A DNA stretch of 64,000 bases, from positions 3,098,501-3,162,500 of the forward strand of contig NZ_CP113162.1 of the NCBI RefSeq assembly GCF_029030725.1, read 5' to 3'. The position numbers were made by a program, and so were the translations under genes. A model generated the notes under the pieces. It searched no databases and was not told where the DNA came from. It saw only the letters and a program-made list of their open reading frames with translations. Below are positions 1 through 64,000 of this stretch, one piece after another (within the stretch, counting starts at the first letter, position 1; the number at the start of each line of letters is the position of its first letter). Source of the DNA: [Pseudomonas] carboxydohydrogena. GTDB taxonomy: Bacteria; Pseudomonadota; Alphaproteobacteria; Rhizobiales; Xanthobacteraceae.

Positions 1-998
1 GCCGCGATGTTCAGCGACATCTGGTGGCCGCCATGCGGAATGCAGCGCGATGGCGACCAGCCATGGGTACGCAGCACATCGAGCGTACGCAGATATTCGA
101 CAAGGCCGTAGGACAACGCGCAGTCGAACTGGAGATAATCGCGATCCGGCCGCATGCCGCCGTAGCGGATCAGGTTGCGCGCATCCTGATGACTGAACAG
201 GTTCTCGCCGGTCGCCATCGGCCCCGGATAGAATTCGGCCAGCGCCGCCTGCAACTGGAAATCGAGCGGATCGCCGGCCTCCTCGTACCAGAACAGCGGA
301 TAGTCGCGCAGCATCCTGGCGTAGGCGATCCCGGTCTCCAGATCGAAACGGCCGTTGGCATCGACGGCGAGCTGCGCCTGCGAGCCGATCTCCTTCAGCA
401 CCGCCTCGATGCGCTGGCGATCTTCGTCGAGCGGCGCGCCGCCGATCTTCATCTTCACGACATTGTAGCCGCGATCGAGGTAGCCGCGCATTTCCGCGCG
501 CAGCGCCGAATTGTCCTTGCCGGGATAGTAGTAACCGCCCGCTGCATAGACGAACACGCGCGGATCGGCCTCGCGCTGATGCCGCTCGGCGAGCAGGCGA
601 AACAGCGGCTTGCCCGCGATCTTCGCCACCGCATCCCACACCGCCATATCGATGGTGCCGACCGCGACCGAGCGCTCGCCATGGCCGCCGGGCTTCTCGT
701 TGGTCATCAGCGCCGCCCACACTTTATGCGGATCGAGATTGTCGCCGCTTTCGTCGAGCAATGTTTTGGGATCGGCCTCCAGCACGCGCTGCGCGAACCG
801 CTCGCGGATCAGCCCGCCCTGCCCATAACGGCCATTGGAATTGAAGCCGTAGCCCACCACCGTCCTGCCATCGCGCACCACATTGGTAACGACCGCGACG
901 AGGCTCGACGTCATTTTCGAGAAATCGATATAGGCGTTGCGGATCGGCGATGCGATCGGCTTGGTGACTTCGCGGATATCGACGATACGAACGGTCAT
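1..998 (-). CDS. tarD: D(-)-tartrate dehydratase, enolase superfamily (3' end outside window)
   Basis: Predicted to dehydrate D-tartrate to oxaloacetate in the cytoplasm using Mg2+. The reading frame starts at the ATG at 998 and runs off the left edge after about 332 residues of an expected ~390. It follows the characterised Bradyrhizobium D-tartrate dehydratase almost residue for residue. The KMK motif puts the catalytic Lys at 184, the metal ligands fall at Asp213, Glu239 and Glu265, and the catalytic His at 322 (PHGGH). These are the known family positions, so the enzyme looks intact in the visible part. It stands alone here, with a MEKHLA/PAS gene divergent from it. Identification is from family knowledge and conserved residues; only the missing C-terminus cannot be checked. 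Confidence 0.9.
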   Translation of the reverse strand, partial: MTVRIVDIREVTKPIASPIRNAYIDFSKMTSSLVAVVTNVVRDGRTVVGYGFNSNGRYGQGGLIRERFAQRVLEADPKTLLDESGDNLDPHKVWAALMTNEKPGGHGERSVAVGTIDMAVWDAVAKIAGKPLFRLLAERHQREADPRVFVYAAGGYYYPGKDNSALRAEMRGYLDRGYNVVKMKIGGAPLDEDRQRIEAVLKEIGSQAQLAVDANGRFDLETGIAYARMLRDYPLFWYEEAGDPLDFQLQAALAEFYPGPMATGENLFSHQDARNLIRYGGMRPDRDYLQFDCALSYGLVEYLRTLDVLRTHGWSPSRCIPHGGHQMSLNIA

Positions 999-1128
999 GG
1001 GCCAATCCAGTTGGAGGACGCGGACTAGCCCGCCAATCTAGCGATGGATGCCTTGCATGCAATGCCGTAAAATACAGAGAGCGACCGGGCATTCCGCTGG
1101 CCGCGACACGATACCCGATGGAGTCCGC

Positions 1129-1590
1129 ATGTCCGTAGCCCACCGCATTGCTGCGGACCTCCGGCTTTTCGAGCTCATCACCGGCAGCTTCCGCCGCCTG
1201 ACGGGCCGCGAACTCGCCGATCCGTCGGCCGGAGCGGAATGGCTTTATCATAAGGCGCCGTTCGTCGTGCTGGCCCATGACGGCGGCAACGATCCGCGTT
1301 TTATCTATGCCAACGAGACCGCGCAGACCTGCTTCGAATATTCGGCCAACGAACTGATCGGCCTGCCTTCGCGGCTATCCGCCGAGGCGCCGGAGCGCGC
1401 CGAACGGCAGAGGCTGCTCGATCGCGTCAGCCGTGACGGCTTCATCCCGGACTATTCCGGCATCCGCATCGCGAAATCCGGCCGGCGCTTCCGGATCGAG
1501 AACGCCATCGTCTGGCAACTGATCGATGCGGATGGGAGAGGTCACGGCCAGGCCGCGACGTTCTCGGAATGGCACAACCTTCCGGTGTGA
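1129..1590 (+). CDS. MEKHLA domain (PAS-fold) protein
   Basis: A 153-residue soluble protein whose central part reads as a MEKHLA/PAS-like domain: an ANETAQ segment followed by a GLPSRLSAEAPERAERQ segment, then a conserved EWHNLPV end. MEKHLA proteins are small ligand- or signal-sensing modules of unknown role in bacteria. An in-frame start exists at 1048, but the ATG at 1129 has a GGAG at about 1120-1123 with five-base spacing and begins MSVAHRI, so it is preferred. The gene is divergent from tarD with a short shared upstream region. No output domain or membrane segment is visible. Confidence 0.75.
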   Translation: MSVAHRIAADLRLFELITGSFRRLTGRELADPSAGAEWLYHKAPFVVLAHDGGNDPRFIYANETAQTCFEYSANELIGLPSRLSAEAPERAERQRLLDRVSRDGFIPDYSGIRIAKSGRRFRIENAIVWQLIDADGRGHGQAATFSEWHNLPV

Positions 1591-1599
1591 GCGCGCGCT

Positions 1600-2076
1600 T
1601 CAGAAGATCGACCAGCCGTGACTGCCCGCGACCGCGCCGAACACCGTGATCCATGCCAGCCCAACCAGCGCCCAATGCACGCGCTGCACCCAAAGGAAGG
1701 TGAGATCGGGATTGACATGCACCCAGCGATGGAAGCGCGGCTTGAGAATGAACGGCTCACCGATGAACAGTACGAAGGCGAACAGCGCCCACACGCACAC
1801 CATCGCATGCATCCACCAGAACGACGCGGAATGGAAGCGATCCCACAGATCGAACTTCCACAGCATGTAGAACCCGCTGAGGCCGACCACGAGCACCGTG
1901 GTCCGCGCCTGCCAGATGAAGCGATGCTCGACCGCCTCGAATGTCGCGAGCATGTCCTTGCCGAACACACCGCGCCGCAACGCCGGCAGGAACACCGTCG
2001 TCGCCATCGAGGCGCCGCCGATCCAGATCACGACAGCGAGGACATGCAGGGCACGGGCGAGAGCAAGGTCATCCAT
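1600..2076 (-). CDS. CopD-like / DUF2269-like small integral membrane protein
   Basis: A 158-residue protein with four strongly hydrophobic stretches (about residues 6-28, 55-75, 85-108 and 130-150) separated by short charged loops, so an inner-membrane protein. The start ALHVLAVVIWIGGASM, with a conserved His and Trp in the first helix, resembles the CopD/copper-resistance and related haem or metal membrane family. The His residues near the membrane (HRF, WMH, RVHW) fit a metal or haem site, but that is inference. It converges with the MEKHLA gene and lies 8 bp downstream of the DUF488 gene on the same strand, so the two may be cotranscribed. Confidence 0.6.
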   Translation of the reverse strand: MDDLALARALHVLAVVIWIGGASMATTVFLPALRRGVFGKDMLATFEAVEHRFIWQARTTVLVVGLSGFYMLWKFDLWDRFHSASFWWMHAMVCVWALFAFVLFIGEPFILKPRFHRWVHVNPDLTFLWVQRVHWALVGLAWITVFGAVAGSHGWSIF

Positions 2077-2083
2077 GACAGGC

Positions 2084-2653
2084 TCATTCCTTCCGCGATC
2101 CGCGCTTCATCCCTTCCGGCGATTCTCCCGGAGGGTATAGCACGGTGTGATCCGGCCCCATCTCGGCACCGGGCGTCATCTTCGCAGGCTCGACATGCCC
2201 CGGCCCCAGAATGTGAAAAACCTGTTTGCCCCGCGCCAGCAGATAATCGGCGATGATGCGGCGATGGCATCGCCACCACACCGCTTCCGCGCACATGATG
2301 GCGCAGCGCCGCTCCGCGCCGAGATCGAAAAGCCGCGCGAAGCCCTGATGAAAGGCCTCGCCCAGCGCGTAGTCGGCATAATTGTGAAAGCTCTTGTTCT
2401 GCCAGAAACCATTGATCTGAGGATCGATACCCTTCTTGGCGCGCAGACCGCCAAGCTCGGCGATGTGCTCGTAGCCGATCTGGAAAGAGCCGAGGCTTTC
2501 CGGCAGCGTGTCGCGGTTATATTGCGGATTGGTGCGCGAGCGCGGAATGGTGCGCACATCCACCACCACTCCGATCCCGGACTCCTTCAGCAACTCGACA
2601 AACTCTTCGATCGTCCTGGTCGAATGTCCGATGGTGAAAAAGGGTTGTTCCAT
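2084..2653 (-). CDS. DUF488 domain-containing protein
   Basis: A cytoplasmic protein of about 189 residues. It shows the family hallmarks in order: FFTIGHSTR near the N-terminus, VVDVRTIPRSRTNPQY around residue 30-45, and the Cys/His-rich segment MCAEAVWWRCHRRIIADYL near residue 120. DUF488 proteins are widespread and of unknown biochemical role. The start is placed at the ATG at 2653 (MEQPFFTIGHS), because family members begin just before the TIGHS motif; a start 36 bp upstream is possible but adds unrelated sequence. It is probably cotranscribed with the CopD-like membrane gene downstream. Confidence 0.8.
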   Translation of the reverse strand: MEQPFFTIGHSTRTIEEFVELLKESGIGVVVDVRTIPRSRTNPQYNRDTLPESLGSFQIGYEHIAELGGLRAKKGIDPQINGFWQNKSFHNYADYALGEAFHQGFARLFDLGAERRCAIMCAEAVWWRCHRRIIADYLLARGKQVFHILGPGHVEPAKMTPGAEMGPDHTVLYPPGESPEGMKRGSRKE

Positions 2654-2800
2654 GGCTTGGCTGCTCGCCCGGCAACCGGCCGGGCTCATCGTTCCGTAGC
2701 TTGGTTATCCTCCCCGAGTACGGAAATGATCCAGAACAATTCTGGCCGAATCTTTTGCTGGCAGCCAGCAGCCATCCGGCAGAACCCGTAACCACAGCGC

Positions 2801-3424
2801 CTATCGAGGGCGGGCCCCATTGAGGAAGAGGGTCCAGGCTTTCTCGAAATAAGCATTCTGGGCACGCGTGGAGGCGTAAGTGGTGCGGCCGAGCATGGCC
2901 TCGATCGTCGGGCCGATAGCGATACAATTCAAAAGGTGTGCCGCCAGAAACAGAATGTCCCCACGCGCGAGTTCGCCCGTCTTTTGAGCCTCCCGCAGAA
3001 GACCCAGCAACCGGTCCATAATCGGATCGTCGGTTTTGTTGGCGACGGATTGCCCGATCACCAGCGCCTCGCTGAAAGCAATTCGCTTGAAGGCGATCAG
3101 CGTGGGATCGAGGTTGACGGTCAGAAGCCAGCGCGCCACGGCCCGCAGTTGCTCCATGACATCGCCTGTCTGTGCGGCCATGGTGGTCTGAAAATGCGCT
3201 TGAGTCCGCAGGCGCGCGTGCTCGACCACTCCTTCAAAGAGGGCGAGCTTCGAGGGAAAACGGCGGTAGACCGTATCCTTGCCGACACCGCAGGCGGCAA
3301 CGACCTGCTCCACGGATGTCGCCGCGTAGCCCTGCCGCGCGAACAGCCGGGATGCGGTTTCGATAATATGCTGTGACTTCGTCTGGCTGTCGGATTTGTA
3401 CGGACGGCCGCCTTTTCGAGTCAT
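2801..3424 (-). CDS. TetR/AcrR family transcriptional regulator
   Basis: A 207-residue repressor-type regulator. Residues ~15-60 form the TetR helix-turn-helix (IIETASRLFARQGYAATSVE, then GVGKDTVYRRFPSK), and the remaining ~150 residues are the helical ligand-binding and dimerisation domain. It is divergent from the TonB-dependent siderophore receptor at 3578 with 153 bp between them, and that spacer holds inverted repeats. The natural inference is that it controls the receptor and itself. The ligand cannot be predicted from the sequence. Confidence 0.85.
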   Translation of the reverse strand: MTRKGGRPYKSDSQTKSQHIIETASRLFARQGYAATSVEQVVAACGVGKDTVYRRFPSKLALFEGVVEHARLRTQAHFQTTMAAQTGDVMEQLRAVARWLLTVNLDPTLIAFKRIAFSEALVIGQSVANKTDDPIMDRLLGLLREAQKTGELARGDILFLAAHLLNCIAIGPTIEAMLGRTTYASTRAQNAYFEKAWTLFLNGARPR

Positions 3425-3496
3425 CGCAACGCCCTCGCCCGTGCGCTCACGGCTCCAATTCCCCGCCTGGTTTTTCGAGCAATTCCAATTTCAGAT

Positions 3497-3539
3497 TTGC
3501 CATCTTTTGGCAATATTTATGGACAGGACGGTGCCGTCC
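3497..3539. promoter_or_regulatory. Candidate operators between tetR and TonB receptor
   Basis: Two inverted repeats lie in the divergent spacer: TTGCC-N7-GGCAA at 3497-3513 and the perfect GGACGGTGCCGTCC at 3526-3539. The second has the short-spaced symmetrical form usual for TetR operators. Both are upstream of the receptor start at 3578. Which one is bound, and by what, is inference. Confidence 0.35.
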
Positions 3540-3577
3540 CGTTATTGCCCCGATGAAACAGACATGGGGGACGATAC

Positions 3578-5842
3578 ATGGGACTCGATCACAAACCACT
3601 GTTGTGGGCGGCTGTGGCTGTGACTGTTGCCGCCGTGAGCGCTTCGGAAGTTCAGGCACAACAAGCTCCGGAGCAGAGCGGCGCGACGCTTCCCCCGGTG
3701 ACGGTGCAGGCGCCCAAGCCGCAAGTGCGCCGCGCGGCCTCACGCCGCCGCGCCGCTAAACCAGTGACAGCTCCCGTCGTCCCAAGGCAGGCAGCCGCGC
3801 CGCGCGCGACCACCGCAGCGAGCAATACAACCGGCAGCTATCTCGACCAGCGCTCCATAGCGGCCACCAAAACCGACACACCTGTTCTGGAGACACCGCA
3901 ATCGATCTCGACCATCACGCGCAGGCAGATCGACGACCAGAACGCCCAGACCGTCAGCAACGCGTTGCGCTATACCGCCGGCGTTCTCTCCGATGCCGAC
4001 ACGAACTCGCGATACGACAGCATCTTCATCCGCGGCTTCGGCTCATTCGGGACCACGACAAACTACGTCAGCTTCCTGGATGGACTGAAGCTGCCGCGCG
4101 GTCAGGCTTTCGCCAACACCGCCATGGACCCGTTCCTGCTCGATCGCATCGATGTCCTGAAGGGACCCTCCGCTGTTCTCTACGGACAGACGAGCCCCGG
4201 CGGTCTCGTCAATCAGGTCAGCCGGATGCCGAGCGCCGTTCCCTACAACGAGGTCCGGATTGAGGGCGGCACCTATGGCCGCATCCAGTCGGGCATCACC
4301 AGCCAGGGCGCGCTCGATAAGGACGGGCATTGGCTCTACAGCCTGAGTGCCATCGGCCGGTCGTCCGGCACACGCTATGATAATGTCGACGAAGAACGCT
4401 ACGCCGTCGCGCCGGCCATCACCTGGGCGCCGGATACGGACACAAGGCTCACGATCCAGAGCTACTATCAGAAGGACCCGAAAGGCGGTTACTTCAACTC
4501 TCTCTACGCGAAGTCGCTCGCGCCGCCGCAATACCAGCCGTATCTGAATTCGAAGCTCAATGTCGGCGACCCGAACTTCGACAGCTTCAAGCGCGAGCAA
4601 TACGGCATCGGCTATCAGTTCGACAAACGCCTGACCGATGTCGTCAGTCTGCGCTCGAGCCTGCGTTATTCGCATGTCGATATCGACTTCCAGTCGTTGC
4701 AGATGAATGCGCCGCTCACATCCACCGGGATGCTGCCGCGCTGGGCGATCCGTTCGCTGGAGAACGTCAACGGATTGTCGGCGGACAACCGCTTGCAGTT
4801 CGATGTTGCCACCGGCGCATTGCAGCATAAGATTCTGACCGGCGTCGACTTCCAGCAGTCGCGCAGCAACTGGATTTACCAGCTCGGCGGCGCGACCCCG
4901 CTCGATGTCGTCAACCCGGTTTACAATCAGCCTGCCGGACCGCTCGCTTCCCTCATCAACAATGGTCAGGACCTGTCACAGACCGGACTGTACGCGCAGG
5001 ATCAGATCAGCCTCGGCAAATGGCGCGCGACGCTGGGTCTGCGCCATGATTGGGCCGACCAGACCACCGAAAGCCGACTCGCGAATTCGACGTCCAGCCA
5101 GTCGGCCGACAAGACCACCTACCGGGCGGGACTGCTGTATCTGTTCGACAACGGAGTCGCGCCTTACGCCAGCTATTCGACATCGTTCGAGCCCGTGGTC
5201 GGAGTTGGCTCGACCGGACTGCCGTTCATACCGACGACGGCTGAACAATACGAAGCCGGCATCAAATATCAGCCGACATTCCTGCCAATTTTGCTCACCG
5301 CATCGGTGTTCGACATCCGGCAGCAGAATGTGCTGACGCCGTCAGCGGTGCCTAACTTCAATGTGCAACAGGGCGAGATCCGCTCCAAGGGCACGGAATT
5401 CGAGGCGCGAGGCAATGTCACCGAGAGTCTGGAACTGATCGGCGCATTGACCTTCCTCGATACCCGGGTCACGAAGTCGACCGATGCGCTCGTCATCGGC
5501 AACCGCCCGCAGGCGGTGCCCGACTTCTTCGGATCGGTCTGGGCGAACTACACGTTCAAGTCCGGCCCGATCAACGGCCTGACGCTCGGGGGCGGCATCC
5601 GCCACGTCGGCGCGAGCTTCGGCGACGACGCCAACACGCTTCGTACCCCTGCCTACACGGTGCTCGATGCCGCGCTCAAATATGAGCTTGGAAATTTCGC
5701 GGCCAGCTTCAAGGGCGCGATGCTGACGCTCAACGTCAACAATCTGCTCGACAAGGAATATTATTCGAGCTGTTCGTCCGGTTACTACTGCCAGTTCGCC
5801 AATCGCCGCACGGTCCTGGCGGGGTTGCGATACCGCTGGTGA
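3578..5842 (+). CDS. TonB-dependent siderophore receptor
   Basis: An outer-membrane iron-siderophore transporter of 754 residues, usual for the ferrichrome/pyoverdine-type receptors. A signal peptide ends at VQA around residue 27. A Pro/Ala/Arg-rich linker (to ~90) leads to the plug domain, with TPQSISTITRRQIDDQ near 105 and the IRGFG motif near 150. A 22-strand barrel follows, ending in FANRRTVLAGLRYRW with the usual terminal aromatic Trp. The start ATG follows GGGGGA. It is divergent from a TetR gene. Such receptors are often Fur-controlled, but no Fur box was recognised. The specific siderophore is not predictable. Confidence 0.9.
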   Translation: MGLDHKPLLWAAVAVTVAAVSASEVQAQQAPEQSGATLPPVTVQAPKPQVRRAASRRRAAKPVTAPVVPRQAAAPRATTAASNTTGSYLDQRSIAATKTDTPVLETPQSISTITRRQIDDQNAQTVSNALRYTAGVLSDADTNSRYDSIFIRGFGSFGTTTNYVSFLDGLKLPRGQAFANTAMDPFLLDRIDVLKGPSAVLYGQTSPGGLVNQVSRMPSAVPYNEVRIEGGTYGRIQSGITSQGALDKDGHWLYSLSAIGRSSGTRYDNVDEERYAVAPAITWAPDTDTRLTIQSYYQKDPKGGYFNSLYAKSLAPPQYQPYLNSKLNVGDPNFDSFKREQYGIGYQFDKRLTDVVSLRSSLRYSHVDIDFQSLQMNAPLTSTGMLPRWAIRSLENVNGLSADNRLQFDVATGALQHKILTGVDFQQSRSNWIYQLGGATPLDVVNPVYNQPAGPLASLINNGQDLSQTGLYAQDQISLGKWRATLGLRHDWADQTTESRLANSTSSQSADKTTYRAGLLYLFDNGVAPYASYSTSFEPVVGVGSTGLPFIPTTAEQYEAGIKYQPTFLPILLTASVFDIRQQNVLTPSAVPNFNVQQGEIRSKGTEFEARGNVTESLELIGALTFLDTRVTKSTDALVIGNRPQAVPDFFGSVWANYTFKSGPINGLTLGGGIRHVGASFGDDANTLRTPAYTVLDAALKYELGNFAASFKGAMLTLNVNNLLDKEYYSSCSSGYYCQFANRRTVLAGLRYRW

Positions 5843-5878
5843 CACAGGGCGGCTGACGCGCTGCCCCTCGGCCGACCG

Positions 5879-5919
5879 TTTTGCCTTGATTGGTTTCGAA
5901 AAAATCAATCAAGGCAAAA
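5879..5919. terminator. Perfect 14-bp inverted repeat after the receptor gene
   Basis: TTTTGCCTTGATTG at 5879-5892 and its exact complement at 5906-5919 flank a 13-nt loop, 37 bp after the receptor stop. The stem ends in T/A runs, as factor-independent terminators do, although no separate T-run follows. It is the last chromosomal feature before the island end at 6005. Confidence 0.5.
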
Positions 5920-6004
5920 AACACAAGAAGTCGCATCATGAAATCGGCCTCTGATATTGAGGCGAAAACATAGACTTCTCATCATATTGATGGCTTTAGG
6001 CGGT

Positions 6005-6019
6005 CTGGCGGAGAGAGCG
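6005..6019 (+). repeat. Distal attachment site (att direct repeat)
   Basis: CTGGCGGAGAGAGCG is identical to 33379-33393, the 3' terminus of tRNA-Ser on the minus strand (CCA, discriminator base, acceptor strand and two T-stem bases). Here it is not part of a tRNA. A duplicated tRNA 3' fragment is the expected product of site-specific integration by tyrosine integrases. Confidence 0.85.
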
Positions 6020-6023
6020 TCCT

Positions 6024-6167
6024 GTATGGGACGGTTTTACTAGCCCGGCTTAGGTCGCTCGTTTGGATAAATGCCGATTTTTCAGAGATTACAGTTCGAC
6101 CCAGTTCGACCGATTTTGCCGAAAATCGCCTCAAGGCACGGCGCGTGTATGGGTAGAAGTATGGGAC
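6024..6167 (+). repeat. GTATGGG arm-type repeats, left end
   Basis: GTATGGGAC occurs at 6024-6032, GTATGGGTA at 6147-6155 and GTATGGGAC at 6159-6167. The last two form a pair 12 bp apart. The same pair, with the same spacing and orientation, occurs at 33305-33325 by the other end. Repeats like these next to att cores are typical integrase or excisionase arm-binding sites. The rest of 6020-6255 holds no gene. Confidence 0.6.
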
Positions 6168-6255
6168 AAAAGGTTGGGCGGAGGCCCCTTATTTATCGGA
6201 CGCTGGCAACAAATGATCATCCTTCACCTCGCCGTCGAATGAGGCATTGCGCCGC

Positions 6256-7560
6256 CTATTTCGGGAGCGGCGCAACCGCGGCTGCCTGCTCGAACTCCGC
6301 CATGGAGCGCGCAGGAGGTTGACCATAAACGTCCATCAAAGCATTCCAGAAACGGAACAGAAGAGACCGCCGTTCGTCCGGCGACCACGTCTCGAATTCG
6401 TCGTCAACATTTACGCTTGCGCTGACGGCTGGGAACCGTTCCCATTGATAGGCACCAGGCAATACCGTGTTGGTCAAATTTCCTGCCCCTAGCTTGACCC
6501 CGATCGGGCCTTTTCCGCCCATCGCCCGGATGGCAGCTACACCCTTGCGGAGAAACTCATCTAGTGGTGTGAACGGCAACGCAGATGCGAAACACGGGCC
6601 ACCGCTATTTTCGGCAAAGCAGTTGCTGTTGACCGCCCAAAGCTCGCCGTTCGACTGGAACCATTGAGTCGCGTTCGTGACAATCATGTCGTTGCGTTCG
6701 CGGGTGATCAGTCCCCATACTGAAAGTGCGCCATCGCCATTGAGCCCCCAATCGCCGTCCCGCGAGCGGATGCTCAGCCCGACATCAGAAATACGCTGTT
6801 CAAGTTCGACACGGGCCGGCATCGACCATTCGTGGGGCGCAATGCGGGCAAATATCCGCGTCCCTTGTCTCAGTTGGATATTTCGGCGCGGCTCTCCCAT
6901 CGCATTGTTGCGAAATTCAAGCGCCTTCTCCGCCGCCGGCCAGATCGCCGGATCGCTGCTGCTCGATGGCTGCCAAGAAATCGGTGGTGGGAGTGCCTTT
7001 ACCGGAGCTTGCTCGGCCAGGATGGGCATGATGCAGCTCTTCAGTACCTCCGCGAAACGCTTCTGCTCAGCCTTAATCTCCTCCTTAGTCGCGCCATCCC
7101 TGAGGATGTAGACCTTCGCGCCGCTGCGATGACGCCAGTCGAAAGGAAGCGCAACGGGACCGGGATAATGCGCACCGTTCGCCACGAGAACGATGCGGCC
7201 CTGTGAAAGCGCATGCTCGGCGTAGCCAAGTTCGGACATGACGTTCGGGTTTTGAAGATACTTGGGATCGGAACGCTTTTCCGCTGGTGTGTCGGGCTGG
7301 AGAACTGAGGGATCGGTCGTGCCGACCGGGGTCATGTCGGCGACAAAGACATGCGCGCCAGCGATCTTTTCTAGGATCGTTTTCGTGATGTCCGGAGTTC
7401 CGGCGACGTTCTTGGTGTCATGGTCGACCTCTGGACGTTCTGCCTCCTCATAATCAGGGTCGATCGCGATGAGCTTGCAGGCGTCCTTTAGCGCATCGCG
7501 TACAAAGTAGTGATGCAATTTCGGATCACGATCGCTCTGCCAGGACCAAAATATCTTCAT
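6256..7560 (-). CDS. TIR-like nucleotide-binding domain protein
   Basis: A 434-residue cytoplasmic protein with no signal or membrane segment. The N-terminal ~165 residues look like the predicted nucleotide-binding TIR-like family: KIFWSWQSDRD at the start, an ADMTP strand-loop near residue 75, then NPNVMSELGYAEHAL near 107-121, where the Glu corresponds to the catalytic Glu of TIR NAD-cleaving enzymes. The C-terminal ~250 residues were not recognised. A TTG six bases upstream is in frame, but the ATG at 7560 begins directly before the domain. It lies 52 bp downstream of the AbiEii-like toxin and probably shares its operon, so a defence role is likely. NADase activity is inference. Confidence 0.55.
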   Translation of the reverse strand: MKIFWSWQSDRDPKLHHYFVRDALKDACKLIAIDPDYEEAERPEVDHDTKNVAGTPDITKTILEKIAGAHVFVADMTPVGTTDPSVLQPDTPAEKRSDPKYLQNPNVMSELGYAEHALSQGRIVLVANGAHYPGPVALPFDWRHRSGAKVYILRDGATKEEIKAEQKRFAEVLKSCIMPILAEQAPVKALPPPISWQPSSSSDPAIWPAAEKALEFRNNAMGEPRRNIQLRQGTRIFARIAPHEWSMPARVELEQRISDVGLSIRSRDGDWGLNGDGALSVWGLITRERNDMIVTNATQWFQSNGELWAVNSNCFAENSGGPCFASALPFTPLDEFLRKGVAAIRAMGGKGPIGVKLGAGNLTNTVLPGAYQWERFPAVSASVNVDDEFETWSPDERRSLLFRFWNALMDVYGQPPARSMAEFEQAAAVAPLPK

Positions 7561-7612
7561 TGGCAAACGTCACTTGCCACTGCGCCGTGTAGGTTCACAC
7601 ATTTCTCCGCGA

Positions 7613-8677
7613 TCATTCTGCCGGGCCGTTTGCGTTCAGACGCGCCTCCAGCGCGCCAATGCTGTCGAGAACCGCCGCAAACTCCGGCGGATTACCGAAG
7701 ATCATGCCCTGCATGGCCTGGTAATCGACGCGTAGTCGTTCGATCATCGCATCGTGCGGGGCGAGAGCGAATGAGCCGAGCGCTGCGCTCGCAAGATCGA
7801 AATCGGGTCGATTGAAGAACATCCGCGCGTGCGCGACGCAATCCACACCGAGCATTGTATCAGCGACGGCGGCAGCGCCGACCTGTGTCGCAGCCAATTG
7901 GTGCAGGTCATAATAGTGACGCGACACGCGCTGGCCACCGCCTCGCAACTCGCCACGCTTATCGAACCAACGTCGCAGCCCATGCAGGATAACGACCTTG
8001 TCCCAGAAGGTACGTTCAGGATCGACCGTGCGAACAGCCGGTACAGTCAGATCGAGCGCGGGCAGATCATCGTCGACATAAGGTTTGATCGGTACGTCGC
8101 TGTTCGGATCGAGTGCGGATTTCGCGCCCGACTCGACCTTGATCGCCGCCCGCACATAGTCCGAGCGCGGCGTTGCCGTGGGATACCAGATCAACAGCGT
8201 CTGCCCATCGAGATCAGTGTCGTCTGCCTCTACCCGTGCCGCGCTGGCATCAAAGCCGGCGGCTTTAAGCCGACCTTGCAGTATTTGCGTCAACTCAGCG
8301 CGCAACGGGCCATTGATATAGATTTGGCAGGCGTCCTTGATCGCATCGAGTCGCGCTCGACGCTTCTTACCGCTTAGTGCTTCTAGCTCCTCAATAGTCG
8401 CTCCCTCGCCGATATCATCCCGAAACACTGTAACGTCGATGTCTTCGGAGAAGCGGTTGATCAGACCGAACCCCTTGGATAAAGAGGTGCCACCCTTGAA
8501 AAGGAGTCGGGGACCTCCCTCTTTCAACCCGTGAAACAGGGCGTCCAACGTCCAGCACACCCAGAAATCCTTCTCGATATTCTGCGATGCCGTACCGAGA
8601 CGCTGCGCCGTCGTGTCGAAGGCGCTTAACATTGCGTCCGATCCGGCGGCGAGAACTTCATCAAAAGCTGGATTCAT
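7613..8677 (-). CDS. AbiEii-type nucleotidyltransferase toxin
   Basis: A 354-residue nucleotidyltransferase of the AbiEii toxin family (type IV toxin-antitoxin / abortive infection). Key motifs are LLFKGGTSLSKGFGLI followed by RFSEDIDVTVF (the GG-T-S-L and D-x-D pair of polymerase-beta-like folds) and the C-terminal RTFWDKVVILHGL. Known family members are bacteriostatic when the paired antitoxin is lost. The chosen ATG at 8677 overlaps the antitoxin stop as ATGA, so translation is coupled; an in-frame start 25 codons upstream would lie inside the antitoxin gene. The TIR-like gene follows at 7560. Confidence 0.8.
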   Translation of the reverse strand: MNPAFDEVLAAGSDAMLSAFDTTAQRLGTASQNIEKDFWVCWTLDALFHGLKEGGPRLLFKGGTSLSKGFGLINRFSEDIDVTVFRDDIGEGATIEELEALSGKKRRARLDAIKDACQIYINGPLRAELTQILQGRLKAAGFDASAARVEADDTDLDGQTLLIWYPTATPRSDYVRAAIKVESGAKSALDPNSDVPIKPYVDDDLPALDLTVPAVRTVDPERTFWDKVVILHGLRRWFDKRGELRGGGQRVSRHYYDLHQLAATQVGAAAVADTMLGVDCVAHARMFFNRPDFDLASAALGSFALAPHDAMIERLRVDYQAMQGMIFGNPPEFAAVLDSIGALEARLNANGPAE

Positions 8678-9462
8678 GCCTTCGTCGTCCAGGTTACACC
8701 GCGTTTGGAGGGTCGTATCTTTTGGGCGGAGAGTAGTCTCCGTTTGGGACAAACTGCAGCGGAGTGCTCAGCAGCAGCAGCGACATCATCATCGTCGGGA
8801 AGTCGACGATGAGCGTGAGTCTCCCCGTCGATGAGCGGCTTGAGAAACATCCACATCCATGTCGGAAGCGCCGTCATTCCCGCGCTGATGTCGGCTGTCA
8901 GTGGTGGCCCCGTCACCGGATCCTCGAAAAGCTTGGCAAGTTTGCGTTTAACCTGCTCACTCTCTCCCTCGCGAGCCAGAAGATCGCGCAACCAGTAAAG
9001 CGCTTGAACGACGCGCATCGCTGGTCGTCCGGCCCAGTACAGCTTGCTAGCGGCGGTTGGACGAAAGGTAATTATCACGTTTCCGAGCTTGATCGCGCGA
9101 CGCCGCGCGTCGGTGTGCACCACGATCTTTGCCGGGACTGCATCAGTCAGACCAAGATCATTTGCCGCAGTCATGCCGTCGACAAGCATCCGGGTTTGGT
9201 CGCGGCGCCCGACGGCGTCGATGACCGAGCGCGGATCAGGCGGGTTAGGTTTCTCGGTGAGCTTGTTGAAGCCGGGCTGATCATAAAGCCCGCGATCGAT
9301 TCGCCTGAGAGTTTCGGCCGTCGTCATCCGTTGCAATGCCTTATCAACGGCGTCCCGCGAGGCGAGGTCGACGAAATCACTGGGCGTCCAGACCTTGCGC
9401 GGCGTGTCCGCACGGATGCGCTCGAGCATAGTTGTTCTCAGATTAGGCGAGTTGGTTCCCAT
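8674..9462 (-). CDS. AbiEi / DUF6088-type antitoxin
   Basis: Antitoxin partner of the downstream toxin. The N-terminal winged-helix region reads RKVWTPSDFVDLASRDAVDKALQRM then LRRIDRGLYD, the typical start of DUF6088/AbiEi proteins. The rest is the ~180-residue antitoxin domain. An ATG at 9492 is in frame but lies upstream of the predicted transcription start. ATG 9462 would sit 0-3 bases from that start, so it may be read from a leaderless message; ATG 9429, with a weak GAGAA, is the alternative. Autorepression is expected from the inverted repeats over its promoter. The stop overlaps the toxin start by four bases. Confidence 0.75.
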   Translation of the reverse strand: MGTNSPNLRTTMLERIRADTPRKVWTPSDFVDLASRDAVDKALQRMTTAETLRRIDRGLYDQPGFNKLTEKPNPPDPRSVIDAVGRRDQTRMLVDGMTAANDLGLTDAVPAKIVVHTDARRRAIKLGNVIITFRPTAASKLYWAGRPAMRVVQALYWLRDLLAREGESEQVKRKLAKLFEDPVTGPPLTADISAGMTALPTWMWMFLKPLIDGETHAHRRLPDDDDVAAAAEHSAAVCPKRRLLSAQKIRPSKRGVTWTTKA

Positions 9463-9534
9463 GTCCGAAAATTGTATACTTTTTTCGGACATAAGTCAAG
9501 GAATATGTCCGAAATAAATATACAAATTTCGGAC
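9461..9534 (-). promoter_or_regulatory. AbiE promoter with two operator palindromes
   Basis: On the minus strand TTGACT (9499-9494) and TACAAT (9476-9471) are spaced by exactly 17 bp, close to sigma-70 consensus. Inverted repeat 1, ATGTCCGAAAA...TTTTCGGACAT (9461-9492), covers the -10 and spacer. Inverted repeat 2, GTCCGAAAT...ATTTCGGAC (9507-9534), lies upstream of the -35. All four half-sites share GTCCGAAA. This fits cooperative autorepression by the antitoxin, as known for AbiEi. Confidence 0.75.
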
Positions 9535-9881
9535 GCATCGAACCTATAAGCCGCCTAAATATGCCTCCTTCCAAACCGAAAGATAGGTCTTCTCGTTCCC
9601 GCCACGATCATTGAAATGATCGTTTTTAGCCGATGTCTTTTTGATCTAATCGTTTGATAGAACACCGAAAATTACAAATATCTGCTGTATTTTGGCCGAT
9701 TTGCTGGCCGATCTTCTGAGCAAATCCAAGTTCATCGAGATGCTGTCTCCCATCAAACTTTCGAACTCATGACGCTTCTGTCCAAAGAGATACCTGGCGT
9801 GACCCATGCCGATCAGCGTTGCATGGTAACGCTACGGCTGATTCTATGATGGCCGGTCGGGAGAGTTGGGGGGCAAGCGAC
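9535..9881. other. Intergenic region between abiE and type III mod
   Basis: No gene seen. It is A+T-rich and holds a near-palindrome, ACGATCATT-GA-AATGATCGT (9604-9623), followed by a T-run, which could be a terminator or an operator. The in-frame ATG at 9819 is an alternative, less likely start for the mod gene. Confidence 0.5.
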
Positions 9882-11687
9882 GTGACGGAACTGAACTTCA
9901 AGGGCAAGGAATTCGTTTACAACCATCATCTGGCGGTGCCCTTTCGTCCCCTCGTGCCGCATCCAAAGAAAGGCATCGGGCCGGTCGCGTTCGACAGCAA
10001 CCTGATCGTCCACGGCGATAATTTGTACGCCCTGAAGGCGCTTTTGCCGATGTATGCCGGAAAGGTGGACTGCGTTTTCATCGACCCGCCCTACAACACC
10101 GGAAACGAGGGCTGGGCTTACAATGACAACGTGAACGCCCCGATGATCAAGGAATGGCTCAACGCCAATCCGATCGGCATTGAGGACGGGCTGCGCCACG
10201 ACAAGTGGTGCGCAATGATGTGGCCGCGACTGCGGCTACTGTACGAGATGCTTTCAGATTCCGGCAGCTTTTGGATCACACTTGATGACAACGAGGTTTA
10301 TCGTGCGAAATTGATGCTGGATGAAATATTCGGCGAGGAAAATTTTATCACGAGTCTTGTTTGGGAAAAGACAACGAGTGCAAGAAACGATGCTCGTTTC
10401 TTTTCGATAGATCACGACCATATTCTTGTCTACGCTAAACGGATTGATCAGGTAATGATCAATCGAGTAGTGCGCACAGAGAGTTCGGATTCAGCGTACA
10501 CTAATCCAGACAATGATTCTCGCGGTCCATGGCGAGAAGGCGATTACAAATGCGCTAAATCGGCCGATGAGCGCCCCAATCTTTTCTATCCTATCAAAAA
10601 TCCCATTACCGGAGAGGAGGTTCTGCCTAGGCGCGAAAGAGTATGGGCCTATAGCAAATCGGAAAACGACCGGCACGTGCGAGAAGATCGGTTGTGGTGG
10701 GGAAAGACAGGAAACTATTCATTTCCCAAACTGAAGCGATTTCGGTCGGAAGCTCCAGCCGATCTTGTCGCGCGCACGCTATTACAAGCCAAAGAGGTTG
10801 GACAGACGCGAACAGCGCGAACGGAAATATTGGATATTTTCACTGATCAAGCTTTCGCCACACCGAAACCAACGAAATTGTTATCCCGATTACTTGACCT
10901 TGCGACTGACTCCAGCTCGCTGGTTCTGGATTCTTTTGCTGGCTCTGGAACAACCGCCCATGCTGTTCTTCAACTCAATAAGCGCGACGGCGGCAATCGA
11001 CGTTTTGTCCTCGTGGAAATGGAGGACTACGCCGACAAGCTGACGGCGGAACGAGTTCGTCGCGTTATCAAGGGTTACAAGTTCAAGGGAACGCAAAAGA
11101 CCGAGCTACTACGCGAAAATCTGAACTGGCGGACGCTAGAACGCTCCCAGGATCTGGTTCATCGGGTGCAGGGCATCGAGAACCTGGAAAGCGCAGACTT
11201 CGACCGCATCACCAAACAGATTAAGGACGGCGAACTGATCGTTACCGGTGAGAAGGCTGTTACCGAACGCGCCCAAGGCCTTGGCGGTGAATTTACCTAT
11301 TGCACGTTGGGCGACCCCGTCGAACTGGACAAGGTCCTGAGCGGAGAATCGTTGCCGCCCTATGCCGCCATTGGAGCCGCGCTGTTCCACATGGCGACCA
11401 ATCAGGCGCTCGATCCGAAGGCGATCCGTCAGAAGGATTTCTATCTCGGTGAAACCGCAGGTCAGCATGTCTGGCTGATCTACAAGCCTGACCTCGATTG
11501 GCTGAAAACTCCGAACGCCGCACTGACGCTGACTCGCGCCAAGGCGTTCGCCGAGGCAAAGCCTGGCAAGCGGCATCTGGTCTTTGCGCCAGCACGGTTC
11601 GTCAGCCAGAAGATGCTGACCGAGCAGAATATCCCCGTGGAATTCGTACCGCTACCGTTCGCCCTTTACCGTATCGAGCGGAGCTGA
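9882..11687 (+). CDS. mod: Type III restriction-modification DNA-methyltransferase (Mod)
   Basis: N6-adenine methyltransferase and specificity subunit of a type III restriction system. Motif IV DPPYNTGNEGWAY lies near residue 70, and motif I FAGSGTTAHAV near 350. The target recognition domain sits between them, as in type III Mod proteins. The GTG at 9882, behind a run of Gs, begins VTELNFKGKEF, which matches where homologues start; an ATG at 9819 is an alternative. Bases ~10300-10960, encoding the recognition domain, are clearly richer in A+T than the two ends, suggesting a domain swap. The res gene starts 4 bp after the stop. Confidence 0.9.
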   Translation: MTELNFKGKEFVYNHHLAVPFRPLVPHPKKGIGPVAFDSNLIVHGDNLYALKALLPMYAGKVDCVFIDPPYNTGNEGWAYNDNVNAPMIKEWLNANPIGIEDGLRHDKWCAMMWPRLRLLYEMLSDSGSFWITLDDNEVYRAKLMLDEIFGEENFITSLVWEKTTSARNDARFFSIDHDHILVYAKRIDQVMINRVVRTESSDSAYTNPDNDSRGPWREGDYKCAKSADERPNLFYPIKNPITGEEVLPRRERVWAYSKSENDRHVREDRLWWGKTGNYSFPKLKRFRSEAPADLVARTLLQAKEVGQTRTARTEILDIFTDQAFATPKPTKLLSRLLDLATDSSSLVLDSFAGSGTTAHAVLQLNKRDGGNRRFVLVEMEDYADKLTAERVRRVIKGYKFKGTQKTELLRENLNWRTLERSQDLVHRVQGIENLESADFDRITKQIKDGELIVTGEKAVTERAQGLGGEFTYCTLGDPVELDKVLSGESLPPYAAIGAALFHMATNQALDPKAIRQKDFYLGETAGQHVWLIYKPDLDWLKTPNAALTLTRAKAFAEAKPGKRHLVFAPARFVSQKMLTEQNIPVEFVPLPFALYRIERS

Positions 11688-11691
11688 CGGG

Positions 11692-14292
11692 ATGTTCCGG
11701 GATCTTGAATATCAGAGCCGTGTGATCTCGACGCTCGACGCCTATCTCGATGTTTTGAAGGACAAGAAAAAGGAAGCTGACGAAGTCGCGGAGCTTGCCG
11801 CGACCAAACCCCATCTGAAGTTGCCTATCCCTGACTTTGCTAAGGAGACTTGGGATGCGCTGAAAGCGAGCGGCAAGTTGCCAGCCTCTCGCGCCAGCAT
11901 TCCATTCTCGCCACGAACTGATGGTCGTGCGTGGCCAGTGCCGAACGTCGTCCTCAAGGTGCCGACGGGTGGCGGCAAGACCTGGCTTGCGGTTTCTGCG
12001 ATGTCGCGTGTCATGGGGAAATATCTCAACCGTGACACTGGATTCGTATTGTGGATTGTACCGAACGAAGCAATCTACACTCAGACGTTGAAACATCTGA
12101 AGGACCGCCAGCATCCCTATCGGCAGGCGCTCGACCATGCCGCCGCTGGCTGTGTCCGGATCATGGAAAAGACGGATCGGCTCGACGCCCGTGACGTCGA
12201 AACCAATCTCTGCGTCATGCTCTTGATGCTGCAATCGGCGAACCGCGAGACGCAGGATTCCCTAAAGATGTTTCGAGATCGGGGCGACGTTCACGGCTTC
12301 TTCCCGCCAGAAGGCGAGCAACAGCTTCACCAGGCCACGCTTACCCAGACGCCGAACCTCGATGCCTACGTTGATATGTTCCCGATGGTGAAGGATTCGC
12401 TCGGCAATGCCTTGCGGATCATCCGGCCTATGGTGGTGCTCGACGAGGGCCACCGTGCGATTTCCGACCTCGCCTTCCGGACGCTCTACGGGTTCAATCC
12501 CTGCTTCGTGCTCGAACTGACGGCGACCCCGCTGGATGTGCAGCCGCGCGGTGGCAGGAACCCGCGTGATGCCCGTTATGCCAATGTGCTGGTCGAAATC
12601 ACGGGACGGGACCTCGATCGCGAGGGCATGATCAAGATGCCGCTCAACCTAGATCCCCGACAGGGGACCGACTGGAAGGCAACGTTGAACGCGGCGTTGG
12701 ATCGGCTGAAAAACCTCGACCGTGACGCGAAGAAACTGAAAGCCAATACCGGACGGTATATCCGCCCCATCATGCTTATTCAGGTGGAGCGCACGGGGAG
12801 CGACCAACGTTCAAGCAAGCACATCCACGCCGAGGATGTTAAGGACTGGCTTCTGACCGCCGGTTTCGATGCTGCCGAAGTCGCCATCAAGACGGCGGAA
12901 CAGAACGACCTGAACCAGCCTGAAAATCAGGACCTCTTGTCTCCGACCAACCGCATCCGGGCGATCATCACAAAGCAGGCGTTGCAGGAAGGGTGGGACT
13001 GCCCGTTCGCCTATGTCCTGTGCGCGCTGGCCGCCAGTTCCAACCTCAATGCGATGACGCAGTTAATCGGTCGTATCCTCCGCCAACCTGGCGCGCTGAA
13101 AACAGGCGTCGGGGCGCTCGACGAATGCCACGTCATCACCCACCACGCCAAGACCGCCGATGTCGTCGATGCGATCAAGGACGGCCTCGAACAGGACGGC
13201 CTTGGCGACCTCGTGCTTCAAGTCTCCCAAGAGGATTCGAAAAAGTCGGGCAAGGGATCACAAAAGATCAAACGACGTCCGGCTTTTTCATCGCACCAGA
13301 TCTATCTGCCCAAGGTTCTGTTGGTCGATGGCGAGGACGCCCGCGACCTTGACTACGAAACCGACGTGCTGTCTGCCATCGACTGGCGCGACTTCGATCC
13401 GAAGGACGTCGCCGCACGCATTCCGAAGAATGCGCAGGCGGCGGAAAGCCAGCTTCAGCGGATTCGTCTTGCTGACAACGGCGACGAGTTGTTGGTCGGC
13501 GAAACTGTCGCCGTAAATCCGGAGGTGCTGGCCTTCGATCCCGCTCATGCCGCCCGGATGATCTCCGATCTCGTGCCAAATCCGTTCGTCGGCCGCGAGA
13601 TTGTCGGCCGCCTGCTGAACGCGCTGCGCAAGCGAGGTTTTGATGATACCAAGATCGGCACTGGCGCTAGTCTGATCGTCGAGGAGCTCCGGAAGGGATT
13701 GGATAAGGAACAAACCGCACGGGCGGAAGCCCTGTTCAAGGCGGATGTCGCGGAGGGACGTATCCAGTTTCGGCTGCGCCTCGATGGTCGTAACTGGCAA
13801 ATGCCACTCGAAACCGAAACAAGTCAGCCAGAGGGCGCGCGCCAGCTTGTCGGCAAGGATGGCGGGCCGCTCCAGCGAAGTCTATTCTCCCCGATCTATG
13901 AAGACGACCTCAATGGCGAGGAGCGTGACGTCGCGGTCTATCTCGATGGCGACGCTGCACTCACTTGGTGGCATCGTAACGTCGCCCGGTCGGAATATGC
14001 GGTGCAGGGCTGGCGCAAAGCGAAAATCTATCCCGACTTTATCTTCGCAGTGAGCCGCAAGGACAGATCATCACGGATCACCGTTCTCGAAACCAAGGGC
14101 GATCAGCTCGACAACCTCGATACGGCCTATAAGCGCGAGGTTCTGAGATACTTGTCCAAAAACTTCAGTTGGGACAGCACTGTCCCGGCCGGCATGCTGG
14201 AGCTGGTCAAGAACTCCGGCGAGACGGTTGATATGATGCTGATCCTTATGAGCGAACAGAAAACGAAGCTGCCCGAGTATTTGAAGCCCTAG
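11692..14292 (+). CDS. res: Type III restriction endonuclease subunit (Res)
   Basis: ATP-dependent restriction subunit of 866 residues, partner of the preceding Mod. A superfamily 2 helicase core is visible: Walker A PTGGGKTWLA at residues 91-100, DEGH near 250 followed by LTATP, and the GRILRQP segment of motif VI. The C-terminal endonuclease domain carries the PD-(D/E)XK pattern YPDFIF near 780 with ETKGD near 799. All motifs are intact, so the system looks functional. Its start is 4 bp after the mod stop, giving a two-gene operon. Recognition sequence cannot be read from the protein. Confidence 0.9.
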   Translation: MFRDLEYQSRVISTLDAYLDVLKDKKKEADEVAELAATKPHLKLPIPDFAKETWDALKASGKLPASRASIPFSPRTDGRAWPVPNVVLKVPTGGGKTWLAVSAMSRVMGKYLNRDTGFVLWIVPNEAIYTQTLKHLKDRQHPYRQALDHAAAGCVRIMEKTDRLDARDVETNLCVMLLMLQSANRETQDSLKMFRDRGDVHGFFPPEGEQQLHQATLTQTPNLDAYVDMFPMVKDSLGNALRIIRPMVVLDEGHRAISDLAFRTLYGFNPCFVLELTATPLDVQPRGGRNPRDARYANVLVEITGRDLDREGMIKMPLNLDPRQGTDWKATLNAALDRLKNLDRDAKKLKANTGRYIRPIMLIQVERTGSDQRSSKHIHAEDVKDWLLTAGFDAAEVAIKTAEQNDLNQPENQDLLSPTNRIRAIITKQALQEGWDCPFAYVLCALAASSNLNAMTQLIGRILRQPGALKTGVGALDECHVITHHAKTADVVDAIKDGLEQDGLGDLVLQVSQEDSKKSGKGSQKIKRRPAFSSHQIYLPKVLLVDGEDARDLDYETDVLSAIDWRDFDPKDVAARIPKNAQAAESQLQRIRLADNGDELLVGETVAVNPEVLAFDPAHAARMISDLVPNPFVGREIVGRLLNALRKRGFDDTKIGTGASLIVEELRKGLDKEQTARAEALFKADVAEGRIQFRLRLDGRNWQMPLETETSQPEGARQLVGKDGGPLQRSLFSPIYEDDLNGEERDVAVYLDGDAALTWWHRNVARSEYAVQGWRKAKIYPDFIFAVSRKDRSSRITVLETKGDQLDNLDTAYKREVLRYLSKNFSWDSTVPAGMLELVKNSGETVDMMLILMSEQKTKLPEYLKP

Positions 14293-14312
14293 GTGCATGG
14301 GCTGGGTGTGGT

Positions 14313-14327
14313 TTGGCGGAAAGCGTC
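14313..14327 (+). repeat. Possible degenerate third att core
   Basis: TTGGCGGAAAGCGTC resembles the left att context (CTGGCGGAGAGAGCG followed by TC) with a 2-bp gap and one change. It lies 240 bp upstream of the integrase gene, where an att site would normally be. The match is short and imperfect, so this is tentative. The 14293-14566 spacer holds nothing else recognised. Confidence 0.3.
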
Positions 14328-14566
14328 ACTGAAAAGTCAGTTATGCTCGCGGCGCCAGAAAAACCCGTCAGTTCAACGCGCCTAAAGGCGCATTTATCAG
14401 CAGAACGCCACCCTTGCTGGCGAAGATCCTATTGCCGAGGGCGGCACCAATCCTGCCTGCAATAGCCACCGCAGCGTCATCATCATCTATCAGATTCCAC
14501 GCAAGTTCGTAGAATTTGAACTGAATCCGCTTCCGTCTATATCGCCGGAATGCGGAGTTTGTCGGC

Positions 14567-15766
14567 GTGGTTCACTTCAAAAGGCTCTCGGACAAAAAGA
14601 TTAGAAGCCAGCTTGAGCCTGGCCTCTATTCGGATGGTCTCGGCCTTTATCTTCGCGTCGGCACGGGCAATGCCAAAAGCTGGATTTATCGATATCGCGC
14701 CGGTGGGCGGTTGCGTGACATGGGGCTAGGGCCGCTTCACACGGTACCCCTCGTGGAAGCGAGGCGGCTTGCCGAGGAGCTTCGCGTTAAACGCCAAAAT
14801 AAAACCGACCCGCTCGCTGAACGCCGGCAAGCCGCGGAGGCGGCTGCACCCGCGCCACCCAAAACCATCATCACTTTTGAGCAGTGTGCCAAGGAATACG
14901 TTGTTTCCCATGCTTCCGGCTGGAAAAATGCCAAGCATGCGGCGCAGTGGACGTCGACGTTAGAAACTTACGTCTATCCCGTCTTCAAGAAGACCTCAGT
15001 CGAGGATATCGACGTCCACTTGGTCATGAAGGTGCTCCAGCCGATCTGGAACAAGAAGACCGAAACAGCTTCCCGCGTCCGCGGACGTATCGAGCGCATT
15101 TTGGATTGAGCTCGCGTCAAAAACCTGCGGACGGGCGATAACCCAGCGCGGTGGCAGGGGCATCTTAGCTTTCTGCTCTCACCTCGTAACAAGGTGGCGA
15201 AAGTCGTCCACCACGCCGCGCTTCCCATTGATGAAACGCCGCCATTAATGGCTCGCTTACGCTCGGAAGATTCCGTCACGTCGCGCGCACTCGAGTTTTG
15301 CATTCTAACCGCAAGCCGAACGAGTGAAACCCTGGAAATGAAGTGGGACGAACTTGATTTCGAGAACCGGCTTTGGACCATTCCTGCGGAGCGCATGAAA
15401 GCGGCGCGTGAACATCGCGTTCCGTTATCGGCAAGAGCGCTCATTATTCTTTCTGAAATGGAGAAGCTCCGGTTCAGCGATTACGTGTTTCCTGGTCTGC
15501 GCCGGAATCGACCCCTCAGTAATTCCGCGCTCGGAATGGCGCTGGGGCGCCACGGCCAGCCTGATGTAACCGCACATGGCTTTAGGTCTACATTCCGGGA
15601 TTGGGCGGCGGAGCGTACCGACTTCGCGAACGAGGTCGTCGAGATGGCCCTTGCTCACACAATCTCCAACAAGGTCGAGGCTGCCTACCGGCGTGGAGAT
15701 CTATTTGAGAAGCGCCGCAATCTTGCGCAGGCCTGGGCTGATTTCTGCGAACCCACCACTCTCTAG
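14567..15766 (+). pseudogene. int: Tyrosine integrase with in-frame nonsense codon
   Basis: One continuous 400-codon reading frame is interrupted only by TGA at 15107-15109. The first part (180 residues) has the DUF4102 arm-binding domain (LEPGLYSDGLGLYLRVG) and most of the core-binding domain. After the TGA the frame continues ARVKNLRTGDNPARW and then the catalytic domain, with Arg in TASRTSETLEMKW, HGFRSTFRDW (H-x-x-R) and the nucleophile Tyr in EAAYRRGDL. Family members have Trp (ILDWA) at the stop position, so a single TGG-to-TGA change explains it. Unless the codon is read through, the protein lacks its catalytic domain. Confidence 0.9.
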
Positions 15767-15848
15767 CCATCACCGCCTGTCTGCGTAGCAGGCAGCCTTT
15801 CTATATCCACCACCGGCAAAGGCCGGCTCGCGTACAGGAGAACTATCC

Positions 15849-16073
15849 ATGTCTAATTTGAACAATCGCGGTGCCATGTCCGTGAATGAGTTCGCTATTT
15901 GGGCCGCCATCGGCCGCACTACCGCCTGGAAGGAGATCAAGGAGGGACGCCTTCGTCCCGTCAAGGTTTGCGCTCGCACCATTGTTCCGATGGAGGAAGC
16001 CGAGCGTTGGCTTCGGTCATGCAGCACCGTTTTCAATACTTCAGATGGTTTCGCCCATGAGCCCACTCTCTAA
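15849..16073 (+). CDS. AlpA/excisionase-like DNA-binding protein
   Basis: A 74-residue protein with a winged-helix signature: SVNEFAIWAAIGRTTAWKEI, then GRLRPVKVCARTIVPMEEAERWL, the layout of AlpA/MerR-like excisionases that bend DNA at att sites or activate integrase genes. A GGAG lies 8-11 bp before the ATG. It follows the integrase by 83 bp on the same strand and is a likely recombination directionality factor for this island. Confidence 0.7.
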   Translation: MSNLNNRGAMSVNEFAIWAAIGRTTAWKEIKEGRLRPVKVCARTIVPMEEAERWLRSCSTVFNTSDGFAHEPTL

Positions 16074-16084
16074 GGAGCAACTCA

Positions 16085-16345
16085 ATGACGAACTCAAATC
16101 GGAAGTATGAGCGGCTCTACCTCTCAACCGACACTGACGATGTTCGCGTGCAAATACATGCGATTGTCGACAAAGGCCATTACGTCGAACGCCCAAGCGA
16201 ATATCAGCTTAAAATCGGCGCGGTAAATTATTATCCGCACACAGGAACGATCACTATTGATCGGAGCCGCCGTTACCCTCTTAAGGGAATCGACGCACTT
16301 CTCGAACTCCTCGAAAAGCAGCGCTCCAGATTCGTAACGCTATAG
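16085..16345 (+). CDS. Hypothetical protein, excisionase operon
   Basis: An 86-residue soluble protein, not recognised. It begins MTNSNRKYERLYLSTDTDD, with AAGGAG at 16072-16077, seven bases before the ATG. It lies 11 bp after the excisionase stop and is surely cotranscribed. The sequence shows alternating strands (VRVQIHAIVDKGHYVE, YQLKIGAVNYYP, GTITIDRS) and a C-terminal helix, suggesting a small beta-sheet fold. No function can be assigned. Confidence 0.6.
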   Translation: MTNSNRKYERLYLSTDTDDVRVQIHAIVDKGHYVERPSEYQLKIGAVNYYPHTGTITIDRSRRYPLKGIDALLELLEKQRSRFVTL

Positions 16346-16523
16346 CTGTAGGGCCTTTTGAAACTTGCGCCTGTCTTGACAGGCGCTTATTTTTAAAAAG
16401 CCCCATCAAGTCGTACGTGGACTCATACTCACCTAACGGTCAGTCATCAGATAGTCCGTAACGCACTGGGAGAAGGGACCGGGCGGGCCCCTCTGGAGAA
16501 GAGGGGCCAAATTTTTTGCCCGG

Positions 16524-17441
16524 CTAGCGCAAAGAAAACCCGGGCTGCATGCCCTGCTCTAATGTTTTGACTAGTTGCTGCAGCTCCCAACCACCAAAGT
16601 CTTCATTGTAAGGCTGCTTCGTTTTGCCACTCCAAAACTTCGAGTGAAACCTCGCTTGAGCTTGCGCGGTTTTACCGATGCTATGTGAAGCCCCGCACAG
16701 TTTCATGGGCGGGATCGGAAGAGCAGTTCTCGCTCTGAATAGTCGAAAGACCTGCCTCAAGGGCTTCCAAGAATATTGGTCACTTTCGTCTCGTTCGCAG
16801 CAGCCATCTGTATCGTCGTGCTGTTTCGTCACGTAACGAAACCAACCCCACGTCCTCTGGACGCCTGCATCCATTGTCTTTGGATGGCGATAAATCAAAC
16901 GAAACGCATCAACACGCACGTGCTGCCTGATCAAAACAGCAAGACTTTCTCTTGACCACTTTTCAAAGGCTTTGCGGTGCACCCCTTCGAGATTAATCAG
17001 GACATGTGAATGGAAACCGCGGCCCGGTGCATTTTCGTGGACATAGAGATAATGCATCTCCCATGAGATGCGCGAACGACCCCCCTGCCGTGCCCATTTC
17101 TGGGCCCGATGCAAGTACTGACACAACAGCCTCGCACCTCGATGCGGCTCGATTCCCATCAGCTCCCAGGCGATGACAAGATGCGTGTTCATCGGAGCCT
17201 GATAACGCCACAAAGCGAAAGCCAGAGCCTCGTAGAGCTTTCTAAACTCCCTCGTCGTCAACCCAGATGTTCGAGATGCAACCGGCGAGGGCTGTCTGAA
17301 CGGATTTGCTTGTGGTTTGGCGAATGTGCCGCCTTCATTCAGGGACGGTGCATTCTTCGCAATCTCGTCAAAGTACGCTTCTAGTTCATCCATCGACATC
17401 TCAACGATGCCATTGCTGCTCATTTTGAGATTCGTATTCAT
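16524..17441 (-). CDS. Putative HUH-type replication initiator (inovirus Gp2-like)
   Basis: A ~305-residue protein. Its central region has a His-x-His pair in GRGFHSHVLINLEG, preceded by a strand WEMHYLYVHE, and later a Tyr-x-x-Lys in WGWFRYVTKQ. This is the order expected for HUH endonucleases of the rolling-circle replication type (metal-binding HUH, then catalytic Tyr). The N-terminal ~60 residues look disordered. The ATG at 17441 is preferred over a GTG at 17462. On the minus strand, facing the integrase/excisionase genes, it could replicate or mobilise the excised island. Family assignment rests on these motifs alone. Confidence 0.45.
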   Translation of the reverse strand: MNTNLKMSSNGIVEMSMDELEAYFDEIAKNAPSLNEGGTFAKPQANPFRQPSPVASRTSGLTTREFRKLYEALAFALWRYQAPMNTHLVIAWELMGIEPHRGARLLCQYLHRAQKWARQGGRSRISWEMHYLYVHENAPGRGFHSHVLINLEGVHRKAFEKWSRESLAVLIRQHVRVDAFRLIYRHPKTMDAGVQRTWGWFRYVTKQHDDTDGCCERDESDQYSWKPLRQVFRLFRARTALPIPPMKLCGASHSIGKTAQAQARFHSKFWSGKTKQPYNEDFGGWELQQLVKTLEQGMQPGFSLR

Positions 17442-17537
17442 GTTCTCAAACCCCGCCAGCACTTGTCATCCTTCTTCCAGGATGGATTAACAGGATGGTT
17501 TGGCCGACGCTGGCGCGGTGCTCCGTTACGAGATTTT

Positions 17538-17726
17538 TTATCCGGCGGGGGGCAATAAGGTGGCTAGTAGGCGACTATAGTAACCATCGCCCATCGCCGC
17601 GATATTGATCACCTTCCGCAGTTTCGGGTCGTTTGTAAGCCAGAGGCATCTTTCATGAATAGCGCGTGCGCGACTCTCCGCGTCAGGGAATGAATTGATA
17701 AGGTCGAGAAGCTCGTTCTTAGCCAT
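17538..17726 (-). CDS. Small hypothetical protein
   Basis: About 62 residues from the ATG at 17726, which has AGGG seven bases upstream; an in-frame start at 17792 would add 22 residues. Mostly helical and charged (MAKNELLDLINSFPDAESR then a basic ERCLWLTNDPKLRK). Not recognised. It lies upstream of the Rep-like gene on the same strand and may be cotranscribed with it. Confidence 0.45.
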   Translation of the reverse strand: MAKNELLDLINSFPDAESRARAIHERCLWLTNDPKLRKVINIAAMGDGYYSRLLATLLPPAG

Positions 17727-17879
17727 TGAAGGCCCTTTCTTGATTTCAAAAATCGCCAGTCCGAAATCCGGGTCGTTGCGGCACACAACCACTTGAGTTA
17801 CCTCAACAATTTTCCTTATTCATAGATCGGATATCCAAAACGCTCGAAAACGCTTCCAAAAACGTTTTTGGAAGTTGGT

Positions 17880-18929
17880 TTAAACCTTGTCCGCAGCGCC
17901 AACAGGTTCTCGGCGCACGTACGGATCGCCCTTCTTTGCGCCAGTACGCAGAGCGACGGGCCAGTTCAAGACGCGACGTGAGCCAGGCGAGCCCCACGTC
18001 TGTATGAGAGCCGTACTGAAATTCCACCAGTCAACATTCGAGATAGAACCGCTCTCTTCCAGCCGCTTCACCACCGGCCACGTCTTCATGTGCTGGTATA
18101 AAGAGAAGAGATTCCACGCTGCTCGCATAAACAGACGCGACCGATAGTCATCGAAAACAGAACCGGCCACACAATTCGCGAAGGGAAAGTCCAGGCCTCT
18201 ATATGCATCCAGGAGCGCCTGTTCATCCGGCAACACAAAATGCAAGAGAGCGCTCTCAAATCCATCGTCCAGCACTTCATTGATAAGCTTGACGATGGTT
18301 TCATCCTTTGCTGGCTTCTTACGAGGCACAACATACAAAGGCATGTAGCCGAGCAGCACGACAACGCCATTCTCGCACAGCAGGCGCTTCGCTTCAGCTA
18401 TCGCAGCTTCAAGTCCGAAAAAGTGGCCTTGCTCAATCACAACCAAGGAGAATGTTTCGTCCGGAAAAGGCGTTCGTGGCAATTCTGCCAAGCGATACTC
18501 AATGCCTGGACGGATGACGTGCTCGCGCAAAATCCGGGGATGCCCATTCGGATTACGCAAATGGTTGACCACTGCAGCTTCCCCGCCCAACACCCTGGCT
18601 TTCAATGCTTCAACAATCAGCGGATCGGAATGCAGCACGGCGATATCGTATTGATGGGCTTCTGCGAATTGCGCTGCAAAAGCTCCTCCTCCACCTGACA
18701 TCAACAATGTCCGGCCTGCGACAGGCTTCATGCTGCGAATATGATCCACGAGCTCATAAGTAGCTTCTGGGCCTCCAAGCCGCGAAGCCAATTCCTGCTC
18801 GTGCTGGACCTCTGCCAACATCGGCACCGAGACCGGCCGAGCCGTCGCGGGTGCGGTTGCCACCCCCGTCAAATAGCGGAAGTTGGCCCAGCTGGTGGTT
18901 GCAGTTTGGGTAGATACGATCTTCGTCAT
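17880..18929 (-). CDS. Class I SAM-dependent methyltransferase-like protein
   Basis: A 349-residue cytoplasmic protein. A Rossmann-type methyltransferase core is suggested by a glycine-rich loop after a strand (TLLMSGGGGAFAAQFAEA near 85-102), an acidic end of strand 2 (LHSDP near 111), a motif-IV-like FSLVVIEQGHFFGLE near 165, and the strand VVVLLGYMP near 205. The substrate is unknown. The C-terminal ~130 residues (WNLFSLYQHMKTW and on) were not recognised. It lies between the Rep-like gene and a divergent PD-(D/E)XK nuclease. It has no visible target-recognition domain, so it is not clearly a DNA methylase. Confidence 0.55.
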   Translation of the reverse strand: MTKIVSTQTATTSWANFRYLTGVATAPATARPVSVPMLAEVQHEQELASRLGGPEATYELVDHIRSMKPVAGRTLLMSGGGGAFAAQFAEAHQYDIAVLHSDPLIVEALKARVLGGEAAVVNHLRNPNGHPRILREHVIRPGIEYRLAELPRTPFPDETFSLVVIEQGHFFGLEAAIAEAKRLLCENGVVVLLGYMPLYVVPRKKPAKDETIVKLINEVLDDGFESALLHFVLPDEQALLDAYRGLDFPFANCVAGSVFDDYRSRLFMRAAWNLFSLYQHMKTWPVVKRLEESGSISNVDWWNFSTALIQTWGSPGSRRVLNWPVALRTGAKKGDPYVRREPVGAADKV

Positions 18930-19498
18930 AGGTGATGTCCTTCTGTTTATGATGCAGAGGACGTCACCGCAGTCGCTGCGTGATGGCTTGAGACGGACGG
19001 TACCGATCCCTGCCCTATAGATTCAGATGAGGGCCCGAGATTTTGCGGGCTTTCGCGACAAAACTTGAAGTGTTGCCAAAACAACACGATTTTTGCTCAA
19101 AAATGGTATTCAGGGAGAGGTTTGCCGCCGATCGCAAAGACCTGCTCAAGGGAGGCGAGCCCCACGAGCACACCATTCCGTCGGCCGTAAAGCCCTCCAA
19201 ACAGGCTGATGGCAGGTCTTCCGGCAGATATTTGCCGCTAAGAGACAAGTCGAACAGGGCTTTTCAAACGGACCAAAGGCTCACTGCATCCCACGATATG
19301 GCCTGCCTCGCCGTAAGCAGACGCGCGAGAGCCGTTTCCATCTGGCACGCCGAAGCACGGCTTTCTTCGCATGGCAAAACTCGTCGCGCTCCTCTCCCGC
19401 ATAGCCATGCACACGGCAGATGACGTGCGACCAACAGTGACGATTGATCAAGAAGTTGAGTTCACGAAGTCGGAAGATCAACGCAACAACTGACCCAT
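18930..19498. other. Gene-free spacer between methyltransferase and nuclease
   Basis: About 570 bp between divergent genes. It must contain promoters for both, but none was clear. An open frame at 19043-19423 (+) has no protein-like composition and no recognised similarity, and is not called. Confidence 0.5.
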
Positions 19499-19538
19499 CA
19501 AGCTGAATCTCCTCCACTCTCAGAGGAGATTCAGCTTG
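19499..19538 (+). promoter_or_regulatory. Perfect hairpin enclosing the ribosome binding site and start codon
   Basis: CAAGCTGAATCTCCTC (19499-19514) and its exact complement (19523-19538) flank an 8-nt loop. The right arm begins with the Shine-Dalgarno GAGGAG (19523-19528) and ends with the TTG start codon (19536-19538) of the nuclease gene. In RNA, both the ribosome binding site and start would be base-paired. It could also be a protein operator. It is too exact and too well placed to be chance. Confidence 0.8.
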
Positions 19539-20666
19539 ACCACATCCACCACGTCCAATGCCATTGCCTCCTTGCCGCGGTGCCCGCTCGTTTCCGACGC
19601 GATCGCCAAAGAAAACAACGTCTATTTCGAGATCGACACGCGGTTTCGCCGCGCTGCACGCTTGCTGCAAGCCTTGTGGTTGAAAGATCATTCGATCGAG
19701 ACCGGCATTCATGTGCGCGGTGAAGGCGAAGACGCGGTTGTTATGCCGCTGGCGTCAAACCTCTCCAGCACCGCCGCCGCGTCCGGCAAAAACTTTCTCT
19801 CGTCAGCCATCCATGCATTCGTAAGGCAGCAGTTGATCCTGCGCGAAGATGGCGCCGCGATCGACGAGGAGCGCTTGTTCGGAAATGCACTGTCATCGAT
19901 GCCGCTGACGTTCAATCTGTTCGCGCCGCTCGCGATGGATCTTGACCTCGCCACGCGTGTTCTGAAAACGCTTTTCCCGACCTTCGTCGAGAAGGTCGAG
20001 GGCTTCTTGTTCGAGCACTCCCCCGGCCGCCGTGAGGAGCGCTTTCTGAATGACGGCACCGCTTTCGACCTCGCCGTTCAGATTATCACGCCAGACGGTG
20101 AGCCAGGAACGATCTTCGTCGAAACGAAACTCTCCGAAGACATGATGGGACCAGCAGCGCGGTTGCGTGACCGCTATGATGAAGTGTCCCGTTCATCCCG
20201 GCTCTTTGTCAATCCGGACAGTCCGCAGCTTCGTACGCTCGCACTCGAACAGCTCTGGCGCGAAAACATGCTGGCGCAACTTTGCGTCGATCACGGCATT
20301 ACGCAGCGCGCCGTCTTCGTCGGCATTGGTCCACACCTCAATCGACGTGTGATGGCTGCGTTTCGCGTCTTTCAGAACGAATTCATCCCGGAAGACGACC
20401 GTGACGACAATCGCGTCCCCTTCATTGGCCTCACCCTCGAAAGCGTCGTCGATGCCATCGGCACAGCTGGCGCAACCGAGCTGGCCCATAACCTCCGGGC
20501 GCGATACCTCGACTACGAGCGCATCTATCACTTGTGTCTGAGTTCGGCCGTCCCTGCCGAAATTGATTCTGCGCCTTCAAAATCAGTAACAGGTGACAAA
20601 ACTGTCCGAAAGCAGCTTGTCCAATTCCTGGCAAAAGGCTCCCGCGCTTCCTCGCGGAGGGCCTGA
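19536..20666 (+). CDS. PGN_0703-type putative restriction endonuclease (PD-(D/E)XK)
   Basis: A 376-residue predicted nuclease. The core is FDLAVQIITPDG followed by TIFVETKLSEDM around residues 175-205, a PD-(D/E)XK arrangement with Asp then Glu-x-Lys. The overall sequence resembles the PGN_0703 family of putative restriction endonucleases. The only credible start is TTG 19536, with GAGGAG seven bases upstream inside a hairpin. The stop is followed by the DUF2958 ATG with one base between, so they form an operon. No methylase is adjacent on the same strand; dcm lies 0.8 kb downstream. Nuclease activity is inferred. Confidence 0.7.
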   Translation: MTTSTTSNAIASLPRCPLVSDAIAKENNVYFEIDTRFRRAARLLQALWLKDHSIETGIHVRGEGEDAVVMPLASNLSSTAAASGKNFLSSAIHAFVRQQLILREDGAAIDEERLFGNALSSMPLTFNLFAPLAMDLDLATRVLKTLFPTFVEKVEGFLFEHSPGRREERFLNDGTAFDLAVQIITPDGEPGTIFVETKLSEDMMGPAARLRDRYDEVSRSSRLFVNPDSPQLRTLALEQLWRENMLAQLCVDHGITQRAVFVGIGPHLNRRVMAAFRVFQNEFIPEDDRDDNRVPFIGLTLESVVDAIGTAGATELAHNLRARYLDYERIYHLCLSSAVPAEIDSAPSKSVTGDKTVRKQLVQFLAKGSRASSRRA

Positions 20667-20667
20667 C

Positions 20668-21009
20668 ATGGCGCAGCTCGGTCTCTTAACGCTCGGTGAC
20701 CACGTCCAACTGCTCGTCAACGCGCTTAGCCCGGAACGCGACCATGCTCCGGTGTTCAAACTGTTCACACCAGACGCCAATACGACCTGGCTCATCAGCG
20801 AATGCGATCCGGATGATCCGGATCGCCTTTTCGGTCTCTGCGATCTCGGCCTCGGCTTTCCTGAACTTGGCTGGGTCAGCCTTAAGGAAATCGAGGGCGT
20901 TCGGGGCAAACTTGGGCTTCCTGTCGAACGCGATGTAAGCTTCGTCGGAGACAAACCTCTCTCCGCTTACGCTGCTGAAGCCCACCAACTCGGCCGCATT
21001 CAGGTTTAA
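20668..21009 (+). CDS. DUF2958 domain-containing protein
   Basis: A 113-residue acidic protein matching DUF2958: AQLGLLTLGDHVQLLVN, then the conserved PVFKLFTPDANTTWLISECDPDD and the GLGFPELGWVSLKEIE segment. These proteins are common on rhizobial plasmids and islands and have no known activity. The start is the ATG at 20668, one base after the nuclease stop; a longer in-frame version would lie inside the nuclease gene. The zinc-ribbon gene follows 3 bp later. Confidence 0.8.
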   Translation: MAQLGLLTLGDHVQLLVNALSPERDHAPVFKLFTPDANTTWLISECDPDDPDRLFGLCDLGLGFPELGWVSLKEIEGVRGKLGLPVERDVSFVGDKPLSAYAAEAHQLGRIQV

Positions 21010-21012
21010 GCG

Positions 21013-21327
21013 ATGGCGACATTCCGCAATTATTACACCTGCTATCGATGCGACTATGAGTGGCAAGATGAATGGTCAGCTACTTGCGACGACGACTGCC
21101 CAGAGTGCGGTGCTCGGCATGTTTCGCCTCATGAGAGCGAAGATGTGACTATTCCGAATACGATATCTGATTTGCGCCACCACCGGAAGGATTCGGGTTG
21201 CGGCAGAACGGCTTCTCGCGTTCACGCACCATGCGTTTCGGCGAAGAGAATCACGGCCTTCAAAATAGCAGCCAAGAAGTCTGAACATAAGCGCAGACGG
21301 ATGGTCGCGACAAAAATACCATTTTAA
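21013..21327 (+). CDS. Zinc-ribbon protein, DUF2958 neighbour
   Basis: A 104-residue protein. The N-terminal half is a clear zinc ribbon: YTCYRCDYEW with Cys-x2-Cys, then CDDDCPECGARH with a second Cys-x2-Cys and a Trp-rich turn. Such ~60-residue proteins usually accompany DUF2958 genes on rhizobial islands. The second half (after SEDVTIP) is basic and looks unrelated to the family, which suggests the reading frame has been extended by mutation. Its ATG is 3 bp after the DUF2958 stop. Function unknown. Confidence 0.6.
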   Translation: MATFRNYYTCYRCDYEWQDEWSATCDDDCPECGARHVSPHESEDVTIPNTISDLRHHRKDSGCGRTASRVHAPCVSAKRITAFKIAAKKSEHKRRRMVATKIPF

Positions 21328-21437
21328 ATCAAATACTTGTGGACACTCTTTCAACAGAGCTTGAGGGAGAGTTCCTGATTCGTCAAAGATACCGCCACGG
21401 CTATTCCGCCGGGGTCCGGCAAAATTGCGTTCCGTGA

Positions 21438-22490
21438 ATGAAAACCAAGTACACAGCGATCGATTTGTTTTCCGGATGCGGTGGCCTCACGCTAGGATTG
21501 AAGCTCGCTGGCTTCAAAGTTCTTGCTGCCATCGAAAAAGATACCCTTGCGGTACAGACTTACAAGGCGAACCATGCCGATGTTGTCGTGTGTCACGACG
21601 ATATCGTCGCCGTGAAAGCGGGGTCGCTTCGTAAACGTTTGAATCTTGCTGTTGGCGAGCTTGATCTCTTAGCGGGTTGTCCGCCTTGTCAGGGCTTCTC
21701 TGCCTTGCGCACGCGAAACGGCGCGACACAAAAGCGCGACAAAAGAAACGGCCTCATCACCGAGATGATGCGCTTTACGCGCGCATTCCGGCCGAAGACC
21801 GTCATGATGGAAAACGTGCCGGGGCTTGCGGAGCACTGGTCGTTTAAGAAGCTCTGCCGCGATCTTCGAAATCTCGGTTATCGAGTCGAATGGGACATCA
21901 AGGACGCCCGCTACTATGGCGTGCCCCAACGGCGAAAGCGGTTAATCCTGGTTGCCGGACACCGTTTCGATGTTCCGCTTGCCAAGGAAACGAACAACAT
22001 AAAAACGGTTTGGGAAGCAATCGGCGGATTGAAGGCTCCCGGTCATAGCCGTGACAAGCTACAAAATCTGACGGAAAACCGGAGCGAGAAAGTTCTTAGC
22101 TTGATACGAGCAATTCCGAAAGATGGCGGTAGCCGGACCGATCTACCGAAATCGTGGCAACTTGCCTGTCATCAACGAACGGACGGCTTCAAAGATATAT
22201 ACGGGCGCATGGCATGGCACGAGCCAGCACCCACGATCACGGGCGGATGCTTCAATCCTTCCAAGGGACGGTTTCTTCATCCGGAGGCAAACCGCGCTAT
22301 CACGCTGCGGGAGGCAGCCATCCTTCAATCATTTCCGCGCCGGTATCGCTTCCCTGCGGACAGAAGCAAGGAATCTATCGCACTAATGATCGGCAATGCG
22401 CTTCCGCCCACCTTCATTCGCCGCCACGCTAGTGAAATCGCCAAGAGTTTGGCTAATGCAAAGGCGAGATCTCGTCGAGCCGCCCGCTGA
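21438..22490 (+). CDS. dcm: DNA (cytosine-5)-methyltransferase
   Basis: A 350-residue C5-cytosine methylase with all main motifs in order: I AIDLFSGCGGLTLG (8-21), IV AGCPPCQGFSALR with the catalytic Cys (~79), VI MMENVPG (~118), VIII YYGVPQRRKRL (~158), and X IALMIGNALPP (~322). The target recognition region lies between VIII and IX (~180-270). A Vsr repair gene follows, as usual for Dcm-type systems. With the Z1 ATPase and 149-residue gene on the other side, this resembles the Dcm-Vsr-Z1 restriction neighbourhoods described for MORC/Z1 systems, but no MORC ATPase is present here. The upstream Shine-Dalgarno is weak. Confidence 0.93.
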   Translation: MKTKYTAIDLFSGCGGLTLGLKLAGFKVLAAIEKDTLAVQTYKANHADVVVCHDDIVAVKAGSLRKRLNLAVGELDLLAGCPPCQGFSALRTRNGATQKRDKRNGLITEMMRFTRAFRPKTVMMENVPGLAEHWSFKKLCRDLRNLGYRVEWDIKDARYYGVPQRRKRLILVAGHRFDVPLAKETNNIKTVWEAIGGLKAPGHSRDKLQNLTENRSEKVLSLIRAIPKDGGSRTDLPKSWQLACHQRTDGFKDIYGRMAWHEPAPTITGGCFNPSKGRFLHPEANRAITLREAAILQSFPRRYRFPADRSKESIALMIGNALPPTFIRRHASEIAKSLANAKARSRRAAR

Positions 22491-22546
22491 CCTCTTCGGG
22501 ATCGAAAATTCCAGCGAATAAGGCGATATGATTAAGGTAGAGGCAG

Positions 22547-22960
22547 ATGACCGACGTTTTCTCTGCCCGTAAGCGCTCTGAGATTATGTCCCGCGTGAGA
22601 GGGACTGGGAACAAGGCGACTGAGCTTCGCCTCGTTGCTATTTTTCGCGCTAACGGGATTACAGGATGGCGGAGGCGATCACCGGTTTTTGGGAAGCCCG
22701 ACTTTGTATTTCCAAAGGAGAAAGTTGCGGTATTTGTCGACGGCTGCTTTTGGCATTGCTGTCCGCGCCACGGAACCCTACCGAAGACAAATCGAGATTT
22801 TTGGCAGCAAAAGCTAGAACGGAATCGTCAACGAGATCGGTTGGTCAATAGAACTTTAAAGAAGAAAGGGTGGGCATTAATACGACTGTGGCAGCACGAG
22901 CTACAAGCGCCAGAGCATATCGTTCGACGCATCACTCGCATTCTCCGGCCCAACAATTAG
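22547..22960 (+). CDS. vsr: Very short patch repair endonuclease Vsr
   Basis: A 137-residue endonuclease that nicks beside T:G mismatches made by deamination of 5-methylcytosine. The family core is visible: RSEIMSRVRGTGNKATELRL at the start, GKPDFVFPKEKVAVFVDGCFWH (metal-binding Asp and the DGCFWH motif), CCPRH, and the WALIRLWQHEL end. It starts 57 bp after the dcm stop on the same strand and serves its mutagenic side-product. Confidence 0.93.
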   Translation: MTDVFSARKRSEIMSRVRGTGNKATELRLVAIFRANGITGWRRRSPVFGKPDFVFPKEKVAVFVDGCFWHCCPRHGTLPKTNRDFWQQKLERNRQRDRLVNRTLKKKGWALIRLWQHELQAPEHIVRRITRILRPNN

Positions 22961-23011
22961 TCTCCCCATACACTCAATGCTCGCGCTCTAGAAGGAGCAA
23001 ATACAGGGAAG

Positions 23012-24214
23012 ATGCGCTCGTTGAATTTGATCGAGGATTTCGCGCGCAACCCGTCCGAAGAGGCAATGGCGTCCGTTGTCGCTTCGGCAATCGGAGATTC
23101 GTGGGGGGTCGATGAGATCGGCCGACTTGCGGAGGTCCTGGCGCACAGCGGAACCACTCTTGCCTTTCCCGACGATATTGTGACTGCGGATGTCGCTTCG
23201 ACCGGGGGGCCATCATCACTGTCGACATTGCTGTGCCCGCTCTACTTACGCAACCTCGGCTTCCAAATCCCGAAGCTCGGTGTGCCGGGACGGCCAGCGG
23301 GAGGTATCGATATTCTTGCCCAAGTCCCCGGATACAAGGCCAACCCAGATGCGCCTACAGCGCGGGCTGTTTTGGATCGATGCGGCTACGTGCACTTTCT
23401 CGCCGGGCCCGATTTTGCTCCGCTAGATGCCATTCTCTTCCGATATCGTCAAAGGTCGGGCGCGCAAGACGTACCTCCTTTGGCCGTGGCCAGCATCCTT
23501 GCGAAAAAGATTGCATGCGGCATCAAGTCCGCAGGGCTTGATGTGCGGGTAGCACCTCATGGAAACTTTGGGGGTGACTTCGCCACAGCAAGGCAGACAG
23601 CCAAATCATTCTGCGTGGCTGCAAAGGCAGTGGGAATAGCGGCCGTCGCAGGATTGACCGATGCACGCACACCCTACCAACCATACATCGGGCGAGGAGA
23701 GTCATTGTTGGCCCTCCGCAAGCTGATCGACGATAGTTCAGACCAATGGCTTCTCGAGCATGCCGATCGCTGCCTGCTACTCGCGGCAAACGTCGGCGCC
23801 TTGCACCCAGGCCACGCACCGCTTGTCAAAGAAATCGGGAAGCCGTTCTTCGAGAACATCGTCGCACAAGGCGGCACAGAGGCCGGCTTCCTTGACAAGG
23901 TAGAATCAATTGCGCGAGCACCACGGGTAGAGATTGCCGCACAGCAAGGTGGCTTTTTCTCGCTCGACCTTGCTGGATTGCGTTCAGTGTTCGCAACCGC
24001 GAACGCGTCTACAGACAAAGAGCCATTCCCGGACAACCTCGGCCTGATTCTCCGTAAAAGACCGGGCAGCTTTGTGAAAAATGGAGAAATCCTCGCATCG
24101 GTTCGCGCGACTACCGGCGTCTGGGCTGCTTGCGCGGAGCCCTTGACGAAATGCTTTCGCATCACGGAGCTGATGGACTACGCTTTGGGTTTGGAGGAAT
24201 TTGTCCGTGCCTAG
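23012..24214 (+). CDS. Thymidine-phosphorylase-like protein with altered phosphate site
   Basis: A 400-residue homologue of pyrimidine nucleoside phosphorylases (DeoA/PyNP/AMP phosphorylase fold). The glycine-rich DVASTGGPSSLSTLLCPLYL (~59-78) aligns with the family DKHSTGGVGDK segment, but the phosphate-binding Lys-His is Val-Ala. GVPGRPAGGIDILAQ replaces the usual TGGTLDKLE segment. The residues aligning with the pyrimidine-site Arg, Ser and Lys appear kept (FRYRQR; ASILAKK). It probably binds a nucleoside or nucleotide but may not do phosphorolysis. It lies 51 bp after vsr and overlaps the kinase gene at its end, so it belongs to the defence cluster, not to nucleoside salvage. Confidence 0.75.
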   Translation: MRSLNLIEDFARNPSEEAMASVVASAIGDSWGVDEIGRLAEVLAHSGTTLAFPDDIVTADVASTGGPSSLSTLLCPLYLRNLGFQIPKLGVPGRPAGGIDILAQVPGYKANPDAPTARAVLDRCGYVHFLAGPDFAPLDAILFRYRQRSGAQDVPPLAVASILAKKIACGIKSAGLDVRVAPHGNFGGDFATARQTAKSFCVAAKAVGIAAVAGLTDARTPYQPYIGRGESLLALRKLIDDSSDQWLLEHADRCLLLAANVGALHPGHAPLVKEIGKPFFENIVAQGGTEAGFLDKVESIARAPRVEIAAQQGGFFSLDLAGLRSVFATANASTDKEPFPDNLGLILRKRPGSFVKNGEILASVRATTGVWAACAEPLTKCFRITELMDYALGLEEFVRA

Positions 24215-27200
24215 TTATTGTTGCTTCTTTTGTCCCGCAGCGACTTATAACGACAATGGACTAACTGATCCGTGCCCGAGTTGTGGCCGGCCATTTGGTT
24301 TCCCGCTGAGCAGTATCCCGGCCGAAATAGGCCCATTTAAGATTCTGCGCCCCTTGGGTCGCGGCTTTTATGCCGCGACATATGTGGCCGAGCGCAAAAC
24401 GGGACTGCGCAACAAATCCGTTCTGAAGGTTACGCCAAAAATATTTTATGAGTTCTTCCCAGGGAAAGATTTCGAAGAAGAATGCCTGTTGCACCGTGAT
24501 GTGGCGGAGGGAACGGAGCACCTCGTTAAAATCCGGGACATGTTTCCGGATGTAGAGGTCCAATTTGACAACGTGTCGCTATCATGTTGCGTTGCGGAAC
24601 TCGATTTTGTCGACGGTCCTCTCCTCACGGACTACTTCGATGACGAGCAGGAGGTTTCGGCAGCCATTGCAGCACAGATGGCCATTGATCTCTTGCGCCT
24701 GCGCGAAGAGCTTGAGCGCAAGCAGGTGTTTCATAATGATTTACATGCCGGCAACATCATCGTCGAGCGGCTCAAGAAGGACAGCTTTCGCGCCGACGCT
24801 GTAGACCCATCCATACGAGCAGTTGCCATTGATCTTGGTTCTGCCGCGACACAAACCAAGAGCGATCCCGCCAGGCAACGCGAAGGAGATATCAGCCGAA
24901 TTGCCGAGCACATTGCGCGGTTGAGCGCACGACTCTTGGCCAGCCCGGATCAGGTGTCCGACCATGATTTTCGGTTGGCGAGCACGTTGCAAGACATTTT
25001 TCAGGTCTTGGCCGCACCGGCAGAGAATACGCGATTTCCATCTGCGCAAGATCTCATCCGCCAAGTCCGACTCGCGTATGAGATGATACCACGTCATTCG
25101 TGGCGGTCGTGGCGGCAGCCGCTGGCCTTGACGAGTTTTGGTTCGGCATACAACGCGCTGACTCTTGAACCGTGGCACGTGCCAGCTCTTCTGATAGATC
25201 CAGAAGGAACATGGCTGAAGCAAATCAGCACACCAGGTCCACAGATCATCACCGGCATGCGCGGCTGTGGCAAAACCATGTTGCTGCGCGCGCTTCAGTT
25301 TCATGCGCGCGCTTCGCAGGCGCGTGGAGAAACCGCCGACGCCGTCATTGGGCGCATCAGCGGTGATGGATATATCGGCCTGTTCGTCTCAGCTCAAAGA
25401 CTTATAGACCGACAAGATCCCGGGCAAACGGTAAACGCCGATCCGTTTGCGCGCTTAATACTGGCATACGCCGTCGAGGCGGTTCGCTCGATTATGCACT
25501 TGCGCGACATCCGCTCTGCTGGTGTCAATGAGCATGCCCATAAGGTAATTGGCAGGGCATTGACCGATATCCTCACTAATTCCGACGAGTTGGGAGATGC
25601 TATCGATCTCGATGATTTCGATGCCCGCCTGCGAAAAGCACTCGTACAGCACAGCCAGCCGGGCAATAGTCTTCGCTTACAAGTTAATCCGAGCGACGCG
25701 TTTATTCATATGGCTGAGAGCATTCGAGTGTGTTCCCCACACTGGATGACTGGCCGCGTACTATTCTTGCTTGATGATGTTTCAACTCGCTACCTTAAGG
25801 GCGGCCCGATTCGGGAGCTGCTTTCCGCGTTGCTGTTCCAACACCCCGTTTGCGCATTCAAGATCACATCCGAAGTGCAAACAATGGAATTGGAGCTCAA
25901 AACGCCCGGAGAGAATTTTCCTGCCCGGGAGGGTCGCGATTATTCCGTATTCGACCTCGGCTCCGAAGTATACGACAAGATAAAAGGGCCGCAGGGAAAG
26001 CAATTCGTCGAACGAATCCTGGAGCAACGCGCCGACCACTTTTCCGCTCACCCGCGCGCGACACCATCGCAACTGCTCGGCGACGAATCCATGGAAACTA
26101 TCGCGCGGGAAATCGCCGAAAGCGCTTCCACTTCAAGTAAACGCAAGGAAGTTTATCGCGGCATCACTGCACTTGCTCATGTCTGTGTTGGTGACATCGG
26201 CGATGTTATCAGCCTGTATGAACGGATCATCAAGGCGGCAAACGGTCGAATTCCTGTGCCGACGCAAGTCCAATGCGATTGCTTTCAAGATCACTGCTCG
26301 CATCGCCTCTACGATCTCAACCGACGTAGGGGCGAATTGAAAGATGTGGCTCGGTCGTTCGCGGAAGCGTCGTACGAGCTGCTCCTCAAGTCTTTCAAGG
26401 AAGCCAAGAAGAATAAAAAGACGGCGCGCCGGCTACGACAATATTCGTCCATCTATGTACGCGTAACCACAGGCGACACGGGCAAGCAGATGGCCCAGCT
26501 TCGCGATCTAATCGACGCTGGCGTGTTTGTATTCACTGGCGGGAGCCCGCGAACCAAGACAAAGGACTCCGATCCCATTCTCCAATTCAAGCTGACTTTT
26601 AGGCGCATTTACGGGCTAACCAATTTCATCGGCCTCGCCGAAAGAGATCGGTTCGAATTGTCCGGAGCAAACCTGGAGGAATGGCTCGCAAATCCGGCAG
26701 CTGGAAAAGAAATTCTGATGCGAAATCTTGGAGGACCTCTTGCGGAAGAGGACGACGTCGAGGCGACGGAGCTGGCCATAGAGCCAGCGGCCGCGACGCC
26801 TACTCCCAAAATCACAATGGACCTCTTTGAGAACTTACCACCAGCACAGCCCGAGCAACCAAAAACTCCAGAAGAGCTCCCGCCGGATTCTGGGCGTCTT
26901 CCAACGCACAGCATCGATGTCAAGATACTCAACGAGTCGGGGGTCGCCGCAGCGGAGCTGTCACAGATTGTCATCGGCCTCGGCTTTGAGGATCGCACCT
27001 TGGCGTCTGTGCGCGCCCTGACAAAAGCACTGCCGCCGACCAAAGTGCTTGCCATTCAATACGAGGATGCGGGCCGATCGAAGGAGATTCTGGACAGCCT
27101 CAAGAGTTGGGGCGCCGAGGTCGACATCATTTCATATCGCACCGCGATAGCAGACGGATTGCCGCTCACAAATCAGCCAACCTTGATCGATGTAACAGGA

Positions 27201-27878
27201 TTGGCAAAGCCGGTCATATTTCACGCTGTCCGTGATGGCTTGCAGAAATCGGGAGCCGTTCTAGTGGCTCATACGCAAGCGAAGAGTTATTATCCGACTG
27301 ATCGAGACATGAAAGCCTTGCTCAAGGCGGAAGAACAGCATAATCGGCAAAAATTCTTCGATACCCTCTCTGGCATTCTGACAGGCGAAATTGGACCTTA
27401 CGAATGTCTGCCGTTACTTCAGGCAGATGCCGACGAAACAAGACGCAATGTGTTGTTTGCATTCGCATCTCCAAAACATGAACGCCTTCTCTCATTGATT
27501 GATAACCACGTAATCGATCGTCTTGAGGTGGTTGCGCCGGAAGGAACCACTTCCCGAAATCGGGTTGCCAAGCAGATTGCCGAGATTGCAGCTACAGACA
27601 GCGCCAGCTCGGAGGTAACTTACATCAACTCGGATGATCTTGAAAAAGCGACTACATTCCTTCTTAGGGGTTTCAACAAGTGGTATGTCCGCCAAGGCTT
27701 TAATTTTGAAATCGGGCTCACTGGCTCGAAAATGGAGGCAGTCGCATCCGCCGCGGTCTCTTCGGTTTGCAAAATTACGCAATGTTGGTACGTGCGGCCG
27801 ACGAAATTTGACGCAGCTAGATTTACAAAAGGTGCGGGCGATACGCGCTACTTCCGACTCGACCGGACTGACGTTTGA
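24207..27878 (+). CDS. Zinc ribbon - protein kinase - ATPase - CARF-like fusion protein
   Basis: A 1223-1225-residue multidomain protein. In order: zinc ribbon (C8-x2-C11, C25-x2-C28); a Ser/Thr-kinase-like domain with G-rich loop ~53-58, Lys76, HNDLHAGN (178-185) and DLG (211-213); an AAA/ORC-like ATPase with Walker A GMRGCGKT (352-359) and Walker B LFLLDDVS (521-528); a Cys-rich VQCDCFQDHC patch; a Pro-rich linker (~870-920); and a C-terminal Rossmann-like domain from LSQIVIGLGFEDR, ending near a LTGSKMEAVASAA motif reminiscent of CARF sensors. All catalytic residues are present. The start is GTG 24207 (GGAGG nine bases upstream) or TTG 24201; both lie inside the phosphorylase gene, so translation is coupled. 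It ends 20 bp from the convergent Z1 gene. Confidence 0.7.
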   Translation: MPSYCCFFCPAATYNDNGLTDPCPSCGRPFGFPLSSIPAEIGPFKILRPLGRGFYAATYVAERKTGLRNKSVLKVTPKIFYEFFPGKDFEEECLLHRDVAEGTEHLVKIRDMFPDVEVQFDNVSLSCCVAELDFVDGPLLTDYFDDEQEVSAAIAAQMAIDLLRLREELERKQVFHNDLHAGNIIVERLKKDSFRADAVDPSIRAVAIDLGSAATQTKSDPARQREGDISRIAEHIARLSARLLASPDQVSDHDFRLASTLQDIFQVLAAPAENTRFPSAQDLIRQVRLAYEMIPRHSWRSWRQPLALTSFGSAYNALTLEPWHVPALLIDPEGTWLKQISTPGPQIITGMRGCGKTMLLRALQFHARASQARGETADAVIGRISGDGYIGLFVSAQRLIDRQDPGQTVNADPFARLILAYAVEAVRSIMHLRDIRSAGVNEHAHKVIGRALTDILTNSDELGDAIDLDDFDARLRKALVQHSQPGNSLRLQVNPSDAFIHMAESIRVCSPHWMTGRVLFLLDDVSTRYLKGGPIRELLSALLFQHPVCAFKITSEVQTMELELKTPGENFPAREGRDYSVFDLGSEVYDKIKGPQGKQFVERILEQRADHFSAHPRATPSQLLGDESMETIAREIAESASTSSKRKEVYRGITALAHVCVGDIGDVISLYERIIKAANGRIPVPTQVQCDCFQDHCSHRLYDLNRRRGELKDVARSFAEASYELLLKSFKEAKKNKKTARRLRQYSSIYVRVTTGDTGKQMAQLRDLIDAGVFVFTGGSPRTKTKDSDPILQFKLTFRRIYGLTNFIGLAERDRFELSGANLEEWLANPAAGKEILMRNLGGPLAEEDDVEATELAIEPAAATPTPKITMDLFENLPPAQPEQPKTPEELPPDSGRLPTHSIDVKILNESGVAAAELSQIVIGLGFEDRTLASVRALTKALPPTKVLAIQYEDAGRSKEILDSLKSWGAEVDIISYRTAIADGLPLTNQPTLIDVTGLAKPVIFHAVRDGLQKSGAVLVAHTQAKSYYPTDRDMKALLKAEEQHNRQKFFDTLSGILTGEIGPYECLPLLQADADETRRNVLFAFASPKHERLLSLIDNHVIDRLEVVAPEGTTSRNRVAKQIAEIAATDSASSEVTYINSDDLEKATTFLLRGFNKWYVRQGFNFEIGLTGSKMEAVASAAVSSVCKITQCWYVRPTKFDAARFTKGAGDTRYFRLDRTDV

Positions 27879-27898
27879 TCCAAAGATGTCGGTATTCG

Positions 27899-29926
27899 CT
27901 ATTCAAAGCTAAAGGCAATGGCATAGTTTCCGGTGGGGAAGCGCACCTGGGGCAGCCAGACCGCTTCGCCTTTAGCACTCTTCTTTAGCCGATACATAAA
28001 AAGCGTTACGGCATCGGTTGGCACTTCCGTATCTTCTCCGCCGCTGTAGAAGCCTTGCGTCTCGCGACGCGATGCTTCCAATTCGCGATCGCGGCTGACA
28101 CGAATGTATGCTTTGTTGCCCTTTAACACTTCCATCTTTTCCAACGCCGCACCGATTGTCCTCGCGCTCCAAAGCTCGGTGCCAAGTGTGGGATCGGCCT
28201 CACACTTCTGAATCAATTCGATAACGGATGGCACGTCCGTCACATAATAAAGCCGCGAGCCGTCATAGCGGAGGAGCTTGGCATCGAGCCATTGTGTTGC
28301 CTCCATCGTCGCAGGTGTACGAAGTGGATAGCGCGGGTTCACCCACCCGCCAGCCACGTAAACACCGATAGCGTTCGGGTCCAGCACATTGCGCCGCGTC
28401 GCTTGCAGAGGCGAAGACAGGCAAATGCCCTCAAATTCACCTTGCGGGTGACGCTCGATAAGCGCGCGAAGAGCCTTCTCCATTTGGTGAATGATACGAA
28501 AATGCTCGGCGAGTTTATCCGGCAGGAACAGTCGGGTAACCCCAATGTGCTTCTGTCGATAGCCATACATGCGCGCGTGTTGCAGCACAGTATCGGAATT
28601 GGGCCGCTTTGGGTTCCTGCCGTAGTAACTCGTAATCAGGTTCGGAATCGTCACGCCGCGGCCGAGCTTATTTCCCCCCACAAAAATGCTGTAAGGATGA
28701 TCGGGGACAATTTCCTCATGGGAATTAGAATTGATCTCCTTGATACTCGCTGCTGGCAGAAGAAAGGAAATCTTCTGCATAACGGCTTCGAACGGCGGAA
28801 GACCAGGCTCGGTCTCGGTCAGGTTATGGTAGGCTGCAGTTAGGTCGCTACGAAGTTTCGTATACGGAGGCTTTGCCGGTTCGGCCAGGGTGTTGACCAT
28901 GTCTTCCCGAAACCGTTCGAACAATTCGACGATATGGCGATGATCAATCTTTGTATGGCTGATGTGGCAGAGAAACGAGAAGTTCTCTTGTGGGAATTGT
29001 ATATTCTTTGCACCTGCGGCAACAAAGAAGGTCAGCAATGCTTCGCGGATACCAGCCGGAAGACGATGCGTCGGACGGGGTTGATGTCCCGATTTAAGCT
29101 CATCGACTTCATCGATATCGACGGGCACTAGAAGTTTTGAATCATCCTCGAAGAAAGCCTCGCCTCCGACGTAACCCGGCCCCGGAGTGCTGAGTACCGT
29201 AAACGAAGGTCGATAAGGATGATCCGGGGTCTGCAAAAAGAGAGCCTGCGGCGTTGCCGTGACTTGTAAATAAGTGTTGGTTCTGAAAAAGGCTCTGAAA
29301 TCGGAAATCAACTTGTTGATCGTGCTGATCTCGTTCGTGCTCTTCGCAGCATTCTTTTGGGTGTGCGTATTGAGGCTTGCTTGATCCGCTTCGTCATCAA
29401 TGATCAGTGCGGGAAGCCCGCGCGCGCCGTTCGCAGCACCAATCTTTCGAAACGCCTCGATGAGGCTAGACAGATGATCCGAGTTCTTGGAGCAGACGAC
29501 AACAAAAGGCGACGTCCGCAATTGCCGCTCGAAAGCAGGGCCATCCCACTCCGATTTTCCAAATACCTTCAGTCCGCGCAATTGGCTTCGAATTCTGCGA
29601 AGGGTTTGCGTATAAAGAGGGTTTAGATCAGACGTCAGAATGATGATGCATTTGAAGCCATTATCGACGGCCATGGCGGTGGTAATGGCGATAACGCTAG
29701 TCTTCCCGCTTTGGATAAGACCATAAAGAAGCCCATAGCTGGGCCTCTCATCGCCGGACACAGGATCAATCGCGTACTCAAGAATACTTGCGGCCCGTTC
29801 CGCAATAACGTGAAGAGAGGCAGGATCGGAGATTTCATTGGCAAGTGCACTCAAAGCTTCCGTCGTGTGCAACCCATCTCGGATGATCTCCCGATTGCGA
29901 ATGGGAGCGGCGGTTCTAAGCTGCAT
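27899..29926 (-). CDS. Z1 domain ATPase (superfamily 2-like)
   Basis: A 675-residue P-loop protein of the Z1 family. The P-loop is YGLIQSGKTSV (~72-82), Walker B ALIIDDEADQASLN (~175), motif III VTATPQALF (~228), and the Z1-typical FVGGNKLGRGVTIPNL and QHARMYGYRQ segments (~415-460, motif VI-like). Z1 ATPases are known from Dcm-type restriction clusters, where they are thought to remodel DNA. The ATG at 29926 has GGAGAG six to seven bases upstream and overlaps the preceding gene by 11 bp; an in-frame start at 29953 is deeper inside that gene. It runs convergent to the kinase fusion. Confidence 0.85.
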   Translation of the reverse strand: MQLRTAAPIRNREIIRDGLHTTEALSALANEISDPASLHVIAERAASILEYAIDPVSGDERPSYGLLYGLIQSGKTSVIAITTAMAVDNGFKCIIILTSDLNPLYTQTLRRIRSQLRGLKVFGKSEWDGPAFERQLRTSPFVVVCSKNSDHLSSLIEAFRKIGAANGARGLPALIIDDEADQASLNTHTQKNAAKSTNEISTINKLISDFRAFFRTNTYLQVTATPQALFLQTPDHPYRPSFTVLSTPGPGYVGGEAFFEDDSKLLVPVDIDEVDELKSGHQPRPTHRLPAGIREALLTFFVAAGAKNIQFPQENFSFLCHISHTKIDHRHIVELFERFREDMVNTLAEPAKPPYTKLRSDLTAAYHNLTETEPGLPPFEAVMQKISFLLPAASIKEINSNSHEEIVPDHPYSIFVGGNKLGRGVTIPNLITSYYGRNPKRPNSDTVLQHARMYGYRQKHIGVTRLFLPDKLAEHFRIIHQMEKALRALIERHPQGEFEGICLSSPLQATRRNVLDPNAIGVYVAGGWVNPRYPLRTPATMEATQWLDAKLLRYDGSRLYYVTDVPSVIELIQKCEADPTLGTELWSARTIGAALEKMEVLKGNKAYIRVSRDRELEASRRETQGFYSGGEDTEVPTDAVTLFMYRLKKSAKGEAVWLPQVRFPTGNYAIAFSFE

Positions 29927-30365
29927 TCTCGCTCTCCGCCGCTTCGACACCAAAGGCCAACGCTGGCCATTTACCGAGCGATACCTTTCGCTTTAACTCG
30001 CCACCGCCTCCCCAAACCGTGTAACTATGGTTATGCTTGCGGGATGCGGCGATCCAACCCGGCTTGCTCCCAAGTAGGTCGCACCCTTGATCCCAATCAA
30101 TCCCACACACACCGTCGCTACCACACACCAAACCGAAAACCAGCCGTCGATACTTGGCGGCCATACCGATCGACCGCTCTACGTCTTCTTGGTCGAACGT
30201 AAAGCGCCAAGGCGACCTCTCTTTGGTTGTGTACTTAATGAGAAGAAAGCTGTCGTCATTTAAGACGTATCCGAGCGACCCAAGCTTACGGATCGACTGG
30301 CAGCGCACGTCCTCAAGTATCGGGATGACAGCAGCGCCGTGATAATAGGCCGACTTATCAAGCAT
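29916..30365 (-). CDS. Hypothetical protein cotranscribed with Z1
   Basis: A 149-residue soluble protein, not recognised. Features seen: SFLLIKYTTKERSPWRFTF near 39-57, a hydrophobic strand LVFGLVCGSDGVCGIDW near 75-91, and a basic GELKRKVSLGKWPAL end. The alternation of strands with charged IKY and an Asp-rich segment could be a degenerate nuclease-like fold, but no catalytic set can be claimed. Its stop overlaps the Z1 start by 11 bp (ATGCAGCTTAG), so the two are translated together and probably act together. Confidence 0.6.
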   Translation of the reverse strand: MLDKSAYYHGAAVIPILEDVRCQSIRKLGSLGYVLNDDSFLLIKYTTKERSPWRFTFDQEDVERSIGMAAKYRRLVFGLVCGSDGVCGIDWDQGCDLLGSKPGWIAASRKHNHSYTVWGGGGELKRKVSLGKWPALAFGVEAAESENAA

Positions 30366-30787
30366 GCGAGCAAACCACTAATGAAGCTAATAATTTCATT
30401 CTGCAAGTTTTCGTTGGAAAGGCAAATAACCACTTGGATTTTGCGCCCCCATGTGCCGTGAGGAAATCGTAAAGTAGGGCAATCGGCTGGACAGGCGGCT
30501 GCTGTCTAATATCCTGATAATGAAGTGGTTTTAAGGACGAAAGATCTATTCCTACGGGACGTGCACGGTTGGCCACTTGTCCATATGAATGTAAAAAACT
30601 AGGCACCCTTGTAGACGCCCACCAGCCTAGGTCTCGACCGCAACAACCTCAAAATAGAACTCGCAGAGAATTTGTAATTAATAAGCATGCAAACCACCTG
30701 TTAAGCGATGGAAAGGGCTTACCCCCTGAGACTGCGGCTTAAACTTTTCCAATGTCTGCTTCGGGTGAAAGGCGGATGTTCGGCCGA
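30366..30787. other. Gene-free spacer upstream of the Z1 operon
   Basis: About 420 bp, A+T-rich, with no protein-like reading frame (an open frame at 30358-30606 on the minus strand has no recognisable composition). It presumably carries the promoter of the Z1 operon. No hairpin or repeat stood out. Confidence 0.5.
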
Positions 30788-30997
30788 TTATTCCTGTAAC
30801 AATCTCGGAAGAGGCACCGATAGAGCATCGGCGATTCTTGCCATAACAGATAAACTCGGATTGCGTTTACCTCGTTCAATACCGCCCACATAAGTCAGAT
30901 CGATCTCCGCCTCGAATGCGAGGCGTTCCTGCGTCATTTTCCGCTGCTGACGCAATTTCCGTACGTTTTTTCCGAATATCAAGCACCAATCCCGCAT
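30788..30997 (-). CDS. XRE-family transcriptional regulator
   Basis: A 69-residue Cro/C1-type helix-turn-helix protein: FGKNVRKLRQQRKMTQERLAFEA followed by the recognition helix DLTYVGGIERGKRNPSL and ARIADALSVPL. That is nearly the whole protein, the size of restriction-modification controller (C) proteins. It lies upstream of the Z1 operon on the same strand, and symmetrical sites lie just before its start. It probably times expression of the dcm/Z1 cluster or of the divergent exported proteins. Confidence 0.85.
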   Translation of the reverse strand: MRDWCLIFGKNVRKLRQQRKMTQERLAFEAEIDLTYVGGIERGKRNPSLSVMARIADALSVPLPRLLQE

Positions 30998-31020
30998 TGC
31001 AGGATTGAGCGATGCAGGGC

Positions 31021-31051
31021 ATATAGTCTCTAGGGAATATAGTCCATATTC
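31021..31051. promoter_or_regulatory. Candidate operator of the XRE regulator
   Basis: ATATAGTC is directly repeated at 31021-31028 and 31037-31044, and GAATAT-agtcc-ATATTC (31035-31051) is an inverted repeat. The cluster lies 24-54 bp upstream of the XRE start and 33 bp before the divergent lipoprotein gene. The arrangement resembles controller-protein boxes. Binding is inferred. Confidence 0.45.
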
Positions 31052-31083
31052 GACGTTTTAAACATCTCGCGGGGGCGAAGGGT

Positions 31084-31527
31084 ATGACCAAAACTGTTGC
31101 GGTTTCGTCCGCAAAACAACCTATTGTGTCTATTCGGCTGGCTGCGGCTACTTGCCTGGCCCTACTGCTGGCCGGCTGCGGGGAATCAGCCGTATGCAGC
31201 AAACCGGACGTCTTAGATACGGTTAGAAAGCTCTTCGAAGAACGCGAGCTTGGCCAGTTCAAGTTACCTGGCTTGGTTACAGTTATGGAGAAGACAGCCA
31301 CCTTTCTATCTACCGATAAACAGTCAAATGCCAGTCACTGTTCAGTAATCGTAACCGTCGACCTGATGCAGATCCTCAAGGCAACCCAAAATTATAGCGA
31401 CGAACAGTTGAGCAAGGCGAAACAGACTGCCGAACAGAAGGGCCAACCAACCACCAGGGACAATCTGGTCAATTACAAAGTGCAGACGTTAAACGGCGGA
31501 CAACATTACATCACGGTGCTGCCATGA
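31084..31527 (+). CDS. Predicted lipoprotein
   Basis: A 147-residue exported protein with a lipoprotein signal: basic N-terminus, hydrophobic run AAATCLALLLAGCGES with the lipobox LAGC at about residue 32, so anchored to a membrane by its N-terminal Cys. The mature part has Cys residues (AVCSKPD, SHCSVIV) that could form a disulfide. Family not recognised. Its stop overlaps the start of the next gene as ATGA, so the two exported proteins form a coupled pair. It is divergent from the XRE regulator. Confidence 0.7.
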   Translation: MTKTVAVSSAKQPIVSIRLAAATCLALLLAGCGESAVCSKPDVLDTVRKLFEERELGQFKLPGLVTVMEKTATFLSTDKQSNASHCSVIVTVDLMQILKATQNYSDEQLSKAKQTAEQKGQPTTRDNLVNYKVQTLNGGQHYITVLP

Positions 31528-32300
31528 GCTCCTGGACGTACTTGACGCGAGTTTTGTGCATTGCGTTCACGGCCTTCTTCGTTTCCGTTTTCTCAGACCG
31601 CGCTGCAATCGCTAATGACCTTCCCGCGTCTGCAACTCTCCGAACTCGGCCAGGGCCGATGGAGATTCGAGTGCCCGAATTGGATCGGCTTATTTCGTTC
31701 GGATCTCTTGAGAAGTTTATGAGCGACTATCCACCGTTCATTTGTGAATTAGTCTTCGCGCCTGAACTCAGCAATCGCATGCTCAAGGCATACCTCTATG
31801 ACTGCCCTGTCTTTTATAAAGGGCGAAGGCTCATCTTCACGCTCCTGACGGCCCCTCAAGTAAAGAATTGGGTGATTTACAGCGCCTCCGTTCAAGGGCC
31901 CGATGGTAATGCAAAGGATCTTGAAGGAGCTGAACTCGCCGAGTTTGTAAAGAAGCCGCGCCAAGCCAAGTTTAATAGCTTCCAGGTACCGCTCGAGGAG
32001 GCCGAAAAATGGGCGCTCAACGTAAAGGTAGATAAGGAGTTAAATCCCGTTAGTCAGGTCTCACTCGTGCTGCTGCACCTGCAGATCAAGGGTTACATCT
32101 GCTCCGTTGCTGCACAGAAAGATCCAGAGTTCGTTTTTGCTTGCAGGAATGAACGACGCCCGAAGGGCGACATGACCTTCCATTTCACCAGAACGGCCGA
32201 TGATCAAGCTACGCTCAATCAAATTGAGATCGGAACCAAGGTCATCACCGGGGATCGCCTTGTTCCAGTGGTAAACCAGCTATCCGATATTGGAGACTGA
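31524..32300 (+). CDS. Predicted secreted protein
   Basis: A 258-residue protein with a signal peptide (hydrophobic residues ~8-25, likely cleavage after AIA-ND near 31). The mature domain (~225 residues) was not recognised; it contains four Cys (FICELVF, YDCPVF, YICSVAA, FACRNE), suggesting two disulfides in the periplasm. The four-base ATGA overlap with the preceding lipoprotein gene points to a shared function, perhaps a periplasmic complex. Why such a pair sits in a defence-rich island is unclear. Confidence 0.65.
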   Translation: MSSWTYLTRVLCIAFTAFFVSVFSDRAAIANDLPASATLRTRPGPMEIRVPELDRLISFGSLEKFMSDYPPFICELVFAPELSNRMLKAYLYDCPVFYKGRRLIFTLLTAPQVKNWVIYSASVQGPDGNAKDLEGAELAEFVKKPRQAKFNSFQVPLEEAEKWALNVKVDKELNPVSQVSLVLLHLQIKGYICSVAAQKDPEFVFACRNERRPKGDMTFHFTRTADDQATLNQIEIGTKVITGDRLVPVVNQLSDIGD

Positions 32301-32461
32301 ACCGCCTCGGATGCCACTTGCGCGCGTTCTTACGCGTGACGTGCCCAATAATGTTCTCTTTTTTGCCAATGGCAGCTGGCACTCACATCGTTCAAACGCT
32401 GAGCGTATTGACGACGTCCTGAAGCATTCGAGGCGGAAGGGTCAGGTCAGACGAGGGTTCA

Positions 32462-33268
32462 ATGCGCGCCATTGCTTATTACCGCACTCGTCCCTGCGAC
32501 CCAATCGCGTCGAAACGATTGATCTCAGAACAACGGAGTGCCGTTGCACTATGGGTCGCGAGCCATAAAGACCATGAGGTCATCGCTGAACACACAGAAC
32601 ATGAAAATGGGTGTTCAGAGCGGCCAGCTCTGAAAGCGGCGATACAGGAATGCAGAGAAAAGGATGTATGCTTGCTTATCGCTAGTACTGAAGCAATTGG
32701 ACATGGCGAGCCATTTTATCCGCGTATTTTGAGCGTTCCTTTTATCAAGCCGCCATGGCCGCGACGCGCATCAGGCTATATCAAGCCTACCGCGAAGAAT
32801 GCTCCTGAAGGGTTTTCACTCTTCTTCGACAATCATGCTGAAGGGTATGAAAGCGATATCTATCTTTGCAATGGATCGGATGGCACAATCGCCAACATCA
32901 CCGCTCGCCTCGTTGGCGCGACGGCAGTTCTCGACGATTTGTCACCGACCGCCACGGCGAATGACAGTCGCCTACTCGTCACGTCAACTGAAACGCGCTG
33001 CATGGAGAGCTTGCAGCCGGGGCACATGGGCCTGTTAAGTGGCTACAATGCTATTTTCGACGGTGACTTCCTTTTGATCTGCGACCTCATTTATCGGGTC
33101 GGAGATGGTTCAGAAGCAAAGGCGCGTACCATCGTCGACAAAGGGTACAACGGCCGCGGCTTTGTTCGATTTGGGCACCCGAAAAACGCCAAAGCTATCG
33201 TAGATACTACTCGGACGGCGGATTGCACCACACACTTACCGTCGTTTCAGCAAGACAGCCCATGTTGA
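32462..33268 (+). CDS. Degenerate serine-recombinase-like domain fused to unknown C-terminal domain
   Basis: A 268-residue protein. Residues 1-~85 follow the outline of a resolvase/invertase N-terminal domain: AIAYYRTRP, an SEQRSAVALWV helix, ERPALKAAIQECRE, and LLIAST. But the catalytic Ser of the usual YxRVST motif and the Arg pair after LLIAST are missing, so recombinase activity is unlikely. The remaining ~180 residues are unknown. GAGGG lies six bases before the ATG. It is the last island gene before the tRNA, and may be a domesticated or regulatory protein. Confidence 0.5.
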   Translation: MRAIAYYRTRPCDPIASKRLISEQRSAVALWVASHKDHEVIAEHTEHENGCSERPALKAAIQECREKDVCLLIASTEAIGHGEPFYPRILSVPFIKPPWPRRASGYIKPTAKNAPEGFSLFFDNHAEGYESDIYLCNGSDGTIANITARLVGATAVLDDLSPTATANDSRLLVTSTETRCMESLQPGHMGLLSGYNAIFDGDFLLICDLIYRVGDGSEAKARTIVDKGYNGRGFVRFGHPKNAKAIVDTTRTADCTTHLPSFQQDSPC

Positions 33269-33304
33269 GCATCGCCTCAATGCGCCGCTCAAGCGAAAGG
33301 CCGT

Positions 33305-33325
33305 GTATGGGACGAAGTATGGGTA
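33305..33325 (+). repeat. GTATGGG arm-type repeat pair, right end
   Basis: GTATGGGAC (33305-33313) and GTATGGGTA (33317-33325) lie 12 bp apart, 54 bp inside the right att. The pair matches the left-end pair in sequence, spacing and orientation. Probable integrase arm-binding sites. Confidence 0.6.
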
Positions 33326-33378
33326 CGGTGATCGGCCTTAGCTACCGATCATTGATTTAAAAGGGATTTTTACCAAGG

Positions 33379-33393
33379 CTGGCGGAGAGAGCG
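33379..33393 (+). repeat. tRNA-proximal attachment site (att direct repeat)
   Basis: CTGGCGGAGAGAGCG, identical to 6005-6019. On the minus strand it is the 3' end of tRNA-Ser, including CCA. The integrated island thus leaves the tRNA gene whole. Confidence 0.85.
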
Positions 33394-33469
33394 GGATTCG
33401 AACCCGCGATACGGTTTCCCGTATACACACTTTCCAGGCGTGCGCCTTCAACCACTCGGCCACCTCTCC
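33380..33469 (-). tRNA. tRNA-Ser (anticodon GGA)
   Basis: On the minus strand the gene begins GGAGAGGTGGCCGAG and ends in an encoded CCA, 90 nt long with the long variable arm usual for tRNA-Ser. The acceptor 5' strand GGAGAGG pairs with TCTCTCC. The anticodon loop CTGGAAA gives GGA, reading UCC and UCU codons. The T-loop GGTTCGAATCC is intact. Its 3' end is the integration site of the island to its left. Confidence 0.95.
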
Positions 33470-33591
33470 GTGGCGCCTGTCATGAAGGCGTCGGCCGGAT
33501 TTTGCAAGCAGGCAAGCCCCTTCCGGCTCACATTTTTGAGGAATAGCGAGATTTTTCAGGGCGATGGCGCGGGAAACAGCCCGATCGCCCT

Positions 33592-35061
33592 TCAATGCAG
33601 GGCGGTGCTTGCCTGCCATTGCAGCAGCCCGCCGCTGCGCCCGAGCGATTCCCGCGTGGCCCGAGGCTCGTCAATCGCGGGCGCGGTGTCACGCGTGCTT
33701 TCCAGCGTGGCGATGAAGGATTCGAACCAGTGCTGGATGTTGCCCGCCCGCAGTTTCGTCATCATCGCTTCCCAGCGCAGCCGCCGCTCCGGCGCGGGCA
33801 TCGCCAGCGCCATGCCGATGGTGCGCGCCATGCCGTCGATATCGTGCGGGTTGACGATCAGCGCGGTGGAAAGCTCATTGGCGGCGCCGGCGAATTTCGA
33901 CAGCACCAGCACGCCCGGATCGGCCGGGTTCTGCGCAGCGACATATTCCTTGGCGACGAGATTCATTCCGTCATAAAGCGGCGTCACCACGCCGACATGC
34001 GCCGAGCGATAGAAGCCCGCGAGCGTGGTCTGGCTGAATCCCTTGTTGAGATAGCGGATCGGCGTCCAGTCTACCTCGCCGTGGCGGCCGTTGACGTCGC
34101 TCACGAGTTGCGCCAGCTCGCACTGAAGATTGCCATAGGCCTCGATCGCGCCGCGCGAGGGATTGGCGATCTGCAACAGCGACACCGTGCGTTTCAGCGA
34201 TGGCTGCATCTCGAACAGACGGTCGAACGCGCGCACCCGATTGAGAAGCCCCTTCGAATAATCCAGCCGGTCGACGCCGATGGCGAGACGTTCGCCATGC
34301 AGGCTCTTGCGCAACCGCGACACATCGGGGTGTGAGACAGCTCGCATCGCCTGCGCCGTGAATCCCTCGACATCGATCCCGATCGGGAACGCCGCCAGCC
34401 GCGTCAACCCGAAGCGCGAGTTCACCATGCCGTTCTTGACGTTAAGGCCAAACTCCAGCGCGAGATAGCCCGCGAAGTTTTCGCAATCCTCCTCGGTCTG
34501 AAAACCGAGCAGGTCATAGGCCAGCATCGCCTCGATCAATTCGCGATGGTGCGGCACGCCCGACATCACGCTATGGGAGGCCCACGGCGTATGCAGGAAG
34601 AATCCGATCGGATTCCTGACGCCGAGATCGCGCAACTCCGCGCCCAGCGCGAGAAAATGATAATCCTGCACCCAGAACATGGTGTCGAATTTCTGGAACC
34701 GCATCAGCGCGCGCGCCATGAAGGCGTTCACCTCGCGATAGGACTCATAATCGTCCTGCGAGACGCGGATCAGATCGGAGCGCGAATGCAGCGCGGGCCA
34801 CAATGCGGAATTGGCGAAGCCTTCGTAATAGCCGCCGTAATGCGCGGCCGGCAGATCGAGCAGTGCCAGCGCACCGCGGCCGAGCGACTCGATTTGCGCG
34901 AAGGGTCCCTGCTGCTGTCCATCGCGGACGCGTCCGCTGGAACCCACCCAGATCGCGCCGGATTTCTCCACCACCGGCAACAGCGCTGCCGCAAGGCCGC
35001 CCGTCATCGGCTCGTTCGTCTTCGCCCGAGCCACGCGGTTGGAAACGACGACCAATGTCAC
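33592..35061 (-). CDS. otsA: Trehalose-6-phosphate synthase (UDP-forming)
   Basis: Glycosyltransferase family 20 enzyme making trehalose-6-phosphate from UDP-glucose and glucose-6-phosphate, for osmotic and desiccation protection. 489 residues from GTG 35061, which has GGAG eight bases upstream and begins [10 protein letters not shown]; the open frame extends 31 codons further but family members start here. Motifs: [10 protein letters not shown] with [11 protein letters not shown], the WVQDYHF segment, [11 protein letters not shown], and [19 protein letters not shown] with [17 protein letters not shown]. Its likely partner, otsB, lies 198 bp upstream on the same strand. Confidence 0.93.
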
Positions 35062-35259
35062 AGGGAGCACTCCGTTTGATGCACAGATAAACGTCCGTTC
35101 ATCAATATGGTTCCTACGTGCTGCTTTGTGGATTTGACGGCCAGACTGCGGCAAGCGCCGATGGAACTCGCGAAAGAGCCATAAGAGTGTGAAGATTTCC
35201 GCAGGCGTTTCAATCTTGACTCGCCGAAAAAACTTCGGCCGAAAATTTCTGAAGAGATT

Positions 35260-36057
35260 TTAATCTGTCATTGAATCGTCAAGCAGGCCAGCAAGCCAGT
35301 TCCGCACATCCGCCGGCCTTGCAAAAAAACCATCGACGCCATGCGCATGGCGGCTGACGGAGAACGAAACGCCTTTCAAATCCGGCATGATGGCAAAAAC
35401 ACTTTCGTCGGTCACATCGTCGCCGATGAAAATCGGACGGCGCCCCGCGAACGGCTCATGCCTGAGCAGTTCCCGCACCCCGGTCGCCTTGCTGATGCCG
35501 GAGTTCTTGATCTCGCACACCGATTTTCCCGGCAGCACATCGATCGGCGCTTCCGGCAGATCCGCGCGAATGGCCGCAACCGCATCGTAGATCGCACGCT
35601 CGAAATTCGGCGCCTGCCGGTAATGCAGCGCGATCGAATAGCCCTTGTCCTCGACGATGATGCGCGGATCGAGACCGCCAATGGCGGCAAACCGCTTTTT
35701 CAAATCCTTGTCCATCGGCGGCGCGTGCGCCGCGACCGCTTCACTGTCGACCGACAGGCGCATCTCCGCGCCGTGCCCCCCCACAGCGGGCAACAGCATC
35801 GGCGCAAAAATACTGTCGATGTCGGCGAGGGAGCGGCCGCTGACGAGCGCCAGCGCACCGTCGGTTCGCATGTGCAGCCCGCTCAACGCTTCCGCGAGGC
35901 CCGGCGGCACCACCACTTCGCCCGGCGTCGGCGCGAGATCGAGCAGCGTGCCGTCGATGTCGAGCAGGAAGGCGCAATCATCGAGCAGCGGCGAGAACAC
36001 CTGATGGTCCGAAGCCGGATAAGAGGGCAACACGATATGGTCTTCAGTCTTGGTCAT
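35260..36057 (-). CDS. otsB: Trehalose-6-phosphate phosphatase
   Basis: HAD-superfamily phosphatase, 265 residues, removing phosphate from trehalose-6-phosphate. Motif I FLLDIDGTLLDL (nucleophile Asp), motif II ALVSGRSL, the Lys of PGKSVCEIK, and motif III/IV IFIGDDVTDESVF are all present. The second of two adjacent ATGs (36057) has the better spacing to GGAG. The order MFS - otsB - otsA on the minus strand suggests one trehalose operon; the gap to the MFS stop is only 22 bp. Confidence 0.92.
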   Translation of the reverse strand: MTKTEDHIVLPSYPASDHQVFSPLLDDCAFLLDIDGTLLDLAPTPGEVVVPPGLAEALSGLHMRTDGALALVSGRSLADIDSIFAPMLLPAVGGHGAEMRLSVDSEAVAAHAPPMDKDLKKRFAAIGGLDPRIIVEDKGYSIALHYRQAPNFERAIYDAVAAIRADLPEAPIDVLPGKSVCEIKNSGISKATGVRELLRHEPFAGRRPIFIGDDVTDESVFAIMPDLKGVSFSVSRHAHGVDGFFARPADVRNWLAGLLDDSMTD

Positions 36058-36079
36058 CATTCACTCCGCGACGGCCGGG

Positions 36080-37543
36080 CTATTCCGCAATAGCCAAAGG
36101 CCGCGCAATGGTTTCGAGCGATTTGCGCTCCGCATCGATACCGAACCGCCACGCGACGATGGCTGCGACGATCATCAATATGGAGCCGAAAAGATACCCC
36201 GCAAAGACGCTGGCGCGCGAGCCGGTATCGACCAGCGCGCCAAGCAGCGATGGACCGGCGATGCCGCCGATCGCGGTTCCGATGGCATAAAACAAGGCAA
36301 TCGCCAGCGCGCGCACCTCCAGCGGAAAGGTTTCGCTGACAGTAAGATACGCGGCACTCGCCGCAGGCGACGCGAAGAAGAACACCACCATCCAGCACAG
36401 CGTCTGTTGCGTGGCGCTCAGCGCGCCGATGGAAAACAGATAGCCGGAGACAATCAGGAGAATGCCCGAGATCGAATAAGTAAAGGCGATCATCCTGCGG
36501 CGGCCGATGGTGTCGAACAGCCGTCCCAGCAGCAGGGGCCCGAGAAAGTTTCCCGCCGCGAACGGCAGAATGTACCAGCCGACATGATCGGCCGGAATGT
36601 GAAAGAAATCCGTCAGCACCAGCGCGAAGGTGAAGAAGATCGCGTTGTAGAAAAATGCCTGCGCCGCCATCAGCACGAGGCCGACCAGCGCACGCGGACG
36701 ATAGGTGACGAACAGCGTGCGCGCGACCTCGCGCAGCGGCGTGTGATCGCGCATCCGCAGCCGGATCGCGGGCAAATCCCCGTCATGCTCCGGTGCAAGC
36801 CGCGCAGCGCGCTCGATCTCCCGCACGATCCGCTCGGCCTCGTCGGGACGGCCATGCACCATCAGCCAGCGCGGGCTTTCGGGAATCCACAGCCGCATCA
36901 CGAACACCGCGAGGCCCAATATCGCACCGATCAGAAACGCGAATCGCCAGCCAATGTCGGGATCGATCACGGCGGGATCGAGCAGCACGATAGCCGCGAC
37001 CGCGCCCAGCGCCGCTCCGATCCAGAAACTGCCGTTGACGACGAGATCGGTCCAGCCCCGATAGCGCGCGGGCACCAGTTCCTGAATCGTCGAATTGATC
37101 GCGGTGTATTCGCCGCCAATGCCGGCGCCTGTGAGAAACCGGAACGTCGCGTAACTTGCGACATTCCACGACAACGCTGTCGCCGCCGTGGCGAGCAGAT
37201 ACAGTGCGAGCGTGATGAAGAACAATTTGCGCCGTCCGATGCGGTCTGTCAGCCAGCCGAATCCGAGCGCGCCGAGCACAGCGCCCGCGAGATAGGCGCT
37301 GGCGGCCAAGCCGATATCGAGATTGCTGAATTGAAGTGTCCGCGATTGCTTCAGCGCGCCCGCGAGCGAGCCCGCCAGCGTCACTTCAAGACCATCGAGA
37401 ATCCAGGTGATGCCGAGCGCCGCGACGACGCGGGTGTGAAACGGACTCCACAACAACGCATCGAGCCGCGCGGGAATGTTCGTCGCCACCACAGTGCCGG
37501 AAGTGGCCAGCGCGGAAGAAGGATTGTCAGGCTGCACCGCCAC
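36080..37543 (-). CDS. MFS transporter (sugar-porter-like)
   Basis: A ~487-residue inner-membrane transporter with twelve predicted helices in two halves. Family signatures: GWLTDRIGRRKLF after helix 2, GAGIGGEYTAINSTIQELVPARYRG in helices 4-5, the central cytoplasmic loop (~240-290), and GRLFDTIGRRRM in the second half. IPESPRWL before the central loop is typical of sugar-porter MFS proteins. There is no ATG near the N-terminus; the GTG at 37543 is the likely start, although the open frame extends to 37642. Immediately upstream of otsB, so export or uptake linked to trehalose metabolism is possible. Confidence 0.8.
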   Translation of the reverse strand: MAVQPDNPSSALATSGTVVATNIPARLDALLWSPFHTRVVAALGITWILDGLEVTLAGSLAGALKQSRTLQFSNLDIGLAASAYLAGAVLGALGFGWLTDRIGRRKLFFITLALYLLATAATALSWNVASYATFRFLTGAGIGGEYTAINSTIQELVPARYRGWTDLVVNGSFWIGAALGAVAAIVLLDPAVIDPDIGWRFAFLIGAILGLAVFVMRLWIPESPRWLMVHGRPDEAERIVREIERAARLAPEHDGDLPAIRLRMRDHTPLREVARTLFVTYRPRALVGLVLMAAQAFFYNAIFFTFALVLTDFFHIPADHVGWYILPFAAGNFLGPLLLGRLFDTIGRRRMIAFTYSISGILLIVSGYLFSIGALSATQQTLCWMVVFFFASPAASAAYLTVSETFPLEVRALAIALFYAIGTAIGGIAGPSLLGALVDTGSRASVFAGYLFGSILMIVAAIVAWRFGIDAERKSLETIARPLAIAE

Positions 37544-37681
37544 CCTGCCTCGATCCTCACTATCAGGCCATGACGAGAACAAAGACGGCCTAGGCAAAAA
37601 ATAATCGGAAGGACGATGTCCTTCCGATTGCACTGTGTTCAATCCGATAACGGAATCAGCGCGGGAAAAGTTCCCGTCCGG

Positions 37682-39247
37682 TCACGACGGAATCGCCTGC
37701 GCGAAGATCGGCGGATGCTTCTTGTGGAAGTCCGTCGCCTGCTCGTAGGCGTAGGCCATCCGCAACAGAGCCGCCTCGCTGAAATGATCGCCGACGATCT
37801 GCAACCCGATCGGCAACCCTTGCGGATCGAACCCGCACGGCACCACCGCCGACGGTAACGCCGTGTAGCTGAACGGGATCGTGAACTGACGTCCGCGTCC
37901 GTAATCCTGCGCCGACGCTTTCAATAGCGGTGCAGTGGTCGGAAGCGCGGGCGTGAGCAGCGCATCGACCTTCTCAAACACCTTCTTCACTTCCGCGATG
38001 ATCGCGGGGCGTTCATTCATGGTCTTCTCATAGTCTTCCTTCGTCACCTTCGAACCCGCCGCGATGTTGTTCGTCACGATCGGGCCGTACAGATCGGCGG
38101 CGTTCGGCGTGTTGCGGTATTTCTCGCCGAGGATCTGATTGAATTCGTAGAGGAGAATATTGGTGAACAGCTTGTTGTAATCGAGCTGCCCCTCCAGCGG
38201 CTTGATTTCGACCTCGACGATCCTGGCGCCGAGGCTCTTGAGTTTCTCCGCCGCCTTCGCCACCGCGTCGGCCACCGGCTTGTCGACATCCTTGTAGGTG
38301 TAGTTCTTCACGGTCGCGAAGGTCATGCCCTTCACGCCATCCCTGATGCCCTTGGTGTAGGACGCCGTACGCTGCGCCAGCGCCGAATGCTTGTCCAGCG
38401 GATCAAAACCCGCCATCGCATCGAGCAGCAGGCCGAGATCGAACACATTGCGCGCGAGCGGCCCCGCGCAATCGAGACTGTAGGCGCGCGGAAAAAGCCC
38501 GTGCAGGCTGACGAGACCGTAGGTCGGGCGGATGCCCGCGATGCCGCACCAGCTTGCCGGAACGCGGATCGAACCGCCGGTGTCGCTCGACGTGCCGCCG
38601 AAGCCGATGCCCGCCGCCAGAGCCGCGCCGTTGCCGCTCGATGAGCCGCCCGGCGAGCGATCCAGCGCCCAGGGATTATGGCAATCGCCGAAATAGGCGT
38701 TGGTGCCAGACACGCCCGCGGCGAATTCGTTCATGTTGGTCTTGCCGAGCACGACCACACCGGCTTCGCGCAGATGATGGACGGACGTCGCATCTTCCGT
38801 GGACTGGCGATCGACGAAGGCTTTCGAGCCCACCGTCGTCCTGGTCCCTGCCATGTCATAGAGATCCTTCACCAGGATCGGAATGCCGTGCAGCGGGCCG
38901 CGGTCCTTGCCCTGCTTGAGTTCGGCATCGCGCTCCGCCGCCGTCTTCAGCGCCATGTCCTTCAATTGCGAAATGAACATGTTCAGCTTCGGCTGATACA
39001 GTTCGATGTAATGGAAATAGGCTTTCGTCAGATCGACGCAGGACAGCGATCCGTCGCGCATCCGCTTGCCGGCCTCGCTGATCGACATCGGCAGCGCGCC
39101 GCCCGCTTTCGCGGCGAACGCATGGCTCGGTATCGCCGCCGCCGCGAGTGTTGAGGCCCCCGCGATCGCGAAATCGCGTCGCGTCAATCCCGGCCCGTCA
39201 TGCTCGCCTTCATTCTTGCCGCAAGATTCAAGATCAACTCTGGTCAT
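37682..39247 (-). CDS. Tat-exported amidase (amidase signature family)
   Basis: A 521-residue amide hydrolase with a Ser-cisSer-Lys triad: Lys in GIPILVKDLYD (~130), the GGSSSGNGAALAAG signature (~195), and GGTSSDTGGSIRVPASWCGI (~215-235) with the nucleophile Ser. The N-terminus has a twin-arginine signal, LTRRDFAIAGASTLAAAA ending SHAFA, so it should be exported folded to the periplasm. The ATG at 39247 follows GAGAGGA with seven-base spacing. Physiological substrate unknown. It is a single gene. Confidence 0.88.
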   Translation of the reverse strand: MTRVDLESCGKNEGEHDGPGLTRRDFAIAGASTLAAAAIPSHAFAAKAGGALPMSISEAGKRMRDGSLSCVDLTKAYFHYIELYQPKLNMFISQLKDMALKTAAERDAELKQGKDRGPLHGIPILVKDLYDMAGTRTTVGSKAFVDRQSTEDATSVHHLREAGVVVLGKTNMNEFAAGVSGTNAYFGDCHNPWALDRSPGGSSSGNGAALAAGIGFGGTSSDTGGSIRVPASWCGIAGIRPTYGLVSLHGLFPRAYSLDCAGPLARNVFDLGLLLDAMAGFDPLDKHSALAQRTASYTKGIRDGVKGMTFATVKNYTYKDVDKPVADAVAKAAEKLKSLGARIVEVEIKPLEGQLDYNKLFTNILLYEFNQILGEKYRNTPNAADLYGPIVTNNIAAGSKVTKEDYEKTMNERPAIIAEVKKVFEKVDALLTPALPTTAPLLKASAQDYGRGRQFTIPFSYTALPSAVVPCGFDPQGLPIGLQIVGDHFSEAALLRMAYAYEQATDFHKKHPPIFAQAIPS

Positions 39248-39561
39248 GGACGATTCCTCTCGACGACCCTGTTGTTCATGGCGCGCCGGTCGAAATCACG
39301 CCATACGAAGCGTTGCTCTCACCCATGCAAACGCGGCGATATTCGATGCGATATTTTGAAGAGCGAATTCGCCGCGACGACACGCTAGATCGGCGCGGCC
39401 GCGAGTCAATCAGATCGCGCGCAAAGGTCGCGATTTCTCGATGGATTTTGCAAAAAGCGTGAGATGAATTTTCGGAATTCGAAACGCCTTCGAGAAATTT
39501 TCATAAAGCGGAATGATGAAAGTCTTGCGCCGGGCGAAAGAGGGCGCCTTTCCACAACCCG
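39248..39561. other. Gene-free spacer
   Basis: About 315 bp upstream of the amidase and downstream of the ROK gene. No coding sequence, tRNA or clear hairpin was recognised. It must hold the amidase promoter. Confidence 0.5.
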
Positions 39562-40734
39562 TCAGGACTTCTTTTTGTCCTTGTCCTTTGCCTTGTCGCC
39601 GTTCTTTTTCTCTTCCTTCCTGTCTCCATTTTTCTTTTCGTCATTCTTCTTGTCGCCGTTCTTCTTGTCCGTGCTCTTTCTGTCGTTGCGCATGGTGAAG
39701 CGCGCGTTGCCGAGGCCGGTGCCGATGGTGAGAATGCCCCAGCGCTTGTAGTCCTGCATGAACGGAATTTCGCTGAGACCCTGCGCAACGCCGTCATTGT
39801 GCATCAGCACCACGGCGTCGTGATCGCCGATCTTTGGAATCTCTTCCGCGAGAATCGCGGGCAGATTGAAGCGGCTGCTTTCCCAATTGCCGGGCAGGTT
39901 TTGCGCGCCCTTCTCGATCGAGCCATCGGCATCGATCGCGCCGGGACAGGAGACGCCGATGAACGGCGCGAGCTTCAACCCTTCCGCCTCGGCCTTGGCG
40001 ATCAGACCCTTGAGCATCTTCACGAGTTTCTTGATTGCGCTCTCGCGCGTCGGATCGTCATCGGCATGACGCCACAGATCGAACGCCCACACGCGCGCCC
40101 TGGAGAGGTCCGGCGCTTTCTTCTGCATCGTCTCGACCACGCCGCAGCGGATGTTGCTACCGCCGATATCGACCGCGAGCAGACTGTCGTAACCTTCGAA
40201 GATCCATGACGGCGCCAGATGCGCGCAGCCGATCAGCCCCGCTTCGTCCGGATCAAAGCGGATCGGCACCATCTGTACCTTCAAGCCTTCGGCCTTGAGG
40301 ATGATGTCGGTGCGCGCGATGGCCAGTTCGCCGACGCGGCTCTGACGGAAGCCGCCGCCGACCACGATGGCCTCGGTCTTGTCCCACGCCTTGCTCTTGA
40401 GGAAGCGGCGCGTGACGAACGCCAGCTCCTGCGCGAATTCCTCGATCGCGCTATGCAACACCGCCGCCGCCTCGACATCGTCGCCGACAAGGATCTCGTC
40501 GAGCTTCTTCTTGCTCAGTTCGGATGACGCCTTGCCGCCGAACGGATCGTCGCCGCTCTTCTTTAATGGCTTGCGCCAAGCCTCGAGGATGTCCTGAAAC
40601 GCACCCTTGCTGGCGCGGTCGCCGAGAAAGCCGTCCTCGTCCTTCAGTTCGATGTTGTAGCTGTCGACCTCGACCGACGGCAGCCGGGAGGCACCGTGAT
40701 TGCCGATGCCGACCGTGCGGGTATCTTCAGACAT
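39562..40734 (-). CDS. ROK-family sugar-kinase-like protein with charged repeat tail
   Basis: A 390-residue protein of the ROK/hexokinase-like ATPase fold. The phosphate-binding segment LAVDIGGSNIRCGVV lies at ~183-197, followed by SCPGAIDADGSIEKG (~280) and TIGTGLGNARF (~345). A ~180-residue N-terminal region with its own VVGGGF segment is longer than usual for ROK proteins. The last ~40 residues are almost only Lys, Asp, Asn, Gly and Glu, with KKNGDKK-like repeats, probably disordered. Substrate not predicted. The ATG at 40734 is close to the divergent ribosomal operon promoter. Confidence 0.75.
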   Translation of the reverse strand: MSEDTRTVGIGNHGASRLPSVEVDSYNIELKDEDGFLGDRASKGAFQDILEAWRKPLKKSGDDPFGGKASSELSKKKLDEILVGDDVEAAAVLHSAIEEFAQELAFVTRRFLKSKAWDKTEAIVVGGGFRQSRVGELAIARTDIILKAEGLKVQMVPIRFDPDEAGLIGCAHLAPSWIFEGYDSLLAVDIGGSNIRCGVVETMQKKAPDLSRARVWAFDLWRHADDDPTRESAIKKLVKMLKGLIAKAEAEGLKLAPFIGVSCPGAIDADGSIEKGAQNLPGNWESSRFNLPAILAEEIPKIGDHDAVVLMHNDGVAQGLSEIPFMQDYKRWGILTIGTGLGNARFTMRNDRKSTDKKNGDKKNDEKKNGDRKEEKKNGDKAKDKDKKKS

Positions 40735-41052
40735 TCAGGTGCGCCCCTTGAGCCAGAACCGGCAGGACAACACCGGGGGAACCCATTGGTTGCATTCCGG
40801 AGAGACACCAAAATCACCGGAATCGGCTGATTTTCCTTCGATTTTGGCCCAATTTACGGACCGTTTGCCTTGACTCGGGGGCTCTCGCCGCTATAAGTCA
40901 CCCACCCGGCGCGGAGGATTTCGCGCCGTTTGTTTTTGCGTGAGCGCGGCCTCGAAGCCTCGCCTGCATGAACAGATAAACCCATAACGACTGAACAAGA
41001 AGCCGGCCCGGACCTGTCCGAGCGCCGGGATCGAACACGAAGGAATAAAACG
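40735..41052. other. Spacer and leader upstream of rplU
   Basis: 318 bp without a gene. It holds a strong promoter (40870-40897) and a 5' leader of roughly 150 nt before rplU. The leader may fold for L21 autoregulation, but no family motif was recognised. Confidence 0.5.
40870..40897 (+). promoter_or_regulatory. Sigma-70-type promoter of rplU-rpmA
   Basis: TTGACT (40870-40875) and TATAAG (40892-40897), spaced by 16 bp, close to the consensus for alphaproteobacterial housekeeping promoters. It points at the ribosomal protein genes at 41053. Confidence 0.6.
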
Positions 41053-41574
41053 ATGTTCGCAGTCATCAAAACGGGCGGCAAGCAGTACCGCGTCGTCCCG
41101 AATGATGTGCTTGAGATTGGCAAGATCGCCGGCGATGTCGGCTCGATCGTGCAGCTTGGTGAAGTTCTGGTGGTCGGCGGCGACACGCCGGTGCTCGGCG
41201 GCCCCCTCGTGGCGGGCGCGTCGGTCGCGGCGGAAGTGCTCGACCACAAGCGCGGCCCGAAGGTCATCGCCTTCAAGAAGCGCCGCCGCAAGAACTCGAA
41301 GCGCAAGCGCGGCTACCGTGACGAGATCACCGTGATCCGCGTCACCGAGATCCTGACCGATGGCAAGGCGCCGTCGATCGGACCGCGCCCGAAGAAGGAA
41401 AAGAAGGTCGAGGCTGCGCCTGCAGATGGCGATGCTCCGGCCAAGACCGCCAAGAAGGCGCCGGCCAAGAAGGCCGCAGCCAAACCGGCGGCGAAGAAGG
41501 CGGCTCCGAAGGCCGCCGCCAAAAAGGCCCCTGCCAAAAAGGCGGCCCCGAAGGCGAAAAGCGACAAAAAGTGA
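41053..41574 (+). CDS. rplU: 50S ribosomal protein L21 with Ala/Lys-rich extension
   Basis: L21 binds 23S rRNA in the large subunit. The first ~103 residues are the normal protein ([23 protein letters not shown] ... [24 protein letters not shown]). The remaining ~70 residues are a low-complexity tail of Ala, Lys and Pro (APAKKAAAK repeats), like histone H1 tails; such extensions are usual for L21 in this bacterial group. A clear promoter lies upstream. rpmA follows 55 bp later. Confidence 0.95.
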
Positions 41575-41629
41575 GATGATTCCGTTACGGAATCGGGTTA
41601 GACACTGAGACGAATTCTGGAGACGAGCC

Positions 41630-41899
41630 ATGGCTCACAAAAAAGCAGGCGGTTCATCGCGCAACGGACGTGACTCGGCTGGCAAGCGCCTTGGCATCAA
41701 GGCGTTCGGCGGCGAGATCGTGATTCCGGGCAACATTATTGCGCGTCAGCGCGGCACCACCTGGCATCCGGGCGCGAATGTCGGCATGGGCACCGACCAC
41801 ACCCTCTTCGCCAAGGCTGAAGGCCGCGTGGAATTCCGCGCCAAAGCCAACGGCCGCACCTTTGTCTCCGTCGTACCGGTGGCAGAAGCGGCTGAATAG
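41630..41899 (+). CDS. rpmA: 50S ribosomal protein L27
   Basis: An 89-residue protein beginning [20 protein letters not shown], whose N-terminal tail reaches the peptidyl transferase centre. The family pattern [21 protein letters not shown] is followed closely. GGAGACG lies just before the ATG. It pairs with rplU and is followed by a terminator-like hairpin. Confidence 0.96.
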
Positions 41900-41959
41900 A
41901 CGGCAGAAAATCACGTTCTGCCGGTCCTCGTTGACCCGGCGGAGCGCCTGAAGGCTCTC

Positions 41960-41990
41960 AAGGGGAGACGGGAAACCGGCCTCCCCTTTC
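41960..41990 (+). terminator. Terminator-like hairpin after rpmA
   Basis: AAGGGGAG (41960-41967) pairs with CTCCCCTT (41981-41988), followed by TCACTTTT. The inner ACGGG-AAA-CCGG strengthens the stem. It is 60 bp after the rpmA stop. Confidence 0.6.
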
Positions 41991-42032
41991 ACTTTTCCGG
42001 CCGCCGGGGACGGCCTGCAAAAGGAGCGAGCC

Positions 42033-42620
42033 ATGTTACAGGAACACCCGACCCAGCCCTTGCGGGAATTGAGAACCGTCGTCCTCGAGACGGCACGACT
42101 GGTTCTGCGCCAGCCGACCCTCGCGGACGTAAAAGCCATTGCGCGCATCGTCGCCGACAAGCGCGTGGCCATGAATCTGCGTCGCGTGCCGCATCCCTAT
42201 ACGCTGGAAGATGCCACGCGGTTTGTTTCGTCCGTCGTTGCAGCCGATGGCATGACATTTCTGATCGAGCACAAGGGCGCGGCCATCGGGCTCGCGAGCC
42301 TGACATGGGAGCGGCAGGACGTCCCCGAGCTCGGCTATTGTTTCGCCGTGGAGCATTGGGGCAAGGGCTTCGGCACCGAGGCCGCCCGCGCGCTGATCGA
42401 CTTCGCGTTCGAGGAGTTCGCCATCGACGAGGTCCGCTCCGGGGCGCGCGTGGTGAACCCGGCCTCGCGCCACGTGCTGGAGAAGTGCGGCTTCCAGTGG
42501 ACCGGCGTCGAGTTGCATCGCTTCGTCGCGCTCGGCTCGTCCACTCCGGTGGACCGTTTCCGGCTGGAGCGCGCGGTGTGGTCGTCGCTGCGGAGCTGGG
42601 GCACGGCCCGGCGCTATTAA
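42033..42620 (+). CDS. GNAT-family N-acetyltransferase
   Basis: A 195-residue RimJ/RimL-type acetyltransferase. ETARLVLRQPTLADVKAI opens the fold. The acetyl-CoA-binding loop is HWGKGFGTEAARALIDFAF (~107-125), followed by VNPASRHVLEKCGFQWTG (~146-163). The substrate could be a protein N-terminus, an amino acid or a small molecule. AAAAGGAGCG precedes the ATG. Next to obgE on the same strand. Confidence 0.85.
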   Translation: MLQEHPTQPLRELRTVVLETARLVLRQPTLADVKAIARIVADKRVAMNLRRVPHPYTLEDATRFVSSVVAADGMTFLIEHKGAAIGLASLTWERQDVPELGYCFAVEHWGKGFGTEAARALIDFAFEEFAIDEVRSGARVVNPASRHVLEKCGFQWTGVELHRFVALGSSTPVDRFRLERAVWSSLRSWGTARRY

Positions 42621-42681
42621 GGAGTATATGAAACGGGCATGTCCGGCGGTTGTCGGGCGTGTCCGTTCGCGTTACGGGTAG

Positions 42682-43761
<1,080 letters not shown>

Positions 43762-43797
43762 ACCTGATTTTCCTATACTTTTGAAAAATGTTCTCCC

Positions 43798-44970
43798 ATG
43801 TCGCGTTCGCAAACCCATCCCCGGCTGAATGATTTTCGCCGCATCGTCATCAAGGTCGGCTCGTCGCTCTTGATCGACTCCTCCGCGGGCGAAGTCAAAA
43901 GCGCGTGGCTCGAAGCCCTCGCCGCCGACATCGCCACGCTTCACCGCGCGGGCAAGGACGTGCTCGTGGTCTCGTCAGGCTCGATCGCGCTCGGCCGCTC
44001 GCGGCTGAAGCTGCCCTCCGGCGCATTGAAGCTCGAGGAAAGCCAGGCCGCCGCCGCCGTGGGGCAGATCGCGCTCGCGCGCATCTGGGCCAAGGTGCTC
44101 GATCATCACGGCATCGGCGCGGGGCAGATTCTCGTCACGTTGCAGGACACCGAGGAGCGCCGCCGCTACCTCAACGCGCGATCCACCATCTCGAAACTTC
44201 TCGAATGGCGCGCGGTACCGGTCATCAACGAGAACGACACGGTCGCCACCAGCGAAATCCGTTACGGCGACAATGATCGTCTCGCCGCGCGCGTCGCCAC
44301 CATGACCAGCGCCGATCTTCTCGTGCTGCTGTCCGACATCGACGGACTTTACACCGCACCGCCCGGCGCCAACCCGAACGCGAAACTCATTCCGGTCGTC
44401 GACTCCGTCACCGCCGACATCGAGGCGATGGCGGGCGCGGCCGAGTCCGAACTGTCGCGCGGCGGCATGCGCACCAAGATCGAGGCGGCGAAGATCGCCA
44501 CCTCCGCAGGCACCCACATGCTGATCGCGTCGGGCAAGATCGCGCATCCGTTGCAAGCGATCGCCGACGGCGGCAAGTGCACGTGGTTCCTCACGCCCGC
44601 CAATCCGGTCACCGCCCGCAAGCGCTGGATCGCCGGATCGCTGGAGCCGAAAGGCGTGCTGGTGATCGACGCCGGTGCCGTGAAGGCGCTGCACGCCGGA
44701 CGCAGCCTCCTGGCGGCGGGCGTCACACGCATCGAGGGCACCTTCGCGCGCGGCGATGCGGTGGTGGTGCGCGGTCCCGAGGGCCACGAAATCGGACGCG
44801 GACTTGTCGCCTACGGCGCGGACAATGCCGAGCGCATCAAGGGCAAATCATCGGCGGAAGCCTCCAGAATTCTGGGCCTCACAGGCCGCCCGGAAATGAT
44901 CCACCGCGACGATCTCGTCGTCTCGCACCGGCAGATCGAGAGCGGTTCGGACACGCCGGACAGCCCATAA
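43798..44970 (+). CDS. proB: Glutamate 5-kinase
   Basis: First enzyme of proline synthesis (glutamate to glutamyl-5-phosphate, ATP). A 390-residue protein: amino-acid-kinase domain with [11 protein letters not shown] (~17-27), [12 protein letters not shown] (~57-68), [17 protein letters not shown] (~143-159) and the [14 protein letters not shown] loop (~222), then a C-terminal PUA domain (~290-375). It ends with about 20 non-conserved residues. proA follows 94 bp downstream, forming the proBA pair. Confidence 0.95.
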
Positions 44971-45064
44971 TGCAAGGCTGCTCGGCCATTGGCCGAGTGG
45001 CGGCAGCCTCCCCGTTTCCCTATTGTATGCTACGGCATGGACCTGACGACCCGGACCGAGACTT

Positions 45065-46357
45065 ATGAACGCCCCGCTGAAAGCCGTTGACGACGCAACC
45101 GACCTGCCCGCGCTGATGACCGGACTGGCGGGACAGGCGCGCGCGGCCGCGCGGGTGCTCGCGCTCGCGCCCGCCGAACAGAAGAACACCGCGCTGGCGG
45201 CAATGGCGGCCGCCCTGCGTGCCTCCTCCGCGAAACTTCTCGCCGCCAATGCCGAGGATGTCGCGGACGCCCGCGCCTCCGGTTCATCTGCTTCCTTCAT
45301 CGACCGTCTCGCACTGACGCCCGCGCGGATCGAGACCATGGCGGAAGGACTCGACGTGGTGCGCGGCCTCGACGATCCGGTCGGCAAGGTCACCGAGAAA
45401 TGGACCCGCCCCAACGGCATGACCATCGAGCGCGTGCGGGTGCCGCTCGGCGTCGCCGCCGTGATCTTCGAAAGCCGCCCGAACGTGCTGGCGGATGCGG
45501 GCGCGTTGTGCCTGAAATCCGGCAACGCCGTGATCCTGCGCGGCGGCTCCGACAGTTTCCGTTCCTGTCAGGCGATCCACGCCTGTCTTGCGCAAGGGCT
45601 GCGCGAAGCCGGCCTGCCTGAAGCCGCGATCTCGCTGGTGCCGACGCGCGATCGCGCCGCTGTCGGCCTGCTGCTGTCGGGCCTCGATGGCCGCGTCGAC
45701 GTCATCGTGCCGCGCGGCGGCAAGAGCCTCGTCGCGCGTGTCGAGGCCGAAGCGCGCGTGCCGGTGTTCGCGCATCTCGACGGCAACAACCACGTCTTCA
45801 TCGACAAGGCCGCCTCGCTCGACATGGCCAAGACCATCGTGCTGAATGCGAAGATGCGCCGTCCCGGCGTCTGCGGCGCGGCGGAAACATTGCTGATCGA
45901 CAAGGCGGCGGCGGACGCGCAACTCAAGCCGCTGGTGTCGATGCTGATCGATGCAGGCTGCGAAGTGCGCGGCGACGCCGAGGTACAACACGCCGACGCG
46001 CGCGTAAAGCCCGTCACCGAGGAGGACTGGGCCACCGAATACGAGGCCCCGATCATCGCCGCCAAGGTCGTCGGCGGATTGAACGAAGCGATTGCCCATA
46101 TCGAAAAATATTCCTCGCACCACACCGACGCCATCGTCACCGACGACGCGCAGGCGGCTGCGCGCTTCCTCAACGAAGTCGATTCCGCCATCGTCCTGCA
46201 CAACGCCTCGACGCAATTCGCCGACGGCGGCGAGTTCGGCTTCGGCGCGGAAATCGGCATCGCCACCGGCAAGTTTCACGCGCGCGGGCCGGTCGGCGTC
46301 GAGCAACTCACCTCGTTCAAATATCGTGTCCATGGCACGGGGCAGACGCGCCCGTGA
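45065..46357 (+). CDS. proA: Gamma-glutamyl phosphate reductase
   Basis: Second enzyme of proline synthesis, reducing glutamyl-5-phosphate to the semialdehyde with NADPH. A 430-residue aldehyde-dehydrogenase-fold protein. [20 protein letters not shown] (~127-146), [10 protein letters not shown] with the catalytic Cys (~280), and the [22 protein letters not shown] end (~395-415) are visible. Its TGA stop overlaps the GTG start of nadD (GTGA), coupling the two. Confidence 0.96.
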
Positions 46358-46977
46358 CCAATGCACCGGCGCTGCGCGAGGCGATCCCGCCTTACACCGA
46401 CGGCATGCGCATCGGCCTGCTCGGCGGCTCGTTCAACCCGCCGCATGAGGCCCATCGCGACATCACACTGTTCGCGATGAAACGGCTTAAGCTCGATCGG
46501 GTGTGGTGGCTGGTGACGCCGGGCAATCCGCTGAAAGATCAGACGCCGCTTCGGCTTGAGGAGCGCATGGAGGCCGCGCGCAATCTCGCGCATCATCCGC
46601 GCATCGATGTAAGCTGTCTCGAATCCGTCATCGGCACACGATACACTCTCGACACCATTGAGTTCCTGCGCAGGCGTTGTGCGGCCGTGCGCTTCGTCTG
46701 GATCATGGGGGCCGACAATCTTGCGCAATTCCATCGCTGGAAAGGCTGGCGCACCATTGCGGATCTGGTTCCGATGGCCGTGATCGATCGCCCGCCCGAC
46801 AGCTTCGGCGCGTTATCCTCACCGGCAGCACAAGCCCTGATACAGTACCGCATTTCCGAACGCGACGCCGGGCAACTCGCCGCCATGGAGCCGCCCGCGT
46901 GGACATTTCTGACCGGACTGAAATCGCCGTTGTCCTCAACCAAGATGCGGAACCCGGACGGGAGCTGGAAGGCGTGA
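46354..46977 (+). CDS. nadD: Nicotinate-nucleotide adenylyltransferase
   Basis: A 207-residue enzyme of NAD synthesis joining nicotinate mononucleotide and ATP. The nucleotidyltransferase motif [15 protein letters not shown] (~22-36) has the catalytic His pair; [17 protein letters not shown] (~114-130) and the LSSTKMR (ISSTxIR-type) motif near 195 are present. The start is GTG 46354, overlapping the proA stop by four bases. rsfS follows, the usual partner. Confidence 0.93.
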
Positions 46978-47115
46978 CGCAAACGACACAGCGGCAATCT
47001 CGCAAGGCTGGACGATTGAAAGCATTAACCCCACATGCCTAGAATAGGCACGCGGGCATCGGAAGATTCGATGCCCGCGATACAGTGAAAGGAGTGGTCC
47101 CTGACCGCATCTGCA

Positions 47116-47511
47116 TTGTCCCGGACGGCAGCACAGTCTCCGTCCATCGCTGTCCTGAAGGCGCGTCCTGACGCCGACGAGACACTCACCCTGATCCTCT
47201 CCCGTCTCGATGACATGAAGGCGGAAGATACGGTCACCATCGACCTTCGCGGCAAGTCCTCCATCACCGACTACATGGTCGTCACCACCGGACGGGTGAA
47301 CCGTCACGTCGGCGCGATCGCGGAGAATGTTGCCAAGGGTCTGAAGGAAAGCGGGATCGAAGCGCCGCACATCGAAGGGCTCGCCAATTGCGATTGGGTG
47401 CTGATCGATTCTGGCGACGTGATCGTGCACGTTTTCCGGCCGGAGGTTCGCGAGTTCTACAATCTCGAGAAGATGTGGACCTCGGAGAAATCGGCGAAGA
47501 AGGCGCGTTAA
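47116..47511 (+). CDS. rsfS: Ribosome silencing factor RsfS
   Basis: A 131-residue RsfS/Iojap protein that binds L14 and blocks subunit joining under starvation. The family core is TVTIDLRGKSSITDYMVVTTGRVNRH (split here as seen), then EGLANCDWVLIDSGDVIVHVF and REFYNLEKMW. There is no ATG or in-frame GTG near the N-terminus. The open start is TTG 47116, but the in-frame CTG 47101 has GGAG (47091-47094) six bases upstream and may be the true start, adding five residues. A rare start codon would limit its production. Confidence 0.92.
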   Translation: MSRTAAQSPSIAVLKARPDADETLTLILSRLDDMKAEDTVTIDLRGKSSITDYMVVTTGRVNRHVGAIAENVAKGLKESGIEAPHIEGLANCDWVLIDSGDVIVHVFRPEVREFYNLEKMWTSEKSAKKAR

Positions 47512-47623
47512 AACCGGCGAGGCGTCGCCGGCGCGTATGGAGTGATCTTGCCCGTCACGCGCGGGGATACCTTCTTCGCGCTCTTGAGAACGGGCGGCTC
47601 ACGGCACATCCGATATAGTTTTC

Positions 47624-47658
47624 AATAAAGAGACGGCCCGTCCGACCGCCTCTTTATT
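47624..47658. terminator. Bidirectional terminator between rsfS and omp
   Basis: AATAAAGAG (47624-47632) pairs with CTCTTTATT (47650-47658), and GACGGCCCGTC folds within the loop. It lies between converging rsfS and outer-membrane protein genes and can serve both. Confidence 0.65.
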
Positions 47659-47672
47659 AGCTTTGAAGCCTG

Positions 47673-48392
47673 TCAGCGGCCAAAGTGATAATTGACGCCG
47701 AGCCGAACAAGGTCGCCGGTGTTCTTGATGCTAAAAGCCGACGAGGTATTCGCCAGCATGACCGTTTTGCTGCCCATGTCGTAATGCAGGTATTCGGCCT
47801 TCACCGACCACTGGTTTGCAAACGCGTATTCCCAACCACCGCCAAGCGTCCATCCAGCCTGCGTCCCGGTCGGCGGGCTGATGAAATTGCTGAAGCTTAC
47901 AACCTGGCTGTTGAAGTCACCCCACGCGGCGCCGCCTGTCACGTAAAGCAGATTGACGCCCGATGCGAAGCCGAACCTGCCGCGAAGCGTCGCAATGTAA
48001 CTGCCGTTAGTGGTGATGAAAGTATCGAGGTCTCCCGCATTGTAGAGGCCTGCACCTTTCAATCTCAATGTGCCGATGTCGCCTTCGACACCAGCCATCC
48101 AGCTACCGAACTGATAGTTGTATCCGGCCTGACCGCCGCCATTGAAGGATGACGGGCTGGTCGAGAACTGCCCACCGATTTGGTACCACGGCACACCGCT
48201 GTAATCCGGCAGATCGGTCGCCTGGGTTTTAGCCCAACCGTAGCCGACGTAACCGCCAGCATAAAATCCACTCCAGTCGTAAACCGAGGGGGCGGGAGCC
48301 TTATATGAAGGCCCCCGGGCAGGCAGATCCGCCGCATGCGCGGCCCCACAGGTGAATGCAATCGCAAGTCCGGCAAGAATTCTTTTCGACAC
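47673..48392 (-). CDS. Outer-membrane beta-barrel protein, Omp25/RopB type
   Basis: A 239-residue 8-stranded barrel protein. The signal peptide ends near AHA-ADLP (residue ~20). DWSGFYAGGYVGYGW opens the barrel, MAGVEGDIG and LLYVTGGAAWG lie in the middle, and the C-terminus is VRLGVNYHF followed by two residues. This family is abundant in rhizobial outer membranes. The start is GTG 48392; a 9-bp inverted repeat just upstream covers the GGAGA ribosome binding site. Confidence 0.88.
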   Translation of the reverse strand: MSKRILAGLAIAFTCGAAHAADLPARGPSYKAPAPSVYDWSGFYAGGYVGYGWAKTQATDLPDYSGVPWYQIGGQFSTSPSSFNGGGQAGYNYQFGSWMAGVEGDIGTLRLKGAGLYNAGDLDTFITTNGSYIATLRGRFGFASGVNLLYVTGGAAWGDFNSQVVSFSNFISPPTGTQAGWTLGGGWEYAFANQWSVKAEYLHYDMGSKTVMLANTSSAFSIKNTGDLVRLGVNYHFGR

Positions 48393-48401
48393 GACCTATT
48401 C

Positions 48402-48422
48402 TCTCCGATTCCAAATCGGAGA
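48402..48422 (-). promoter_or_regulatory. Hairpin over the omp ribosome binding site
   Basis: TCTCCGATT (48402-48410) and AATCGGAGA (48414-48422) are perfect complements around a 3-nt loop. On the minus strand the second arm carries GGAGA, nine bases before the GTG start of the outer-membrane protein. It could limit ribosome access or bind a regulator or small RNA. Confidence 0.45.
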
Positions 48423-48585
48423 AGATGGTAGCGGCTGGCGAAGCAGCGCTCTTGGACTGGGCGCGACCGGACCCGGACTGGACGCGCATCTTCCCTCTTT
48501 TTGAACCGGCTGTTACATCAAAGCGACATATATCGTAGCGGGATTTTTTTGAGATCTTTTAAGAACACAGCCTGTCAGGTCGGCA

Positions 48586-49545
48586 ATGCAACATATCGTT
48601 TTCAACTCGACAGAATTGCCCGGCAACGAAAGCTTGCGCAAAAATCGATGGATCGAACAGCTCTCCTCGGGATATGTGCGTTTGAATGCAGATCCGGTGA
48701 AGGATACTCCGTTCTGCGGTGAACTGCGGATAGCCGCGTTGAAACAGGTGGCTGTCGGAACGATTGAGGGGACCGTCGAGGCCGTCCGGAGAACGGCGCG
48801 GGAAATTGCACTGGAGGATACCGACAACCTTGTCCTTCTGTGCAATGCCGGCGAGGCACCGATGCGCATCACGCAAAACGGCGCGGCGGTTGATCTGTCC
48901 AAAGGCGGGTCGGTTCTGATCGAGCAATCACGACCGTCAGCAATCATCACCCCGTACGGGAAATGCCGCCTGCTTGCACTTCAGGTTCCCCGCTCATGGT
49001 TACGCGCGCGTCTGCCGGCCATAGAGACCCAAGTTATGACGCCAATCATCCGTTACTCAGCAGCACTTGGTCTTGCGCAAGCTTACGCCAATGCCTTGCT
49101 GCAGAGTAGCAGCGCCTCTCCAGGCCTCATCGCAACTTATGCGCCGGACCACATTGCCGACCTGATGGCGGCAGCCATCGCGCAGGATCATCCTGAAACG
49201 GGCAAGGCAGGCGTGCGCGCCGCACGGCTTCGCGCTCTCAAGGACGATATCGCCATCTATCTAGGATCGCAGTCCCTGTCCGCCTCTGACCTTGCGGCAC
49301 GGCACGGCATCTCTGTGGCTTACGTGCGTAAGCTGTTTTCCACGAGCGGGACGAGCTTCAGCGATTTCGTGCTCGCCGAGCGGCTCGGTCGCACCTACCG
49401 CATGCTGCGCGATCCCCGCTTTGCTTCTCGTCCGATCAGCGCCATCGCCTATGAGGTCGGTTTCAGCGATCTTTCCTATTTCAACCGTACGTTTCGCAGG
49501 CGCTACAACGCGACACCTTCCGACGTCCGCGCGGGTGCGCGCTGA
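48586..49545 (+). CDS. AraC-family transcriptional regulator
   Basis: A 319-residue regulator. The C-terminal ~100 residues hold the two helix-turn-helix motifs: LSASDLAARHGISVAYVRKLF (~226-246) and PISAIAYEVGFSDLSYFNRTFRRR (split across ~285-308), the classical AraC/XylS signature, ending NATPSDVRAGAR. The N-terminal ~200 residues are the sensor or dimerisation domain, resembling the AraC-binding-like type of transposon-borne regulators. It is divergent from the omp gene by about 190 bp, so it may control it, but that is inference. Confidence 0.88.
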   Translation: MQHIVFNSTELPGNESLRKNRWIEQLSSGYVRLNADPVKDTPFCGELRIAALKQVAVGTIEGTVEAVRRTAREIALEDTDNLVLLCNAGEAPMRITQNGAAVDLSKGGSVLIEQSRPSAIITPYGKCRLLALQVPRSWLRARLPAIETQVMTPIIRYSAALGLAQAYANALLQSSSASPGLIATYAPDHIADLMAAAIAQDHPETGKAGVRAARLRALKDDIAIYLGSQSLSASDLAARHGISVAYVRKLFSTSGTSFSDFVLAERLGRTYRMLRDPRFASRPISAIAYEVGFSDLSYFNRTFRRRYNATPSDVRAGAR

Positions 49546-49580
49546 TTCCAGAATGCGCGGGGTCGTGATAAGACCATGCC

Positions 49581-50063
49581 ATGCGTCTTCTCGTCATCGC
49601 CATTGGCCGCCTCAAACAGGGTCCTGAACGCGAGCTTGCCGAGCGTTACCGCGAACGCTTCGAAAGCCTTTCGCGCAAACTCGGTTTCCGCGGCCTCGAC
49701 ATCCACGAAATCCCCGAAAGCCGCCACGCCGACGCCGCAGGACGCATCGCCGAGGAGGCGCAGGCCATCGCCGCGCATATTCCCGACGGCGCGATGGTGC
49801 TGGCGCTTGATGAGCGCGGCGACAATCTCGACAGCACGACACTTGCCAGCCATCTTGGGCGCTGGCGCGACGATTCGGTGCCCTGCGCGGTATTCCTGAT
49901 CGGCGGCGCCGACGGGCTGTCCACGGAATTGAGCCGCCGCGCCAAGGTCCGTCTCGCCTTCGGCAAGGCGACGTGGCCGCACCAGATCGTGCGTATCCTA
50001 CTCCTGGAGCAGATCTACCGGGCCGGAACGATCCTGTCCGGTCACCCGTATCACCGGGCCTGA
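49581..50063 (+). CDS. rlmH: 23S rRNA pseudouridine-1915 N3-methyltransferase
   Basis: A 160-residue SPOUT-class methyltransferase acting on pseudouridine 1915 of 23S rRNA in assembled ribosomes. MRLLVIAIGRLKQGPE opens the protein; VLALDERGDNLDSTTLA, FLIGGADGL and the C-terminal HQIVRILLLEQIYRAGTILSGHPYH form the knotted SAM site. It is normally next to rsfS/nadD in this group; here an omp and AraC gene intervene. The envC gene starts 11 bp after its stop. Confidence 0.96.
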   Translation: MRLLVIAIGRLKQGPERELAERYRERFESLSRKLGFRGLDIHEIPESRHADAAGRIAEEAQAIAAHIPDGAMVLALDERGDNLDSTTLASHLGRWRDDSVPCAVFLIGGADGLSTELSRRAKVRLAFGKATWPHQIVRILLLEQIYRAGTILSGHPYHRA

Positions 50064-50074
50064 CGGAGGCCAGT

Positions 50075-51406
50075 TTGATTCTCAACCCGCGCAAATCGTC
50101 CGGTGTCTTTCGGCTCTGCGGCCTCGCGCTCGCCGCGTGCCTCGGGGCGACAGGCGTGCGCGCGCAGACACCGGCCCCACCATCGCCCGCGCCCGATCAG
50201 GCCGCGCTCGACCAGCGCAATCAGGAACTGGAGGCGCTGCGCGCCAAGCAGAAGGAAGCGGCGGACGCGCAGCAGCGGCTGAAGGACGAGATCGCCGCGA
50301 TCGGGCAGGACCGCACCAAGCTCAACCAGCAACTGATCGACACCGCCGCGCGCATCCGCGCCATCGAGGCCAACATCAGCGACAGCGAGGGCCGCATCCG
50401 CCCGCTCGACGCGCGCGAGGCCGAGATCAGGCTATCGCTGGAAACGCGGCGCGACCGGATCGGCGAAGTGCTCGCGGCCCTGCAACGCGCGGGCCGCCGC
50501 GCGCCGCCCGCGCTTCTGGTGACGCCGGAGGATTCGCTGCAATCGCTGCACACCGCGATGCTGCTCGGCGCGACCGTGCCGGAAATGCGCGCCCGCGCGC
50601 TCAAGCTCGCGGGCGACCTCGGCGAACTCATTCAGGTGCGCAAAAACATCTCGGAGGAGCGCGATCGCCTCAAAGCCGAACGCGACAAGCTCACGACCGA
50701 CAACACCCGGCTCGCAGCCCTGATCGACGAACGGCAGAAGAAGCAATCGGATGCCGAGCGCGACATGGCAGCAGAGAAGAGCCGCGCCGCCGAGTTGGCC
50801 AGGCAGGCCGGCAGCCTGCAAGACCTGATTGCCAAAATGGAACAGGACATCAAGAGCGCGGCCAGGGCGGCGGCGGCCGCGGAATTGAAGGGAACTCCGC
50901 CTTCCGTCAACGGAAAGCCTAATTTGCGCGGCATGCAGGACCCCGCGCGCCTGAGTCCGGCGATCGCCTTTGCTGCGGCAAAGGGGTTGTTGCCTCTTCC
51001 GGTCAACGGCACGAAGATTCGCAATTATGGCGGGCCGGATGGCAATGGCGGGCAGGAAAGGGGCATTTCAATCGCAACCCGCCCCGGCGCACAGGTCACA
51101 ACTCCGTGTGACGGCTGGGTAGTCTATGCGGGGCCGTTTCGGAGCTACGGACAACTCTTGATCCTCAATGCGGGCGGCGGGTATCATGTCCTGATCGCCG
51201 GAATGGACCGTATTTCGGTCAATATTGGCCAGTTTGTACTGACGGGGGAGCCGGTGGCGACGATGGGATCACAGTCTCAGGTCGCCTCCATTCTGGCAGC
51301 GCCATCGAGCCAACCCGTTCTCTATATCGAGTTCCGGAAAGACGGGGCTCCGATCGATCCAGGCCCATGGTGGGCCGCAAAGGAAGGCGAAAAGGTTCGC
51401 GGATGA
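50075..51406 (+). CDS. EnvC-like murein hydrolase activator (degenerate M23 domain)
   Basis: A 443-residue periplasmic protein. Signal peptide (~18-38, ending VRA-QTP), long coiled coil (~45-265) of Gln/Arg/Glu/Ala-rich helices, and a C-terminal LytM/M23 domain (~320-440). In active M23 peptidases the zinc motif is H-x-G-x-D; here the segment reads ERGISIA, so His and Asp are lost, as in EnvC, which activates amidases rather than cutting peptidoglycan. The start is TTG 50075 with GGAGG five bases upstream. Its stop overlaps the ctpA start. Confidence 0.88.
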   Translation: MILNPRKSSGVFRLCGLALAACLGATGVRAQTPAPPSPAPDQAALDQRNQELEALRAKQKEAADAQQRLKDEIAAIGQDRTKLNQQLIDTAARIRAIEANISDSEGRIRPLDAREAEIRLSLETRRDRIGEVLAALQRAGRRAPPALLVTPEDSLQSLHTAMLLGATVPEMRARALKLAGDLGELIQVRKNISEERDRLKAERDKLTTDNTRLAALIDERQKKQSDAERDMAAEKSRAAELARQAGSLQDLIAKMEQDIKSAARAAAAAELKGTPPSVNGKPNLRGMQDPARLSPAIAFAAAKGLLPLPVNGTKIRNYGGPDGNGGQERGISIATRPGAQVTTPCDGWVVYAGPFRSYGQLLILNAGGGYHVLIAGMDRISVNIGQFVLTGEPVATMGSQSQVASILAAPSSQPVLYIEFRKDGAPIDPGPWWAAKEGEKVRG

Positions 51407-52749
51407 TGCGCAAGACTTCTCTCATTCTTCTCAGCGCCGCAGCCGGCGCTGCCGCGACCCTTCTGGTGACCCAGCCCCGCGCTTCGCTGATGGGTACCTC
51501 GGCGCGCGCCGCCGCCGCCGACACCTACCGCCAGCTCAATCTGTTCGGCGACGTGTTCGACCGCGTCCGCAGCGACTACGTTGAGAAGCCGGACGACAAG
51601 AAGCTGATCGAGAGCGCCATCAGCGGCATGCTGACCGGCCTCGACCCGCACTCCAGCTACATGGACGCGAAGAGCTTCAAGGACATGCAGGTGCAGACCC
51701 GCGGCGAGTTCGGCGGGCTCGGCATCGAAGTCACGATGGAAGACGGCCTCATCAAGGTGGTATCGCCGATCGACGATACCCCGGCCTCGAAAGCGGGCAT
51801 TCTCGCCAACGACATCATCACCAATCTCGACGACGAGGCCGTGCAGGGTCTCACCCTCAATCAGGCCGTCGACAAGATGCGCGGCCCGGTCAACACCAAG
51901 ATCAAGCTGAAGATCATCCGCAAGGGTCAGGACAAGCCGATCGAAGTGACGCTGACGCGCGATAACATCCGCGTCCGCGCGGTGCGCGCGAAGGTGGAGG
52001 ATGGCGACATCGCCTACATCCGCATCACCTCCTTCAACGAGCAGACCACCGAGGGCCTGAAGAAGGAGATGGCCAATCTCCAGCAGCAGATCGGCACCGA
52101 CAAGGTGAAGGGCTACATCCTCGACCTGCGCAACAACCCCGGCGGCTTGCTCGAAGAAGCCGTCTCCGTATCCGACGCCTTCCTCGATCGCGGCGAGATC
52201 GTCTCGACGCGCGGCCGTAACGCCGAAGAAACCCAGCGCCGCACCGCCAAGCCCGGCGACCTCGCCAAGGGCAAACCCGTCGTCGTGCTGATCAACGGCG
52301 GCTCCGCCTCCGCTTCCGAAATCGTCGCGGGCGCGCTTCAGGACCAGAAACGCTCGACCACCATCGGCACGCGCTCGTTCGGCAAGGGCTCGGTGCAGAC
52401 CATCATCCCGCTCGGCTCGGGCAACGGCGCGCTGCGGCTCACCACCGCGCGCTACTTCACGCCGTCGGGCAAGTCGATCCAGGCCAAGGGCATCACCCCC
52501 GATATCGAGGTGATGCAGGACGTGCCGGACGAGTTGAAGGCCAAGACCGACACCAAGGGCGAAGCCTCGCTGCGCGGCCACCTCAAGGCCGACGGCCAGG
52601 AGGAAACCGGCTCGCAGTCCTACGTGCCGCCGGACGAAAAGAACGACAAGGCGCTGCACACCGCCATCGATCTTCTGCATGGCATCAAGCACAACGCCGC
52701 CAATACGACGACCCCGCCGGCGGCCGACAAGGCCAAGGCTGCGAACTAA
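51403..52749 (+). CDS. ctpA: C-terminal processing protease, S41 family
   Basis: A 448-residue periplasmic protease with a signal anchor (LILLSAAAGAAATLLV). PDZ domain ~90-170 (GGLGIEVTMEDGLIKVVSPIDDTPA, split), then the tail-specific protease core: RNNPGGLLEEAV, INGGSASASEIVAGAL with the nucleophile Ser (~305), and TRSFGKGSVQT with the base Lys (~330). The C-terminal ~60 residues are charged and variable. It starts at ATG 51403, overlapping the envC stop, so the two are a coupled pair in envelope remodelling. Confidence 0.93.
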   Translation: MMRKTSLILLSAAAGAAATLLVTQPRASLMGTSARAAAADTYRQLNLFGDVFDRVRSDYVEKPDDKKLIESAISGMLTGLDPHSSYMDAKSFKDMQVQTRGEFGGLGIEVTMEDGLIKVVSPIDDTPASKAGILANDIITNLDDEAVQGLTLNQAVDKMRGPVNTKIKLKIIRKGQDKPIEVTLTRDNIRVRAVRAKVEDGDIAYIRITSFNEQTTEGLKKEMANLQQQIGTDKVKGYILDLRNNPGGLLEEAVSVSDAFLDRGEIVSTRGRNAEETQRRTAKPGDLAKGKPVVVLINGGSASASEIVAGALQDQKRSTTIGTRSFGKGSVQTIIPLGSGNGALRLTTARYFTPSGKSIQAKGITPDIEVMQDVPDELKAKTDTKGEASLRGHLKADGQEETGSQSYVPPDEKNDKALHTAIDLLHGIKHNAANTTTPPAADKAKAAN

Positions 52750-52784
52750 GAAGGCGGCGAACCAAGGTTCTCCGCATCGCGATC

Positions 52785-52813
52785 AAAAAGGCGGCCGCTA
52801 CGGCCGCCTTTTT
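52785..52813 (+). terminator. Terminator after ctpA
   Basis: AAAAAGGCGGCCG (52785-52797) pairs with its complement at 52801-52813 around a 3-nt loop, ending in a T-run. It is a strong factor-independent terminator 36 bp after the ctpA stop. Confidence 0.85.
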
Positions 52814-52841
52814 TATTTCCGGCCCATTCATCGGAGACATT

Positions 52842-53396
52842 ATGACCAGCGAAAAGCAGAAGATGATCGCGGGCGAACTGTATCTGCCCGGCGACCCCGA
52901 GATTCAGGCCGACACCGCCGCCAACCAGCAATGGCTCGCGCGCTACAATGCGATGATGGGCAGGCCCGCCGCCGAACGGCTCGCGGTGTTGCGCGAGCGG
53001 ATTACGGCAGGCGACGGATGCGTCGTGCGCCCGCCGTTCCATTGCGATTACGGCTTCAACATCCGCCTCGGCACCGGCGTGTTCATGAATTTCAACTGCG
53101 TCATCCTCGACGTCACCCACGTCACCATCGGCGACCGCACCCAGATCGGCCCAGCGGTCCAGATCTACGCCGCCGACCATCCGCGCGATCCGGTTCAGCG
53201 CCGCGACGGCTACGAATTCGCCCGGCCGGTCGCCATCGGTTACGATGTCTGGATCGGCGGCGGCGCGATCATCCTGCCCGGCGTCACCATCGGCGATAAC
53301 GCCATCATCGGCGCGGGCAGCGTGGTGACCCGCGACGTTGCCTCTGGCGCCACAGTCGTCGGCAATCCCGCAAGGGCGGCCACCCGCAAGGCCTGA
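52842..53396 (+). CDS. Maltose O-acetyltransferase-type hexapeptide acetyltransferase
   Basis: A 184-residue sugar O-acetyltransferase of the left-handed beta-helix class. The N-terminal maltose-acetyltransferase helical region (MIAGELYLPGDPEI, then LARYNAMMG) is followed by hexapeptide repeats (GTGVFMNFNCVILD, VTIGDRTQIGPAVQIYAADHP, GVTIGDNAIIGAGSVVTRDV). The catalytic His falls in YAADHPRD. The substrate is likely a small sugar. It stands alone behind the ctpA terminator. Confidence 0.88.
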   Translation: MTSEKQKMIAGELYLPGDPEIQADTAANQQWLARYNAMMGRPAAERLAVLRERITAGDGCVVRPPFHCDYGFNIRLGTGVFMNFNCVILDVTHVTIGDRTQIGPAVQIYAADHPRDPVQRRDGYEFARPVAIGYDVWIGGGAIILPGVTIGDNAIIGAGSVVTRDVASGATVVGNPARAATRKA

Positions 53397-53469
53397 AGCC
53401 TGCGGCCAGGCGAGGCTATCCCATCCTCTCATGGTAGAATTCGGCGGATGATTCGCAGGGTTCCCCGAC

Positions 53470-54654
53470 GTGACCGATGACCTGAGCGCGCCGCTGGGGC
53501 AGACCACGCCGCGCAAGCGCCGCTTCCGCCTGCCCTTTACCGCGCCGCAGGCGATCGCCACGGTCTGCGGCCTGTTCTTGCTGGCGTTCCTGGGCTTCGT
53601 CATTTTCGGCCGCGATCCGATGGGCGGCGAGCCGGTTGTCGTCGCCAAATACGATCCGGCCAAGCTGCCGGGCGCAAACCAGTCCGCGATCCCCTCCGCA
53701 GCCCCGGCCGCGCCGGCAGGCGCCCCGAACGGGCAGAAGACCGTCACCATCATCGACGGATCGAGCGGCGAGCGCCGCGAGATGAAAGTCGGCGACGACG
53801 GAATGCCCGCCGGAGCCAGCCTCGATGCCGATGCGCCGGCGATGATGAGCGGCATCAACCAGCGGCTTCTGGAGAATACCCGCTACGGCATGGTGCCGGT
53901 CGCAGCCGATGGCCTGAAGCCGTGGCGGGTCTATGCCACCGGAACCGACCTGCAACGCGCCCGTGCCGCCACCACGCCGACGATCTCCATCGTGATCGGC
54001 GGGCTCGGCGTCGGCGCCGCCAAGACCAACGACGCCATCGTGAAGCTGCCCGCGGCGGTGACGCTGGCCTTCACGCCCTATGGCTCCGACCCCGGCAAGC
54101 TCGTGGAGCGCGCCCGCGCCCGCAAGCACGAAGTGCTGCTGCAACTCCCGATGGAGCCCTATGACTATCCGGACAACGATCCCGGCCCGCAGACCCTGCT
54201 CGCCACCGCGGGCCCCGAGCAGAACGTGGACCGGCTGATGTGGCTGATGAGCCGCTTCCAGGGTTATGTCGGGCTCACGAATTTCATGGGGTCGCGCTTC
54301 CTCGTCACCGACTCCGCGATGCAGCCGATCATCCAGCAGGCGGCCAAGCGCGGCCTCGCCTGGCTTGACGACGGCAGCGTGCCGCGCAGTCTGGCCGGCC
54401 AGCTCGCGGGCGCGCAGGGCGTTCCTGCCGCGACGGCGGATGCCGTGGTCGATCAGGTTCCGACCACCGCCGAGATCGACAAGAGCCTCATGAAGCTCGA
54501 AACGCTGGCGCGCGAGCGCGGCAGCGCGGTCGGCATGGCCTCCGCATTGCCGATTTCAATCGAGCGGATCGGAGCATGGGCGCAACGCCTTGAGAGCCGG
54601 GGCATCCTTTTGGTGCCGTTGACAACGACCCTGATGAAATCAAAATCCAGCTAA
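53470..54654 (+). CDS. Divergent polysaccharide deacetylase family protein (YibQ-like)
   Basis: A 394-residue protein with a single N-terminal membrane segment (~25-45, AIATVCGLFLLAFLGFVIF), a disordered Pro/Ala linker, and a C-terminal divergent polysaccharide deacetylase domain (~165-394) beginning ISIVIGGLGVG and containing LLQLPMEPYDYPDNDPGP and FMGSRF. Members are periplasmic-facing and often adjoin envC and ctpA, as here (order envC - ctpA - acetyltransferase - this gene - rppH). Starts at GTG 53470. Activity unproven for the family. Confidence 0.85.
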   Translation: MTDDLSAPLGQTTPRKRRFRLPFTAPQAIATVCGLFLLAFLGFVIFGRDPMGGEPVVVAKYDPAKLPGANQSAIPSAAPAAPAGAPNGQKTVTIIDGSSGERREMKVGDDGMPAGASLDADAPAMMSGINQRLLENTRYGMVPVAADGLKPWRVYATGTDLQRARAATTPTISIVIGGLGVGAAKTNDAIVKLPAAVTLAFTPYGSDPGKLVERARARKHEVLLQLPMEPYDYPDNDPGPQTLLATAGPEQNVDRLMWLMSRFQGYVGLTNFMGSRFLVTDSAMQPIIQQAAKRGLAWLDDGSVPRSLAGQLAGAQGVPAATADAVVDQVPTTAEIDKSLMKLETLARERGSAVGMASALPISIERIGAWAQRLESRGILLVPLTTTLMKSKSS

Positions 54655-54717
54655 TCTCCCGATTTGTCGCAAGTTTGCGCGGCAAACCGGCCACGGAACC
54701 AACTGAAGGCCTGTACG

Positions 54718-55218
54718 ATGTCGCGTTACGATGATCTGCCCTACCGGAGTTGCGTCGGCATCATGCTTCTGAACGCGAAGGGACTGGTCTTTATCGGCCG
54801 GCGCATCGGCGGTCCTGAGCATGTCGACCAGGCGCATGGCTGGCAGATGCCGCAGGGCGGCATCGATCCCGGCGAGGATCACTGGGCTGCCGCGCGTCGC
54901 GAGCTTTTCGAGGAGACCAATGCGCGCTCGGTGGAAAAGCTCGCCGAGGCCTCCGACTGGCTGACCTACGACATTCCGCGCACCATCGCAGGCCGAGCCT
55001 GGAAGGGCCGCTTTCGCGGGCAGCGGCAGAAATGGTTCGCGATCCGCTTCACCGGCGAGGACAGCGAGATCAACGTCGTCTCGCCGGCCGGACACAAGCC
55101 CGAATTCATCGACTGGCGCTGGGAGCCGATGGAGAACCTTCCCGATCTCGTGGTGCCCTTCAAGCGCCCGGTCTATGAGCAGGTGGTGAAGAAATTTTCC
55201 CGCTTCGCGGGGAAATAA
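54718..55218 (+). CDS. rppH: RNA pyrophosphohydrolase
   Basis: A 166-residue Nudix hydrolase that removes pyrophosphate from mRNA 5' ends, starting decay. The Nudix box [21 protein letters not shown] (~47-67, shown in part) fits the pattern with its Glu metal ligands. Start [16 protein letters not shown] is typical, and the C-terminal [18 protein letters not shown] completes the domain. The ATG at 54718 is the family start; the open frame extends 54 bp upstream. A bidirectional terminator follows. Confidence 0.94.
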
Positions 55219-55234
55219 TTTTGCCTGACCAACA

Positions 55235-55262
55235 AAAAAGCCCCGCCAAAGCGGGGCTTTTT
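55235..55262. terminator. Bidirectional terminator rppH / atpC
   Basis: AAAAAGCCCCGC (55235-55246) and GCGGGGCTTTTT (55251-55262) form a perfect stem with a CAAA loop, with a T-run on either strand, between converging rppH and the ATP synthase operon. Confidence 0.9.
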
Positions 55263-55281
55263 GATTTTCAAAATGCGAGCC

Positions 55282-55695
55282 TCAGTGCATGCCGGTCGAG
55301 GTGATGCGCTGCTGGATGACCTTGAAGTGGTCGAGCCGCGAGATCGCGCGATCGAGCGCGCTGCCCGGCTCATTGTCCTTCAGGTTTTCTTCCATATCCT
55401 CGATCTGCTTGGCGAACGCCACGCGATCCAGTTCGGCCAGCGACGTCGCCGTGTCGGCCAGCACCGTCAGCCCCTTGTCGGACACTTCCGCAAGGCCGCC
55501 GAGCACGATGATCTTCTCGTTCTTGCCGCCGACGGTCACCGTGAGGATGCCCGGACGAATGCTCGCCACCAGCGGCGAATGACCCGCCAGCACGCCGAAG
55601 TCACCCTCGACGCCCGGAACATCGACCTGCTCGACTTCACCGGAAAAGGCGATCTTCTCCGGCGAGACGAGATCGAAGTGGAAGGTGTTGGCCAT
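55282..55695 (-). CDS. atpC: ATP synthase F1 epsilon subunit
   Basis: A 137-residue subunit of the central stalk, coupling and inhibiting F1. The beta-sandwich domain is clear ([39 protein letters not shown]). The helical C-terminus is [15 protein letters not shown] and on. The start is the ATG at 55695; the open frame extends 37 codons further into non-family sequence. Last gene of the operon, 5 bp after atpD. Confidence 0.95.
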
Positions 55696-55700
55696 CGTGA

Positions 55701-57152
<1,452 letters not shown>

Positions 57153-57557
57153 TTAGACGGCGGTCAGCTTGACGGGCACATTGCCCTTGGTCGCCTTCGA
57201 ATACGGACAAATCGTGTGAGCATCCTCGATCAGGGCCTGAAGCTTGGCCTTGTCGGCGCCCGGCAGGGCGACTTTCAGTTCAGCGGCGAGCGAGAACGCG
57301 CCGTCGTTGACGTTGAGGGTCACGTCGCAGGTCACTTTCGCGGCCTGACCGTCGAGGCCGTGCTTCTTGGCGAGCACGAGAATCGCCTGACCGAAACAGG
57401 CCGACCAGCCGAGCGCGAACAACTGCTCGGGATTGTGACCGTCGCCGTTGCCGCCGAGTTCCTTGGGCAGCGCCATCGCCAGCGCGAGGCCGCCATTGTC
57501 GAGAACGGCGCGGCCGTTGCGGCCGCCGGAAGTCGTTGCCTTGGTCGAATAGGACAT
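57153..57557 (-). CDS. Organic hydroperoxide resistance protein (Ohr/OsmC family) inside the atp operon
   Basis: A 134-residue thiol peroxidase reducing organic hydroperoxides. Both redox Cys motifs are present: GWSACFGQAIL (peroxidatic Cys, ~54) and AHTICPYSKATKGN (resolving Cys, ~119), with NPEQLFALGW before the first. It lies between atpG (10 bp upstream) and atpD (21 bp downstream) on the same strand, so it must be cotranscribed with the ATP synthase F1 genes. No MarR-type OhrR gene is nearby, so its expression is probably constitutive with ATP synthase. Confidence 0.85.
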   Translation of the reverse strand: MSYSTKATTSGGRNGRAVLDNGGLALAMALPKELGGNGDGHNPEQLFALGWSACFGQAILVLAKKHGLDGQAAKVTCDVTLNVNDGAFSLAAELKVALPGADKAKLQALIEDAHTICPYSKATKGNVPVKLTAV

Positions 57558-57567
57558 GGCGATCTCC

Positions 57568-58449
57568 TCAGATTGCCTCGGCGCCGGAGATGATTTCGAT
57601 CAGTTCCTTCGTAATCATCGCCTGTCGGGTGCGGTTGTAGATCAGGGTCTGCTTCTTGATCATGTCGCCCGCGTTGCGGGTGGCGTTGTCCATCGCGCTC
57701 ATCTGTGCGCCGTAGAACGAGGCGTTGTTTTCCAGAAGCGCGCGGAAAATCTGGATCGCGAGATTGCGCGGCAGAAGGTCGGCGAGAATCTCGTTCTCTT
57801 CCGGTTCGTAATCGTAGACGGCGGACGCCGACGCTGCGGTCTCCTGCTTGGCCTCGACCACCAGCGGGATCACCTGCTGCGCGGTCGGCACCTGCGCGAT
57901 CACCGACTTGAACTGCGCGTAGAACAGCGTGGCGACATCGAATTCGCCCGCCTCGTACATCGTGACGATCTTCCTGGCGATCTCTTCGGCGTTCTTGTAG
58001 CCGAGCACCTTCACGGAGCGCAGCTCCATGTGGCCGACGATCTGCTTTTCGAACTGGCGGCGAAGCTGCTCGTAGCCCTTGCGGCCGACGCAGAAGAACT
58101 TGACCTCCTTGCCCTGATTCATCAGGGCAAGCGCGCGCTCGCGGGCGAGGCGCACGATGGAGGAGTTGAACGCGCCGGAGAGGCCACGCTCGCCGGTGCA
58201 GACCAGCAGAAGCTGAACCTGATCGCGGCCGGTGCCGGTCAGCAGCAACGGCGCGCTGTCGGAGCCAGCCGCCGCGCTCGCGATATTGGAGATCACCGCA
58301 TCCATGCGCTCGGCATAAGGCCGCGCGGCTTCGGCTGCGGTCTGCGCGCGGCGCAGCTTGGAGGCCGCGACCATCTGCATGGCCTTGGTGATCTTCTGCG
58401 TCGCCTTGGTCGAGGCGATGCGGACACGCATGTCCTTGAGCGAAGCCAT
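57568..58449 (-). CDS. atpG: ATP synthase F1 gamma subunit
   Basis: A 293-residue rotor subunit. The N-terminal helix [24 protein letters not shown] and the C-terminal [25 protein letters not shown]... [20 protein letters not shown] (in part) form the coiled coil of the stalk; [12 protein letters not shown] lies in the middle domain. Normal length for the family. The Ohr-type gene follows 10 bp after the stop. Confidence 0.96.
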
Positions 58450-58544
58450 TCTCTCTATTTCACTCCGGCAATCAGACCATCGATCCGATCGTTAAGACGT
58501 CCTGCCACTTCAAAGAATGGCCGGAACAAGTCCGGCCATGACAC

Positions 58545-60637
<2,093 letters not shown>

Positions 60638-61061
60638 GAAATGCTCTTCTGCTGTTGAAGGTCCCAAGAAAAAACCATCGCCGCTGGACAGGCGCCATGA
60701 GTTCGCGCCAAGCGATGTAAGTCCTTGAGATTCAAGCTGGACTTCGATTTCCGATCGAACCGATAAATTCAGCATCGTGAAATCGCGCGCTTGCTAACAT
60801 AGGGCGCTGGCAGGCGCAATATGACCATAACCACCAGTCGAAAATCGAAAGTCGCAGACGCCCGCGATCCGAAGGCTGATCCGGCGCGATGGCCGAAGTC
60901 GCGAGTCTGAAGCCCGCCGCCATGCAGAGCATCCCGTTCAGCTCATGCCGATATGCAAAATAGCTATGGCTGGAGCCCTTAATCCCGCTTTGCCGCTTAC
61001 TGCGCGAGACCGGATTTTAACTTGGCTATTGAGTATATATTCTCACTTAATCGTATATCTA
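60638..61061. other. Gene-free region upstream of the ATP synthase operon and rlpA
   Basis: Divergent promoter region. The half near atpH is G+C-rich. From about 61015 it turns strongly A+T-rich (TATATATTC, GTATATC), unlike the surrounding chromosome. No further coding sequence was recognised. Confidence 0.5.
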
Positions 61062-61086
61062 ATGTATAGATAAAGTATCTATACAT
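61062..61086. promoter_or_regulatory. Perfect 11-bp palindrome upstream of rlpA
   Basis: ATGTATAGATA (61062-61072) and its exact complement TATCTATACAT (61076-61086) flank AAG. A partial copy (GTATATCTA) lies just before it. It sits in an A+T-rich patch 163 bp upstream of the rlpA start and looks like a protein-binding operator rather than a terminator. Confidence 0.55.
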
Positions 61087-61248
61087 TACTCAGGCTAATC
61101 GCCTTGTTTTCTCCAAATATGTGAAGGAGTACGGAACTTAATCAAGCGCCCTGCTTATGCCTTATTGATCGAAGAACCAGCCGACAGGCGAACAATGGCC
61201 ATCTATAGCCTGCTCGCTGGATGGATAAACAGGCATAAGGACGACTTG

Positions 61249-61713
61249 ATGTTGAGATCTTCGAGGAAGGCGCCGCGCGCAACCTCTGCGATTCGGAATA
61301 CCTCGCTGGCCGCTTTCTCGGTGGTTTGTGTTCTCGGTCTCAGCACCCAGGCAAGCGAAGCCCGCAGTCACAAGAAGTCCTGGCGCGAAGCCAACGCTTC
61401 CCTCGACGTCCCGTTATCCACGCGTCATTCCGGCCGCACGTTTTCCGGCATGGCCTCCTATTACGGCAACGAGTCGGGCAGCCGCACCGCCTCCGGCCAG
61501 CGCTTCAATCAGAACGCCATGACCGCCGCGCACCGCACCCTGCCCTTCGGCACCCGCCTCAAGGTCACCCATGGCGGCCGCAGCGTCGTCGTGACGGTCA
61601 ACGATCGCGGCCCGTTCATCCGCGGCCGCGTGCTCGACCTCTCCAAGGGTGCCGCGCACGCCATCGGCCTCACCGGCCGCGGCGTCGGCCGGGTGGTCGC
61701 GGAAGTTCAGTAA
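61249..61713 (+). CDS. rlpA: RlpA-like double-psi beta-barrel septal ring protein
   Basis: A 154-residue exported protein. A signal peptide ends near TQASEA (~38). The DPBB domain (~68-154) reads FSGMASYYGNESGSRTASGQRFN, TAAHRTLPFGTRLKVT and VTVNDRGPFIRGRVLDLSKGAA (in part), with the Glu/Asp of the RlpA lytic transglycosylase family. No SPOR domain follows, so it is the short form. The ATG at 61249 has AAGGA seven to eight bases upstream; longer in-frame starts (61165, 61195) lack one. A hairpin terminator follows. Confidence 0.85.
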   Translation: MLRSSRKAPRATSAIRNTSLAAFSVVCVLGLSTQASEARSHKKSWREANASLDVPLSTRHSGRTFSGMASYYGNESGSRTASGQRFNQNAMTAAHRTLPFGTRLKVTHGGRSVVVTVNDRGPFIRGRVLDLSKGAAHAIGLTGRGVGRVVAEVQ

Positions 61714-61750
61714 GTGTTGCGTCTGCGTAAGTTGAGTTGAGTATGAGTAA

Positions 61751-61780
61751 GAGCCGGCGCGAATGCCGGCTCTTTCATTT
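61751..61780 (+). terminator. Terminator after rlpA
   Basis: GAGCCGGC (61751-61758) pairs with GCCGGCTC (61765-61772), followed by TTTCATTTT. Normal factor-independent form, 38 bp after the rlpA stop. Confidence 0.8.
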
Positions 61781-61802
61781 TGAGGAAAGCGCTATGTCCC
61801 GC

Positions 61803-61860
61803 GTCATTCCGGACATTGAGATTCCGGGTTCGCTCGCAAGCGCTCGCGCCCCGGAATGAC
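61803..61860. repeat. Intergenic palindromic repeat (GTCATTCCGG type)
   Basis: GTCATTCCGG (61803-61812) and CCGGAATGAC (61851-61860) bracket a G+C-rich centre with internal symmetry (GCTCGCAAGCGCTCGCGC). Elements of this form are scattered between genes in Bradyrhizobium, Rhodopseudomonas and relatives. It lies between the converging rlpA and priA genes. Confidence 0.65.
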
Positions 61861-61866
61861 TAGCCC

Positions 61867-64000
61867 TTACAAAAAGCTCTGCGGATCGATATCGACTTCG
61901 AGCGTGAGGCTGCCCTTGGTCTTCGGCGCTTCCGCGAGCCACGTCCGCAGATAGCCCGACAAATCGAACCCGCGCGACGATTTCACCAACAGGCGAAAAC
62001 GATAGCGCCCCTTGATGACGGCGAGCGGCGCTTCCGCCGGCCCCAGCACCACGACATGCTCGTCGCGCGGCGCAAGGCTTGCGAGCTTGCGCGCGAAGCC
62101 CTCCGCATCGGGCCGGTTCAAAGCCGAAACGATCAGCGCCGCGAGCCGGCCGAACGGCGGATACCCCGCGCGCTCCCGCGCCTCGATCTCGCTGTCGTAG
62201 AACGCCTCGCGGTTAGAGGCGACCAGTGCCTTCATCACCGGATGCTCGGGTTGATGCGTTTGCAGATAGCCGACGCCGCGCCCCTGCTCGCGCCCGGCGC
62301 GTCCGATCACCTGATTGAGCAACTGAAAGGTGCGTTCGGCGGCACGCGGATCGCCATTGCCGAGCCCGAGATCGGCATCGACCACGCCAACCAGATTGAG
62401 GCGCGGAAAGTTATGTCCCTTCGCCACCAGTTGCGTACCGATGATGATATCGACGCGGCCTTCCGCGATCTCGTTGAGTTCGGAGCGCATCGTCTCGATG
62501 TCGGTGATGAGGTCGCTGGAGAGGACCATGGTGCGCGCTTCGGGGAAAAGACTCGCGGCTTCTTCCTGCAAGCGCTCGACGCCGGGACCGATAGCGGCGA
62601 GCGATTCTTCCGCACCGCATTGCGGGCACAAGCGCGGGCGCGGCATCGAGAACCCGCAATGATGACAGACGAGCCGCTGGCGGAAACGATGATCGACCAG
62701 CCAGGCATCGCAGATGTTGCACGAGAAACGATGGCCGCAGGCCCGGCATAATGTCAGCGGCGCGTAGCCCCGGCGGTTGAGGAACAGCAACGCCTGCTCC
62801 TTGCGCTCCACCGCGAACTTCACCGCTTCCGCGAGCGGCGGCGAGATGAAGCGCCCGCGCTGCGGGCCTTCGCGCTTGAGATCGATCGCCTCGATATGCG
62901 GCATGTGCTGGCCACCGAAACGTTGCGGCAGCGCGATGCGCCGGTAGCGCCCGGTGCGCGCGTTCACTTCGGTCTCGACCGATGGCGTTGCCGACGACAA
63001 CACCACCGGAATCTTCGCGATGTGTCCGCGCACCACCGCCATGTCGCGGGCATGATAATGCGCGCCGTCGCTCTGCTTGTAGGCCTGATCGTGCTCCTCA
63101 TCGACCACGATCAATCCAAGATCCGCGTAAGGCAGAAACAATGCCGAGCGCGCGCCGACCACGACCTGCGCTTCGTTGTTGGCGACCGCGAGCCAGTTGC
63201 GCGCGCGCGTGCGCGGGGTCAGCTCCGAATGCCATTCAACGGGCCGCACGCCGAAGCGTTGCGCGAAGCGTTCGAGGAATTGCCCCGTCAGAGCGATTTC
63301 CGGCATCAGGATCAGCGCCTGACGTTTCTTGCGGATGATCTCGGCAACCGCCTCGAAATAGACTTCGGTCTTGCCAGAGCCCGTCACGCCGTCGATCAGC
63401 GCGACCGCGAAATCGTCCTGTGCGGCAAGCGCGCGCATCTTCGCGGCGGCTTCGCCCTGCTCGGGGGAAAAATCCGGCTCGGCGAATGAAGGGTCCGGCG
63501 ATTGCATCGGTTTTTCGCGCGGCATCGGCTCGACCGCGAGCGTGCCTTCATCGACAAGTCCGTCGATCACCGACGCGCTGACGCCTGCCTCCTGCGCGGC
63601 TTCGGATTTCGCGCGCAGCAACCTGTCCGAGAGCAAATCGAGCACGCGCGCGCGGGCCGCCGTCATCCGCTGCGGCGGATCGCCAACGCGACGCACGCCG
63701 AGGCGCACGCGCTCGGGGCCGAGATGCTCGCCCATCCGCAGCGTCATCCGCGCCACCATGCCGCGCGAGGCCAGCGTGTAGTTCGACACCCAATCGACGA
63801 ACCGGCGCAGTTCCTCGCGCAGCGGCGGCACGTCGAGCTTGTGGCTTACATCCTTCAGCCGGTTGTGCAGGCGGGGATCGGGATTGGCATTGTCGCCCCA
63901 GACCACCGCTGTCACTTCGCGCGCCGCGAGCGGCACGGTCACGACATCGCCGATCGCGAGATCGAGGCCATCAGGCACGCCATAGGAATAGGTCTGGTTC
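61867..64000 (-). CDS. priA: Primosomal replication protein PriA (5' end outside window)
   Basis: Replication-restart helicase. The visible ~711 residues lack only the extreme N-terminus; the frame is open to the right edge (reading NQTYSYG before VPDGLDLAIGD). Walker A VTGSGKTEVYFEA, the DEEHD box (VVDEEHDQAYKQ), SATPSVE, and the zinc-binding Cys pairs (CRACGHRFSCNICDAWL in part, CHHCGFSMPRPRLCPQCG in part) are present, as is GTQLVAKGHNFPRLNLVGVVDAD (in part). All eight zinc Cys are visible. No defect is seen. Confidence 0.95.
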   Translation of the reverse strand, partial: NQTYSYGVPDGLDLAIGDVVTVPLAAREVTAVVWGDNANPDPRLHNRLKDVSHKLDVPPLREELRRFVDWVSNYTLASRGMVARMTLRMGEHLGPERVRLGVRRVGDPPQRMTAARARVLDLLSDRLLRAKSEAAQEAGVSASVIDGLVDEGTLAVEPMPREKPMQSPDPSFAEPDFSPEQGEAAAKMRALAAQDDFAVALIDGVTGSGKTEVYFEAVAEIIRKKRQALILMPEIALTGQFLERFAQRFGVRPVEWHSELTPRTRARNWLAVANNEAQVVVGARSALFLPYADLGLIVVDEEHDQAYKQSDGAHYHARDMAVVRGHIAKIPVVLSSATPSVETEVNARTGRYRRIALPQRFGGQHMPHIEAIDLKREGPQRGRFISPPLAEAVKFAVERKEQALLFLNRRGYAPLTLCRACGHRFSCNICDAWLVDHRFRQRLVCHHCGFSMPRPRLCPQCGAEESLAAIGPGVERLQEEAASLFPEARTMVLSSDLITDIETMRSELNEIAEGRVDIIIGTQLVAKGHNFPRLNLVGVVDADLGLGNGDPRAAERTFQLLNQVIGRAGREQGRGVGYLQTHQPEHPVMKALVASNREAFYDSEIEARERAGYPPFGRLAALIVSALNRPDAEGFARKLASLAPRDEHVVVLGPAEAPLAVIKGRYRFRLLVKSSRGFDLSGYLRTWLAEAPKTKGSLTLEVDIDPQSFL

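Follow-up and report, generated by a model that had tools for sequence, protein, structure and literature searches.

TPL-FUS, a candidate nucleotide-responsive kinase/AAA+ module associated with C5-cytosine DNA methylases

The 64-kb stretch of DNA analysed here (the window) contains a gene pair, TPL and FUS, that recurs beside Dcm-type C5-cytosine methylases in distant bacteria. TPL resembles thymidine and pyrimidine-nucleoside phosphorylases, and FUS is a kinase-AAA+ ATPase fusion that ends in a CARF-type region. We are confident, short of certainty, that the two genes constitute a conserved defence-type module working with m5C restriction-modification (R-M), and the most likely role for this module is that of a pyrimidine- or nucleotide-gated kinase/AAA+ switch on m5C restriction. 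FUS itself is already known; what appears to be new is its partnership with TPL and with m5C restriction. That TPL-FUS travels with methylases across distant bacteria would suggest an undescribed sensing add-on to anti-virus defence.

The TPL-FUS gene pair

The open reading frames of the block lie at the positions and spacings given in the original prediction (Table 1), and profile searches confirmed the genes it had named. Dcm (TIGR00675, 166 bits against a cut-off of 100.65), Vsr (TIGR00632, 115 bits against 97.85) and Z1 (PF10593, E = 1.9e-34, curated cut-off passed) all scored above their thresholds, and FUS matched the PADLOC profile PDLC01925, 'CARF6--CARF_STK_AAA', with 1480 bits (E = 0) along its full length, from residue 5 to residue 1222 of 1225. 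A match to PDLC03665 (E = 3.6e-19) identified the XRE gene as coding for a control protein of the R-M type. Vsr and TPL are separated by 51 nt, and the stops of FUS and Z1 face each other with 20 nt between them. FUS is likely to start at the GTG at 24207 rather than the TTG at 24201, because the former yields the 8-nt overlap with TPL that is common to its relatives; residue numbers for FUS count from the TTG (1225 aa). The window is a multi-system island, holding an AbiE pair, a type III R-M system and PDDEXK_13 besides the block. A 25-nt search of the window found no duplicate of a tRNA-Ser attachment site.

Table 1. Features of the block, in window coordinates
Feature	Position	Strand	Basis or remarks
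Dcm-type C5-cytosine DNA methyltransferase, 350 aa	21438..22490	+	Motifs PCQGFS, ENV, QRRKR, GNALPP
Vsr mismatch endonuclease, 137 aa	22547..22960	+	TIGR00632 above curated cut-off
TPL, thymidine/pyrimidine-nucleoside-phosphorylase-like, 400 aa	23012..24214	+	Sub-cut-off profile match, model, pocket residues
FUS-start/TPL-stop overlap, 8 nt, GTGCCTAG	24207..24214	+	FUS GTG start over TPL TAG stop
FUS: zinc ribbon + Ser/Thr/Tyr kinase + ORC/CDC6-like AAA+ ATPase + tandem CARF (modelled)	24207..27878	+	
FUS kinase domain, residues ~43-300	24327..25100	+	Gly loop LGRGFY, K76, HNDLHxxN, IDLG
FUS ORC/CDC6-like AAA+ domain, residues 315-643	25143..26129	+	PF24389; Walker A TGMRGCGKT, Walker B LLDDVS
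FUS C-terminal tandem CARF (modelled)	26883..27875	+	Model pLDDT 89.8; Can1 (6sce) Z 13.7
Z1-domain SF2 helicase-type ATPase	27899..29953	-	Walker GLIQSGKT; PF10593; convergent to FUS
U149, 149-aa Z1-partner protein, fold unassigned	29916..30365	-	Relatives adjoin Z1 on Calothrix/Nostoc plasmids
XRE-type R-M control (C) protein, 69 aa	30788..30997	-	PDLC03665

FUS is rare: of 398 genomes sampled from the phylum, two carry it. There was one full-length match among 369 genomes in the class of a Pseudomonas relative and one among 396 from the phylum to which locus L010 belongs, the match being the centre genome itself in both cases. A collection-wide scan added ten further loci and a plasmid search one more, and the set analysed comprises 13 FUS loci: the window, G287, L006-L015 and L016, which lies on a Loktanella plasmid. 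In 12 of the 13, TPL immediately precedes FUS on its 5' side, and the exact 8-nt overlap is present in ten of these 12 pairs; in the other two, L010 and L011, the TPL frame is interrupted. As the pair recurs in eleven loci beyond the window, and FUS in twelve, the arrangement is far beyond chance. We found no TPL without FUS among 392 genomes of the family, and the ordinary phosphorylases of ten carrier genomes scored 48-92 bits, compared with 430-650 bits for TPL itself.

The pairwise divergences of the proteins are correlated (TPL-FUS r = 0.94, DCM-FUS 0.84, DCM-TPL 0.79; Mantel p<=1e-4), with host phylogeny left in and for loci that are few and partly related, for example L007 and L013. TPL has a dN/dS of ~0.16-0.17, showing purifying selection. 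No relatives of TPL or FUS were found in viral contigs, nor of FUS in phage records, where FUS only was searched; on plasmids we found no TPL relative and one copy of FUS. This copy, in L016, is without TPL yet retains Dcm together with NaeI, and given this locus and the interrupted frames in L010 and L011 it is possible that TPL is dispensable. Judged from their sequences, TPL and FUS are one translationally coupled two-gene module.

The methylase neighbour and the exchangeable restriction genes

The association of TPL-FUS with Dcm-type methylases is well supported. All 11 loci that could be judged have a C5-cytosine methyltransferase 11-2031 nt from TPL-FUS, the distance in L016 being taken from FUS by itself; the count leaves out L008 and L014, where contig ends cut the flanks. 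These methylase-linked loci span Pseudomonadota and other phyla, and Vsr is found at most TPL-FUS loci. As a background density, the carrier genomes hold 20 PF00145 genes in ~55 Mb, and the locus methylase is the only PF00145 gene of its genome in G000, G778, G782, G783, G784 and G785; in G000, the host genome of the window, Dcm is the sole match at E<=1e-20. The co-occurrence with R-M is inflated by the tendency of R-M genes to gather in defence islands. TPL and FUS are a real pair tied to Dcm and Vsr, as had been proposed, with 12 of 13 loci paired and no judgeable locus in which the pair lies away from dcm, the arrangement that would have counted against the original prediction.

The restriction genes themselves vary. 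L005 and L015 carry a GHKL/HEF_HK protein with a response-receiver protein, L006 and L007 an OLD-like ATPase identified by profiles, L009 and L011 an OLD-like ATPase judged by similar length and N-terminus, L010 a MutL-like protein with Z1 in a distant MZA-like arrangement, and L016 NaeI. A GHKL-type ATPase is present in L005, L010 and L015; a profile search of the window block gave no HATPase match. Z1 was seen in only one other TPL-FUS locus, L010, and by BLAST U149 is absent at all the others. A Z1 gene paired with a U149 relative does occur on Calothrix and Nostoc plasmids without TPL or FUS, and a Rhizobium gallicum plasmid carries Vsr-Z1-Dcm with neither TPL nor FUS. A 148-aa Rhizobium gallicum gene was considered as a U149 relative and rejected as unrelated. 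Because the restriction parts vary, and Z1/U149 and Vsr-Z1-Dcm occur without TPL-FUS, the block is better read as a conserved core of Dcm, usually Vsr, TPL and FUS, joined to an exchangeable restriction part, than as a system of seven genes.

The original prediction of a single system is thus supported in part, for the TPL-FUS/Dcm/Vsr core, with Z1 and U149 better placed in the exchangeable part than, as it had supposed, in one unit with the pair. Of the four unusual genes expected to co-occur across genomes, TPL and FUS do so (12/13); beyond the window, Z1 accompanies them in L010 only and U149, by BLAST, in no locus.

Domain structure of FUS and the pocket of TPL

The kinase and AAA+ residues of FUS (K76, HNDxHxxN, IDLG, TGMRGCGKT and LLDD) are invariant in 10/10, and the P-loop, TGMRGCGKT, carries an Arg. 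The C-terminal 331 residues gave a model with a pLDDT of 89.8, for which the best solved match was Can1 (6sce), a single-chain tandem-CARF nuclease (Z 13.7, 237 residues, rmsd 4.0), followed by Csm6 (Z 11.2), the CARF domain of Cam1 (Z 9.1) and the SAVED domain of Cap5 (Z 8.4). As modelled, the C-terminus would be a Can1-like tandem CARF, in agreement with the nucleotide-sensor-type domain that had been predicted for the fusion. Comparing profiles of the two halves of the CARF region detected no internal duplication, so the label 'tandem' is taken from the model.

The architecture of the fusion is already in print: according to the main text of Makarova et al. (2014, PMC4012209), CARF-kinase-AAA+ fusions are a small family with a likely role in kinase signalling, and FUS shares with them the zinc ribbon, S/T/Y kinase, AAA+ domain with P-loop Arg and CARF, in the published order. 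That main text names no phosphorylase-like partner, gene overlap or Dcm/Vsr link for the family. A search of the full-text literature other than the 2020 CARF survey (10.1093/nar/gkaa635) and supplements returned no description of a phosphorylase-like partner or of an m5C-restriction link. TPL and the C5-cytosine methylase neighbour provide a first concrete handle on the role of these non-CRISPR CARF-kinase proteins.

TPL matched the thymidine phosphorylase profile with an E-value of 8e-27 and 94 bits, below the equivalog cut-off of 269 bits, and profile searches gave no Pfam or PADLOC match. Its model (pLDDT 88.7) superposes on 1brw and 4x46 with a TM-score of 0.85, which identifies the NP-II fold; a TrpD-like protein was rejected, the TM-score being ~0.5 in that comparison against 0.85 to PyNP/TP.

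In E. coli thymidine phosphorylase the phosphate ligands are K84, S86, S95, S113 and T123. Mapped through a profile alignment at ~20% identity, the equivalents of K84, S113 and T123 are lost in 12/12 TPL sequences, being replaced by V/L/I, G/A and G respectively (V61, G90 and G98 in the window), and that of His85 is Ala throughout (A62 in the window; 12/12). S86 and S95 (as Thr) have retained equivalents, which may leave TPL with a degree of anion binding and perhaps an unusual activity. In E. coli the residues that hold the base are R171, S186 and K190 (PMC5238616), and the corresponding R146, S161 and K165 of TPL are invariant in all 12 sequences. The altered pocket would suggest that TPL can bind a uracil- or thymine-type base, with normal phosphorolysis not to be expected. 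TPL is therefore similar to the thymidine and pyrimidine-nucleoside phosphorylases (NP-II; 1brw, 1tpt) in its fold and base-binding Arg-Ser-Lys, and unlike them in having lost the active-site His and all but two of the five phosphate ligands, in its association with FUS only and in scores far below the cut-offs. We lean slightly towards TPL being a non-phosphorolytic sensor, as judged by these residues. As a small, soluble and probably base-binding protein it is amenable to nucleoside tests, and the restriction context is available for a phenotype.

Proposed mechanism, alternatives and related systems

We tentatively propose, as an overall explanation that may well prove wrong, a coupled TPL-FUS module placed on m5C R-M cassettes, in which TPL senses and FUS switches. 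Host DNA would be marked by Dcm and unmarked DNA attacked by the exchangeable part, Z1 and U149 in the window. Cutting and degradation of phage or host DNA would raise the level of a pyrimidine nucleoside or nucleotide, for which TPL would be a sensor or signal-processing subunit rather than a catabolic phosphorylase. TPL may then act on FUS directly, or through a nucleotide held by the Can1-like tandem CARF. The AAA+ domain would be switched into assembly on DNA and the kinase turned on, and the phosphorylated target would lead either to a growth stop, as a back-up abortive response, or to the licensing of restriction. We infer both the trigger and the target of the kinase, and the complete chain, from pyrimidine signal through TPL and FUS to growth stop or restriction, is doubtful. 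A shade more doubtful is a phosphorolysis-dead phosphorylase that senses nucleosides from DNA breakdown for a kinase/AAA+/tandem-CARF switch, which would amount to nucleoside-triggered immunity without a dedicated cyclase. If the proposal is correct, nucleotide sensing and protein phosphorylation would form a second layer on ordinary methylation-based restriction. Cyclic oligoadenylate made by Cas10 was also considered as the FUS ligand and is unlikely in the window genome, since that genome has only sub-cut-off matches to the PF22335 family; a clear Cas10 was found in G785 only.

Other explanations account for parts of these data. TPL-FUS could be a self-standing abortive or signalling defence that lies near R-M genes merely through defence-gene clustering, as the AbiE pair, type III R-M and PDDEXK_13 of the window and the differing restriction partners would allow. 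We regard this as improbable, because in 11/11 loci the neighbour within 2.1 kb is of one enzyme class, the C5-cytosine methylases, and often the only such enzyme in its genome, and because it has diverged in step with TPL and FUS. No better placed is an active, nucleoside-degrading TPL that starves phage of thymidine or a modified pyrimidine, or makes a base or sugar signal for the CARF domain: the NP-II fold (TM 0.85 to pyrimidine phosphorylases), the base-binding triad and the two retained phosphate-site residues are in its favour, but the equivalents of K84, H85, S113 and T123 are gone in every sequence and the profile score stands at 94 bits against 269.

The constant Dcm link and frequent Vsr link are compatible with TPL-FUS regulating the R-M cassette, delaying or blocking self-restriction, for example at low nucleotide pools or low methylation, with no sensing of phage. 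AAA+ and kinase proteins can act as assembly switches, as for BrxC and PglW of BREX (PMC12839542), and the window locus already includes an R-M control protein. One regulator would, however, have to suit several nucleases that appear unlike one another, and we rate this reading a little below the previous two. Least likely, and very improbable, is that Dcm, Vsr, TPL, FUS, Z1, U149 and XRE are a single defence system. The compact, facing layout and the Dcm-Vsr-Z1 group of Rhizobium gallicum suggest as much, but the other TPL-FUS loci are without U149 and, save for L010, without Z1, and these two stand alone on the cyanobacterial plasmids.

The proposed sensing module can be compared with several known systems. 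Restriction cassettes of methylase, Vsr, helicase and GHKL protein were described in 2008 (Iyer et al., PMC2292703), and the window cassette has their C5-cytosine methyltransferase (Dcm), Vsr and helicase-type ATPase (Z1); it differs in having no GHKL/MutL (MORC/MutL-like) ATPase and in the addition of TPL-FUS. L010, with a MutL-type ATPase and Z1, is similar to MZA, whereas the window Z1 scores 93.6 bits against an MzaC cut-off of 1500. BREX/Pgl likewise combines an ORC/CDC6-type ATPase (BrxC) and a kinase (PglW) with a DNA methylase, but FUS has a fused CARF and the window methylase acts on C5-cytosine where that of BREX acts on adenine; the block proteins gave no matches to PglZ or PglX/BrxX. 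With the Can1 and SAVED sensors of type III CRISPR and CBASS, FUS shares a single-chain tandem CARF fold in its model; those systems have a nuclease effector in place of the kinase/AAA+ of FUS, and the window genome is without a Cas10 above cut-off. In more distant relatives of FUS the kinase-ATPase and the CARF-like region are encoded by two separate genes, which lie beside an N6/N4 DNA methylase in L021 and near DruA in L028. These split versions would suggest that the tie of kinase-ATPase-CARF proteins to DNA modification or defence is broader than the m5C branch.

Defence genes and landmarks around the block

Defence genes are densely packed to the left of the Dcm/Vsr/TPL/FUS block, over window positions 6256-20666. 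Searches of Pfam and PADLOC returned no match for the 436-aa protein that adjoins the AbiE pair. The tyrosine integrase is possibly interrupted, and a search across the window for a second copy of the 3' end (25 nt) of tRNA-Ser(GGA) found none.

Features flanking the block (window coordinates)
Feature	Position	Remark
436-aa protein	6256-7566	N-terminus MPMKIFWSWQSD
AbiEi/AbiEii pair	7613-9492	
Mod and Res of type III R-M	9819-14292	
Tyrosine integrase	14567-15109, 15194-15766	two reading frames
PDDEXK_13/REase-ARP gene	19536-20666	
DUF2958	20593-21009	
tRNA-Ser(GGA)	33380-33469	right edge of low-GC stretch

FUS with other neighbours

On a Loktanella plasmid (L016, 11664-21354) the zinc ribbon-kinase-ATPase-CARF fusion, FUS, is present and the thymidine-phosphorylase-like TPL absent; FUS is adjoined there by a Pua-like/metallophosphoesterase protein, a Dcm-type MTase and NaeI. 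In L004 (G287) an HNH-like gene of 247 aa (19226-19966), with no Pfam match at E 0.01, lies immediately 3' of FUS.

Split relatives of FUS

Two loci carry FUS relatives as separate kinase-ATPase and CARF-like genes. In L021 (G967, 5787-12536) the products are 829 and 357 aa, respectively, and the pair adjoins an N6/N4 DNA methylase as well as a gene that fuses a methyltransferase to HNH; this may be a sister system. In L028 (G1237, 8104-13504) the pair (857 and 338 aa) is followed by a 182-aa gene of no assigned kind and then DruA.
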